A stretch of 64,000 nucleotides of DNA, from NCBI GenBank assembly GCA_037576195.1, contig CM075102.1:28578745-28642744 (forward strand). The letters are read 5' to 3'. The position numbers and the translations under genes were made by a program. A model generated the notes under the pieces. The model did not search any database. It worked only from the letters and a program-made list of their open reading frames with translations, and was not told the DNA's origin. Every line of letters starts with the position of its first letter. The stretch's first letter is position 1. Source of the DNA: Phytoseiulus persimilis (lineage: Eukaryota; Arthropoda; Arachnida; Mesostigmata; Phytoseiidae). Of this stretch, positions 1 to 64,000 are shown one piece after another.

Positions 1-3000
1 TCGGATGGTGTACCGTTAGAGGTGGAGCGGCTCCCGACCCCCTGCATTGCCCGAACCCTCTTTCACCCCTCACCACGCTACCATACTTTAGTGTCCGTCC
101 CCTAGCAGCAGATGGTGTGGCTCGGCTTGCTTCAGCAAAGCTCTACGAGGGGTGCCAGCCGGCCAAACACTGATCTTCACTCGCTGCTAGAACAGTTTCG
201 TTTCGCTACTAGCCTCACACGAGGAGTTGTGAATCATCGGAACGTTTTTCGCTCCAGAATCGGCCGTGTCTGATCCGGAGTCGTGCAGAGACTCGAAGGA
301 GCATTGTTAATCACACGAAATCCACGAGAATCGATATTGTCACTGCTGCTGGAAATATTCTGCCAGCGTCAAGCCATCCACAAGCATTCTCAACGTGGCT
401 CACAAAATGGAAAGCCGGTTCCGCAAATACTTCTCCTTAGCTTGGAGTATTTATCATCTTCGGTCATGGTTTTCTGATCATACGTGGCGATAATTCATCA
501 CATTTCGGTTCGAACCATCAAGCTGGCTAGAAACACGAGAGTGCGCATTTCTATCAAAATTTCGTGAGAGCGCAGCTTGTTTCGACAGGGGGAGGAGGCC
601 ACGCAAGCTCCTCGATTTTCCACGCGATCTCAGTAATTTTTTTTCGCTGGGCCGGTTTTGGTTGACTTGGGCTGATGATTAGGGACCGGTAGTTAATCCT
701 GACCTATGCATTCGGGTCAACGTCTGTGAATGAGTGTGGTCTCTCCGCGAAGAGGACGGAGGCGAGGCAACCGATAACTTGCGGGTTCGACAACGAAACA
801 CAGGACTCAAGTCACGGGGTCGGGATACTTTTTATGTTTCTCTTCCAACCTGGCTGTCGGCTCCCATAGTATTAGAATTCGGGAATTCAGGTGCCAAAAA
901 TCAGGCACTTCGAGCGCTCAAGCCTGAAGTGTAGGCGTTCTAGGTGAACCTCAGCTTAAGGGTCGGCGAACGGAATTAGGCGAAAGTGAGGCGTTTGATT
1001 CATAACGATCAAGCTCGAACTCATTCGAATGACTGTTTCGTCGATAACTCGGGCATTTTGAAGTCTCGGCAATTCAGGTGAAATTTAGGCGTTTCTGGTG
1101 AAATTTAAACGTTTCAAGTGAATCTGTTATCAACTTCAATGTTTGAACTTCGAATTCAACTTGCCCTCGTATTTCTTCCACAATGTTCCACAAAAAAACT
1201 CGCAAAGGTTTGCACTCATACCGAGCCTGTTTGACAGGGTCCTCCTTCATCCAGTTTCATACACGGTTCACCAGCGTGTCCCACCCATCTCCCTCATTCG
1301 ACGACGACGAGGCCTGGGGGAAGACAACTCCCCGAGTCAAAAAGATCCCGAGCCCAAAAAAAAATAGAGCAGAACAGAGTGGAAATGGAGAGACCCCGAC
1401 TCGTCTGGTCAAGTTGCCGTACATGGCGTCAGTGCTTTCTAGCCCGCTGGAGTATTCGAATCACGGTGTGATCAGTTTGCTGATTTGATGTATGCTCCCT
1501 TTCTCGGCAACCAAACTTTCCATAAACCGCGCGAAATTCCCCGACTTGCTGGCCTTGAGAATCTGACGCTTCGACGGTTTTCCGGTCATAGCGGAAGGGC
1601 TGAGAAACCTCGAACAGGACTAAAATCATTAGAGAGTGCTTGAGGTTCCCGAGACCAGTATTCGAAGACGGGAGGGGATCGGCAGAGCTCCGGGGGGCGG
1701 GGAGCTCAGGCAGAGGCAAGGACATTGAAACAGCGGAGACTCGGCGGACTTGCCTGGCCCGCCGACGGAGGGAGACGTTTTTGACACAAGTAGGCAAAGA
1801 ATGCAGTATTGAACGAGTTGCAGCTCCCTTGGAGGACGATAAGAGAAAGACGGGGAAAGAGGCTGAGAGGCCCTCCTGGCTGTGGCCGTGGCGGTGGTCG
1901 CAGCGCTGGTTGCGTATGATAGATGATCTATGACCACCATTGCATGACCGTTCCTTCTATGTCGGAGGTATAGCCCTGCCTGTCTGAGCCCGAGTCCGTA
2001 CGTCCGCCCGGTCGCCTGCGGCCCGCTCGGTCCGCCGGTTGCTCGCAGCCGCAAAGACTTTTACGCAGGCCGCAAAAAACGCAGAGCGCTCATAGGATCA
2101 TGGTATACAGACAGGGAACCAGCGTGCCCCCCCCCCCCTCCGAGCTCGCTGGGCAGAGTTAACTCAAAAACACGAATCTCCGCCATTGGTTCCCCTACCC
2201 GACCCCATATGAACCATTGAAAGGTTCTCGTGGCTCGCTCCGATCGAAAGTAACACCGTTGCGACGTGATTCTGACGTCGATTTCGAGGGGATATCTCAG
2301 AGAAATATCATGCGAAACGGAGGGTGTCGTTTCCGCAACTAAATCATCAAAAGTTTTTATTGGAGACCGCCACCGGCAATAAGTTGTTTGTGATTGCTTC
2401 AAGTGGCGGACGAGTGATCCAGAGCCTGGGGCCCCGCCATAGAGACGAACCACTGTTATTCTTGAGAATGGCTGCGGCCCGAACGATTCCAGGTTCAACG
2501 GCAAAGAAATTGTTCCGCATTGAAACCGTGCATCCAGGCTCAATTGAGCCTCGTTGTGTCTCGGCTCCGGGGTTTGGGGGAACGCGCGCTGAAATCCTTG
2601 AAGAACCACGGGGCTCGAACATCCGCAACGTCGGCCAGAGCCCGTTCCGAGGAGCTGCGCACAGGGTTTCCGGAAAGCGGGAGATAAAAGCATAACGGCT
2701 CCAGACTCGAAATTGAAACGGATGGGAAATCAAAGTGCGAAGGCCCGATGTGTCCTGATGGCATCCGATCAGGGGCTCAGGGGGAGGGGGTGAGGTGGAC
2801 GGAAAAGGGGCACCGGATAACGAGCGAGGAGTGGTGGAGAGCAAAAGGACATCGCTCCTCCGACTCAGCACTTTGCGGGGCTCGCGAGCTGCTCGTTCTG
2901 GGTTACTCGAACGAGCAGCTACCGCTCGTTGGGAACCAAACAAGCTAAACGAGCTATTAACTGTTGGCTCAATGTTCGTGAACCGACGGACTCGCCTGAA

Positions 3001-4150
3001 GGTTAGAAGCCGGCGAGCGATCCGAGTTAAATCTCGCTACCGCCGTTCAACCTCTCCCTAACCCCCTCACGGTGATGGGAAGCAGGCGGGGTAATCGTTC
3101 CATGTCTGCAGGATAGCGCGCCCGACTCCTTCCAACAGCGCTGCCCTTGGCCGCCGTATCTGAACTAATGAATCTTCGCTGCTCGGCGCGGAGGCGTTCT
3201 CTCCACAATCATAGTGTTTGACGCGAATCGGTCAGAGTCCCTCGAGACAGCAGTAAGATCACGACCGAGGGATTCACTCCACCGACCGGCAACGCGGATG
3301 CACCCTCTCGTTTGTTGCGATCTGTGGCTCTCGTCCCACCGCTCAGACTGGACACGCGTTCGCGTCTCCACGTGAATGCGCGCTCCGACGGCGTCCGCAT
3401 GCCTCCATCTTCCCGCTGCCCACCAACGAGGGAACGTGTGGGCAAGGCCGAGTGACAGGTGAGAGCAACCGTTGCGCGAGATGAACTCAGCACGAGGGAG
3501 CAACGCACAGTCTGTTATCGTCAGTGTTCATAAGCTAACAGACGGCAGCACGACTGTGGGCACGCTGGTGGCTCAGCGAGCTGGCTTGCGGCGGCACCCA
3601 GAGAGACGAGGGGCCGGTTGACAGCAAGTGGCGCAGCCATCTTGTTGAGTAGCCGTGAGCTGAATCAGCTCATCATTGAGTTTCGAACCCACCGCTAACT
3701 AATCCAATAGGCACAAATAGGCTTGTTGGCTGGCGGGCTCGCCGACTAGCTAGCTGGGTGGCTTGCGAGAGTGGATACAAGCAACTTTTTGTTGCCCAAC
3801 TTTTTCTCTAGGCGCCGACTTGCGAAGCTTAGCCTCACCTCGGTCTCGCAAACTCGATCTACGGTCAGAAGACAAGCGCCAAACGGTTCCGTCTTACAGC
3901 GAGAAGTCTGATCACAGAGTGGGCTCAACAATGATAGAGGTCGCGTAACGGAGACAGGGGAACAAGGACTGAGAGCGGGTGTAATTTTTTTCACCGCTCT
4001 CATATCTTATCGTTCCAAGCCTCTCGTCCCCTATCTCAGCTAAATCCCTCCTTCCTCCCGGCGGCGTATGTTCAGCTCCGGCGCAGAATGACCCGCACAG
4101 AGGTGGCAGCGGCGACGGCAACGATGGTTGTCACGATAACTTTCAAGCGT
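1..4150. other. Region without a recognised gene
   Basis: Holds the C12 tract at 2127 and overlapping chance ORFs on both strands (for example 2061-2693 minus). No splice-consistent exon, RNA gene or mobile element was seen. Confidence 0.5.
2127..2138. repeat. Mononucleotide C12 tract
   Basis: Twelve consecutive C, read directly. Confidence 0.95.
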
Positions 4151-4152
4151 CA

Positions 4153-4626
4153 TCAATTTTCCGCTTTGTGCATACTAAGTGCTGAAGTGCTGACGCCCTT
4201 CTTACACTGGCTGTCTGCTGCTGCCGGCTGTCTGGCCGGAGAGCCGACCGAGCATGCGTTCGGTCTAGCGGCGATTCTCGTTCTCGGTCGCCGCGTGCTT
4301 CGCCTGTCGAGATGCCATTTGTCCGCCTTCCCCGGCACTGCCTCGTGGAAATCTCTGTGGCGAACGTTCCAGAGATGGAAGACGGGAATCGGGGGAGGTT
4401 CGAGCTTCTGACGAAGATCGGTAACGAGTGATGAGTCTGAGCCCGGCGAGAAAGACAACGGTTTTCCTTGATCGGACCTTGGGAAATTGTTGCCGGTTCT
4501 TTCCTCGATCAGTGCTCGTAGACGTAGAGGATGTCGTCTAGGATGTGGTACAGCTTGGTTATTGGGCAAGTTGTTACCGTCGTTATTGTTGCACTCTCCC
4601 TCCGGGGCGCTCCGTATCAGACACAT
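4153..4626 (-). CDS. ORF of 157 codons with Asn-rich N-terminus, unidentified
   Basis: ATG at 4626 opens 157 codons to a stop at 4153. Residues 12-23 are Asn-rich (from GTT/ATT triplets on the plus strand), and the rest is Arg/Pro/Ser-rich with a segment PPPIPVFHLW. A GTAAGA donor lies near the 3' end. The low-complexity start and the open plus strand over the same bases make this doubtful. Confidence 0.15.
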   Translation of the reverse strand: MCLIRSAPEGECNNNDGNNLPNNQAVPHPRRHPLRLRALIEERTGNNFPRSDQGKPLSFSPGSDSSLVTDLRQKLEPPPIPVFHLWNVRHRDFHEAVPGKADKWHLDRRSTRRPRTRIAARPNACSVGSPARQPAAADSQCKKGVSTSALSMHKAEN

Positions 4627-6499
4627 TCCCGAACGTGGTCACAACCATGAGAACCACGACAATTAATACGGTCAAAGCGATGGTAAAACTCAATCTACCG
4701 TTGCTGCTACTTCTTCCTCATCGTTCTACTTATGATCTTCGCGCATTGTCCCGGTTTCGGTGGAGTCTGTGGTGACATTGACGGTAGTGATTGCGGCGAC
4801 GGGATGACCAACAGCGACCTTCGACGGAACGAGGTGACGGGATCAAGAATCGGCGGAAGCCTACCGGGTTGCTCGAGGATGCGTTATCTATTTCTTTCGG
4901 TGTGTTGCTGACTTCTCGGGCAGCCCTGTGCGCATGCCGGGCCGCTTCTGCACCCACTTCAAGTGCCGCCACGCGGTCGCTTTCCGTGCTCAACTTGGCG
5001 GGACTCCAAGATCCCTCCGGGGACCGTCTTGGCCGCCATGGAGGGAAATTACTGGTGGACCGCAACGCGGATGAATCGAGCAGTCGCCTCGCTCAGACGC
5101 CGAGGCAGCATCCGAAAACGAAGAAGGTAAGCTGTTTTTGCCGATCTCTCGACCGCCAAATGAAGGAGTCGAGCGAGTTATCATCAACCGAACTACGACT
5201 GGACGCGCGACCACTGCTAAGGAGCGAACGCGGAAGACCGGAGACGGACGCACCAACCGTCGAGCGGGGCAACGGCGGACGGAACCCTACGAAGGCCCAA
5301 GGGACTGAAGTGTTGAGTGAATAGGGCAATGGATCATGCGGCAGGCAGTCAGTCCAGTCGGCCTCTCTTTCCCCAGGGTAACATCACCATAATTTCTTCA
5401 AGGAGCTCCTAAGAGCTTTCAGGATACGCTCATCCAGTCAGTCAGCCGGTCGGCAAGCGGACCGAGGAATTCGTTGCTCGACCAGACATCAAGAACACCG
5501 TTCGTCTGCTCAAGCGACTTCCGCAAGAATACGAAGCCCTTGGTGTCTCTGGTAGTGCCGCCCGCTTTCATCAAGTTTCCCCGGGAGATCAGAGGAGGGG
5601 AGGGATGACGATCAGGATTGAGCGAAGAAACGGAGCAGGGAAAAATGGTTGGAGGAACTGAGGAAGCCTCGGTGGACTCCGCCTCGGAACTTCCGAGAGC
5701 GTCCAACCAAGCGAAAAGCCGGCCTGTCGACTGCGAATAATATGATCTACCTGATCACCCTGGGAGGGTCGGGGAAAGTTGAGTAGAGAACTTGAATTTT
5801 TGGGCTTCGGCTCCCCGGATTCCTCATTTCATCTTCAGCCATCCAGTTCCTCGCTGCGTCGACCAACATCAATAGTTCTTCCAGCCTCCCCACAAACTGG
5901 GTTCATGGCGATTCAGGTTGATAAAATTCTCCCATGATCATTAGTTTCACGCGAAGGCCAGGCTTCCCTAATTTGTGATGGTAGACCATAGAGTGCTACC
6001 TCAGTTCTCTCTTTCTCCCTCTCTATGAAGAAAACAGACCCAAAAAGGCAGCGCACGTGTCCCCAGGCGACACCAGTCAGGGGTTCTGAAAGATAAGCGT
6101 ATGACTCCGGTCTCGGGTATGGACGAACTCGATAATGTATAACGACGGCGGCTATGCAATCCCACGGCGCGTTCTCGAATAGGATTCGAATCGGGTTCCT
6201 CAGAAATCGTACTGAATGGCGCCCGCGAACCAGAGACGAGCGTAGAGTGCACGACAAAACTGAGCAGCGAAACTTTCTTGTGTATGACAGCTCGATGCTG
6301 CTGATAACGAAGTTCTTGGGGGAGAAGAGAATGGCAATTACTTCTCTTATTAGCTGCGGAGCGCCGCCTGCGTCTCGCTTGTAGAAGAAAACAGTGCTCT
6401 CCGATACCCTGACGAAGGGGCAAGTGAGTTTCCCAACGTCGCACGGGGTGCACGTTTAAGGTTTCCTGCTTTCAGCTGGCCAGCGGTCGCGATGCCACT

Positions 6500-6730
6500 C
6501 CATCGCAGAACCAGCCCCTGGGCATTCGCCTACCAGCTTCTCTGTTGGGCTTAGCCAGCCGAAAACCTTCCTTGGCTCCGGAGGATAGTTTGCTGGCCGC
6601 CTGTTTGATAGGCGCAGTTGTGGGCTTGCAAGCTGGCTAGCTTCTGGGCAAGCGACCGGACAGGGTGGGTGGCTGGCCGCCCACCCGGCCGCCCAGCCGC
6701 CTGGCTACAGCTGGCCTATCGCTCTGATTG
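6500..6730. repeat. Degenerate 4-bp-periodic tract (GGCT/GGCC/CAGC)
   Basis: Repeated words such as GGCTGGC, GGGTGGGTGGC and GGCCGCCC recur with a period near four. A second tract of the same type lies at 7960-8040. Confidence 0.6.
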
Positions 6731-8919
6731 CCCTAGGGTGCCGTTGCCACAAAAGTCCATGGTGGTCGGACACAGGAAAAAGGAGTACATCGAGGAAAGA
6801 GGATAAACGAAAGGTAGCAGAAAACGGGAATGACCAGCTGGCCAACTGACCGAAAGCCGTTGCGCAGCAGAGAACGGCCTATGAGCGGCTACCGCTGCTG
6901 CTTCGCCGAACCGACCTCCGTCTCGGCTTCACAGGAGCTATTTAGCGTTCGTGTTCAACTTTTGAAGGAGAAATCCGAGCTCTCGGTGAGGTTCGTGAAT
7001 CTGCGCCGCTGATGAGTAAGTGATTGCGGATGTTTTCGAGCCCTGAACTCTGGGAATTCCGGAGTTCAGGATGCTGGAACTCGCGAGAAACTCAAACCAC
7101 CGGTCGGAAGGCAATCGGCGATCACTTCGGTAACGCGTGTGGAGGGGGGAATCCCTCGGAATGGGTGGCGAAGATAATCACAGGACCGGTTAATGTCTGC
7201 CGACATCAATTCAACACTGAAAGACAGTGTAGGGTTACATCGGGCGGGGAGCCGCGCCAATGGCTGAACTCTTATCGAGTGAGACGGCGACGAGAGCGAT
7301 TGTCGCCATGAACAGGAGAGAGGAGAAACAAAGAGAAGGAGGAACGGAGTTGCGAAAGGGCAGCGCTACAATTTCGTTCCGATAGGCCACCGAACCACGT
7401 ATGGAGAGACCGATCGTCGGGCCGATTCCGAGTTTCGAAGGACGTAGTACGCGGCCGCGCTCCCCGTTCTCCTGACTCCTCGCGCCCCGCTTCACGCTCC
7501 TCGCCTCCTGATCGAGTCTGGTTATCGCAATCGGAGTGTTCCTCACTCACATGGCGAGTTAAACAACGGTCGTCTCTCGCTGCTCTTGGGCCCTATTGAA
7601 TCGATCTCCCGCCCACAGTTGGCAGTCTCTTTCTCGCCGACAGAATACGAGCTCCGTTCTTTCCCGACGGGTCGTGCTTCGCGGCTCTAACCGGGAAAGC
7701 TGCTCTCAACGTTCCGTTGCGAACCGTATCGAACAAAATCCCCCAGTTAGATGCTCCCGTTAATTGAATGGGAGTGATAGATTATCGGGACCTCGTTATG
7801 TATCGTGGAGTCTTTGTTGTGTCACTCGACTCAGCCGAAATCAGCTCCTTGAACAACAGACAAGTCCTCGGTGAGCCTCCCGTTCCCTTGGTTTGTATGT
7901 GGACGACCTACGAACCAACAAACCGAACAAGCGGACCGTTGGAGGCACCGACCGAGGACCCGGCGGCCGCCCGGCCGGCCGGTCGGCCAGTGCTCACACT
8001 TCCACCCTCTGCGGCCGGCAGACGAGCAAGCGACCGGATAGTGAGGGCGAATGGAAATCGATGCATCGGCCTCACATTTACAAAGTCACCAGAAGAGTTC
8101 TGTTCACAGGGAATCTCCCGACTCCTTGTGATGACCGAACAAGCAGCCAAGATGGCGGAATACTGAATCAGAGTGAGTAACACCGAGCATTGCTTTTCGA
8201 TACGGCGTTCCAGCGTGCATATCTCCAAGGACTTGTGAGGGACATTCCGTGCTCGTCGAGGCGAACATCAACAAAATGCGGATCAGACAGGAATAGTTTC
8301 CCGGGTTCCATGTTCTGCCGGCGAGCTCAAAAGAAAAAAAACACCGACATCGCCATCGACTGGCTCTCGGCCTCTGACCCTCGAGTTCCGAGGACTTGGA
8401 TCGACTCGATGTACAGGTAGTTTTGAGCGGATGGTCTATTCTTGAGTGAGCGTTTCGAGGGAGGAAGGGCGACCGATCGCGACCTCTTTCGAGTGGTTTC
8501 ACAAAAAATTCAAGCGTCTGCTGATTCCCATCCTTCCCGTTCTCCGACCCAGCGACCTCGGCTGAGAGCTCAGGATAATTCAGGTCGACGACAACGGACG
8601 GCAGGCACACTCGACAATCAATGCGTCTGCCGCTTGTTTGCTCTGGAACAGACAAGCTCGCCGCGCCTAGAAAAATCGGGGGAACGCCGACGAAGGGGCA
8701 ACGAAGTGAGTTTCTGATTTTTTCGAGGCGAGTCCGTGCAGGAGACCACGAAACGATACCCTGCCCTCTCCACTCAGTTAGAGGAACGCAGCGAGATAGT
8801 CAGTCAGTCAGCTACACTTTCGGACTCGAGTATGCGGGACACGTTTTCGACACCCAATCAGTTATGCGGCTTATATCCCCGTTTCATGCTACCAACCGCC
8901 CCTGCGGCCCTCCAAGGTT

Positions 8920-8930
8920 CCCCCCCCCCC
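8920..8930. repeat. Mononucleotide C11 tract
   Basis: Eleven consecutive C, read directly. Confidence 0.95.
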
Positions 8931-11900
8931 GTTCCTTTCCTCCAGTCCCCTCACCGCTCGGTCCGAGCGTTCCTAATTGGCAAACAGTGTACCAGACTGC
9001 TCACACTCCTTGCCGTAGGGTTGAAGCCTACTGCGGATGAACGAACAACGAAAAAACAGGCGAACCCCCGATTGAGAAGTTTCATGCGATCTCTGACTGA
9101 CGGCGGCGCCTCAGAGTGAGTTATCCGACGCGGTTTTGGATCAGCGGTTGTCTCTTCTTCGAGCGATCTGAGACACAAGGGTTGATACAATAGTTCGAGA
9201 CAGGCGTTCCGCCCTCTCGTTGATTGATTCGTGACGAAACTTCCTCCGAACATTCCTTGCAATCGAATTATTCCACACCCAAGAGACCGCCTGCTTGGCT
9301 TCCCTCAGATTTTCCGTTTCCCGTCTCTTCACCGACTCGATTCGCCACCTCAAAATTCGCTATCGTCCTCCCTCGAAACCTGGTTCTCGGAAGAGAGACG
9401 AGAGCGAAGAGGAAAAACACAGAAAGAAGTCAATCGGCTTTTTGCAGTTCCGCAACGCTTCCTTCAATTTGCGTCGAGGAACGAAGCAGGCTGCGTCTTC
9501 TCCCTGGCAGGCAATGTTCCCTCTCGCCAAATGGGGAATGAGAACGCGAAGAGAGGCGAACAGGAAGGGGAGTTGTCTTGAGGAGGGAGATACGAGGACC
9601 AGGCGGACAGGAGGGAGGGCGTCTCGGAAAAAAGAAAGGAAAGAGATTTATGGAGTTTATCGCAATCTGGAATGCTATTCTCCTTTCGGCTCTCTCGTCT
9701 TCTTTCCTCACCGCCGCCGGCGGTGAACACTATTTGCCCCTCGATCCACTCGTTTGTTGGTTGCTGGATTCTCGCACACATGTACCCCTGTTCCTCCAGC
9801 CAAGAGCCAATCTCCTCCCCGTATCACCAGGAATTGGGTATCCTCTTCTCGGATGATTTTCGAACAGCACGCGAGGTCCGGTCACGTTGGGGGACTGAAG
9901 CCGAAGGTTCCCGGTTGTGTGATCTCAGAGTCAACTAATGACCTGGTAGAGGGAGGAATCGGCCAAGGCCGTCGTATCGTCGCCACAGAAAGCCTTTGGA
10001 TAGCCTCTCGGAACATCGTAGCTCATCAATCGGGCGGAAAGCGAATCAACACTCCACCGCTCAGGCAATTCATCAATCAAGAGAACCGACGAGCGAAGTC
10101 ATTCATCAGAATCACTCAATGATCAGTTGATCGATCAATCTGTGGATCGATGCAACTGTTGTTTAGTTCCTTTCCGCTTCCAGTCGAGTGTTCATCGCAC
10201 TAAGCGAAGGATTCGTTCTCCTTCGCTCGGCCGGGCCCCCTCCTTGGAGACCGGCTCAAGCAGCCGATGCGATAGCCACTCCATCTTGTTCTTGTATTGG
10301 GATGACGAGTCATTGGGGGCGAGCTGAGAGGAATCGAGAGTTCGGATGGGGTGACAGCAGAGAACAGCTTTTCTCAAACGATCGAGAGCGGCAGCAGTGG
10401 CACTAACGACAACGTACGCACCGCCGACGTCGACAACAGTGATGGCGAGGAAAGCGCCGAGCAACAAGTGCGCCGCCTCCGTGAGTCCGGTCGGCACCAT
10501 CGTTTTCGAATGTGGGCGAAAGCCCCCTCAAGATCATGTTCACAGACGATACGGTGCCTCGACCTCGCGCTTTTCTCATTTACTCCTCGACAAGCGGCAG
10601 GAAATCGTGATATCGTTGTGTCAACTTTCCTCCTAACTTCCCCATCTTCCCGAACCCAACTTGGCGCGGCTCTCATTGCTCTTGCAAAAGCAACTGAAAA
10701 GTTTCGCCCGTTCAACGGGACCTTTCAAAACTCAAGCTGTGTGCGCGTTCTTTCCCCTCCCGATCACCCTGGGAAACGGCCTGGAGCGGAGCAGGGTTAT
10801 CGATGTTTCTTGCGTTCGTCGGTCGAGTGCAAGTGTTGGCCGTCATCTTGCGGAATAATTTTTAACTTTCACGACCGAGAGGGGATTCTTATTTCTCTTT
10901 TTCATTTAGGAGCCCCTGAAGAAACTTTTGAGGAGTCGAACAGAAGCACTTCCCCCGCTCGGTCTCGGCGAGAAAGACGGGGTAGGTCCGCGACCGGTGG
11001 AAAAAGGTCGACATAACAGACAAGGGGCGACGACGAATGGACCTGAGTGGACCAGGGCGACGTTGGTGACGGGGGACAAAAGGACGACTGGAACAGAGAC
11101 AAGTTGCAAGCGAAGATAAAAAAAAAGAGATAGAGTCAGTCCCCGTCAAACAGGCTTGTAGGTTGTTTTACTTTTTCTTTCTTATGTTCTTGTTTTTGTT
11201 CGTTTCGCGCGCTTTTCGAATGTCATAGTGGCCTTTCTCTTTTCGTTCCTTTCACTTCGAGGCAAGCCAGCGAGAGGAACAAATTTATCTTCGCTCCCCG
11301 CTACTTCGTTTCGGCTTGTTCGGTTCCGACTGCAATTTTTCTCCCGAACCCTGCTCTTTCCTCTTCCTCTGTTTCCTTCTGCTTTTGTTTTCCAGATTTT
11401 TGTGCTTTCACTTTTTACTCAGGATGCCACTTCGTCGTTTGAAACTCACGGCTGCAGTTTCGAATGGGACACCGTTCATTCTGGATGTTTCACGCAATTT
11501 CTCAGGTTGACGACGGAGGTCTTTGTTCTTTATAGCCCACGGAACCGGGTCCCGCCTGCTTTTTCCGCCACTGTTTCCTCCAAAGCGGATGAGAAGCTTT
11601 GCCTGGTGGTCTCGCAACAACGCTCCACTCTCTCGAGCATCGTCGATCAGCTCGATTCAAATATACCGCGGTTCAGAACTGTTATCTTCCTCGGGAATAT
11701 CGACTCGTTCCAGCACAGCGCCCACCGAAGACCCACCCCGCTGTTCTGGGGCAGCGTCTGCACTGCCAACGGAGCGTTCCGATTGCTGGTTCACATGTCT
11801 CCGACGATTCGTGGTACACCTCCAACTTCCCCCCACAGTCTGCCCTCGGGATCCGATTCCTGGATACGTAAAAACTGCTGGATATTCCGGTTCCTCGAGC

Positions 11901-12633
11901 CTCCGGCAGGCTTGTCGTTTCAACAACTCATTCTGGACACGGTCGGCTGAAGAAAAACGTTGGGGGAAAGTTTCAGAAGCAAGCGGATACGGAGCAGCAG
12001 AGTTTTAATAGCCGACTCGAGTCGGACCGAGCGCAGCAGGCCCACTAGGTGGATCAAATCAGAGCTGTGCTAATCCAATCAATTTGAGCTCAATAGCCAA
12101 CCGGAACTCCCAGCCGCCGCCGTTGCCTGAACATTTTTATCCACACCGTCTCTGACTTCGACAGGAGACCCATTCTCCCTCTGATAGGCTTTCCCTCCTC
12201 TCCCCGCCTCTCTTTTTTTTCCTCCCCATCTTTTTTCTTTCGCTTTCTCTCTCTCTCTCGAACAGACTAGAGCGTTGCGAGGGGAGTGCCGCATATCGGG
12301 CTTGATTCCGTCAAGAAAAGTGAGCAACAGGCGTCGGGGTCGTCGGATATCCCTCCTGGATCGAGGGAATGAAGGATTCTTGAGATCCTCGTTCATCCTC
12401 GTGCTCTATCAAGGAACATTTGGATCAATTTAAACAACTGGGAAACTACCGAAGATGAATCAGTCGAAGTTCCTCTTGGTGTTGCTCATTGTAGAGTTAT
12501 CGCCGAGAACGTATAACTTGTTGCCCACCGTCACCGACCTGCCTCTCTCCCTAATGCGCAGTCAGGCAGGCGACCGTCCAACCAAGCCATGAGAAGAAGC
12601 AGAAAGAGCAACAAGGACAATTTACGGCTACGG

Positions 12634-12897
12634 TTACATCTCGCTCGAATTACGCTCGGATCCTAGGCACGAAACCCCGCCTGATTCGTGGTGAGTCTGA
12701 GCTGGGCACCGCTCGTCACGGCACGGTCCCGCCGCCACGCGATGCCACGCAATTGCGACAACGAGAACGACAACGATGATGAGCGATAGACCCAACCGCC
12801 CGTCCGCAGAGCAGTCGTTGTCTGGCTCCCAGCGGAGAAGCTGCTCCGACGAACGCGAATCGAAGGCCCGGGACCCGCAGCAGGTGGCGACAGCCAT
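12634..12897 (-). CDS. Small ORF with one hydrophobic segment, unidentified
   Basis: ATG at 12897 (GGAGGCATGG context) opens 87 codons. Residues about 35-53 form a single membrane-like stretch (LGLSLIIVVVLVVAIAWH), followed by a Cys-containing tail. The hydrophobic stretch arises from CAACGA triplets on the opposite strand, so it may be chance. Confidence 0.15.
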   Translation of the reverse strand: MAVATCCGSRAFDSRSSEQLLRWEPDNDCSADGRLGLSLIIVVVLVVAIAWHRVAAGPCRDERCPAQTHHESGGVSCLGSERNSSEM

Positions 12898-14789
12898 GCC
12901 TCCGATTTATACGAGCTAGTCGAGAAGCTTCCAACTCAGAGTATGCGGCTCCTCCGTTTCGCTGAGATAATCCATCGGTCTGCTCAACGGTCGGCTCCCG
13001 GACACCGCGGCAGAATCCGTGCTGCGGCAGAATGAACGGCGGAGGGGCAAACATTTTGTCGCCGAGGCGGGATCGGATACCGCCACAGGAAAGCCAAAGG
13101 AAGCAGGGTTCGGACGACGGCGAGAGGGGATCCAGGGCTTGCCGTGAGGGATGTGGCGGAGAGGCTCCGTATCGATTATTTCGTCCAAATGCGATGATGG
13201 TCGTGGGCCACGCCAGCGAGCGCAGATCATTACCAGCCAGGCAGCCCGGCCGCTTCGCAGTCAGTGAGCCTGGCGGCATGCAGACATCAGGAAGGGCAAC
13301 CATTGAGCCAACCAGGCTGGCTGTGCAAAAGCTGCTCGAGCGGCTACCGGCTGTTGGGGGCTCTGGTGTATCGTCTTCTTCCATCAGGGTTTTGTTCCGT
13401 CAAAGCGGTTTCAGCGGATTCCTTTTGTCATATTTCTATTAACGCGTTTTATGCTCAGAAAGACCGTCTGAACGAAAGCCCACCCCCACCTCCCTCCCCC
13501 CGTCCCGACCGTCCAACTAACAAACGGATTGTCAGATAGACGAAACAGGCGGGCGAGCAGACGGGCGAATAAAACAACGACGTAATGGAAGCATGGCAAG
13601 ATGGATGAATGACTCCGCCCGCGGAGGATTGTGTCAACTGACCGACAATCGGGTGTACATTGAGTTCGTTTAGGTGCTCGGCTTTGCATGAGTCTTGGAC
13701 GGACGCAGTTCGCCGATCGCCACGGTCGGGAAGGGTGTTTGCGAGTCGAAGGGGCTCCTGATAACGGCGGGTTCGTTCCGTCGTTTGCGAGAGGGAGCCG
13801 CGCGGGAAGCGTGCGTGCCGGGCTGCAAGAGCTGCTTGAGTGTGAAATAGGTCAAAGCGGAACACTGCGGCCGAGAGTTTCGTACCAGAGAGTTGCGGGA
13901 GTTTTCGCCTTCTCTGACTGCGGAGGATAGATCTGCGGCGAGAGAAGCGTCGTGGGAACCGTTTGAGACGCAGAGCTCGCCAAGGAACAATCACGTCCAG
14001 CTCCGTGGTTCAGGTCGCCCTGCCTTCGAGCGCGTTCGTTCGCTCGTCTGTGAGCTCATGAAGCAGAGAGCGAAGCCAGATGTGATTTCATTAGGGCGAG
14101 AAGGCGTCTGCCCTCATCCGGTCCCTCCTTGGCGCGGCTCCTCCTCGAGCTATAGGCTACGTCAGTAGCTTATCGTTCAGGCCTTTAGTGGCCTACCCAG
14201 TTCTCTGCTTGTCACCATTTCCTCGAACAAATCGAAGCATTCCGAACAGCCGTCCGACGGAGCTCCCCGGGCTTCGAGTTCCCGTAGCGAGAGGAGGAAC
14301 CCACTAACGGGTCAGGGAGTCCGAGGACCGCCATCCGGGATGCATGCCTCAACCCCGTGTGCGCCTCTTCCGGATCTCCCATGAATGAATCGTATGAATT
14401 TTCCGCCCAGCCCACGAGAGATAACCGATGCAAACTCGATCGAGGAGCATCCCATTTGGAGACGCATCCTCTCGAGATGATGAATCTCGAGGGGGTTCCT
14501 CATCGAGGCTGCCATCGAACGATCCAGTGAATTTCGTTCAGTCGCCCTATCGTGACGAGTACGGCCACTATGCCGCAGACGGCCGTTCGAGCAGACGGAA
14601 ACGCGACTGCGTCGAGAAAAGCAGAGGGAGAAGAAGACGGAGAGGACCAGGTTATCGAGTGGGGTTGCCATTTGCATAATAATGATGATGAGGCCGGGGA
14701 CAAGTCGGGAAATGGGGAGCAGAAGAAAGTTGCAGGAAAGGAAGCCTTGCTTCATCCATTATAAAGGAATTCACGTCATTGTTTTCCCG

Positions 14790-14850
14790 AGCACGCATCC
14801 AACCAACCAACCGACCGACCAGTCAACCAGTCCGCCCGGCCGCCAGCGAC
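14790..14850. repeat. Degenerate 4-bp-periodic tract (CCAA/CCGA)
   Basis: CAACCAACCAACCGACCGACC followed by related words; an imperfect tetranucleotide microsatellite. Confidence 0.75.
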
Positions 14851-15502
14851 GTCTCCAGCAGCCAAATTCTGACAGGGCTCCGGAGGGAGAGAGAGAGAAA
14901 GGCAACGGAAGGCCGGGATCGCGAGAAGGGTGCAGGGAGGGGAAGGGGTCTATTCATTTTACATTTGCTGCAGATGATTGATTACGGGCTTCTGTTCTTA
15001 AAGTCACCACCGCCCTCCACGGTTGCTTGCAGCCGGTTGACGGCAAGCTAAAAGCGAACAGTGGGGAGTGGAGAGAGAGGTCTGCCTTGAAAAGGGACAC
15101 GGAAAAGAAGCGCGGGCCAGAGCAGGCCGAGGGAACGAAGACGAAAAGGGAATCTGTCGCTACAAAACCTCCTCTAACGGGAGCCTTGAGATAGCCTAGC
15201 GGGCAAAACAAAAACTCAGTGTGTCTCCTCTCTTCCCTCCCGGTCGCCCTCCTGGGGGATTGAGAGTTTTAAGGGATGTGTTCTTTGGAGGAGGGGCTAG
15301 ACGGACGAGGAGGAGGCCGACAACGAGCATGGGAGCGAGACTGCGGCACGGAAAAACGACGAGAGGCAACCATGGTAAGGACGGGAAGAGATGTTCGGTG
15401 AGCAGAAGTCAGTTGAGGAAGCTGGCTGGTGGAAGGATGAGGATACGACGACGCAACGAGTTTTGGGATAAGAGCCAGCCAGCCAGCCACACAGAGAGAC
15501 TT

Positions 15503-15519
15503 GGGGGGGGGGGGGGGGG
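15503..15519. repeat. Mononucleotide G17 tract
   Basis: Seventeen consecutive G just after a short AGCC/AGAG-type run. Confidence 0.95.
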
Positions 15520-16301
15520 AGCAGAGAAAGAGTTACCCTCTGAACGAAGGCCTTTTATTTCCATAAAACACAATGATAAGCAAAGCCGGCATGCTGGGGC
15601 TCTCTTTAGAGCGGCTTGAAAGCCCTGCAGGGAAACCATTAGGGGGCAATCTACGCTTTCGAGCTCAGCAGCGGCGGTAGTGGTGGCGGCACAGAGCGTT
15701 AGTCTGAAGCCCTTCATTTGTGCCGAGGATAAATGAAGTCGCGAGCAGTTCGCGAACCGGCTACTGAACTCACTGTAGCCGCTTGCCTGACTCGCTAACA
15801 TTTGCGTTCGCGACTCGAACGAGGACCGCCGGCTCGGTACATCTATCAGTAGGCCAGGAGTGGCAATCGCTGTCGCTTTCTTGTGAAGGTCATCGAGTAC
15901 CTATCTCCCGGTGACGCGGTGATCCCCAAACGAGCCGACAAAAACACGCCCGAGGTTGATTCGTCGCGGAGTTTCGCAGCTACCGAGCTTGATCGAGCCC
16001 CATATCCGGACAGAGCTGGAGGCCGTCCGACTATCGCGAGTCGAAGGAATTTATTCGCGGGTATGCTCGAGTTCAAGTTCGGTATCTCTAGGAATAGGAG
16101 TGATTCCCAGGGACTCCTCTCTGGTCCGCAGTCCGACTCCTCCGAGCTAAGTCTATCGGCCTGGAGTCAGCCTCGTTCTCTTAACTTTCCGAGGGTCTCA
16201 CGTAGATCGGGTTCTCTTGGGTGCGTTCCGCTAGCCGGAGCAGGGAGAATACTTCGGAGTCGACACTACAACGGATTGGATTCCAGATCGCGACGCAAAG
16301 C

Positions 16302-16309
16302 TATAAAAG
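16302..16309 (+). promoter_or_regulatory. TATA box candidate
   Basis: CTATAAAAGACG is followed about 25 bp later by TTTTCAAGTTACG, which could serve as an initiator. No gene was found immediately downstream; the (GA)n tract follows at 16460. Confidence 0.25.
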
Positions 16310-16456
16310 ACGCCGAGTTAATTTTCAAGTTACGCTCGGCGGGCAGCCGGCAAACGACAAAACGAACAAACAGGAGAACGCGGAAGAAGCACAACCGAGG
16401 CCGGAGCGGAGACGGCGGCGGCAACGTTGACGACGGGAGAAAGCTGTTTCGGAAAC

Positions 16457-16459
<3 letters not shown>

Positions 16460-16488
<29 letters not shown>
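16460..16488. repeat. (GA)n microsatellite
   Basis: About 14 uninterrupted GA dinucleotides. GA arrays of this kind can bind GAGA-type factors in arthropods; no such role is shown here. Confidence 0.95.
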
Positions 16489-16789
16489 CATCGTCAGTGT
16501 AAATTCCGTTCTTATTAGAACAGTTCGAGTGAAAGCCTCGAACCGAGCGGCACGAGATCGGATAGCCTGCCCCGTGCCGGAGCAGCGAAAGTCGCCTCTC
16601 GGGTTCCGCTCCGAAGCGGACGATCGTTCCGAAGAGGGACGGGTGGGCACGAGCCTGAAGATTCCGTTTGATGTTTATCATTCGACGGAATGCTAGTCAA
16701 TCGATGTGACCGCCGAGAGCAGGCACTCTCCGCGAGTTTGACGACAATCGTTGGCACAACAAAGCGAACTCTACTCTCCCGTCCCCCAG

Positions 16790-16860
16790 CATCAACCTGA
16801 TCGGTCAATCTATCTATCAATCGATCCATCCATTCGTCCGCTCATCAATCTGCGGGATGT
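16790..16860. repeat. Degenerate 4-bp-periodic tract (ATCT/ATCA/ATCC)
   Basis: CTATCTATCAATCGATCCATCC and following words keep a four-base period with drifting unit. Confidence 0.7.
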
Positions 16861-17332
16861 GTTTACTTGTGTGATCTATTCGTTTCGTGCGGCCGACTCG
16901 ACCTTTGCTCAACAGGTCGTTGGGCTGTGGTCAGGCCGAATCTTGCACGCAGCGAAGCGGTCAGCGGGACGGCCTACCTCGGAATCGATCGGTGCCATTG
17001 GTTGTTTGACTGCGTGGCCGCTGGCCCCTTCTGCCGATCTAGCGCTCCCTTCGTCTCCCCATCGACGCCGTGCCCCTCGTCGGCCTCAAGCCTTATCCGC
17101 GCACCCCAAAAAACTACTCCATGAGCTTTAGTTGATTGTTCGTGGAGATGGGCGCGCGCTCCTAGCCGCGATACGGCGGGCATCTCGCTTGCTCGATGTG
17201 TGCAGCCTGGAACTTCGCGCTTCTTCCAGGAGTTCGTACCCGTTTCCGGCTCCGAGCGATAGTGTATTGTGTGGGATACGAATGCCAGCGGCGTTTTTGA
17301 TGTTGGTGATTGCTCCTTGGCGCGGCCTCGGC

Positions 17333-17340
17333 TATAAAAG
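17333..17340 (+). promoter_or_regulatory. Strong TATA box (TATAAAAG) with initiator-like context
   Basis: GGCTATAAAAGGAGC is followed 25-30 bp later by ATTCAGGCATTCA, resembling an arthropod initiator. A C18 tract and then a micro-ORF with a donor follow. This is the best core-promoter match in the noncoding part of the window; no transcript can be assigned. Confidence 0.4.
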
Positions 17341-17377
17341 GAGCGCACTCACCAATTCAGGCATTCACCGGGTTCCG

Positions 17378-17395
17378 CCCCCCCCCCCCCCCCCC
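17378..17395. repeat. Mononucleotide C18 tract
   Basis: Eighteen consecutive C, 15 bp downstream of the start site predicted for the TATA box at 17333, so it would lie in the 5' leader. Confidence 0.95.
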
Positions 17396-17423
17396 ACTCA
17401 CTCGTCTCCTTGGTTTCGATGAT

Positions 17424-17435
17424 ATGAGCCGTTGG
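17424..17435 (+). CDS. Candidate 12-nt micro-exon (MSRW) with GTGAGT donor
   Basis: ATG AGC CGT TGG is followed directly by GTGAGT, 60 bp after the start predicted from the TATA box at 17333. The layout copies exon 1 of the glycine-rich gene (ATG plus three codons, then GTGAGT, phase 0). No downstream exon starting with a hydrophobic signal-peptide core was found, so it is a hint only. Confidence 0.22.
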
Positions 17436-17813
17436 GTGAGTCTCGAATCGCATTCGCCGCCTCCTGGCCATGCGATCTCGGAGTTTGTGGATGGGCCGCG
17501 ATCCAAATCGAGGACTGAAACTCCTCAAGCGCGTCCCCTGAGCGGTCTTGCTAGTGATTGCAACAGCAACACAGCGGCTTCTTTTCTGGTTCCATTTGGC
17601 ATCCGCCATTAAAAGTCCTTCCCTTTGTCGATGCTAAGGCTGGCTGCTCACAAACGAGCGTATCCAGGGTTAATGTCGAAGCACAGCCTCGGATACATGA
17701 ACACAGCAGCTCGCTAACCTGCCCGTCTCGACAGAGGTTTACTAGCTAGCTGTGGTTGAGTGGTTGGCTTTGAGAGAGATCCAGGCAAACAGACAAGCGC
17801 ACCACTCGCTGCC

Positions 17814-18167
17814 ATGTCGGCAGTCAGTCAGGCTGGCGGTCGCGGCAAACAGCCCGTCGGCCGGCGCACTGGCCCGGGCTCATCTATTTTTACCAGAGAA
17901 AGACTTCATCGTGGCATTCACCCGAACGCTGCTCACCAGAACAGCTTCTACCACAGGATGCTCGCTCTGTACTTCGCCCGCGGCCCGGTCCGCTCGTTCA
18001 ACAGGCTGCCGGACCTGTTGGTAGCCGGCTCGGCAAAGAGGCAGGCTCACATGGAAGAACGCTTTCGTCTAGATGCGAGCATTCGAATGAAGCAACACGT
18101 TGCTTCCGAACGAGTTGGGCAGGCATACAGCGGGAGTTGTTTTCCGCCGGTGTCACCCGAGATATGA
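17814..18167 (+). CDS. ORF of 117 codons, unidentified
   Basis: ATG in a GCCATGT context opens 117 codons to TGA at 18167. The first 25 residues are Gly/Arg-rich, and the middle reads as mixed helix-forming sequence (for example FYHRMLALYFARG and MEERFRLDASIRMK). It lies downstream of the TATA box at 17333 but no splice link was established. Length alone is not significant in this stop-poor DNA. Confidence 0.2.
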   Translation: MSAVSQAGGRGKQPVGRRTGPGSSIFTRERLHRGIHPNAAHQNSFYHRMLALYFARGPVRSFNRLPDLLVAGSAKRQAHMEERFRLDASIRMKQHVASERVGQAYSGSCFPPVSPEI

Positions 18168-20505
18168 CTCGGCACTCGCGCTGTTCGCTAGAAACTTGTC
18201 CATTATTCTTTCGAGATTGTTCACCGGTATCAGCCAGTGAATCGACTCGAGGAGATCGGAAAACTCCGTCGCTCTCCTGCTCGCGTAGTGGATTTAGAAT
18301 TCGTTCACAGACGAGTCATCGTTGGAGACGAATATGCTTCGGATGGGAAGAGCTCCGGAATAAAGCTTCACCGCCTCGAATAAAATTTTCCAGCTTGCGA
18401 GGCCTTGCCTGACTTGTTTTAGAAAGGACTCTCGTGATTCGTTCCGGAGAGCGACCGCGACGTCCCTCGATATTTGGGAAGTTCGTTCCACGACGAGCTC
18501 CATTCTGCACGGATTTACCCAGGCTCTCTCTGCGCCGGTTTCCGGGAACGAGGGCCCACCGGGTCCATCCCGCGAGAGGCGCACCCCGGATAGAATGGGA
18601 GTCTTGAACAACATCCTCGAGCTTAGACCGGTGGGGATCGACTCTCCCGCGTACGTTTTGGCCTCCCGCTCGACATGGCAGCGCGAGTTTGGGCCTGTGG
18701 CGGAGGAGTCGCAGGCCAGACGACCATCACAACGCTGCTCTGGGGGATTGGATGTGAGAGCATCTTCAGAGCAATCATTAATATTTTGCCAGATTCGCCC
18801 GATTGGCACTTCGCACCCCGTTGGAGGGATGCGAAGAGCTCGATCCAAAAGTCTCCATTGGAGAAATAAAATAGCGGACCGGGATTCAGCTGTTGGATGT
18901 TGTGAGCTCATGTTTGGCTGTGCCGGATACCTTGACCAAATTGTTCACAGCTAATGAACAAAGGTCTGGTGATCGTGACAGTGTTACAGTCGAGAGAGCC
19001 ATGCCACACCGAGCCACGACATAGTCACACGCCGGTGTCGTTTATCGATATCATCCGAAATAACATTGCGGAGCAGCAAAGTCGACTCCTCGGGCGGGGA
19101 GTAGTTTTTTTTTTACGCTGGATCTCTCTCCTGCCGGCCTCATCTATCCGTCTCCTTGACCGTCCTGTCGGCCATCTATCGTGTCGTCATTCATCCGTTG
19201 CTTCGCTCGATCTGATCGAGGCGAGGGCCGAAAAGAAGATCCATACGAACGAGCACAGACGAAAACTATAGAAAAAGGTAGCCGGCAAGAATAGCAGAGA
19301 AAGAGATGCTTTCTCCTAAGCCGGTGATCCTATCACGTCCGACACGTTTCTCGTCGGATTTGACTAGATACCGAAACATCGTCCTTTCCGCCGCTCTCCC
19401 CTCGCGACTGCGTTCGTCGTCGTCTCGGGCTCAGCCAACCCACCAGGCAGCGAGCCAAACCAAGCCAACACGGAACGAGATGAGGCAAGGCAAACATAGC
19501 AGAGGGCGATTCTCGTATTTCGAATGAGATTGCGAAGGAGCAGCGTTCGCGCCCACTCCGATAAAACAGCAGCGAACAATGATCACAACTGCAAAGCGGT
19601 ATAAGTGAAGCCGACGCTTTCCTCCACCGCTCCACTGAGCGAATGTATCACATCCCAAACAAAGAAAACGCCGAATTATTTCGGCTTTGACCTCCATGGA
19701 GCAGAGCTCATGAATGAGGTCAGCCTGGGATGTTCGCCCGCTCGGTGCCTTCGAGCCCGCTCTGAATATTGGAATGAGTCGTGAAGCACATTCCGGCCGG
19801 ATTGACACTCCGTTGAAGGGGCGACTACTTGACGGGGCATAGTTTCGAGCTTCAGATTTCAAACTCTGAGTTAGGGAGCGGATCGAAATCCAGGTTTTCA
19901 TGGCTGCGACGGGCCATGTCATCCAAGAACTCAACAAATCTGGAGGCGTCACGAGTCTCCTCCTCGGCATAGCTATCGTTGGGGCTCTCTGACTCCTACT
20001 TCTCGTCATCTTCTTCCTTGCTGTCACATCCACTCCTCAGGGCCGCTAGCTGGTGAGCGAGTGAGCGTGCAGGCAGACGAGCGAGTATGCAGCCAGCAGC
20101 TTCGCATAGTTTGACAATTATCCCCGCTCGGACGCCTTGTGCCGCCATGGTCGACAACGCCCTGCCATCGATGTCTCAGATCTTGCTGGTGGAGATGGTT
20201 TCGGCAGCGCCATCTCGACGAATCGAGCCAATGAGGGCACGTTGCTCGCAAACTCTTCTAGAAACGTCCAGAGCTTCCAGTCAAGCTATTAAACGAGTAA
20301 TTTGATATACATGCTCCATTCGTCCGATCCGTTATCGTTCACCAAATCCGGGAGTTCGGGTGCGCATTCTCCAGACAGTCGTGCATCCTGGGACGCCTGT
20401 GTGGGTTTAGCGATTAGCCGTATCCCGGAAACAGTGCCCGGTTCTCCGTTGAGCTCTAGTTCCCCTGAGGCAGAAGAGTCATCGGCGTCAAAAACCCGGC
20501 TCGCA
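18153..20505 (-). pseudogene. Stop-interrupted coding-like patches downstream of the SNAG exon
   Basis: On the minus strand several segments read like protein but carry isolated in-frame stops: 20289-20505, about 19852-20280 (stops TGA and TAG inside, with FVEFLDDMARRSHENL near the end), and 18153-18500 (one TAA, with LLESIHWLIPVNNLERIMD after it). They lie within what should be the first intron of the SNAG gene. They could be remains of one mobile element or of a gene copy. Because this DNA is poor in stops, part of the resemblance may be chance. Confidence 0.2.
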
Positions 20506-20602
20506 ATGCAGAACACTCATACCCGCGTACGGTTGCCTATTCACTCGCTCGCAGCACACTCGTTGAGACAGTGAAATTACAACAACATCCGGGCCCTCGG
20601 AG

Positions 20603-20698
20603 ATGGATCTGCCACAGAAGTGGGACGAGGACATTGTCCCCGCACTGAACTTCAAACGGAAGCGGCGGGAAGTACGGGACGGGATCGCACCAGCTCAA
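20603..20698 (+). CDS. Candidate small exon with donor, antisense to the SNAG gene
   Basis: ATG followed by 31 open codons (begins MDLPQKWDEDIVPALNFKRK) runs to a consensus donor GTAAGC at 20699, phase 0. The composition is protein-like. No partner exon or promoter was identified, and it overlaps the intron of the SNAG gene on the other strand. Confidence 0.2.
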
Positions 20699-21167
20699 GT
20701 AAGCGTTTTGCAATACCGCTCTCCGTACGCCCGGACGGAGCATTCTGAGAGCAAACTCGACTCGTAACTCGGTCGCTTCCTTGTTTGCCCGCGTTATTTC
20801 GGGCGAAGTCAGTGGCGCGGCTGGATTTTTTTCGATTCCGTAGTTTTCGGGAACCCAGTGCCCTCCGTCCCTCTCCCGTCTCGCCTAACCGGGACGTTCC
20901 CTATTGTTGTCTTCGTACCAAGTCCTCTTGAGCTGTCCCTTATGATCTCACCCCGTTCGCATGTGTATCTGAGCAAACCCGACCGTTTTCAACTCGACGC
21001 GCTTTCTCGAGCATAAGTATTCCTGAGCGTTCAGTAGAACCCCGTTGCAACGGGACAAAGTGGATGCGTTAATTTCAGTGAGGCTCGCTCGACGGACCCG
21101 AAAAACTTATTGAATGCGATGCTTCTTGACGAAAACCATTTCAGTGTACCTGCTGTTCGGAACTCAC

Positions 21168-21360
21168 CCGCTAATTTTTCCAATTGTGAGCTGTAGAACA
21201 ACGGTGCACAGTGGGGGGAAGGAGTAGACGATGTGTGAGGCGGCGCTGGTTCGGCTTCGGACGGACTCGACGGTGCGTCGTCGTCGATTGACCATCGCGG
21301 GCGATCGCTGTGCAACTCAGGGTCGTACTTCATTTTCTTGACGAGGAATGACCGAGGCAT
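21168..21360 (-). CDS. First coding exon of a SNAG-domain transcriptional repressor (Snail/Scratch/Gfi type)
   Basis: The exon starts at ATG 21360 in a CAACAATGC context and encodes 64 residues plus one base, ending at a consensus donor GTGAGT (phase 1, intron begins at 21167). The first nine residues are MPRSFLVKK, the SNAG motif found at the extreme N-terminus of Snail, Slug, Scratch and Gfi zinc-finger repressors, where it recruits the LSD1/CoREST corepressor. After it come a basic stretch, an acidic DDD patch (residues 26-28) and a Pro/Ser/His-rich linker (about 29-54), typical of the unstructured region before the fingers. A TATA-like box lies about 70 bp upstream. No C2H2 finger or linker (HTGEKP type) was found on the minus strand from 21 kb down to 1, so the rest of the gene lies beyond a very long intron or outside the window. 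Which SNAG family member it is cannot be told from this exon; Scratch or Snail seem likeliest. Confidence 0.85.
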
Positions 21361-21426
21361 TGTTGGACTCTGGATGGAGGGTTTCTTGGGATTTTTTCGG
21401 GTTTGTCTCTCTGTCGTCCGGAGGAA

Positions 21427-21432
21427 ATTATA
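21427..21432 (-). promoter_or_regulatory. TATA-like box of the SNAG gene
   Basis: The minus strand reads CTCTATAATTTCC here, 67 bp before the ATG at 21360. Transcription would begin about 30 bp on, near 21400, giving a 5' UTR of 40-50 nt. A CAGCTG E-box lies about 240 bp further upstream, at about 21667. Start-site position is inferred. Confidence 0.4.
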
Positions 21433-21439
21433 GAGCGCC

Positions 21440-24400
21440 GACTTTCACGTTCCGTCAAGTTCCCAATTCCACTTCAGAGCCTCGCCTCCGCTTCAGTGGC
21501 TCGCCTATGGAGTGAGTGGACTGGATGACCGGGTGATGGGAGGGAGCTCTGGTTGCTGCGTGGGTTTTCCAATCTGAGGCTTTGGACCGGAGCGGCGGCC
21601 TAATACCATTTAAATGACTCTCGCCAAACTCTTCATTTCGATAACTGGCTCAGATTTAGCCTCGCAGCAGCTGTTGCGACAGTTGGCTGGCTGGGGGGAA
21701 CGACACAGCGACGGAGACGGATTCGACAAGTTGATGATTCGGTTCCGCGGCGTGTCCAGCGTTCTCCGGGGCGTTATAGAAATACCTCGGGCGTTGAAGA
21801 CTGCTTCTGCTCCTTCGCCGAGTGCGACGCCGGAGAACAGTTTCCACCGCGCAGGGAATCGGCCGCGACGCTGACCCTCAGTGGGAAGTTGTTCTTTTGC
21901 ACGCACTCCAAGGCCCGAGTCGGTTCCTCTCGGCAGGCGAATCAGGTCTCTTCAGAAATGATGCCGAGAGAAGGCGGCCAAAGAACGGTCAGGCTCGGTC
22001 TCTTTACGGTTGACTTCGGATTCTTCCGGGCTGCGGGGTGGACGGACGGAGGGAGGGAGCCGACCGAGACTTCACTTCCGCGCGAGGGGGGCCGAGTGCG
22101 TGGGGAGGGGATGGCCGTGCGGGGTGGAAAGTCTCTTGGATGGCCAGCTCAGTGGCCCGCCGCTCGGTTGGATAGGGCTGGGAGGAAGCAAATGCCGCCG
22201 CCGCTGGCGCCGCCGCCTCACCACCACGGAAAGAGTTCGCTTGTTTCTGACGGCTGTTGGCGGAAACGTTCTCGTTCTTCGACGGTCGTCAGAGTTTTCG
22301 ACCGTTCTCAATATTGCCTTTCTGATAACTCAGTCAGTCACGCAGACGAAGCGAGGGTAGCCGACGAACATTGAGCCGTGAGAGGAGTCGTCGTCGGTGT
22401 CGCCTTCAGTTAGGAGCAAGAGCGTTGAAGAGGGTGGGCGCCGCTCTCAGTCGGCGTTGAGTCGGCGTTGAGTCGGCGTCGATAGTGAACAGGGCGGGGG
22501 GGCGAAAATGACGTCGGGACGCAACGACTGGGCGAAAAAGAGGAGGACCATCTAGAACAGTTGGAGTTCCGAGGCAGCGCGCGAGCGTCAAACGTATGGA
22601 GGAACTCTCTATGGAGAGGAATACAGGGTGTTCGACTGGGGTGGGGGGTAGTGGTGGTGGTGGCGGCGGCACTACTCAGGGAGTTGGGATCGTCGGACGC
22701 TATTGGGTTGTCACTCTCTCACGGTCCGATGCCGAGGGCATTGCCACGCGTACGACGCACGATGAAGGGACGATTGCCGCGGGCTGTCTATGACGAACTC
22801 CCATCTCGACCGTATCTCGCGGGCACCATACCCTTCAGACCAGAAGGCCACCCGGGCTGATCGTCGTCACTGCGCGTGGGCTCACGAGCGTCGAGGCTGG
22901 CTCGGTCTCCGTCCGTGCGTCCGGCCGGCTGGCCGACCGACCGCAACGACTCCCCCCGAGCCTAATGTAGTATGAATGTCGTTCCAACCTTGCCGCCCGC
23001 TTGCTCGGTTGGCTTTCCGACGACCAGATAGTCCTGCGGACTTTTTGCGCTGATAGCCGCCGCTGCACGCAGAAGGAACGACGGTGGACAATGGTCAACG
23101 GACGGATCGCGGGGAAGGGGTTGCCAGGGAGCACGCAGAGAGACAAACACTGGCATACATCCACGGGCTACGGTTCTGGGAGGATTTTCTCGCCCCTCGG
23201 CCTCGTCGACTGCTCGGATCCCCGAAAGGATGCCCAGAGGGACTTCCGAAGGGGCCACCGATGGGGTTTCCGAAGGCGAAGGATCCAGCCCGCGCTCAGC
23301 GCCTGTTTTGGGAAGCGGATATCCGTCCCGAAGCACCGAAGGATGGAGGACCGCGATGGGACGAGACGACAGCGAGCACTTGACAGCAGCAGACGCCGGA
23401 GAACACACGCCCAAACGATGCTTGCTGCAACCAGAAAAGATTCAACTACCGAGTGTACAGACTACAGTCTAGAGTCGTCGCTCGCGAGAGCTTTATTCCC
23501 AAGGCGGTAGTCGCAGGTTGGCGGTGTGTTTCACAGCAGATCGCGACCGGTGCAGTAACCGCTGAGCGGTTTGGGTTTCTGTTTTGCATCAATTCAACAG
23601 GTTCCTCCTCGGGTTGTTATCCTTCGCAACTGTTGCTGCAGATGCTGCTCGAAGAACACGGCCAGTGATCACATCTCTCTCGGAGGGAAACTCTGTCTGA
23701 ATATCTGCTCAATGCGATGCACGTTGACCGGGCTTATCCGATCGCGAAACGTTGGGATGCTGCGCGGCGCTGATCCGTAGAACTCCGTTTCCAGTATACA
23801 CAAAATCACATTGACGATAAGAAGGGATGCAAAGATCCTGAGAGCACAGCGATCGCAGTCACGATCCGTCAGAGATGAGCCGAAAATTCCGCCGCCGCAC
23901 GCTGAGGGGGCATGCAACGCAGACGATAAACACGACGCTTGCGCAGTAATCCGGTTTCACAACTCATCCCAAGGGAACAGACAACACACCACAAAACAGG
24001 TTTATCCTTCAGAGTGAAACATCCCGTTGTAGCTGGTCCTGAATTGGTATTTCGAGTGTCTTCTTCACACTTGCCTATTGTCCGACTCCGGGCAGGGACG
24101 AGTTCGGAATCCAGATACGGGTGAAAGCTACCTGACGTACAGCGGTTTTCAGAAGTCAAGTACACTTAGTACCCGGTCGCTTGATTCACAAAATGGCATC
24201 TCGTTTGTGGGGATAATGATACCGCTGGCTGATTTGTCAATAGTTGCGGTCGGATACACAGAGCTTGATGTCGTCGTTGTTGTTTTCGTTGTTCGAGTTG
24301 TGCAGAGATGAGCGGGAGGGTGACACCACTTGTTGTTGCTGTCAACGAGCCGTCGGTGGGAAACTTGTTGTTCCTGGAGCTCGAGCTCCACGTTGGACTG

Positions 24401-27400
24401 GAGCTCTCTGTCTCATTTGAAGCGAACACTGTGTAGCACTCCAGCCTAGTGAGAAGACTCGCGCTTGTCGCTTGGAGTTGTGGGGGGTGGGGGGTTGTCT
24501 GTCTCAGGTAGGCTGTTGGCTGGCTTGCTTTCTTGTTTGGCTGCTGGCCGACAGACACTCCGCGCGCGCCGGAGTCAGAGCTCGGGTGCCGAACCCAGGC
24601 GAGGTTTAGTCATTCCAACAAGTCGCTGTTATTCTCTGAGCGCCCTCTCCCTCACTGTATACCCTCTAAAGGGGAGAGGGTATTTCCTCTCGCTTAGAGT
24701 TAACGCTTAATGTGCTTGCCTCTCCGCCTGTCTCCCGGCTCGCTTGTCGGTCGGTACGGCTGTCACATGGTGGGTCTGACGGTGCGTTTGTCTGCGAGCC
24801 TGTTCGCTCGGTTGCCTTCCCTCCTCCTCTTCGCACGCTCGCTCGCTTCCTTCGTTCTTCATGGAGTTTTTCGATGTCCTTCCCTTCCTCCCTGGCTCGG
24901 CGGGTTGGCGGGCGGCCTGGTGGGATGGTTGGCTGACTGGCTTCATTCAGAGAATCCTCTTTCCCAAACATTCGCTCCGACAGCGATCGACGGAGGCGAC
25001 CCTCCTTCTACGTCCAGTGGCGGCAGAATCCGCGAGGATGCAATCCCCCTCCTCACCTCCTCGCAAGCCAATACAACTACGAGAACACTGAACTAGTGCG
25101 CCCACGGCCGTTCCGACGTCGTTCCCATGCGGGATCGTCGCGATCGTTGTTTGGTCGAATATGTATGCACAAATCACCAGGCCACTTACGGGCATTGTGA
25201 TCTCCATGGGAACGATCTCGTCATTGTTGGAAAGCTCGAGGTCCTGGTCATCCGAGCAGAATCGTCAGGCCCTCGTGAAGGGCACGTGGACGGGCCGCGT
25301 GCGGGGGCGGACAGACGCGCTCTGGCCATTTGTCCTCATTGAGTAGTTGGATGCCCCGGCTGACGGACGTCGCCCGAAGGGAGGCAGGCACAGACGAAAA
25401 AGAATTATTAGTGAAACGATTGATAGTCACCGGGTGGGGGCGAAGTCGCCCTTCGAGTTGCAGCCCGGCGCGCAGGACCGAGGGGTTCTCAGAGAAGGGA
25501 AAGCCGGAGGAGCTGAACGACGCTTGTTCAGAGTATCACTTCACGAATGTTGTTCCCGCCGATGCCTCTGGGGGCTCCCGATGGTCTCGATTTCGCCGCG
25601 CGGCCGCGGCCCCAGAGACAGGCGGTCGGAGACGGGACCGGCAGTTGAAGAATAGTGGCCCCGAGCTGCGGAGGAGCGACGTGAAAACAAAAAGAGAAGT
25701 TTGGCTAAAGAAGTAGCCTTCAACAATCGGACCGGGAGCTCTACTGGAGGACGGGAGCGTTCCCCCACCTGCCCGCTCGCTCGCTCGGAATCTTCTCCCG
25801 AACCTCTTGCAGTTGTCAGCAGATGGCAACGTGGACCTATGGCTGGCCAGGCGGCAGGCACGCAACCCCGTGAGGAAGGAACGAGTGGACGGACGTCAGG
25901 CCGAACATTACTCAGCCATCTTTGCTAGCTCGCTCTTCTTTGTTACTTTTTGCTTCGCTGGTAGCTGCACGCAGACACCCTGCGCTTTCGAGCAGCCCCG
26001 CAGTCGAGCGAAGTGGCTCGGCCAGCTGGAGTGGCGCAAAAGAAAACGAAGCCTCTGGATTCCTTAGATTTTTCCCTAAGTGCACAATGCTCGCTCTCGG
26101 GGGACTCAATTTAAGCCGACTGTGACGCCGTCACCGCGGCTGCTTACGACCACGGCTGCCAACGCGCGACCACGTTCGAAAGAGGGGGGCGGGGACACGA
26201 CGAAACACGGCAATATTTCAAGTCGTGCACGAGCAGCTTCTGAAGGAACGAACACAACCATCACTACGACTGCGACAGCAGCAACAACAGCTCCTAACCG
26301 TGACGCGGAGCGACAGCCCCGACTACTTGAAGCCGCCCCTGTCCTTCGTTCCCGCCTCGGCTTCGAACGCTCGCGCCGCACCGCACGGCGACATCAACAG
26401 CCGGAGGAAAGTGGCAGAACCCCGGGTCGCCGGACGCTACGGCGCGAGGGGAACAACATTCTGCAAACAGACAACGAAGCCATCCGCACTCGGACTGAGG
26501 GGAATCGAGAACGGAACGACGCGTGATCGTGCGTCGTCCTTTTCGCGATCCAATTAATTCGCAGCCGGCGAGTCGGTCACGGACAGCGATGCGAATTCCG
26601 AGCTTTGTTTATTCTTGTGCTCCTGAGTTCCAGCCAACATTTCTCGAGTCTTCCTCCTGGCCAGGCCTTGTACAGCCCTGTCCGGGATAATTTTTTTCGC
26701 TGACTCAGATTCCCGGTGGAGAACGCGGAACGAATGGGAATCTGGTTCCGCAATCGCATCCAAATTAGAGTCGCGCTCGCGCACAGACGACCGAGCGGAC
26801 ACGAGGGAACAACAGGGGTTCCGGCAGCAGCGAGGAATCTCGTGGAATGGCGTTTGGGCATCCGGCGAGAAATTCCAATTCGCTTTCGAATCCGTGGGAA
26901 GGGGAGCGAATAATTCGCTCCAATCCTCGACGAGGTAGGCGAGGGAACTTGGTTCTAGAAAAGAAGTCGAATACGAGATGAGCACTTTCCGGAATGTGGC
27001 AGCCCACGAAAATCTCTGAAGGAGCTCTGGGGTTTTTGGTAAGGCCGATGTTTAACGAAGGTCGAATAGCTTTCACTCAACGCGAGCGCGGGGCTTGGCG
27101 CAGTAGCCCAAAAGCGCACGCGCCTGTGGTGGTGGGCATTTGTCCACTTGTGGCGTCCAATGATCAACAAGTAGTAGTGGAGGCAGCGGCTGCGATAACC
27201 TACCCACCAGCTACTCCTCGGAGCCAGGTTTCTGAGCCCTCCGCGACTGGCGGTGGGAAGGAAGACCGAGCCGTGTATGTTTAGTGATTTGATGGGAACC
27301 TTTAGGCATCGGGAACCCCCGGTCGGCGGCGGTGCGTTGTTGCGCGGGATGTTCGCTGCAAGTAGATGGAGTGCCTCAGCGATATTGTCGAGGTTGGACC

Positions 27401-28360
27401 GGGCTCGATCGGCGACATGGCTGAGCGTACTGCGCTGCGGGTGCAGGCTCGCGTGGACGCCGCATCGACTCACACCCCCAGAATAGCGAACAGGGCGATC
27501 AAGGGTGGATGGTGGCAGCCAGCGCTAGGTTCGAGCCCTACTGATGACGTTTCTTCGGGACATTCGGCTTCTCATGGACGTTGCGTGCGCGCTTACGGCA
27601 CGAGCCGGCTCGGGCCCTCCGGTACCGAAAGTTGACCAGCCTCCGATACCGAGCCCCTGCGGCAGAGGTTAGAGAAACTCCAGCTTCGGAAACGGTCCGA
27701 GCCCGATCTTGAGCAAAAGTGCGCGGAAAACGCCGCCGTTTTTATCTCTTCTCCTCGGACCTCGAGAGTGCACGACGCCTTAGATAATCACGAAGAGAAG
27801 AATGGATTCGGAAATGAGCTGAAAAGCGACGGGTTGCGTTTTTTCATCCGTTCCCCGACCTCCAACTTGATGTGTACGTAGAACTGGCGCAAAAAAACAT
27901 CATCGCGCAAGCTCCATCGTCTCAACGACGCACCTTCAACAGAGCGTGCGCGTTCGACGTCCTCATCGCTTGCCGTGAGCCACGTACAGTTTCCGAATTG
28001 CACTCTTGGTCAGAACCGACGATTCTCCCAGCCGGCGAGCTCGAGCTAGAGAACTTTTTCTCCGTCTATCTCTCGCTGTCGAACCTCGCCCTGTTCCGGA
28101 CGGCGTCCGCTATCTTGATCAGGGTCTAGGCGAGGCTCTGGAGAGTCGCGAGGACTGAGAGCTGGAAACCGCCACAACAAGATTCCGTCGCTAGACGACA
28201 CGATCCAACACGCGGAAGAGAGATGAACGGAATGTCACGGATCAGCTGGATGACGGTGGAATAACGGCGAGTGCGCGAAACACTCGGACAGATGAGTTCA
28301 GATGGAGCAAGGACACCCGGTGCTTGTAATTACATTTTTGTTTGAGCACTACCTGGTCGC
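21440..28360. other. Upstream region of the SNAG gene, no recognised gene
   Basis: Begins with the presumed promoter region of the SNAG gene. Farther on are GC-rich and period-4 tracts and chance ORFs. No exon with good splice sites on both sides was seen. Confidence 0.45.
24700..24960. repeat. Degenerate 4-bp-periodic tract (CGCT/CCTT/GGCT)
   Basis: The unit drifts along the tract from CTCGCTCGCTTCC to GGTTGGCTGACTGGC. The region is open in several frames purely because of this repeat. Confidence 0.55.
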
Positions 28361-28364
28361 TCTA

Positions 28365-28401
28365 ATGCGGGGCTCGCGGAGCAGCAGCAGCGCCCATCCA
28401 G
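28365..28401 (+). CDS. Candidate short first exon with consensus donor
   Basis: ATG and 12 codons, with a Ser run from AGC repeats, end in CCAG followed by GTAAGT at 28402 (phase 1). Full GTAAGT donors are rare in this window. No TATA box or partner exon was identified. Confidence 0.18.
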
Positions 28402-30457
28402 GTAAGTAGTGTCATTAGATAGACCCAACACTTGGTTTCCTCCCAGCTCCAGTCGTCCCTACGTCTCATGCGAGCAAAACTCGCTTGGCTCCTCTCGCTC
28501 CTTCTCCAGAGACAAATATTCGGCGTTGAACAAGACGAGACTGGAAAAGTTTCGCACCGTTAGGGAGTCTCACCGTGTCGGATGGAGGCGGAGGCAAAGA
28601 TTAAACGTGATTCCCTTATTCTTGCTCCTGAGGTCTCTTCTTCCGAACTTATTCTCCGTCGGCCAAGTCTCTCGCACTTACTGCCATCTTCTCCCCGGTC
28701 GTCCTCATCTGCCCTCTCCCTCTTCCCCGTCGCCTCATCCCCCCACCCCCTTCCCCGCGACCCCCGCGCTCGGAGCAGAGAGCAATCCGATGAACTTCGT
28801 GGGAAACGACTCGAGCCCGCTAGAGAAGAAGTTAATTTGGTTTTTGCCTTCTTCGGTCTCGGCGACGGCCGCTACAGCCACGGCGGTTCCCGCGCTCCCA
28901 AATGTCCCCAAAATCTCTCTGCGTCTTCCCTCCGCCGCCTCTCTCCGTGTTGTCCCTTGTGGCGGTTTCCCGGCGGCTCCCCTACACGTCGACAGAAGGA
29001 GACGACATTCCTCGAAAGAGAAGTAGTCAACCATGCAGACGAAATGACTGCAAAAGAGGGGGAACGAAATAACGCGCTAGGGTTCCGACCATGGTGCAAT
29101 CGACGGAGAGAATACACCCGTCCCCGAAAATGATGATCACAAACCAGCCCGTCGGCGACGTAAACCAACCGTGCCAAGGAGTCGGAGCACTTATCTTGGA
29201 GAATTCAAAGTCTTGTGAGTTTCAAAAAATCCCAAATGTTCGGTAATTCAGTGACGTCGACCCTTTGTTCGATTTACCCGCGGGTCGAGATGCTCTCTCC
29301 TCCGGGGACGAGCTCTCGACTGGAGTCCAGTCGTTAGCGATCAATCCAACCTCCAATGAGTTCAAAACACGGACTACGGGTTGATGACGAGCTCGTTGAT
29401 CGTCGTGATGTCCGGAGCAATCAGCGCGCCCAAACATCGAGACCAGCTCGCTCCAAAACTACGAAGCGTCCAACGCGGTCGACCCCGAACGAGCGACGGG
29501 AACAGAGGAGAAGGGACATCTGTACCTCGCGCTGGATCTCATTGGCGAGATTTTCCGCTCGCGGAACTCCCGCTCACCGGCTCTCCCCCTCAGCTCACCG
29601 AAAGATAGCGGGAGGGAGCCGCAACTCGCTGGTCGACCAGCTGTTCGGTCGGGAAGAATAAGGGAGCATCGGAAGGCGTTTGGCTGCCGTCTTCTCCTTC
29701 GCGCCTCCTCCGCCATTCCTCGCTCCCACCTCTGTGCGACGTAATTAGCTGGCCTCCAGGGATCAGCAGTGTAATGCGATTGTCCTGTTCCTACGACATG
29801 GCAACGACAGATGCAACTACGGCGGCGGCGAGGCTGCCGCAACGGCAAGAAGACATTCCTGAGCCAATAGCAACCGGGATTCCCTCGAACAAAGTGAGCA
29901 CCACTAGGGAGAGCAGCTGTGAGACCCCGGCTGTTGGAACAACGGCGGGCTCGGGAACGGGGGAGCTTGGGGGAGCCGGAGCCAACTTGTAGTCCTTCCG
30001 GGTCACCAAAGTCGGCCGGCGAGCTGCCGGACTGAGTGGAAGCTCAACTCTCGTGTCGAAGGCCCTTCCTGAGTCGGTTCATTATCGTGGCGGCAACGAC
30101 AGCGAAGCCGAACACATCGAAAATCACAGCAAGATGAGATGTGACTCGGGGGCGACGCTCGCGACAGATCCCGGTCCGACGTTACGTGAAATAATTGCTT
30201 GATTGACCAAGCCCAGCCGAGAATCCTTGAGATGAGAGAGGGCGCGATGTCAAGCTCCTCATCGGGAGTGAGGAGGAGCATCGTGGTTGAGGGTGTTTTC
30301 GAGGTCATGTAGGTTTTTACTATCCTCGCGGGCTCCTGATCCTCGGTTCCCTCGATCCTGCGCCACTAGGATCGCGCTCCCATCCCGGCTCCGTTATCCG
30401 AGAGCAACGGCAGGCGCAACGATCGGGTGCCTCTCGTTATTCCGAGACTCTTCAGGT

Positions 30458-30486
30458 GGGGGGGGGGGGGGGGGGGGGGGGGGGGG
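30458..30486. repeat. Mononucleotide G29 tract
   Basis: Twenty-nine consecutive G, the longest homopolymer of the window and a strong G-quadruplex former on the plus strand. Confidence 0.95.
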
Positions 30487-31216
30487 AATGGTAGTAGGTT
30501 CGCAATGATGGACAACGCCGAATAATTGTTAGCCCTGATGGATCAGCGATGCGACTCCTGCGCTCCGTCCTCCTGATGGGTTCCTCCTTCCTCTCCCTCC
30601 GGGTTCGGCTTGTCTCTCTCAACTCCCTTTCAGTGCGTGTCCCCATTCCCCGAGAAGTATCGTCGACCTTGATGGGAACGACCTATCGCCTTGTCGTTAG
30701 CGCGAAAGTGATGAAACCATCACACTCTCCTTTCCTCAGTAGATCGGGAGGACTGCGTTCCTCGAACGACCGTCCCGAAAACCCAGGAGTTGAACCAGAA
30801 AGAAAGTTGGATTTGGGCCATGACAGGCGAGAAATGGCCTGCTAGTTGTCTTGTCAGATAGCGGAGGTTATTGCGGAACCAAGCCGAGAACGTGACTGGC
30901 CAATTTCTACAATGACCACGCTTGCGAGGACAACGACAACCACGGGAAGGTCGTCAACGATCACGTCAACCACGTGTACGGTTACAACGGACACAACAGT
31001 TGTTATGACCGCAACGGTCGCTGCTGCTCCCGCCGAAGGTACACGAAGCAACGGACCTCAGTGATTGGAGACGTCAACCGCTTGCCGCGCGATGCTGGCT
31101 CGTAATGAATAGTCCTCCGTCTGAGAGTCTGACCATCGTTCAGCTCATTCTCGTTTTATCTGGGGACTGCGGGGAGAGAATGCGTCGGGTGGTGCTTTGC
31201 AGACGGCGATCTTGCG

Positions 31217-31235
31217 CTCTCTCTCTCTCTCTCTC
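31217..31235. repeat. (CT)n microsatellite
   Basis: About nine CT dinucleotides. Confidence 0.9.
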
Positions 31236-33360
31236 CTTATTCCTCTCCGTCGTCTGCGCGTCTCGGCTGACCCGTAGTCTCCTCGAAGCTTCCTCCTGGT
31301 CTTGTAGGTAACGTTGATCAATTTCCTTCCCTCCTCCCTTCCTCTTCTTGCTTTCCTGATTCGTAGCTCCGGCACCGCCAACGGCAGCCCTCCTCATCAT
31401 CAATCTAACGGATCATGCCGCTACAGCTAGCACCCATCCAGTCACTCGCTCGCCCGCTCTACCAGCCAGCCCAAACGTCAGCTTGCCAACCAGCAACCCG
31501 ACCGGCGGCCCGCCTGACTCCTACAGCTTGTCAGCCTTCAGGGCTCTTTCCGTTCTCTCGGTCGTTCCATTCCGGGCCATGTCTGGCATCGTCGTAGCTT
31601 GCTCTCACAATGGCACTCAAAAGTAGCCCGAGCCACTACCATCTTCACGTGACCTCCTCCTCCAACGACTTCGCTTCTCGTAACACCGGGAGCTTCCCGG
31701 CCTCGCTCCGCACTGCCAGATAGCTCTCCGACTTGACCGTTGGTGGCCCGAAAACGTGGGGAGGATCCGTGGTACTCACTGTACCAATCAATTGCATGGT
31801 GACATGTGTAGTTGAGCACTATGAACGTTGATGTCTAAGGGGTATCGTTCACAGCATCTGTGATCGTAAGCTCAATCGTCGGGGGAAGTGATTCCTTCTG
31901 GGTCCGACTTTCCTGTTTTGGTTTCTTCACGTGCACACAGAACTCAGCCGTTCCGAACCAATCCGAGAACAGGTTGGAGTCCCGTCTTCGTGAACCTTCG
32001 CCTTCCATTATTTCAGACCTCGGGTGGAGAATGGAAACTGTTTCAACTAAGCGCGGAGCTCGCCGTCTAGAGTGAGTGGAGCGCGCAAAGCGACGTAAAG
32101 CTGATATCCCATGAATAAGTACAAAATATGCTGATCCTCACACAGGGAAGGCGGTAGAAAGAACTCGCTAAGAAGGTAAGAGGTACAACGAGAAGGGAGC
32201 CGCGCAGGATTTTCCTCTGCCTCCCACCTGCTGCTGGGAGAGACTTTCAAAAGAGATCCACCGCTCGCCGTATTCACGCGCGTATAAGGCGCACATTCAA
32301 GTCGGGTTCGTGAAAAGAGAACGCCCGGATGGAACGTGCGTCTCCCGTCAGAAGAACGTCAAAACAATCACGTTTATGGATTTCCTCGACCACCCCTCCG
32401 ACGTTTTTGGAACAACAGCGGCGTATGCGGCGCTCCGCTTTTGGGACTGCTGCTACTTTTGTGGATCGAGGTAGCCCGCTGGAATCCGCCGATCTTGAAG
32501 TCAAGCTACATCTTGGAGACGACTGTCTTGGGTGTCGATTCGCGTGGTCTCAGACGGGCTCTCCCGTCCACCCTTCCGCTTCGATCCCAAATTATTTCAT
32601 CATCCACTTCAGATAAATTCATCAGTCGCGTAGTTCAATAAGCTCAATGAGACCAATTCAGGACTCTCCAGTATGAGTGAGAGGTCTCTTATCCATTCAG
32701 AGCGCTTTTTCGGTATTTCCATGACACCTACGTCGGTTAATTCTTATGACACCCGATACTCGCGGCATACTCCCACTTTCCCGATGCCATCGTCGTAAGC
32801 ATCAGTAGTTTGAACTTTCGAACTCCATTTTCATATTTTTGAGACTCCGGCACGAGCAAGAGTAATTGCAAAGTGCGTTGCCCGCGTTCTCGGATTAATA
32901 TTTCACCCGATAGCCTTCCTCCTGCGCTTGGCGGCACGCGAATGCTGACGCGAGCTCCTGCTCCAGAACCCCGTTTTGTTGTATTCTTGTCGAGGATTGT
33001 CTTGGTCGACGAGTGCGGATTTTCGCTTTCCGTAGATTCGAAGCTCCCACTCGGTCGTCTGTCTGGGAGCCGGGCCGCCTCCTCCGGCTAGCTGGCTCAT
33101 CGGTGCCTTCTCACCAAGAGCTTCTTGAATAGACGTCTTGTGCCGCTTGTACAGTCCCAATGAAACGGTTGAGATCCTCTTCATTCGCGTTCAGTTCCAT
33201 CTATCTCCCGAGCCCCCACCATTCCCATCCGAAGAAGAGCAGTGAGTCGGAGACGCCCGATATCGATTGATTAAGTTCGCTTTGAGGAACCTAGCTTCCT
33301 CAGACTGCGGATCGCTCATTGCTCTCTTGTCCTGAGGACGACTCGTCCAACTCTCTCAGG

Positions 33361-33500
33361 CTCCTTCTCTCCGTGTTTCTTTCTCTTGCTCACTATCTTT
33401 CCTTTCTCTCTCTCTCTTGCCATCTTTCCTCTCTTCTCCCTCTCTCCCTCTATATTTTGCCTCTCTCTTTCTCGCCATCTCGTCCTCTCTCACGAGGTCC
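33361..33500. repeat. CT-rich imperfect microsatellite tract
   Basis: A stretch of about 140 bp is almost wholly pyrimidine, built of CTCT and TCTCCC words with few interruptions. Confidence 0.85.
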
Positions 33501-36024
33501 CTGCTTTCTCGCCTGTTCCCTACGACTTCTCCTCCGAGGACGCTCTAGACAAAGCTGAGCTTGGAAGTGTACAGGTGTTGCCGTTCCGCGATTCGAAAGC
33601 AGGAGGACGACAGCACTGGAATTAAATTCGGCAAGATTGTATTCAAGCCAGAATCAATGAAAGAGCGAAGAGCGCTGCCAGCTCGGGTCGCAGGAGGGAA
33701 CGACTAGACATCCGGCACCTGATATTGAGTGAGCGAACTAGGTGGGAGTAGTGGCAGTGAGGAACAACGAGAGGAGCTGCAGTCGGCGCAAACTTTATCC
33801 TCTCGAGGTTTGAACGGATTCGTTCCGTGTTGAAACAGTACGCTCGACAGACCGGCTGAAATGAAAGAGAGGAAAACTCGCCAGGAAGAGTTCGACGAGC
33901 CTGATGTTCGGAAAGAAAAACCAAGCATCGACACTTGCCTCTCGCCTCGAAATTCGACGGGTCTCAAGCGAGGGGACTCGCGGGAAAAGGGGTCGGGGAG
34001 CGGAGGGCAGAAATAGAGAATAGAGGAACCATGAGAGAAGAATGGGTATAGTGGAAGAACAAGAGGCGATTCAAGAGCTCGGGGAAGAGGGGACTCTGGG
34101 AAAATAGGAAGGGAGGTTAGAGCGGAACTCGCCACCACCGCCCGCACCGATGGCGTGAGCTTCTCGCACGGAATCGGTTTCCTTTCTCGCTTTCCTCTTT
34201 TCCCGATACCCTCTCGGGTCGGTTTGAGTTGAGTCAGTCGAGTCGATTTGATCCAAAGTCAAATTCTGGATTCGAGCGAACCGAGGAGAACTCTTTGACG
34301 ACCGTAAGCTCTCTCAACTTCGGGAAATGTGTGCGCCGACACGAGAATCGTTCGTTTCTTTTGCTTTGGTTTCGAGCTGGATTCTTCCCCCTCCTCTCCC
34401 GCGATCCCGGTCCCGGCCCGTTGCTCCCGATTCTCTCATTCGCTCTATTTCGTTTCTGCGCTCGGTTCTCATCGCCAGCGCGCCTCATGATCAGCATCGA
34501 CATCATTTCCTCCTTTAGATGTGTTAATGGACAATCTAGAGGAGTCGGCGGATTCGTGCATGATGCTAAAAGTGCTGAAAAGCAACAATTCTAGCCGGTC
34601 GCCTGGGAAGCCGTCGAGACCGAGCTCCGAGCGAAATTTCCGAAACGATTGGGACCGACGCAACGAAAACCTCAAACGCGCATGTATTTTCTTGCCCAGG
34701 AGGCGCCCGGCGGGGCAAACAGCCGGGGACCCCGATAGAATCGAGGGGAACTCCGAGATAGGTGGAACGAAATGTGGAATTGTCGCACGGATATCTGGGT
34801 CTCGGACTTCGTGCGACGCTGAGAGCTTCAAACTTCATTAGCTCGAAACGGCTGGAAACGTCGTGGGGAAAGAAAGAGAGGAGAGACGCTGAAGGGGGTC
34901 GACAGCGGTTCAACGGGTTGCGAGGAGCGAAAAGATTCGCAACGAGGACCGAGCGCATAGCCGAGATCGGCGGAGCGACGGAATCAGGGCACGAGAGGGC
35001 GCACAGTGGAGGAACGGTGCACGCAGACAAAGATGTCGATTGTGAAAATAGGGGGCGTTCAGGGCGAGGAGAGGCCTGCCGTCTGGAGCGACTCCTTGTT
35101 GAGGAAGGCGGTCATAGTGGCAGCGAAACGGAGTTTGTGCAGAAGAAAACAGAAGAGGCAAAAAGTAAAAGGATGGCTGGTAGCGGAGAAAACAGCGGGA
35201 AACTGCCAAGGAACTGGGAGCACTCAAACGCATCTGCCGCCCACGGGCCAACTTTATCTTCTTGCCCGCCCGCTCGCCCGTCAGTCCGCCAGACCGGTCT
35301 TTCCCGGCAGTTCTCCGGCCGGCAAACTAAGAACCAACTTTGCAACCCTCTGGCCGAGTCGAGCCACGCAGATTCACCGCACTCCACTGTATCAATATTC
35401 GCTGACCTCTTCCGGCACCGGCGACGGTCTCGGGATCTGGCCATCTTCCATCGGGATCCAAAGATATATTGTAGATATCGGGGGAAGCAGAAGAAATGTA
35501 ATAAAGCGAAGACAGATAATGAGGAGCAGCCAGAACTCTTCTCGGAGCGGCGACGTCGACTCCACCTTCAAAGGTCATTGTGTACATATTATCGCGGTAA
35601 TTATGTCCGTCATGCGACGTTTCCCTCATGCACGTCTATGGGCTCGCCTGACGGTGGAGGCCGCCGCGACCTCCGCTGAGAACATCGTGACCAAAGATCT
35701 GTTCGGAGTGCGCCCTCGAGGGAGGTTCTGCCGACGACGTTCAGAGTCTCGAGCCGAAGAAGCAACGGCGCTGACAATCTGGAACCCCGTCAAATCGGAC
35801 TCGAGTTTTGACAGATGGACTCCCGAACAACATTCATTCTCCGCGAAATGCGTAAATTCCCGAATCTGAAATCGTTTCACCAATGCTGTCGTCACACATC
35901 GTCATACTCGTATTTATCATCGATCTTCACTTGCGATGTGCACTTAGATACACGTAGCATCGACGCATAACAACATAGAGCCACGCTCAAACGCGATTGC
36001 CATTGAGGACGTGTGGCCGCGGGT

Positions 36025-36040
36025 GGGGGGGGGGGGGGGG
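36025..36040. repeat. Mononucleotide G16 tract
   Basis: Sixteen consecutive G, 73 bp before the candidate exon at 36113. Confidence 0.95.
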
Positions 36041-36112
36041 AGCTAGCCCGACAGATGGACCGGGTTCGTTCCTCCTGTTCGCCTGAAAAGAAACAGATAC
36101 CCCGAGCTGCTC

Positions 36113-36334
36113 ATGGTATCTATGGCCTTATTCAGTCCGAGTGTGTTTCCGATGTTACGGCGGTTGCGATTCGACGCCCGTCCGGGGAGCAACAGGTCCT
36201 TTGTTGAGCATCTAAGATCCAAACGAGAGTACATCCACTCGACGCGGAGCTCCGCGTTGCTTCATCGTGAAGCGATGCTCACGGAAGACCTCGTTCTGGG
36301 AGCCCGGCTCGGGAAGTATCGAGTCGCATCGAGG
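36113..36334 (+). CDS. Candidate first exon with consensus donor
   Basis: ATG at 36113 opens 74 codons without a stop, ending AGG and then GTAAGTCT, a full consensus donor in phase 0. The peptide is mixed in composition (for example LLHREAMLTEDLVLGARLGK). A G16 tract lies 73 bp upstream of the ATG. No second exon or domain was recognised; it may be chance. Confidence 0.27.
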
Positions 36335-38329
36335 GTAAGTCTCGTAAGGAATTAATAGAGATTCATCACAAGCTCCAGATTCTGGCTCCTCGTCGCGCAT
36401 CGGGCTGCTTCTCTCAGATGACCGCTGTGTTCGACGTTGAATCAGTCGCCCGAATCGGCACGAAGGCTCGCGGCGGGAAGCTGCCCGATTGCTGTACTGA
36501 GAGTGCTCTATCGAGGGAGTGCCACAACTCGACTCGAGATGAAGACTCGATCGTGGGGAGCTCCCACTCTTTCTGAATCCACACGAGCAACGAGGTTCCA
36601 ATACGGGGTCTTGCAACATGATCATATCGCTCCCCGATGCGAAACGCTACACGGGGACGTCGATGTGTTGGAGAAGGGTTGCAAAACAGCGAACAGAGCC
36701 AGTAACTAAGTTTCGTCGTGGCTTGAGACCCAGTTCCGAGTTGTGGGTTCGGCTGTTACCGCGAGCGACGGGAGATTTCCGAGAGACCATATGCAACAAG
36801 TGCCTTGTCCTCGACCAAGAGCAACAGGTTCAACTGCAAGCTGAGAGCGGTGTACTGTTTTCCAGAGCTTGAAACGAGGACTAGAGAGGCAGCGAAGGCC
36901 GAGGGGACGCGGTTCTCACACTCCGCTCAACAGAACTCGTTTTCCGTTGAATATTCACGGAAAGAGCTCATTCCGCTGTCGTGAGCGCGCGTGATAGTTT
37001 ACTTCTCCACCTCTGGCTGAGCGTGCGTTTGCGCGTTTTCGCGTGCGCGTTCCCTCGGGCTCGACTCATTCCTCCAATAGCCAGCGACAATGGGAGTAGA
37101 GCTCGCGCCGCTGCTCGAGCGATAAAAGCTATCCTGAATTATACACAAGCTGAACGCGTTCCCGCCTCTCTGACTTCCTCAGCATCTTGCGATCGAGCGA
37201 ATGACCTTGGCTTAACAACATCCATGATCGGGAATGACAAACAACCACGCTGGTTTTATAGTCGGAGAATTTTCGATTTCTGACGACGAACGATCGATGA
37301 CCCGTCCGCAGCGATCAGCTACTTGGATCGAGCCACGATAAATATTATACTAGAGCGAAGATCAATTAATTTAGCGTCGGGATCCGAGGTCACAAAAGAG
37401 ACGATGAGGGAACAATGTCCAGCGTTCACTTTCGCAACTCGACAGCCGAACCGAGAGGGCAGAAGACAAACCCCGCGCCACGTCGAGGTGGAGTGCAAAC
37501 ATTCTGATCAGCAGGGCAAGCAGCAACCAGCTCAGCAAGCAGAGGAATCGCACAGAGAAGAGAGAGGGGCTGCGGAGGGGACTGAATAAGCGGAAGGATC
37601 CATCGTGAGGGAGCACAGGGGGAGCAATATGGCATTTGGAGAGACAGGCCGGACGTGACTCGTCCGCGGACATGGTACAGCACACATCATATAGCGTGCT
37701 GAGGCACGTGGAAGAGCGGAGGCAACATTCTTCATGGATGCCTTCCGGGAAACAATGTCTTCATCCTCGCGGCCGCACATTCTGTCGGCCGAATCGAGAC
37801 CTCCGATGGTTCCTCGCGCATCCCGACTCGTCCGGATTCCAAGAACGGTTCCCCGACAGCTTTTGGAGGTTAGCCCGTTAACTCATAACGATCCCTCATC
37901 GGGAGAGCGACATCCCGCGATCCACTCGTGCCCCCCCTCCCCCCTCCTCCGTTCGACGGTTCGCTGGTCGGCAGGTTTCAAGAGAGAGAGAGCGAGAGTG
38001 AGCAGGGATCACGTCAGCATCCGATAATATCGTTCCCTCGCCATCAGACTAAATAATTCATGTGACACAAGAGGCTCTTCGCCGCGGATCCGCCGCCGCC
38101 GGCCGGCTGCGGCGTTACGGCTAACTTTGGGGTTTCGGAATCAGCCTTGTCCGAGCCGTTGGATCGACTGTCGGACGGCTCCTCGGTCGTTCAGCGAAAA
38201 GAGAGAGCACCGCCGAGAGCGACGTGTCTCCGTACCTCGTTTAATCCGTTGGAAATTGATTGCCTTCTCCCCGAGCAGATTGAGTGTAGTGCACGATTCG
38301 TTCCTGGGTCAGTGGCTCGCCCACCTTCA

Positions 38330-38343
38330 CCCCCCCCCCCCCC
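38330..38343. repeat. Mononucleotide C14 tract
   Basis: Fourteen consecutive C, followed by TCCCC. Confidence 0.95.
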
Positions 38344-38766
38344 TCCCCTCGAGTTGTTGGCCGCCGTCCCAGGTCGATCGGTTCCTATCACAACCGACGG
38401 GGCTGTTGGGATAGTGCTTGTTGGACGAATTCTCGAGTGCCCTCAGCCCAGTTGCTACGCCCGGAAGGTGAACTTCAGCCGAAGAAGCAATTCACGAGCT
38501 GGTCGCCCGCCCTCCACAGGTATCTTTGCCGTTCGCTTCTCGCTCGTTCATTCATTCGATGTCGAGGCCGCGGTGACTTCACCGCTCGCAAAAGGAGAGG
38601 GGGGCTGTGGAACTCATAAAGAACAAACACTGGGCCAACGACAGATCGACGAATCTCACACAGCCCAGGCCGATAGCCAGCTGGCCGCTGCTTGCTCCTG
38701 AGCTGGATCACCTGTGGAACGGTGCCACTCTCTCCCGTGGGAGCTCTAACTCTTTTAAACTATCCT

Positions 38767-38774
38767 TATATAAG
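38767..38774 (+). promoter_or_regulatory. TATA box candidate
   Basis: CCTTATATAAGCAG is a perfect TATATAAG. The next 35 bp (CACTCGCACACTAATTGCAG) could hold a start site. No convincing ORF follows. Confidence 0.25.
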
Positions 38775-40087
38775 CAGAGCCACTCGCACACTAATTGCAG
38801 AACGATTGGGACGACACAACACTTACCTCCGTTGTCTCAGCCGCCTCGTCGGCTAACCCCGCCGAGCTCACCCGTATTCGGCTGTTTTGTCCGCTCCCGT
38901 GTTCTTCGTTGGCCTGCGTTAATATGCCTATTCCATGGGGAAGGCAAACAAGCAGACAAGGCAGGGAAAGATTCGCACTTCCACCCGAAGTCGACAGGGC
39001 AAGCACACGGGTTGGAAAATGTTGCAACAACAACGTCAGCAACATTTCAGTTCGGATGGGCAGCATGGAAGGTAGAGACGAATGCGGCTTTCTCGTCCAT
39101 GTCACGTCAAGGGTGGTGCTAGCTTCAGAACGGGACGAGCATACGATGATCGAGGGAGTGGATGCGAGGGGCAGATGGCGAACGACGCCGACGTTGCTGT
39201 GGGGGAGGAGAACGGAGGAGGTCGGGAGGGAGCGTGAATTCTGAGAAGAGGGATTCGATGGAGCGAGGGGACAAACATGGGATTCCGCGAGCAGGGGAGG
39301 GCAGGAGAGGAGAACAGGGCTAGGCCAAGTATATGAGGATCGAGATGGGGAGGATGATCCGAACGACGCTGCTGAAAGGACTGCACGGAGACCTTTTCGG
39401 GCCCACACGGCCTGCTCACACGCGAGCCTCGCGAGTCAGCTCTCAGCCCGCGATCACTCCAATGCGCCGGTCTCCCGCTCCGGTCGCTAATCAATCTTGG
39501 ATGTGATAAAGTACTCATCGCTTCGACTCTGACTCCTTGACAAGCCGTCGATGAACTTTCTCGATGACAAACTCTGAACTCTCGTGACTCCGAATTTTGT
39601 TTCATCGCCGACACCGTCATTCCGAGCCCTTTTTCTCTCCGTCGCTCTTTAGAGCTTCGGCTCGGCGTCTCCGTCGTAGCTCTCCGCTTGGGACTCGTTC
39701 GACCGGCGAGTAGGATTTTTTCCTCGTTGCTAGCACCGCCATTCATTCCCCTCCGATAATCAGATGGTGAGCGGCTGATAGCTGATTCGCGCATTCGCTC
39801 TTTTGTGTCGTCGTGCCTGAGCATGTACTTTTTCTTCGTCCGTTCTCAGCTGCACTCGTTACTTCGCTCTTCCTCTCGCGGTCGTGGTGACGCCCGAGTG
39901 GCCGGATCTACTCGACGGCTCGGAGAGGAATTCTCCGGGTGGTGGCGTCCTACAGAACCTCGTTCGTGGTGAAAGCAGCGCTGGTGGTTTCGCCGCTGTG
40001 AGTGAACTAACTCTTGCTTTAGCGGTAAGAATCGTTGTTGTATTTCCGCTACAACAAATAACGGTATGGGGCGGGGGCGACGACGGA

Positions 40088-40102
40088 GGGGGGGGGGGGG
40101 GG
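40088..40102. repeat. Mononucleotide G15 tract
   Basis: Fifteen consecutive G inside a GGGGCGACGAC-rich stretch. Confidence 0.95.
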
Positions 40103-43100
40103 AGAAAGCGATAGAACAGTGGCTTGGATGGAGGAGGGGATGACATTGCTCTTGGCGTGGTAGTCGTAGCACTCTCGGTGGAAAAGGCCGACTGGCCGGC
40201 GGTAGGGCTGCGACTGAGCTACAATCCATTCATTCCGCGCTATTTACCCCGAAAAGCAAGGGCCGCTCCGCCTCCTGCCAACCTCCTCGGCACCACCGCC
40301 GTTAGTTTGCCGTTTGCGGGCTGAACTCATTGCTGGAAGCATCAAGTCCACGACCGAGCAAGCTGGCCATCCGAAACGATTCCGACATCGATTTGGAGTC
40401 CGCTTCAGGATCCCGTCCGGGTTCTTGTTCGACAAACATTGCGTGTTAATGCTTTCGTCCATCTTCGGATCGAATCGTTGTAGAGGAAAACCGATGCCAT
40501 CAAAACCGTAAGTCACTCGAGTTCGGAGAGCGGAACTTTTACCGGGGATTTTTGGGAGGGAAAAGTATCGGACCCGAGATCTGGTCCGGTCTCTCAGAGC
40601 TCTGGTTCTCCCGTGTTCCGCTCCAGGGGATCAGGCGCATTTCCTCCTTCCCCGGCCCTCGCCCCGGCCTGCCGGAGTAGGCCCTCCTGGCCCGTGAAGC
40701 GCAGGTCGGTCGGAGAGATCCACTCTGCTCATGGCTCCGTCACAAGCCCGAACTGGATATGGGGATTTCGCGAATATGGGCTCGATTTTTTTTCACATTG
40801 TTCGAAACCACGAGAGGAAACTATTCAGCCGATGCGGAAGTCATCGGGGAAGGAGGGCACGATCAGCGAAAGACCAGCTCCCTCGTGTAGGCTGTAGGCG
40901 AGTCGCGGGGGAACAATGTAAATACTACTACACGTGATTGCCCCTAAATCAGCCGACCAGTGGAACGAACCAAAGAAGACCTGCCGACCGAACGACCGAC
41001 CGACTGATCGGGCAAGCATTCTGTGAGCGAACTAGTTGGCACGAGTGGATCGGCCAACTTCGTGAGAGCCGGCGGGCGAGCAAGCCAGCATAGCCCGTTT
41101 GAAGAGCGAAGTAAGGAGAAGGAGCAAATGAATATCTCTCATTGGCCAATCAGAGCGGTCGCTCCTCCGCTTGCCTTTCTTCCTCCTTGCATGTTGTTGT
41201 TCGGATTGCGTCGCAGCTGAGTGAGCGTACTGACAGACAGGAAGAACGCCGACGGAGGATAAAAGAGTTTGAGAGGCTAAAAGGCGGAACCCAAGCCGAG
41301 GGAATCTTCCGTCCGCACAGGATCACATCCCAATCCCGGCAGGAACGGCACATCAAGCCAGGGGGAGGAAGGTGTTTATTTGACTCGCCGTCCGCTGGAG
41401 TTCCCAGCGCACATAGCCTCCGGTGGATCAGGTTTATCAAGAGCTCAACAATGGACGGAGGAATGTTGGCAGTCTCGTTATTACGGTCTAGCGAATAAGT
41501 CGAGTCGTTCGCTCTCTCCTGTGGTTTGCGTTTCCACATCATAGTCTCAGTGATGTTGCTATCGCCCAGATGGGGTTTTCGTGACCTCCAACCTCAAGGT
41601 TTTGTGTCCAACAGAAAGGCGATAGAAATACAAGGTGGTTTCGACTCTTTCGGGACCGTTGGAGCTAACTTTGCTTTTCGTGCTTCCATTCCCATTCCAG
41701 AAGAAGCACTCACTACACACTTTGTACGAGCCTGCTTGATTCGTCGAACGGCCGGTCCGCCGGCTGAGTCAGCTGCGCTGGTTTGTGTGTGGCTAGCTTG
41801 CTGGATGGCAGTGTGTAGTCGTCGCTTGGGCCCGCTTTGTTCAGCCATGCCGTTGGAACTACAGCAAAACATTTAAGGACTCCTCAGGACCAGCTGTTAC
41901 CCGCTGCCTTCTCCCTAACTTGCCTGCCTGCGAGCTCGCCAGTCCGCCTGTTCGTCCGTCTGTTGGTCTTTCTGTTCATTTCATCGTTCCCTTTGCCTCG
42001 CTCTTTCCCGCCCCACAATAGTCGGCCCGGTTCCTCACTGCAGCTCCCCCGCTTCTATCTGCTCCAATATTTCGTGGCCCTAACCCCCGGCTTCAACCCC
42101 TCCCCCTTTCTCCGGCCTAACCCTCTCAAGTCAACTTTCCCACGACCGTGGCCATGACCCGGTGTTCGTTCCCTTCCGCGTGGATCGATGCGATTAACCT
42201 TTCAGGATCACTGCTGCTTGCTTACGTCCTCGCATTCTCCGGTTGTTCCCCTCGTGCCGTTCGTGCCTCGCTCCATCCTACTTCCCTCCTCCTGGCCGTC
42301 TCTTTTCCCCAACTCACCCCATCCCCACTTCTCTCCTTCGCCTCGCATTCGATCTTCCTTCCTCTTCATTGCCTCCCGCTTTAGTTCGGCTAATCCATTC
42401 GGAGAAACGGAGTGGCTGTTTGACTCTCGTATCGAGGGCATACTTCGGGAAAACCGGAGCTATTCGCATCTCGGCAACGCTAAGGGTGTCGTTGTTGTTC
42501 CCGTCGCGCCCAGCTCCTTGATGATCCCGCCGTTCTCGGTCTGGCCGTTATTATGATACTTGTGCGGCTCCTCGTCCGGCAGTCGTCGTCATAGCTAAGC
42601 GCGGTTTCTCCTCCCGCTCGACCTGTCCTGTTCCTCTTTCATTTCAGTTTGTCCCACCTCCGCTTTCTTGAGCGGGTCGATTGCACCATTTCATGGCAAA
42701 ACAGCTATTATCGATCATCGGCGATCCCTGCTGTTGTTGTTGAGACAGTTGAGCAAACAGGACATTGCGATTCGCACGGAATCCATCGTATCAGATCTTT
42801 CGGCCAACGTCGGCGGGAGTTTTTCTCTTGCCTTCGCCCATCTTCCGAGATACGAGGCAGAACAGTAACAGCAGAAGCCGCTCGTAACTTGCCAGGCTTG
42901 CTTCGACTCCACACTGATAAGATCCTTCATTGGTTGCTCTTTGGGGAATCAGGGCGCCGCGAGAGAGGGAGAGCGCAGGGGACTCTGGGAAAAAGTTTCT
43001 GAGAAGGGTGAAGGTGCTGCGCTCGGGAGAAGAAGATTTGGTAATCGCTTGAAGAAAGCTTGAACAAACTTGCGGCGGCGGCCGCGGCCCGACCGCCGCA

Positions 43101-46100
43101 CATTTGCGCGAACAGCAGATGGGAGGAAGAGACAAACGAAGCAGACGAGCTCCCCACCGGCCCGCTGGGATGGTCGGAGGAGAGGGGCTCGATCTGGCAA
43201 CTTTGTCGCATCACCCTGGAACAGACAGCCCGCCAACTTACCCGCCACCGGACGGCGGTCCGCCAGCCAAGCAACTTTGCGAGGTGCGCAGACCCATAGC
43301 TGGCTGATCGGTGCGCGGGCGGCAGAGACAGATCTAAGCTAGAAGACTCTTCGATCAAGACGGTGTAAAGGAGACACCACAGCGGCGGCCGCCGCCGCAG
43401 CCCCAACAGCCGACGCAGCAGTGAAGGATGAAGTGAGAGATCTCGGACTACCGTTAGAGTATGGAGTGGGGGAGAGAGGGACGAGCCGACTGAGGATCCT
43501 GAAGAGCCGTGAAGGAGACACAGAGTGGGGACTTGACAAAAGGGGCTTGCGCGAAACTTTGCTGAGTGAGCCGGGAGCCACTATTGATCCGCGAGTGCAG
43601 CGGCTTCGTGCGAAAGCCAAGTTTAGCTCGACACTCGGCGAGCATCAGAGCCAGCATGATGACCCGCTGAACGATCAACACCAACGTCAAATATCAAAAG
43701 TGGAGCCGTCCCTGGCGTACGTTCCGCGGGGGTTCCTACAGACCCGCAAATCTATCCGGGCGACTCCGTGTCCCCGAGCGAAATCAAATCGGACGACTGA
43801 CCGATCACGAAGTTCTGATGCCGGAATTCCGCCAGCGGGGAATTCATCTAGCAAGTTTGTCGATCCGATTTGGAACCGTAATAAACTAATTGGATGGAAC
43901 GTTAGGGCCGTCTCCAGCCTCTTCTCCACATTCAAACATGTTCCTATGCATGCTATCAATGGAGACGGTCGGATGTGGTGAAGCCGGTGTTGTCCGGAGT
44001 GATCACGCAGAATAGAAGCAGCGTTTTAGCGAGAAATCAGCGGGGAATAAGTTTGTGAATAAGTCCTGGTTTCAGTGCGCCGTCAAACCCTTCCACTAAC
44101 ACGCTGTCCGAACGGAACATCAGGGATAACGTGCCTATGTTGACTTCGGCTGGGAATGGTCAACAATCAAACGGCAGGGGAGGGAGGAGAACGCCGTGGG
44201 CTCGATTCTCATGATGGGCGAACTTTCCGGAATGTTTCAGAGGTGCCATCTTCGAAGAGCTGCCACGTCTTCGATTCAGTAGAAGGAAGGCGTCCTTCTC
44301 CGAGTCGACTCAACGACGCGTGATAGATCCACGAGCGATTCGAGCCGTGCTAGGTCGATGATGGTGTCATGTGAGCCCCTCTCCAACAGCATGCTGACCG
44401 GCCGCCTCTCGCCTCAGAACTGTAACCGGAGTCTCTTCGAGCCTGCTGACGCCCTCGATGGAACGGTCCCCCTCGGCGGACAGCCAGGTGGAAGTTAAGA
44501 AATGTCCATGAGCTAGAGTCGTTCGAGGGTCGTCAGGAACGAAGAGGTCCGGGAAGCCGCGTGCAAGCATCAGGAAGTCTGCCCGTATGAAATATGAACA
44601 ATGACTCGAACAAGTTCTGATACAGCGAACCGTGAACCGGGAAATTTCACCGCTGAAACTCCGACGATTATCCCTCGGCACGCTTGAGAATAATCTGAAC
44701 GATCGCTCCGCGGTCACGCTGCCGTAAGGAACGCTCACCCACGCAGACAAGAGAGAACGACGAGTTGGGGAGAACGATCCCCGACCGCGACCAACAAGTC
44801 GATGGCGTGTTCGAGAATGATGGAGTCGTTGATGGAGCTCAGATAAACCCTCAGTCTGCCTCTGCCAGGAGGTGGTTCCAAAACCTTGCGAGATTCTTCT
44901 AAACGAGCTCGGGATCAATGTCCGATATGAGTACCTGTTCAAAGCCGGAAACCTAGAAAGTATCAGAGAATCCCACTCGGTGCGTCCCCTCATATGAGGC
45001 TCCTCACTTTTCCAAGGGCCGAAACGTGCACCTTATGACCTGCCATAGAATCAACGAATATGAATCACCTCGCGAAATTCGCGACAATTTCGCAGCCCTG
45101 TTCGCCGCTTGTAACGGGAAACCGTCAACGATCGGCAAATGTTTGCCCAGGCATCGACGAGAGCGTATCCGAGATCATGCCAACTTCCGCTGCCGAGGAG
45201 CGCTTTCCGAGACCATGAGCAGGCATCGGACGAGCCGGCGCGTTTCGAGTCGAAAACCCGTACTACGATACCAGACGTCATTCCAAGACCCGCTCGCTGC
45301 CCAGAATTCTCGCAGAACGCGCACCTAGATCCCGGGGATGGAACGATGGATACTCCGAAATGGCGGTTCCAAAAGAACACGCTAGAAGATCTTGAAGAGA
45401 AGCAAACTGCCCATGCAGTCGATAGACTCGCTGTATGCTGCTCGAGCAGCGGTGTCACGAACAGACACCGAAATACATCGAAATCGACCTTGGCGCCGAC
45501 AACGACTCCGCCCTTCATGATCCTAGCCCGGCTTAGCATCGATGGATACACGGACCAACCGGCCGACTGGCAGACACTCACAAAACATTGGCTCTACCTA
45601 ATACATAATTCCCCTCACACACCGCACGCACAGCGGGTTGAAATCGCCGACTCGATCGTCGTTCGACACCGCATTCGACAGCGCTGACCATTATGATTTC
45701 AATGGCACCGCTCTTGAATCCAACTCCGAAGTTCGCCAGTGCTCCAGGCGGCTTCTAATGACCATGACGTTTTTGCCATCCACCAACCGGAGCCTCACCT
45801 CCGAGTTCATCAAAGTCCGGATGGCCCCGCGGAGCGGATCCAGAGCGCACGACTCCCTTCATTTTGATTCACTTCAGATGGATCAAGCGCATTCGCAATC
45901 AGGAAAATGACCCCGTAATATCTTTTAGGGTTGTCCGCTGCGCATGAAGTTCACCCTCCGAACCCAGCTCCTTCCCGCTCCCCAGCTCGAGCGAGAAGAC
46001 CCCTGACACCATCGGAAGATTCCTCTTCCAATGTGACGGTAGACGGAGAACGTTTTGGAGATATAAAGAAAGGTCTGCGCTTGTTTGCGTGCACAAGAGC

Positions 46101-46514
46101 GACGACAGCCGTCCCAGCTCGCGCACCTCTCCCTGATCTTCTTTGGTATTGGATTCCGGCTCGGTGTTCCCCCGTCTTCTACTCGTTTGGCTACTTGTGA
46201 GTTCACCTGTTTCATTCCGGCCGTGAGTTGATGTAAAAAGTCCGAGATGTTCAGTCGATTCTTCCCCTGCCAGACTTCTTCGGAGTGCGTTCTTTTCCGT
46301 CGATTTCGTTCGTCGTTTTTTATTTTAATTTGATTGAATCAACCGACCGATCCACCAACGAACCGCTTGCTCCTCCTCTGCTCCGAGCAAATCAAGGCGG
46401 AAGAGCGAGAGTCTCTATGAGTAGGTCTGAGATCGACTTCTTTCGGAGCTGATTTCCTGAGCGAAGTCTGATCCGCATCGGTACCGCCTGACGACTGCGC
46501 TCACTCGAGGTTGA

Positions 46515-46820
46515 GATCCCACGAAGGGATTCGAAGATGAACGGATTCGGTTCGACCGCCAAGTACGTTCAGCTTGGCCGGCGAGTGGGCGGCAGTTCCT
46601 TGAGCTCATGCGGGACGTGCAAGCGTGCATGGACACCAAGGCCCTCCCAACTGGAAAATATGTGGACGCAGGGCAGCAGCGTAATTCCATCAGAGCTATT
46701 GAGATCAGTGGGAAGAGAACTTTGCCCGAGCCGTTCGAAGGAATCAACTTGGAAAATCCCACAGGCGCTCGAGACGCAGCGTATATTCCGCCGTTCCGTA
46801 GCCTCCATCTCATCCAATAG
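46515..46820 (+). CDS. Coding-like ORF, unidentified (possible exon or relic)
   Basis: An open frame of 101 codons with an in-frame ATG at 46608 ends at TAG 46820. It reads FLELMRDVQACMDTK, then a Gly/Pro/Glu-rich segment, with codons of purine-N-pyrimidine type. The opposite strand is open over the same stretch (46415-46879), so the coding strand is not certain. No strong splice sites were fixed and no family was recognised. Confidence 0.22.
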   Translation, partial: DPTKGFEDERIRFDRQVRSAWPASGRQFLELMRDVQACMDTKALPTGKYVDAGQQRNSIRAIEISGKRTLPEPFEGINLENPTGARDAAYIPPFRSLHLIQ

Positions 46821-46829
46821 TGTTCCCCG

Positions 46830-49800
46830 GGTCGTTCTGAAGCGGTGCTTCGCTCCAACAGAGCTGCTCCAGAGTTCAATCTGTTAGCTAGCCCACATTA
46901 GTCCTCTGTCGGCAGAGTGAGAAAAAGGTGGGAAGGGAGCCAGCGTGAAACGCAGGACAAAAAATGGAAAGCAGATACGGCCAGTCCCGAAATGGGGAGA
47001 AAGGGCAAGCGCCTGTGGTGGATGGGTTCAGGACGGAAGCGAAGGAGATGAAAAACGGCTAACTTAGAAGAGATAGGAGACGGAAAACGGAGGAATGGTC
47101 GTTCGTTCGGTCGAACCGGGGGAAGAAGTGAAATTCGATAAAATGCGATAGCTATTGATTAGTGATTAGGGCGACCGTTGGGTCGCTCCGCCGGATCGTT
47201 CGGTCGCTCTGCTTTCGCCAACGACTAGCCGCGCGGTCGCTTAACATTAATTAATGCCTCCCCTCCGCCTCTCCCAATAGCTCCTTTTCAATCCTTCGAT
47301 CCCGCTCGTTCACAAACTTGCCACCCTCCCACCTTGCAGCGGCAGGCTACAGTTAGCGGAGAATTCAAAGTTCTTTTCTGAGTGAGCCACCAGCGGAGCT
47401 GACGTGCACTGGAATAGAATTAACTGGAAGGGGGAGGGGCGGAGCGGAGCGAGACCGAGCGGGCGGGCCGAGGAGGGGAATCGGGCTGGAGACGATATAC
47501 ATGGGAGACAGCTATTTGAGAATCGAGCCGAAGCCGAGCGAGCGAACGAACGAACTTTGGACAAGCGCTACTCAGCAGATGGAGGAAAGCAGCAGGGAAG
47601 AGGATCACGTGGGAAGCCGTTTAAATAAATAGATAGATAGTATTAGGGGAGGATCACACACTGTTTCAATTCACCCGGCGAGCCGACCAGTTTGCCTATT
47701 CATTTGCGGCTTCAATTCCACCGAGCGAACCTGATGCTGTGCCGTCCCTGTTCGAACTGGGAGATCCAATTCCATCCTATACAGTTTCGAATCTCACGGA
47801 GGCCGTTAAAGGGCATTTCGCCGGTCTGTCGAGGTCTATCTATTCCGCCTCGTCCAGCTCTGGAGCGGACTGACTCTGATTTGCATGCCAAAGCGGTCCG
47901 GGCCGACGACTAATCGCTGGTCTGGTGGTTGGGTTCGGCGCTGTGTGCCATAGGTCGAAGCGAATGGGAGCTCCTTTCAACGATACCCCACCCACGCACG
48001 ACGCTGCAAAGCTGCAGAAGAGACCTCCCGACAAAGAGAGGCGTGAGCGAAAGCAGGAGCGGACATTTTCGGAGCAGTCTCTTTAAGATACGACTCTGTC
48101 GTCGTTCCGGAGCCGGGAAATCATGCTACATGCTGTAAGTGACGGAGCGGTGGTGGCGACGGTAGTTATGTCGCACTAAGCTTCCTGTCTGAAGTTACGT
48201 TCCTACAGGGTGACACGTAATAACCGGGAGAAGGATTGAGACATCGTGGACAATGTCCTCAGCGATTTGCCTCCTCCCCCGTCACTCTCGGTTGCATTCG
48301 AGCTACACTCTGAAGCCATCTGATTGTCTCCTCTTAGCGCCATCCCTCAGGTACGCGATGCCGTGTTGTCCAAGATGGGAGAGCCCCTACTCAACAGTTC
48401 TAGAGAGTTCGTCCGATTTGATGAAGCCCAACCGCGAAACTCATGCTGAAGCTGATTGCTTAGCATTGTCCAGAACTGATATCGTACACAATTCTGTGTC
48501 TAATGTGTTTTGCTCATGCTGTCTCTGCATGTCAACCGAGTGTTGAGGCAAGCTCCCCAGCATTGTCAGCGCCGCAGAGGAGGAATTCCGTCCGAGTTGT
48601 TTCTGGTCACTCCGCGGAGGAACAACAAACGACGAGCAGCACCGAGGTATGAATGAGTGGCTCCAAGCGGATGGAAGCGCGAACGGATAGAGAGCTTGCG
48701 AGCGTTAAAGTACCTAGCGTTGAAGCACTTCAGCTAAGTAGCTTACGACACGACGTCCACGCGTCAGAAAGTGAGCAACACGCGGACTGGACCGAGATTC
48801 CCCGCGGCGACCGAAGCTGCTCCACGCATATTATACTATGGACACGTTTATATTTTTGAGCATCTTGCTCTCTGACTATCAGTGACCGATCTAGGTCGTG
48901 TTTTCATCGTAGCAGCTCTCCACATCGGCGCGCTGGTCAAACAAAGCGTACTGCGTGATTTGATGATGTTGAGTGCCTGCTCTCGAAATATCACGCTCAC
49001 TCGATCGGAGCGCCACATGCTCAAAAACTGCTTGCCTTCCTTTCGGCCGAGCGCCAATCGAAATGTCGAGTGGAGCGCATCAGCGCAGTCAGGTGGGAGA
49101 GAGCTCTCTCGAAATGTTCTCGTTCATTTGAGCCCGCTCGGCTTGTGAGTCACGTTGCGGCTCCGGTGAAAGCCTAAATGAGCCAGCATAATCATCGTTG
49201 AGGAATCGGCAGAGAAGCCCACGGCCCACGCAACCTTACCCCGAAACATAGTTCATAGTGGGGCTTTCGAGTTGACCAAGGCCACAGCCGCTCGTTCGAG
49301 AGCGTTTCTTTGCGGCCTCGACCTCTGGGTCACCATGGAAAAAAGAAACAGTCCTGGTTGCTAGCGGCTGTAATTACAAGGGCTGGCTCTCGATCGCAGA
49401 CTTCGCACCCTGAATTTCTTCACGACTCGCATCGGATGAGAACTTGCTCACACCCTAGTGGAATTGGTTTTCTGGGCGTATTCGAGGAATCGGGAAGAAA
49501 CAGCGGTCGAGCGGTTTCTGGAGAAAATTGACTCCATCGTACCTCCGGTGCTCTATCATCTAGACTGCAGCGTATCCTCTTCACTACCCCGAGACATCCC
49601 GATTGTGACATATTTTCCGTAGGCAATAAGCCGAGTCCACATTGGTCGTCTCGCAACAGCCGCTGCTCGCTTCCTCGCGTGCGGGCGGGAGTGGAATTCG
49701 AGTTCCATTTCCTAGAAAGCACTTCGTGATAGGCGATCATTGGTACGTCACAATCAAAAGCATCAATAACCGCGGCGCTCTCGCTCCGTATCAAACATTA

Positions 49801-49870
49801 TTGGTCGTCGGAGGCGCGACTCTTGAGGAAACGCACTCGCGCCTCGAGCCTGTCTGCTCATCAAACGTTT
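46830..49870. other. Region without a recognised gene
   Basis: Short ORFs only; nothing with motif or splice support. Confidence 0.45.
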
Positions 49871-49880
49871 CGGGAAAGCG

Positions 49881-50696
49881 TTGGAAGCGAAATCTCACGG
49901 TCTTGAACTCCAGTGTAAGGTGGCTGGAATGAGTACCCTAACGAGCATCGTCAAGAACGAGAACAGCACCGACAACGGAACGGTCTGCCTTACCTCTGAT
50001 AACGACTTTGTTTTCGAAACGGAGACTCGGAACAAACGAATATTTCTGCTGTGCAAATCCCAGGTCGTCGATGGAGAATGCCTCATTGCGTATTCCGAGA
50101 AAGACGAAACTCCTGGCGTGACCACGATGGACTTCCTAGTATCCAAGTCAGGGGTAACCGGAACACTCAAGATAATAATCACCACAAACAAGTCCCGACG
50201 TAATCGGAACGATAACGGAGTCTCGAAATAGTTGTTGGTAGGGACGAATCCCGCGATATCATCTCGGAAGTACCATGGGAGAATATTGGGGTGAGAAAAA
50301 ATGGCGACACAGCCAAAGAGTTCACCGAGAACTCGAAATGTGTCACGCTTCCACCATATCGGTCTTTAGTGACGATGGGGAGTCACGATCGTAGTGAGGT
50401 GAGCGTAGAGCGCTTTGCTACCCTTGCTGGAAAATTCTTCCGGAAATCCGCGTCAATCGACTCGAAAGTGAAAAAGCGAAGATATGAGACAGAATTCGTC
50501 AAGGAAATGATATTTGGCAACGAGATCGGATATTGTACAGGAACGGGTGGAATCTATTCCAACGGTCAGATTTATTTTCGCGAGGAGGAGCTCCTTGGAA
50601 GCAGATAGTTACGCTCTGGTTGACACATTGCTCGACCTGGGAGAACACCTCGGGAGTGCAATCGCGATCCAGAGAGCTTCCGCACAAGATGATTAA
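49881..50696 (+). pseudogene. Frameshifted coding-like region, unidentified
   Basis: Three plus-strand open stretches follow one another with frame changes: 49881-50231, about 50203-50608, and 50514-50696. Each has a balanced, Lys/Glu/Thr/Val-rich composition unlike most chance ORFs here (for example LVDTLLDLGEHLGSAIAIQR near the end and FVFETETRNKRIFLLCKSQ in the first). Introns of normal size do not fit between them, so two frameshifts are the simplest explanation. No domain was recognised; a relic of a transposable element or of a gene are both possible. Confidence 0.28.
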
Positions 50697-51218
50697 TTTG
50701 AATATAATTATACAGCGGATGATGGGGGAAAAAAGAGGGAGCATACTCTCCTCCCCCCTCGGAGCAGCAGTAGCTGGGGGATGAAGAAGAACAGCTAGTG
50801 CTGGCATATTTATAATATACATACGGCTGCGCATCCAGGCCAGCACGCGGATAGCTCGAGAAGCGTCGCCCTCCTTGAGACTATCCTCCATCCGTTGTTC
50901 GGGGCTTCTTGTTGAATACATAACGCCGTAATCCTATGGACAGCATTTCCCGTAGCTTCTCTCTGAGGCAGCTTTCCGCCGAGAGGAAGAGGGTCAAAGA
51001 GATGGGAAGGCAAAAGAATTCAAGGAATTTCCCTAGAAAAAGGAGATCACTTTTGATGATATTCAGTTGTCGTTGTGGTTCGTCGTAACAACAATAACGG
51101 GAACGGGAGAAGGACGACCGCGAGACCTGGCGGGCCGCCACGACGGCGACTCAGATGATGAGGATGAGGCAAAGTGGAGGCCGGCGTTATCCTCTAGTCG
51201 TTCTCGGTTGTTGCACGA

Positions 51219-52245
51219 CTACCGTTTGTTGTGCTGATATACCCCGACCATCTGCGCGGCGACTTTGAGCGACGACGAACTTCCTCCCCCTCCTTTGCCG
51301 GCGTGTGTCGCAACAGTGTTCTCCTTGACAGGCATAACTTTTTCGATGCGTTCACCTACACTGTGTTCGTTGTTGCCGACTTTTTCTGAATGAGCCGTCT
51401 GCGATGAGATCGACGGCGATTTTTCACTCAGCTTCAGGAGTTTCGTGCTGCTCTGCCGCTGTTCGTTGTTGTTGTTGTTGTTCGCTTCGCCCTCAGCATG
51501 GACAGCAGCCTCGTTGGGATTCCCCACGGCGACGATAACCGAGTCTTTGACAGCTGCTGTGGCGGCGCCTTCGACGGCGGTCGGGGAGTCTTTTCCACGG
51601 ACGGCGGCCGCGACGGTGGAGTCTCCAGCAACCGCGTTGAGAATCTTCGAGGATGTGCTGGCTGGTCCAGAAGGAGCCGAAACGATGGCGTTCTTCGCGG
51701 CCGCCGCCGAGGCGATCGGGAGCGGCGCTTCGTGCAGGTCCTTTGATATTGTGTCCTCTCTCAAGCGGTTAAGAATTTCAGCGGCCTGCCCTCCGGCGAC
51801 AATGACAACGACGACGACGAACACCGGGAAGACCTGCAAACACGAGTCAGCTAAATGTCATGCCTTGTTCGTTACACTTCCGCAACAACAACACCGTCGA
51901 CAACCCCAACTGTCCAGTACGTGAGTGAGTGAATGAAAGCTCTGTTTGCCCTCATCCTACCCCACCGAAGCGGTCCTTTTTTTCATCCGGGGCAGTACGC
52001 ATCCAAACTCCAACAGAAAGGACCGCTGCGTAAACGCCTCGGGCTAATGAACGGAGCCGCGGAGCCTCTCCTCGCGTGTTCTTGCTCGAGTTTCACAACA
52101 AATGAGCGACCTGCCCGGTGGTTGTTGCCGCCGCCGCCTCCACCGGACGGGACAATGGACGAACTAGCGGACGGCACGGCGAACATACTGGAGGCAAGAA
52201 GTGACGGCGATTTGAACATTGGCTTACCACGTTTTGTTTGTTCAT
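51219..52245 (-). CDS. Small secreted alanine-rich protein with poly-Asn run (2 exons)
   Basis: Model: join of 52228-52245 (ATG plus five codons, MNKQNV) and 51219-51833, 210 residues. The donor is GTAAGC and the acceptor TTTGCAG, phase 0, with a 394-bp intron. Joining the exons builds a signal peptide: hydrophobic core at about residues 7-19 (five consecutive Val at 12-16), probable cleavage near GQA/AE (23-24). The mature protein is Ala/Val/Ser-rich (about 45-115), has six Asn at 124-129, charged Lys/Glu/Ser segments at 130-180, and a GKGGGGSSSS hinge at 185-194. There are no cysteines after the signal, no transmembrane segment and no recognised domain. The single open frame, the splice sites and the signal peptide support a real gene. 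Its function is not recognised. It lies on the same strand as the two glycine-rich genes and shares their micro-exon start, so it may belong to the same class of secreted products. Confidence 0.75.
51465..51482. repeat. (GTT)6 triplet repeat coding poly-Asn
   Basis: Six GTT units on the plus strand read AAC on the minus strand and give six Asn at residues 124-129 of the alanine-rich secreted protein. A pure triplet array of this kind can vary in length between individuals. Confidence 0.9.
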
Positions 52246-52366
52246 GATGGCTCAATTCACTTGTGAGGCTTGATTTCCGAGGCTTGGATGATACGGAGGA
52301 CGGGTCCGATCGCAACACGAGCCGGGTAAAAGGTTTCTTGTATCTGTCCGCCGATGAGAGCACCTC

Positions 52367-52374
52367 TTAAATAA
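52367..52374 (-). promoter_or_regulatory. TATA-like box upstream of the alanine-rich secreted gene
   Basis: The minus strand reads CTCTTATTTAAGAGG, a TATTTAAG box inside a 6-bp inverted repeat (CTCTTA, two bases, TAAGAG). It lies about 122 bp before the ATG at 52245, which would allow a start near 52340 and a 5' UTR of about 100 nt. No downstream element was verified. Confidence 0.35.
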
Positions 52375-53239
52375 GAGATTCGATAAAGAACGCAGCGAGC
52401 ACACCACACACAGCCGCGCTTACATACGCAGACCGACACGACCGCACAAACCACTGCTATTGCTGTATATCATGAGAGGGAAAGAAAACTTCTTTCCGTT
52501 TTAGATGCCGCCTGACGGATTGTCGCAGGTTACCACTGGGACCATGAGACCCATACCTTGAGCTGCCACTCGCGTGACCCGACTCTCTGACGTCTTACTC
52601 CGAGGAAATCGCCAAAAATCTCGCGAGGATAATTGCGGTTGAGTGATACGAAAGGAACGCGCCCAGGACGGGATTCCACTCAAAAGCTGCCTCAGCCGGC
52701 CTAGAACTCATCGCTGAATTCCCCCGTCGCGCAGGCCGAATCCGAGGAGCAGCTGACCGAACAGGAGGGTGGTCAGACTGGATGAGCAGGGGAAGAGAGA
52801 CTCGTGAGTGTCACTAAAGAGGTCCCGAAGTCGGTTGCCTCAGGGTGAGCGTCATGGGCTATCGTTCGGTCCCAAGGGACCAATTCTGAGCCGAAATACG
52901 CTATATCTCGATCATCGTCTGCCTAATTCAAGACGCTATCAGGGTCGCTCCTTGTAGCTACTCTTAAGAGTATTTCCTTCAGTATCAATAGATCTGTACT
53001 CATTTCTGGCCGAGTCGCATCAGATACGATCACTGACGTCCATTGGCCCGAAGCCGGGTTGTGAGCTGCGATCCGATTCAGGTAGTCGGTTCCTCGGTCG
53101 GAACACGATTTACGGTACTCCAAGGACCGAAGGCCTAGCGTTCGCTCTAAATGTTCGGCTCTGTTCGGTTTCGTAACGAGCCCCGAAAACCCTATCCGAA
53201 TTCCGCTCAACAAACCGCCGAGCTTCCTGCGAATGAGCC

Positions 53240-53305
53240 CAACGACGGAGGAACAGACCGAGCGACCAGCCAGCCAGGCAAGCAAGCAACCAACCAACGA
53301 GGTCA
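53240..53305. repeat. Degenerate 4-bp-periodic tract (CAGC/AAGC/CAAC)
   Basis: CCAGCCAGCCAGGCAAGCAAG passes into CAACCAACCAAC, an imperfect tetranucleotide microsatellite with changing unit. Confidence 0.7.
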
Positions 53306-55169
53306 AAAAGGGGTCGGGGCAGCTATCTGAGCGCAGCCACCTCCGCCCTTGCCCGTCGACACTACTTCCCCGATTCCTTCACTGCCACAGTCGCTGTCCG
53401 GAGCGGTCAGAGCCCGAAAATTCCGACACAGCTCGGTCCGTTCCGTTGCCAATTGGCCCGATTGAGAGTCATTAGTCATCTGAATTAGCGCAGAAATCGG
53501 GAGCTGCGCCAGTTGGGGAGCTTCGGCCGCGCATTGGGAATCAAGGGACGGGGGCGGATCGGAGGCCTGGGTCAACGCGGATGGAAGTTCCATTCGGAGG
53601 ATGACTAGGAGGTCTCCCGGTGGAAATCGATGCAAAATTCCTCCTCGCGAGCCATTCCGGGTTCGCGATTCTCGCTACGATCGCAATTCCCGCTACGATC
53701 AGCTGTTCCCGATTCTCGCTCGAACAGAAACTGCGAAGGATGATGGACTAAGCGACAATCAATAAAGCTCATCGACAACGCCGCTCGTGCGAGTCGGAAA
53801 TCTTGTGACAAATCGAGAAGACGCAGAAGAGACGCGGTTGGGAGCCATAGTCCGTCCATAGATGAGAAACGCACCCCGGCGTAATAACTGATACATCGTC
53901 GTTGTCGTCATCATCTGCATCTCTCGACAATGATCTCTCACAATTGGGACTTTGGCGCAGACTTTGTGGCACCAAGCAACTCGTACGGCGCAGAGCATTG
54001 CGATGAGCTGCGAGTCGCTGATTCGGTCTGCCGACGCCTCACTGTTTAGGTGTGTGATGCGATGTTCATCCTCGTTAGCCTTACCGCAGTGGTTCGTTTC
54101 GCTTAGCCTGATGTTTTCGCCGGCAATGTCAACGATTCGGCCGAGGGGAACCGGAGTGATAGAGAATCGCCACAGTACGCCGTCCAGAGTTCGTAGACGC
54201 GATATCAGGGCGCGCGACGCGCGGATCCGCGGCTGATGTGCGATTCCCATTTCTGAACATGCGCAGTCGGCTCGTTGTAGGAGGCTGGGGAGTCGAGTCC
54301 GTTTTCGTTGGGCTCCGTTCTGCGACTGGACGGCTGCTGTCTGTGTCTCCACCGGGAGAACTGCGCCCATTCTGGATTTGCGGCATATTGTTCGAATGAG
54401 TTCGCCGATTCCAGAGCGAATTGTTCCGTTGACCAAGTGGCTAGACGGATGACGAGACCGGCTCCGCTTCCCCTTGAGCGATTGGCGGCAGGTAGGGGTT
54501 GCGCTGCGATCGAAGCGTCCTGAATATATTCCATTAGTGCCTGTCCAGGAACGACGATTCGGCTCCGATGAGCAAAACAACTCCATCGTACACTTGACCG
54601 CGAGAACGCTGTTTCTGCCATGCCGCGCAGACTGACTAACTGAATAATTTTCCGTTCTGCTCATCGAGATCCCGGCTGGCTCCACGGACGGATCGTAATA
54701 CGTGAACGGGAGTCGATGCTAAGTGTGCTGTACACGGCGTTCTCCGCGCCCGGTGTTTCCACGGCGCGCTCATGCGTTTATCTGCGCGCCACGAGAGTTT
54801 AGATGCTACAGTTGCGTAAAAAATGCTCTCGTAATCTAATACCCTACCTGCAATCCGTTCGTGCAAGTCTGTTTCTAGACGCTGCGTCGAACGCGCTGCT
54901 TTCCAAGGGCATTGGTGGGGCAAGTCGGGCATGAGCTAGATTGAGATAAAGTAGACCAAAGAAACCCTCGCCCCGCCGGTCAGTCAGTTTTTCGCCCGTC
55001 CGAGCGGCATGCCGATAGAACGAGCGACGGACAGATAAACAAACTATGATATATGACCTGCAAGGCATCGATATCTGGCGGGAGCGAGACCGAAGAGGAT
55101 GGTGGAGGAAACGGAGGGAGGAAAGTGTGGACACTATTTGTCAACGATGTGCGCTGCGTGTCCGATTAG

Positions 55170-55185
55170 CCCCCCCCCCCCCCCC
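55170..55185. repeat. Mononucleotide C16 tract
   Basis: Sixteen consecutive C. Confidence 0.95.
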
Positions 55186-57325
55186 GTGCCGCGCTGCGCA
55201 AGGCTCCATCTGAACGTAAATGGCTGACATCGTGGAGTCGGCTTAGGCTATGAGCCGCTCCCATTTGATTGATCGCATCTCGGTCATCAAGTCACGTACT
55301 AACGAGCCCGTACACCCGTACGTCCGTGCGTCCGCCCGCCCACCGAGCCGTCTGCCTAAACACTCGTTCAGCCGGCGGCTTCCATTTCCCGCCCCGTCTC
55401 TCCATCGTCTCCCCGTTCCCTGGATCCAGTGAATGCTAACTCAACAATAGAGCCAACGATATGGCGAGGCCTTCGGCCATTCACAGGAAGGCCCGGCCAG
55501 GCCGAGAGGAGGAGAACTGCCCAAATGGAAATGTGAGCCGTGATATCCACGCGATACTGACTGATGCCAGTTAGCTGGGAGCGGTGTGGGAGTATGCTGC
55601 GAGTAAGGATGTGCTTTCCGAGGCAACGGTTCGAGCTACTTCCTCCATTCTAATAGAATTCAGGGACCCTTCCTGCTTGCTCCTACCGTACGAGAGACGA
55701 ATTGATTTCGGCGAAGGAAAGTCCGCCTTTTCAATGTCAGTCCACTGACACTTAGCCAGGAAATCACGTTCTCCCACTGATAGATGAAATCCTCGAAAGT
55801 TCGTTCTGCGAAGACAAACTTTCAGTCTCTTGGGTCTGTTTTGAAGTTTATTCGGCGACCGTGTGTTTTAGCTGAACCTCCGTCCCCTCCCACCGGAGAG
55901 GAGCTCGGGAGCAGTGCAACTTCAACGGCTTCTCATCGATTTCAGCGATGTCCAGTCAGCGAAGAAAGTCGGAGCAAAAAAAAGACGTAGGATGCAGATT
56001 TTCCACCTCATCAAGGAATCTCATTTGATTCCGAGCAGGGAAGACTTGAGATGCTTTTGTCCGACTTCTCAACGAATCATCGAGCGGATCGAGAGCCCTC
56101 CAACTCTGAACCGGAACCTTCTCGGGACGAACGAGTCCGTTGGTTTCGGGAGCCAGAGTTCTCGGTGGAAAATAACCTGAAGCTGGACCGAGATGGTCCC
56201 TCCCTGAGAGATTCCGTTGGAGCGAAATCTCGATTAAATGTGATATCCGTCGTTCTGGACCTCGTTTGTTGCCCTGTTCCACAACATGGCCCCTGGGCTC
56301 TTACGTGGGGAGGATCCGGACTATGGAGCGCAGAGCCGCGAACAACGTGCGTGGGTCTCTGATAATCGAGCGATGCGATGCAACTGATTGATTTGGGCTC
56401 AGATTGTGGCGCTCTCAGACTTCCCCTCAAAGCCAGACATCGCATCGAAAGTGTTCGATGGACTTTTTGTGTGCGAATACTTTGTGCAACGCCTAAACTT
56501 GCGACCCTGACGAGCCTGCGCGCTCGAGCAAAATGAATGGGAGAGATAAATGGTCGCAAATTAAAATTCCTTTCATTAGGAGCAGAGAGCTGATCCGCGG
56601 GGCATGCGGGCCTCACCGGCGGTAGATGTTCTTTTCTGATTTTGTCGCTGTAGCACCATTCAGATCGTTCTTTTTCCCAGCATGTGGGAGCAGGTTAGAA
56701 CATCCGCGGAGAGCAATAAAGTTACCCGCTCTGGCTCGCGTTCCACTTCCCAAAGTTTCAGCAAGCCCTTGGGTTCGGGACAGGATACCAGCAGCGCTAT
56801 GGTACGCCTTGATAGAATAAAATTACTCTGAAGTAGAGGCCCACCCTTCGTTCCCCAGATTTGTGTGATTCCCATTCCGCATTTTCAACCTCAGCGATCT
56901 TCAGGAAGACGACGACAGAAACGAACGAGCTCGGACGAGTTTGAGAAGAGACCGGGGTCTTGACTACGAGGGAAGCCGCTGCTTTTTGTGCGATGAGATC
57001 TTCTCATTCCGAGGCGACTCATTTTTGGCTTCTCCACCCTTCGAATCTGGACGACATCGGGCCGACCCGCGACGACTGGATCCATTCGGAATCCAGTCGG
57101 TCCAGTTTCGGTCTGTGTTTATAGCTGGCTCACACGACGACTCATTTTCTGGATGGAATTGTCGTACATACGGAGGAGAACTTCTCGGATCCCGATCGAA
57201 CGGAGGATAATCTCAGATGATACTCGTCGGACATCCACGGAACTTCCGGTTCTCTGTTCGGGTAGTCTTTAACGGCTTCGTAGACGGGCCACCCCTGTCC
57301 TCGTTTTCCACGTCTCCCGACAACC

Positions 57326-57958
57326 GTGGCCTTTTCCATTTTTGAAAAGTCCGGGCTACTCGAAACTCTGTCGCCTTCAACATCACTTGGAGCGGTTTTC
57401 ATCACCCAAAGAATCATCGTTGAGCTCATGATTTGTGTTTGTCACTTGCCGAAAAGAGATATTCTCATTCTGAGCGATGATCGGCTCTCCTCAGGAGCAC
57501 GACGGCTGATGCCGTTTCACGGCGCCGCGGGCGACCTGGTTCGACGATCTGCATTCGTAACGAGAGGAGATCGACTGTGCTGGATTTTCATAGAATGCGC
57601 TAGGACGGACGAAACAATGGAACATGTGCTCCTAGAATGCGAAAAGATGCCTGATGCAGAGTGTTCAACAGAGAAACGATTAGGTTTACACGAAGGAAGC
57701 ACGCCAGCAATGAAATCCGACACGAGGAGAATACCTGAAGGACGGCAAAGGAAAAGGACGCGGACCATGTGTCATGAAACAAGAATAACCGCGTCGTCGA
57801 CCAGCTCGAGACATCGCCCCGAATTCAACGGTCATGTGTTGAATTTCTGTCAAAACTCAAAGACAGCGAGAATGTGTACAATGAATAATATTCTATCAGC
57901 CCATCGACTGGTTTCCGTCGTAAGGCACTCCGGTGTCGCGGAGTTCGATGAGACTTAA
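57326..57958 (+). mobile_element. Probable C-terminal fragment of a LINE-type (non-LTR) retrotransposon
   Basis: The plus frame is open for 210 codons. Around 57580-57650 it contains CARTDETMEHVLLEC, that is C-x8-H-x4-C with the ETxEHVLLEC core found at the end of pol proteins of Jockey/R1-type LINEs, just after the RNase H domain. The first cysteine of the usual C-x2-C pair is misplaced (C-x5-C), so the motif is degenerate. No reverse transcriptase, RNase H or poly-A tail was recognised alongside it, so this is a truncated old copy at best. Confidence 0.35.
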
Positions 57959-58753
57959 CTTTCAGATCTCTGATAGGCTCGCTCGTGGGTGTCCCACGGC
58001 TTCATCCGTACGAAATCAGGTCGTCAGTGGTCGGGTGTCCTGCTTCCTCCAGTAAAAAGAAATCTTCTCTGCGCGGATCATTCGGATTCAAGCCATGTTC
58101 GCAATCTCGAGCTTGACAGAAGCTTCAGATGCAGCGTTCCGCGGGACGCATCCTCCACATTTATGTCATTCATTGAATAAAGTCAAAAGCGCCGCATCTC
58201 CGTGAGAATGTACGTGCACCGAATTGAATGTGCTCGCTTACGCAACGGCTCTTCTGATTTTCTGGAGGAATTGGCTCGCGTAGGGTCGCCTTTGCCGCGC
58301 GTACCACTCAGAGTCATTAAAGCGCCCTAGATGTGGGCTCTGCCGCTAAATTGAGTATGGAGGTTCCTCTGTCCCGCCGGCGATCTCTTTAGCCCCCGAT
58401 TCCGCTACCACCCGCGCTCCCCTCTCGTTGTTCCACCGCTCCGTTCTCACTTCTCCTTCATGGCTCCCACGCGCGCCGCTCGTTTCGTCCATGCCCGCTC
58501 CAAGAACCTCGGACTGAGTCGCAAGATTTTTTTAGAGTTCAGAGGTTCTATAATTGCGTCTCTAAGCGGGCGTTTCGCCGGCTCCTTGGAATGGCTCGAA
58601 AGTTCATAGCTATCTCAAGTGTACTCAATCTTCGCGGGACGGAAGAGACCGTGGAAGTTGATAGAAAGCTTTGTAGACGTTCGTCGTTTCGCCGAAACTC
58701 TAACATGGAATCAAATTAAGAAGACCCCAGTGCCGACGAGGATTGGGGCTATT

Positions 58754-59067
58754 TTATATTGAGTGATCGACTCGGACTTCGATTTTTCCTTCTAGTTCCC
58801 ACGGGTCGATTCGGTGGACGTCTTCCAGAACGTCGTTCCAAGCAGTGCAAAACGAAGAAACATTCATTCTGGGGTGAGAACAACGAGAATATATTTTGTC
58901 CGTCTTGGGGTTCTCCTTGTCATCCGTGAACACTTGAATTTGATCGTTTGCGCACTCCTTACATCGACCCATTGGAGGTATCGACAAAACCACGGATTCC
59001 TATTACATGATTTTTGGCTGGGGCGAGCTCGAGATGCGAGATCCCATACTCTGGAACTTTCGTCCTC
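58754..59067 (-). CDS. Candidate two-exon 3' end just downstream of glycine-rich copy A (function unknown)
   Basis: Two open segments join in frame: 58963-59067 (acceptor GGAATCAG, donor GTAAGG) and 58754-58868 (acceptor TTCTCACCCCAG behind a long pyrimidine tract), phase 2, with a 94-bp intron. The joined frame gives about 73 residues ending IEVRVDHSI and a TAA stop, with no stop in either segment. There is no start codon, so this would be the end of a longer protein whose earlier exons were not found. It begins only 19 bp past the stop of the glycine-rich gene on the same strand, so it could also be 3' UTR of that gene that happens to be open. Exon 2 of copy A ends in phase 1 and therefore cannot splice into it in frame. 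No family was recognised. Confidence 0.28.
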
Positions 59068-59085
59068 CTGATTCCATATCACAGT

Positions 59086-60261
59086 TTATCTTCCATATCC
59101 GAAACCGCCGCCCTGACCGAACTGGTTGCCTCCTTGGGCAAACTGACCCTTGCTGAACTGGTTTCCGTGGGCGTTCTGACCGGAAGCGGACGACGCTCCA
59201 GAGTTCTGGGCCTGGCCGAAAGATGTAGCCTGGCCGTAACTTTCCCGGTTCCCGTAAACGTTCGACGACGATGCACCCTTGTTGTATCCGAAAGCTCCCT
59301 GGTTCTGGTATCCACCTGCAACGGTTCATGACAAATATATTACACCAAACATTCATCAACCACGCAGCCAGAGCATTATTCAATTCCGGGAGCAATCGGA
59401 GAACTCGGATGGGAGCGCATCCACGACAGTCTTCCACTAGAGGACGGATCGTCGCATAGTTTGCTTTCGGAAGCTCCATTCAGAGCTGCCGCACATTGAT
59501 CATTCCCAAATTGGAGAAGCGCTTCGGAGGAACGGAAAGCTCTTCAGCGAGTTTCCTGTTCCACCTGGATTAGGTATTTCGGAGAGGAACGAAAGTACGA
59601 GCACGAGAGAAGAAAACGAAAATATGACTCACCAGCAGCTCCGGAACCTTGGTTGAATCCCTGGTTGAAATGGCCCGCGGCATGACCGCCGCCGAAGCCA
59701 CCCCCGTAACCTCCTCCGTAGCCACCACCGAGTCCTGGTCCACCTCCGAAACCACCGCCGTACAAGCCCCTTTCTTCAACTCCGTCTTTCTTTTCCCCGT
59801 CGGCCGCGGCGGGGGAATCCTTGGCAGACGCTGCTGCCGCCGCTAGTTCGGCGGCGGCTGCAGTCTCGTCTCCTGTGGGGGCTGCGGCAACGGCCATAAA
59901 ACACACAGCGGCGAACACCACCTGCAATTTCGTGTAAAAACAAACACTGCTGTTATAAAGTAACCAGAACAGAGAAGAAGACGAGTGGGAGGAAAGAGCC
60001 TCTGGCGGATTACAGCCGAAAGTTGATCGAATTATTCTCGATCCAGTAGTCACTCAGGCCGTCATGCAAATCCAGTCGTAGTTCGGAGCTGAGGAAGGAG
60101 AATCATCGTCGGTCTGCCGCCGATTTATCCTCCGATCGGCTGAGCAGGTTCTCACTGCACGTGAACAACTCTTGTGGAGGGGACGTGGACTGCGCTGGCC
60201 GGAAGGGCACTGGGAACTGAGCGGGCGGCAAACGGATCTCGATACTCACGAAAGCTTTCAT
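59086..60261 (-). CDS. Secreted glycine/tyrosine-rich structural protein, copy A (3 exons)
   Basis: Model: 60250-60261 (MKAF, donor GTGAGT), 59633-59921 (acceptor TTGCAG, donor GTGAGT) and 59086-59315 (acceptor TTGCAG), stop TAA; 176 residues, intron phases 0 and 1. Residues 1-18 form a signal peptide (MKAFVVFAAVCFMAVAAA). Residues 20-50 are Ala/Glu/Lys-rich and end in a VEER motif. Residues 57-83 are a glycine-rich block (GGYGGGYGGG type), followed by HFNQGFNQGSG. The last exon is Gly/Asn/Gln/Ser/Tyr-rich and ends FGYGR. The gene is a paralogue of the one at 63.1-64.0 kb, with the same exon plan and conserved blocks AFGYNKG, SSNVYGNRE and GNQFSKGQFA. Such sequences are typical of arthropod cuticle, cement or silk-like matrix proteins; the exact role is inferred. 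A TATA-like box lies 72 bp upstream. Confidence 0.85.
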
Positions 60262-60332
60262 GTCTGAGCTTTTGAAACGCACTCGGAGAGATTGGAACAG
60301 CGATGTGAGACATTCGGTTTGGCGTCGGAGCT

Positions 60333-60338
60333 CTTATA
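60333..60338 (-). promoter_or_regulatory. TATA-like box of glycine-rich gene copy A
   Basis: The minus strand reads CGTTATAAGAGC, 72 bp before ATG 60261. A start about 30 bp downstream, near 60305, would give a 5' UTR of about 45 nt. The spacing is close to that of the SNAG gene. Confidence 0.45.
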
Positions 60339-60344
60339 ACGAAG

Positions 60345-61420
60345 CGTTCACGAAACCCCTTGCCCTCGACGGAGGAACAAGCAGACGGATGTTGTAGTTT
60401 CGGCTCGATAACTGCCGGGCCGCAGTCGATCCGCCGGCAGGGAATGCTTTCTCACCCGCCACCGGTTGGTTGACAATGTTTGGCGCTCGATATCAGGAAA
60501 CCTGATGACGGCATGTGATGCCGCCCCAGCGAACGGTGACAAAAATACACGACATCCACTGCCGCGACAGCACTCAGATATCGGACGCTGGAAACAGCGC
60601 GAGAACACGGCCCACAGAAAACAAGTCGGAGGAATCCCCACTCTCTACAAGCGTCACGGTGACCACAAGCTGTCCAGAAGATTTTGCGATGCTTCCTCTG
60701 CCGGCTGTGAATGATCGCTTATCTCGTCTCACAATCTGTTTTCGGGCCATCCCCGCTTTTCTGTGATGGAGGGAAATCCTACTCTGTAATTGCTGATGCT
60801 GAATATTTAAGAATTTCAAGCGATCCGGATAGATGTAACGAAGAAACGTTGCCAAGGAAGGATGGAGAGGAATCTGGGTGGGTCGAGGGATGGCGTCATC
60901 GTTCTCATCGAGGATACTCCATGTCCGGATCCAAATCCAGGACACAGGAATGATTCTCCGAGCCGCGACTGCTAATTACAAACGCTGATCGCGTGCGAAC
61001 TTCACTCGAATGCGAATGTTGGAGAGGAGATGAACGGGTCTTGAGAGCGAATTTCGACCACTTTCGGGACGAAATTTCTCCTCTGCTCCTTGAGTGCCTT
61101 CTACACGAGCATTTCTCCACTCGCCATGCTCGAGTACCAATCGAATCAACGGAACATTGATCAATTCAGTGAGGAGCCGTAAACTTTTCTGGGTTTCCCT
61201 CGACCGACAGTTTCTGTAGGGATTTCGGTTTTGTCTCGATGCCAGTGGTTTCCCAATCGTCGGCATACGACACGCTCGGACAACGCTCGAGCAGGATGTT
61301 GCCCCAGTTCTCTGCTCCGTAGTAGTGAGGAGGTTTCCCCCGAAAAGTGGAAAAACCATCCGAATTCTCTCGTCAAGTCCAAAATGTCCAGATGAGGCTT
61401 CATTAAAACTACAACTAACG
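60345..61420. other. Upstream region of glycine-rich copy A
   Basis: Contains the region upstream of the copy A promoter and overlapping minus-strand ORFs (60574-60945, 60905-61120, 60976-61359) that may be parts of the same decayed sequence as 61424-61780. No promoter element beyond the TATA-like box could be fixed. Confidence 0.4.
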
Positions 61421-61423
61421 ACA

Positions 61424-61780
61424 TCACGAGACAGAAGATTTCAGGTATGAAATTCTGCCGTTCAGTACAGCGATCGGAGTCCATTGCGTATCCCCGAAGC
61501 CCGGAGGTGCCAAGCTGGTCGGCTCCGACTCAACAGCTTCTCCGGCCGCACGTGCAGAGGGATCGAACGCGGTGCCGTCTCTTCGGGCCACAACCTGGAA
61601 TCGGAGACGAGGCTGGCCATTTCGAAGTGGCGGCAGAGCGAGAGTTTTGGAATCGAGGTCTTTCGGATTCACAATTTTTAGGGCTACGTCGACAGCAGTG
61701 GCGAGTCTGGCGAAAACTCGCGCAGTAATTACAACGGATTGCGTACGTGCATGGATTACGTCTAATGACAGTGGCCTTGC
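61424..61780 (-). pseudogene. Coding-like open fragment, unidentified
   Basis: A 118-codon open frame without a start codon reads as an ordinary soluble protein (motifs such as LPPLRNGQPRLRF and LAPPGFGD, with few of the Ser/Arg runs seen in chance ORFs). Downstream on the same strand (60976-61484) the reading passes between frames, as expected of a frameshifted relic. It sits between the two glycine-rich genes. It could be part of an old retroelement or a decayed gene; no domain was recognised and it may be chance. Confidence 0.2.
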
Positions 61781-62220
61781 TCATTTTCAAACTAACGAAA
61801 GATAACTAGAGCGTTCGACTGTTTGTCTTCTCCATGGCTTCGCTGACTGAAACACCCACAGATTCAATCGGAACGGATGAGCGCGGGAGATGTGAGGCAC
61901 GTAGGGATGTCATGGACTGAAAGAGGTATTGAGCTCAGACGCTGGAACCCACGCATCGGATGGACGCTCAGTCGAGATCTATTCCCACCGCGTGCATTCA
62001 TGTGTGAGGAGCTCGAGTGTACTCCCAAAAGCAGCGTAAACATTCTACGGCAAGAGAACCTTGACGGGGGCCCGAAAGTTTCTTCCTAATCTGACTAAAT
62101 TCCACAGCACTGCCATGAACGTGTAATTTCTCGTCCGTTTGAGCGGACCATGATCATGCTGCACAGCAATTTGAGCCCAACTATAGCGTTGAAAGAAACT
62201 ATGAACGGCCCGGTCTCTAT

Positions 62221-62689
62221 TCAGGTAGGGTTCAGCTGCCGATGACGGCCCACGAGAATCGTGCCCGGCACGCTCGAACGATTCTCGTAGAGCGCCCCAC
62301 CCATTACTGTTGTAAACTCTCGTTTGGCTATCCTGCCACCCTGAAGCACTGGTGCGGCTCCTGCGATCCATGGAGCCTCAAAGTTCGGTTCGGCTCGAGA
62401 AACTACTCCGAACAAAAAACACTACACACTGCGTTCGAGATAAATATCCGACCAGCTCGAACAGGCGCTGATTTCGCTCTGCTGGAGGCTGCTCGAGCAA
62501 TAAGTCGGCCGTTTGTTTCCAGTTTGTGATACCAATCTTCCCGGCGAGCGTCAAGGAAACCCGCGTCCGAAACTCACACCGGCGAGAGCCCTGAACGTTC
62601 AAGCTCAAGACGGAACTCTCCCAAGTCGCAAAGACTTCAAATTTGATGAAAACCAAATTATTCATGCGCGATTCCTCGCCGAAATTCAA
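62221..62689 (-). pseudogene. Coding-like fragments in two frames (possible retroelement relic)
   Basis: Segments 62378-62689 and 62221-62415 are open in different minus frames and look continuous if one frameshift is allowed. The first has a pattern (W, then about 26 residues, then YLSRTQ) loosely like the palm of LINE reverse transcriptases, but the catalytic YxDD and PQG motifs are absent. The plus strand is also open here, so strand and identity remain doubtful. Confidence 0.18.
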
Positions 62690-62825
62690 GCTTGATGAAA
62701 CGGTGCGAGGTACGTCGCTCCTTTTTGTCGTAGACGTACGCGATGAATATTTTACGTTGGTTTCTACGCATGGGCAGCACTTGTGGCGATGTATTCAGCT
62801 CGCGATAGGTTCGCCCTCGCCGCAG

Positions 62826-63039
62826 CGGTCCAATCTATGGGCATGACCTACAATCGTTCCGAGTATTCCTGAGCTCCGACGAGGCTGCCCTGCTGAACAG
62901 AGAATGTATCTTATCTGAAGAACTCGCGGGAAGATTCATGGAGGGGATACATCAAGAAGTTGTCATTCGTGACCGAGGTCTGCCGCTCGGAGAACCGCAC
63001 GCGATTTCGTTCGAGATGAGACAAGAAAACGGATTTTAG
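62826..63039 (+). CDS. Candidate terminal exon of a plus-strand gene convergent with copy B
   Basis: The acceptor GTTCGCCCTCGCCGCAG ends at 62825 and the frame (phase 2) runs about 70 codons to TAG at 63039, with AATAAA 39 bp later at 63078. Codons favour charged, well-mixed residues (for example LLNRECILSEELAGRFMEG), unlike the Ser/Arg/Pro-rich chance ORFs of this window. An overlapping frame from 62747 to 62872 also reads well, so the splice choice is uncertain. Possible upstream pieces are an open stretch from 62523 behind a strong acceptor (CCGTTTGTTTCCAG) and a donor GTACGT at 62709. No family was recognised. Confidence 0.35.
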
Positions 63040-63077
63040 TTTGATATCAGGACCTACCGAAGAGATACTCTTCACGG

Positions 63078-63083
63078 AATAAA
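63078..63083 (+). terminator. Poly-A signal for the convergent plus-strand transcript
   Basis: AATAAA lies 39 bp after the stop at 63039 and 20 bp from the opposing AATAAA at 63103-63108, so the two transcripts would meet or overlap at their 3' ends. Confidence 0.4.
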
Positions 63084-63102
63084 TAATCTCGATGAGAGGA
63101 AC

Positions 63103-63108
63103 TTTATT
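63103..63108 (-). terminator. Poly-A signal of glycine-rich copy B
   Basis: AATAAA on the minus strand, 23 bp after the TAG stop of the gene, so the 3' UTR is very short (about 45 nt). Confidence 0.6.
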
Positions 63109-63131
63109 TGATTGCTGCGCTCTAAAACGTT

Positions 63132-63857
63132 CTAACGACCTATGCCGAATCCCTGTCCGTATTGGTTGCCACCTTCAGCGAACTGCCCTTTGCTGAACTG
63201 ATTTCCGTAGGAGTTTTGTCCTTGTGAGGCGGACTGTCCGGATGCCTGATTCAGTCCGAACTGGGTCGATTCTCCGTATGTCTCTCGGTTTCCATAGACG
63301 TTCGACGATGACGATCCCTTGTTGTATCCGAAAGCACCTTGATTTTGGAACTGACCTGCACATTTGTAGTAAATTTGAACATTAGCTGTGCCGACTCTGT
63401 ATCTGACCCATAATAGACAGAATAACTTTCTTCATGTTCCTCCTCCAATCTAATAGAGTTACGAACCAGAAGCACCCGATCCCTGATTGAATCCTTGTTG
63501 GTAACGACCGCCGCCGTAACCCCCGCCGTAGCCACCTCCGTAACCCCCGCCGTAGCCACCACCGTGACCCCCGCCGTAGCCACCACCGTGACCCCCGCCG
63601 TAACCACCTCCGTATCCGCCACCGTGACCACCACCGTATCTGCCGCCTCCGAATCCTCCGGGACCGCCGAATCCTGGCCTCCCGAAACCTAGTCGCCTTT
63701 CTTCAACACTCTTTTCTTCGCCCTCCGCTGGAGATTCGCTAGTGACAGTTCCTGTGGGAGTTTTTTCAGCGGCTGCTGCTGCCGGAGCTACTGAACCTGA
63801 TTCAGTCTGCGGTGCCGGCGCCGCGTTCGCGAGCAGGCACAAGCCCGCCAGAACCAC
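63132..63857 (-). CDS. Secreted glycine/tyrosine-rich structural protein, copy B (exons 2 and 3)
   Basis: Exons 63467-63857 (acceptor ATCTCAG) and 63132-63355 (acceptor TGTGCAG), stop TAG. Exon 2 opens with VVLAGLCLLANAAPAP, the signal-peptide core, in the same phase 0 position as copy A. An acidic Ala/Glu stretch ends in SVEERR, followed by a long run of GGGY and GGGH tetrapeptides, then RYQQGFNQGSGASG. The last exon carries AFGYNKG, SSNVYGNRE and GNQFSKGQFAEGG, matching copy A block by block, and ends in GIGR. The donor after exon 2 is GTTCGT, a weak site, but it is at exactly the position and phase (1) of the GTGAGT donor of copy A, and no other donor keeps the frame. The first coding exon is either 63951-63968 or lies beyond the window edge. 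A likely extracellular matrix or cuticle component by composition. Confidence 0.85.
63511..63638. repeat. Coding minisatellite, 12-bp unit (GGG-Tyr/His)
   Basis: About ten units of 12 bp (plus strand roughly CCNCCGTANCCNCCGTGNCC) encode GGGY or GGGH in copy B. Copy A has only three comparable units at its equivalent position. Neighbouring units are nearly identical in sequence, so the array probably grew by slippage or unequal exchange. Confidence 0.85.
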
Positions 63858-63950
63858 CTGAGATTGCAGGATTTCCGAGAGTCAGAAAATATCACCGGTC
63901 ACAGTTATGAGAAGCAAAGAGCTGAACGAGCAACGAGAGGGACCGAGCAC

Positions 63951-63968
63951 GCACGCAGATTTGTTCAT
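63951..63968 (-). CDS. Candidate micro-exon 1 of glycine-rich copy B (MNKSAC)
   Basis: ATG AAC AAA TCT GCG TGC is followed by GT (GTGCTC) and would join in phase 0 to VVLAG at 63857 across a 93-bp intron, giving a complete signal peptide and a 210-residue protein. The 18-nt length and the ATGAACAAA start match exon 1 of the gene at 52.2 kb. The donor fits the consensus poorly, so a true first exon just past 64000 is a fair alternative. Confidence 0.35.
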
Positions 63969-64000
63969 TCAGTTTCTTTCGCGCGTCCCTCCCTCGACTT

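Follow-up and report, generated by a model that had tools for sequence, protein, structure and literature searches.

A SNAG-coding exon of the mite Phytoseiulus persimilis and its probable Scratch-type zinc-finger gene across a 24.4-kb intron

A short minus-strand exon encoding the SNAG motif MPRSFLVKK almost certainly opens the coding sequence of a Scratch-type gene, a member of the Snail superfamily; the zinc fingers of this gene are predicted to lie across a 24.4-kb intron. It is found in a 64-kb stretch of DNA (the "window", C2:28578745-28642744, 55% G+C) of a 181-Mb genome comprising 127 contigs. The predicted gene runs from right to left and leaves the window at its left end (Table 1), and contig C1 carries a paralogue built on the same plan. 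What is added here is one more Scratch gene, ordinary in kind, and the family is already known.

Exon 1 and the gene model

The ATG of exon 1 occupies positions 21360-21358 and is followed by a frame of 64 codons plus one base (minus strand, 21360-21168: MPRSFLVKKMKYDPELHSDRPRWSIDDDAPSSPSEAEPAPPHTSSTPSPHCAPLFYSSQLEKLA and one further base), with the phase-1 donor GTGAGTTC directly after it. On the 5' side of the ATG, the same strand harbors a TATAAT sequence (21432-21427) and a stop codon in the frame of the exon (21447-21445). An earlier note on this DNA had described an exact SNAG motif with start codon, TATA-like box and donor, and all four are indeed present in the minus-strand sequence. 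When the entire 64 kb were searched by pattern in six frames, the SNAG string was encountered once. A promoter scan, using a bacterial and not an animal model, returned no prediction.

Once joined, the four exons form a single 1,344-base open frame coding for 447 residues and a stop. The introns measure 24,394, 644 and 543 bp, every splice site is GT-AG, and intron 1 is in phase 1. Exons 2-4 encode a Ser/Thr-rich linker and the C2H2 fingers; the joined protein contains five C2H2 strings and matches Pfam zf-C2H2 at 1.1e-30, with four stretches passing individually. Intron 1 extends 3,227 bp past base 1 of the window, up to the acceptor TTTTCGTTGCAG ahead of exon 2 (C2:28575517). The join between exons 1 and 2 is predicted from the frame, the splice sites and the paralogue, and an alternative promoter closer to the fingers could exist. 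Two alternatives had been offered in the earlier note, an intron 1 longer than 21 kb or a SNAG protein of another kind. The length of 24,394 bp in the gene model bears out the first, while the second finds no support. The regulator of neural or EMT type that the note had proposed would thus be, from its finger sequence, a SNAG zinc-finger gene of the Scratch (neural) kind.

Table 1. Coordinates of the predicted gene, of its first intron and of the intron stretches having a second copy
Feature	Position	Strand	Basis or remark
Presumed 5' UTR and core promoter (includes TATAAT)	21361..21445 (window)	(-)	sequence only, inferred; bounds presumed
Coding exon 1, predicted Scratch-type gene	21168..21360 (window)	(-)	gene model: sequence, in-frame join to exon 2, C1 paralogue
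Intron 1, part in window (21,167 of 24,394 bp)	1..21167 (window)	(-)	gene model
Exon 2	C2:28575517-28574715	(-)	gene model
Exon 3	C2:28574070-28573835	(-)	gene model
Exon 4	C2:28573291-28573180	(-)	gene model
Intron stretch with second copy	18579-18754 (window)		copy at C1:36341340; 81-88% identity across the three stretches
Intron stretch with second copy	1488-1587 (window)		copy at C2:44369997; same identity range
Intron stretch with second copy	1881-1947 (window)		copy at C2:23266528; same identity range

Zinc fingers inside and outside the window

No canonical C2H2 string is found in the six frames of the 64 kb. A looser C2H2 pattern yields isolated matches at five dispersed places, three of them on the plus and two on the minus strand, none of which looks finger-like by eye. 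Pfam analysis of the six frames, with X at stops, identified no family at cut-offs of E<=1 for two minus-strand frames of 7201-21360 and of E<=0.1 for the other 28 rows (10 + 9 + 9). Long rows can lose weak matches in such a screen, as exemplified by the frame 59544-60053, which on its own matched a glycine-rich Pfam family at E 0.009, under the cut-off of that family. The same procedure, applied as a control to the finger-coding DNA beyond the window edge (three frames in four rows, one frame being present twice), detected zf-C2H2 at 2e-16 in one frame; a second frame gave it at 2e-4, which is under the cut-off, and the third gave nothing. Within the limits of the pattern and Pfam screens, the window is truly devoid of fingers, and the lack of same-strand C2H2 fingers down to base 1, reported in the earlier note, is upheld.

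The DNA adjoining the window does contain the missing fingers. A pattern search extending 100 kb leftward from base 1 of the window reveals three C2H2 strings at C2:28574825-28573864 on the same strand, and two further fingers of the same gene are interrupted by introns. The finger exons are located 3.2-5.6 kb past base 1 of the window, on the strand of the SNAG exon. No other SNAG was found by pattern search in these 100 kb, nor any other fingers except C2HC ones, about 60 kb further and on the opposite strand. These C2HC fingers, of the MYT1/NZF type (C2:28511438-28513659, Pfam zf-C2HC 1.3e-41), point to a neighbouring neural-type regulator.

A paralogue with the same layout

At E<=0.001, exon 1 has a single other match in the genome, at C1:35413815 (60% over residues 1-42, E 5.7e-7). 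The paralogue to which it belongs (C1:35413815-35419423) encodes 346 residues in five exons and displays five C2H2 strings. It has in common with the window gene the SNAG start, the position and phase of intron 1, the start of exon 2 (the exon 1/exon 2 junction reads LEKLA/DYACASPRLY in both genes) and two finger-intron places, as well as the linker blocks PRW-I, SPSE, LEKLADYACASPRLY-P-DY, KTYH-L and ER-FFAKA. In contrast, its linker is shorter and contains one additional intron, and its intron 1 is only 4,101 bp long, versus 24,394 bp in the window gene. Since the paralogue repeats the layout, the link between the SNAG exon and the finger exons does not depend on one locus.

Between the two genes, the 11 SNAG codons accumulate seven synonymous differences and no non-synonymous one. 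The pN/pS ratio is 0.25 over 52 aligned exon-1 codons and 0.14 over 156 codons of the fingers and tail. The SNAG codon differences and the exon-1 ratio indicate that exon 1 has been kept by selection. In the 181 Mb, the codon pattern of MPRxFL[VI]KK has two occurrences, against none for the reversed control pattern: one at the window gene and one at the C1 gene. A looser SNAG codon pattern occurs four times (control, 1), the extra two places being MPKAFLIKK starts at C2:40141388 and C3:12217680, both of which adjoin Snail-type fingers. Every one of these starts (4/4) heads a Snail-superfamily gene in this genome.

Scratch or Snail

The fingers of the window gene are identical to those of the C1 paralogue at 125 of 139 positions, and to those of two further genes on C2, at 25.39 Mb and 48.42 Mb, at 123 and 115 of 139, respectively, against 79/138 and 79/139 (57%) for two Snail-type genes. 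In a finger tree of six of this genome's own genes, with no named Scratch protein among its rows and with the partial Snail-type row C3:12.2a left out, four Scratch-type and two Snail-type rows split at 100/100, the Scratch-type group being internally without resolution. When the divergent row from C1 at 18.04 Mb (81/138, long branch) is included, the Snail pair stands apart at 98/97 and the four Scratch-type rows form no fork. This divergent gene (L030, C1:18039376-18042558), Scratch- or Snail-like in its fingers, has its finger-2 intron at the Scratch place and is possibly a scratchA.

The predicted 447-residue protein possesses five fingers, the first, second and last of which are of Scratch type by the pairwise identities and the six-row tree; what counts as Scratch type was taken from PMC2688512 and from the SCRATCH-like motif that two of its near relatives in the genome carry. 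Its N-terminus is a SNAG-1 (MPRSFLVKK), a feature frequent in the Scratch family but not universal, and it contains no P-x-D-L, hence no CtBP motif (P-x-D-L-S); in PMC2688512, CtBP motifs are attributed to Snail only. The window gene displays neither Snail-type fingers nor the N-terminal CtBP motif frequent in arthropod Snail stricto sensu, whereas P-x-D-L-S is found in all three Snail-type loci of the genome (L026, L027 and L028). It has in common with Snail stricto sensu a SNAG-type start (MPKAFLIKK in two of the three loci; the search for a SNAG in the third found none), C2H2 fingers and a probable LSD1-type repression. On C3, about 9 kb separates two of these Snail-type loci, which lie on different strands, and L028 seemingly misses its first finger in the frame that was read. 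In its fingers, the window gene is of Scratch and not of Snail type.

The SCRATCH-like motif FF-x-[ST]-DGR is absent from the joined protein and, likewise, from the C1 paralogue. Among the loci examined, it is found only in the Scratch-type genes L023 (C2:25389593-25393006, at 25.39 Mb) and L033 (C2:48418981-48422115, at 48.42 Mb), in the form YDAFFISDGRS, which, after human SCRT1, is taken to be the SCRATCH domain. All five fingers of L023 are contained within one exon, and the two genome-wide codon patterns revealed no SNAG start for either gene. According to PMC2688512, the SCRATCH domain is present in most scratchB proteins and never in scratchA, it is missing in certain scratchB proteins, among them Daphnia scratch 2 and Tribolium scratch 2, and the Scratch-bearing arthropods of Table 1 in that paper each possess a single scratchA together with one or two scratchB. 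Since scratchB proteins devoid of the SCRATCH domain are thus documented there, scratchB may apply to the window gene, and a scratchB without SCRATCH domain appears to be the likelier label. The window gene would resemble the Scratch family (scratchB; Drosophila scratch and scratch-like, vertebrate SCRT1/2) by its SNAG N-terminus, its five Scratch-type fingers and its lack of a CtBP motif, and differ from most scratchB proteins by the missing SCRATCH-like motif, as the Daphnia and Tribolium proteins do.

The fingers of the window gene match 26 PDB chains at E<=1e-20, among which the sole Snail-superfamily name is SNAI1 (3w5k, 1.1e-40) and none is a Scratch. Exon 1 yields three chance-level phmmer matches to PDB chains (best YJU2, E 0.31) and no SNAG peptide, and its first 23 residues yield none, in a chain set holding no chains shorter than 20 residues and with a program that gives poor scores to short queries. 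No relative was found when the fingers were scanned against prokaryote genome contigs. In the literature, the peptide MPRSFLVKK is absent among the matches listed, and searches on mite Scratch and on phytoseiid genomes matched no paper.

Alternative readings

A 64-codon frame can occur by chance in GC-rich DNA, and the window contains 229 stop-to-stop frames of at least 100 residues. The idea that exon 1 is a chance open frame or a pseudogene relic has, however, hardly any probability in view of the exact SNAG, the strong donor, the lack of non-synonymous changes against seven synonymous ones in 11 codons, the exon-1 pN/pS of 0.25, and the MPRxFL[VI]KK pattern occurring just twice in 181 Mb, each time at a Scratch-type gene. 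As SNAG is common to Snail and Scratch, and as human Slug begins with the identical nine residues, the gene might also be a Snail stricto sensu. Its fingers nevertheless fall on the Scratch side of the 100/100 split in the six-row tree, its 447 residues contain no P-x-D-L whereas the three Snail-type loci have P-x-D-L-S, and the SNAG of two of these three loci is MPKAFLIKK and not MPRSFLVKK, which makes such an assignment very improbable.

The 24 kb separating the SNAG exon from the fingers, and a join that is predicted, would also accommodate a SNAG exon heading some other protein (of Gfi, Ovo or Insm type, or fingerless), the Scratch-type fingers being a separate gene. Yet the SNAG exon on C1 is 4.1 kb from like exons, with equal phase and an exon 2 that begins with identical residues, and the pattern search of the 100 kb to the left brings out no other SNAG, the only other fingers being C2HC ones on the opposite strand. 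According to PMC2889900, moreover, SNAG was at that time known from vertebrate Gfi only and was missing in Daphnia Gfi. This arrangement into two genes is therefore considered most unlikely, and a single Scratch-type gene spanning the long intron is by far the preferred reading.

Intron 1 and the remainder of the window

With an intron 1 of 24,394 bp, positions 1-21167 of the window would be intron of a SNAG-type zinc-finger regulator; the earlier suggestion of an intron occupying the window's left third agrees with the 21,167 bp of intron 1 that the gene model places there. No Pfam family in any frame and no Rfam match were found in the part of intron 1 within the window, and ARAGORN (bacterial setting) reported no tRNA. 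The intron is mostly single-copy: 20,000 of its 21,167 bases were searched, and only three short matches elsewhere in the genome (E<=1e-10) were returned (Table 1). Their alignments span 67 to 182 bases, the longest containing an indel, and similarity extends to several frames in two of them and to a single frame pair in the shortest. They look like short two-copy repeats and not exons. Intron 1 is thus long, largely single-copy and devoid of recognised coding sequence, which would accommodate control DNA without pointing to it. Blastn was used to compare intron 1, including its part beyond the window, as well as window 21361-45000, with intron 1 of the C1 gene and with its 10 kb upstream and its downstream DNA. 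A single 34-base match (E 0.09) was obtained, and therefore no non-coding block is common to both genes in the DNA compared.

Recognisable genes are scarce in the window as a whole: the Pfam screens brought out no family, and two glycine-rich frames are located toward the right end. These frames (minus strand, 59544-60053 and 63459-63881) have similar layouts, an alanine-rich part followed by glycine-rich repeats. No Pfam family passes its cut-off for either frame, and they probably encode a pair of secreted glycine-rich proteins.

Proposed function and significance

By analogy with its family, the protein would most likely be a DNA-binding transcriptional repressor acting in developing neurons. 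Its C2H2 fingers would select the target sites, and its N-terminal SNAG peptide, as a mimic of the H3 tail, would recruit co-repressors of the LSD1/CoREST type. In PMC12612597, SNAG is described as a mimic of the H3 tail and a recruiter of LSD1. PMC7477046 and PMC10848406 associate Scratch with neural development and, in the latter, a scratch-like gene of spider embryos is among the top markers of a differentiating-neuron cluster. The genome contains eight matches to SWIRM domains, seven of them marked above the cut-off; they may fit the presence of LSD1-type proteins but single out no LSD1, because other proteins also carry SWIRM.

A more speculative proposal, put forward as rather unlikely, is that the window gene and its C1 paralogue represent a Scratch type without SCRATCH domain, whose conserved linker blocks (PRW-I...SPSE, LEKLADYACASPRLY-P-DY, KTYH-L, ER-FFAKA) form, in addition to SNAG, a second module, so far undescribed, for repression or partner binding, and that the mostly single-copy 21 kb of intron in the window are a region of long-range neural control, which the C1 copy lost or never gained.

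The left third of the window would thereby belong to the intron of a gene for a probable neural repressor and would not be intergenic. As regards the family, the genome has four or more close Scratch-type genes, the SCRATCH-like motif being present in two and absent from two. Among them, the paralogue pair, sharing exon plan and protein but differing six-fold in the length of intron 1, may provide a test case for control elements in the long first introns of neural regulators.
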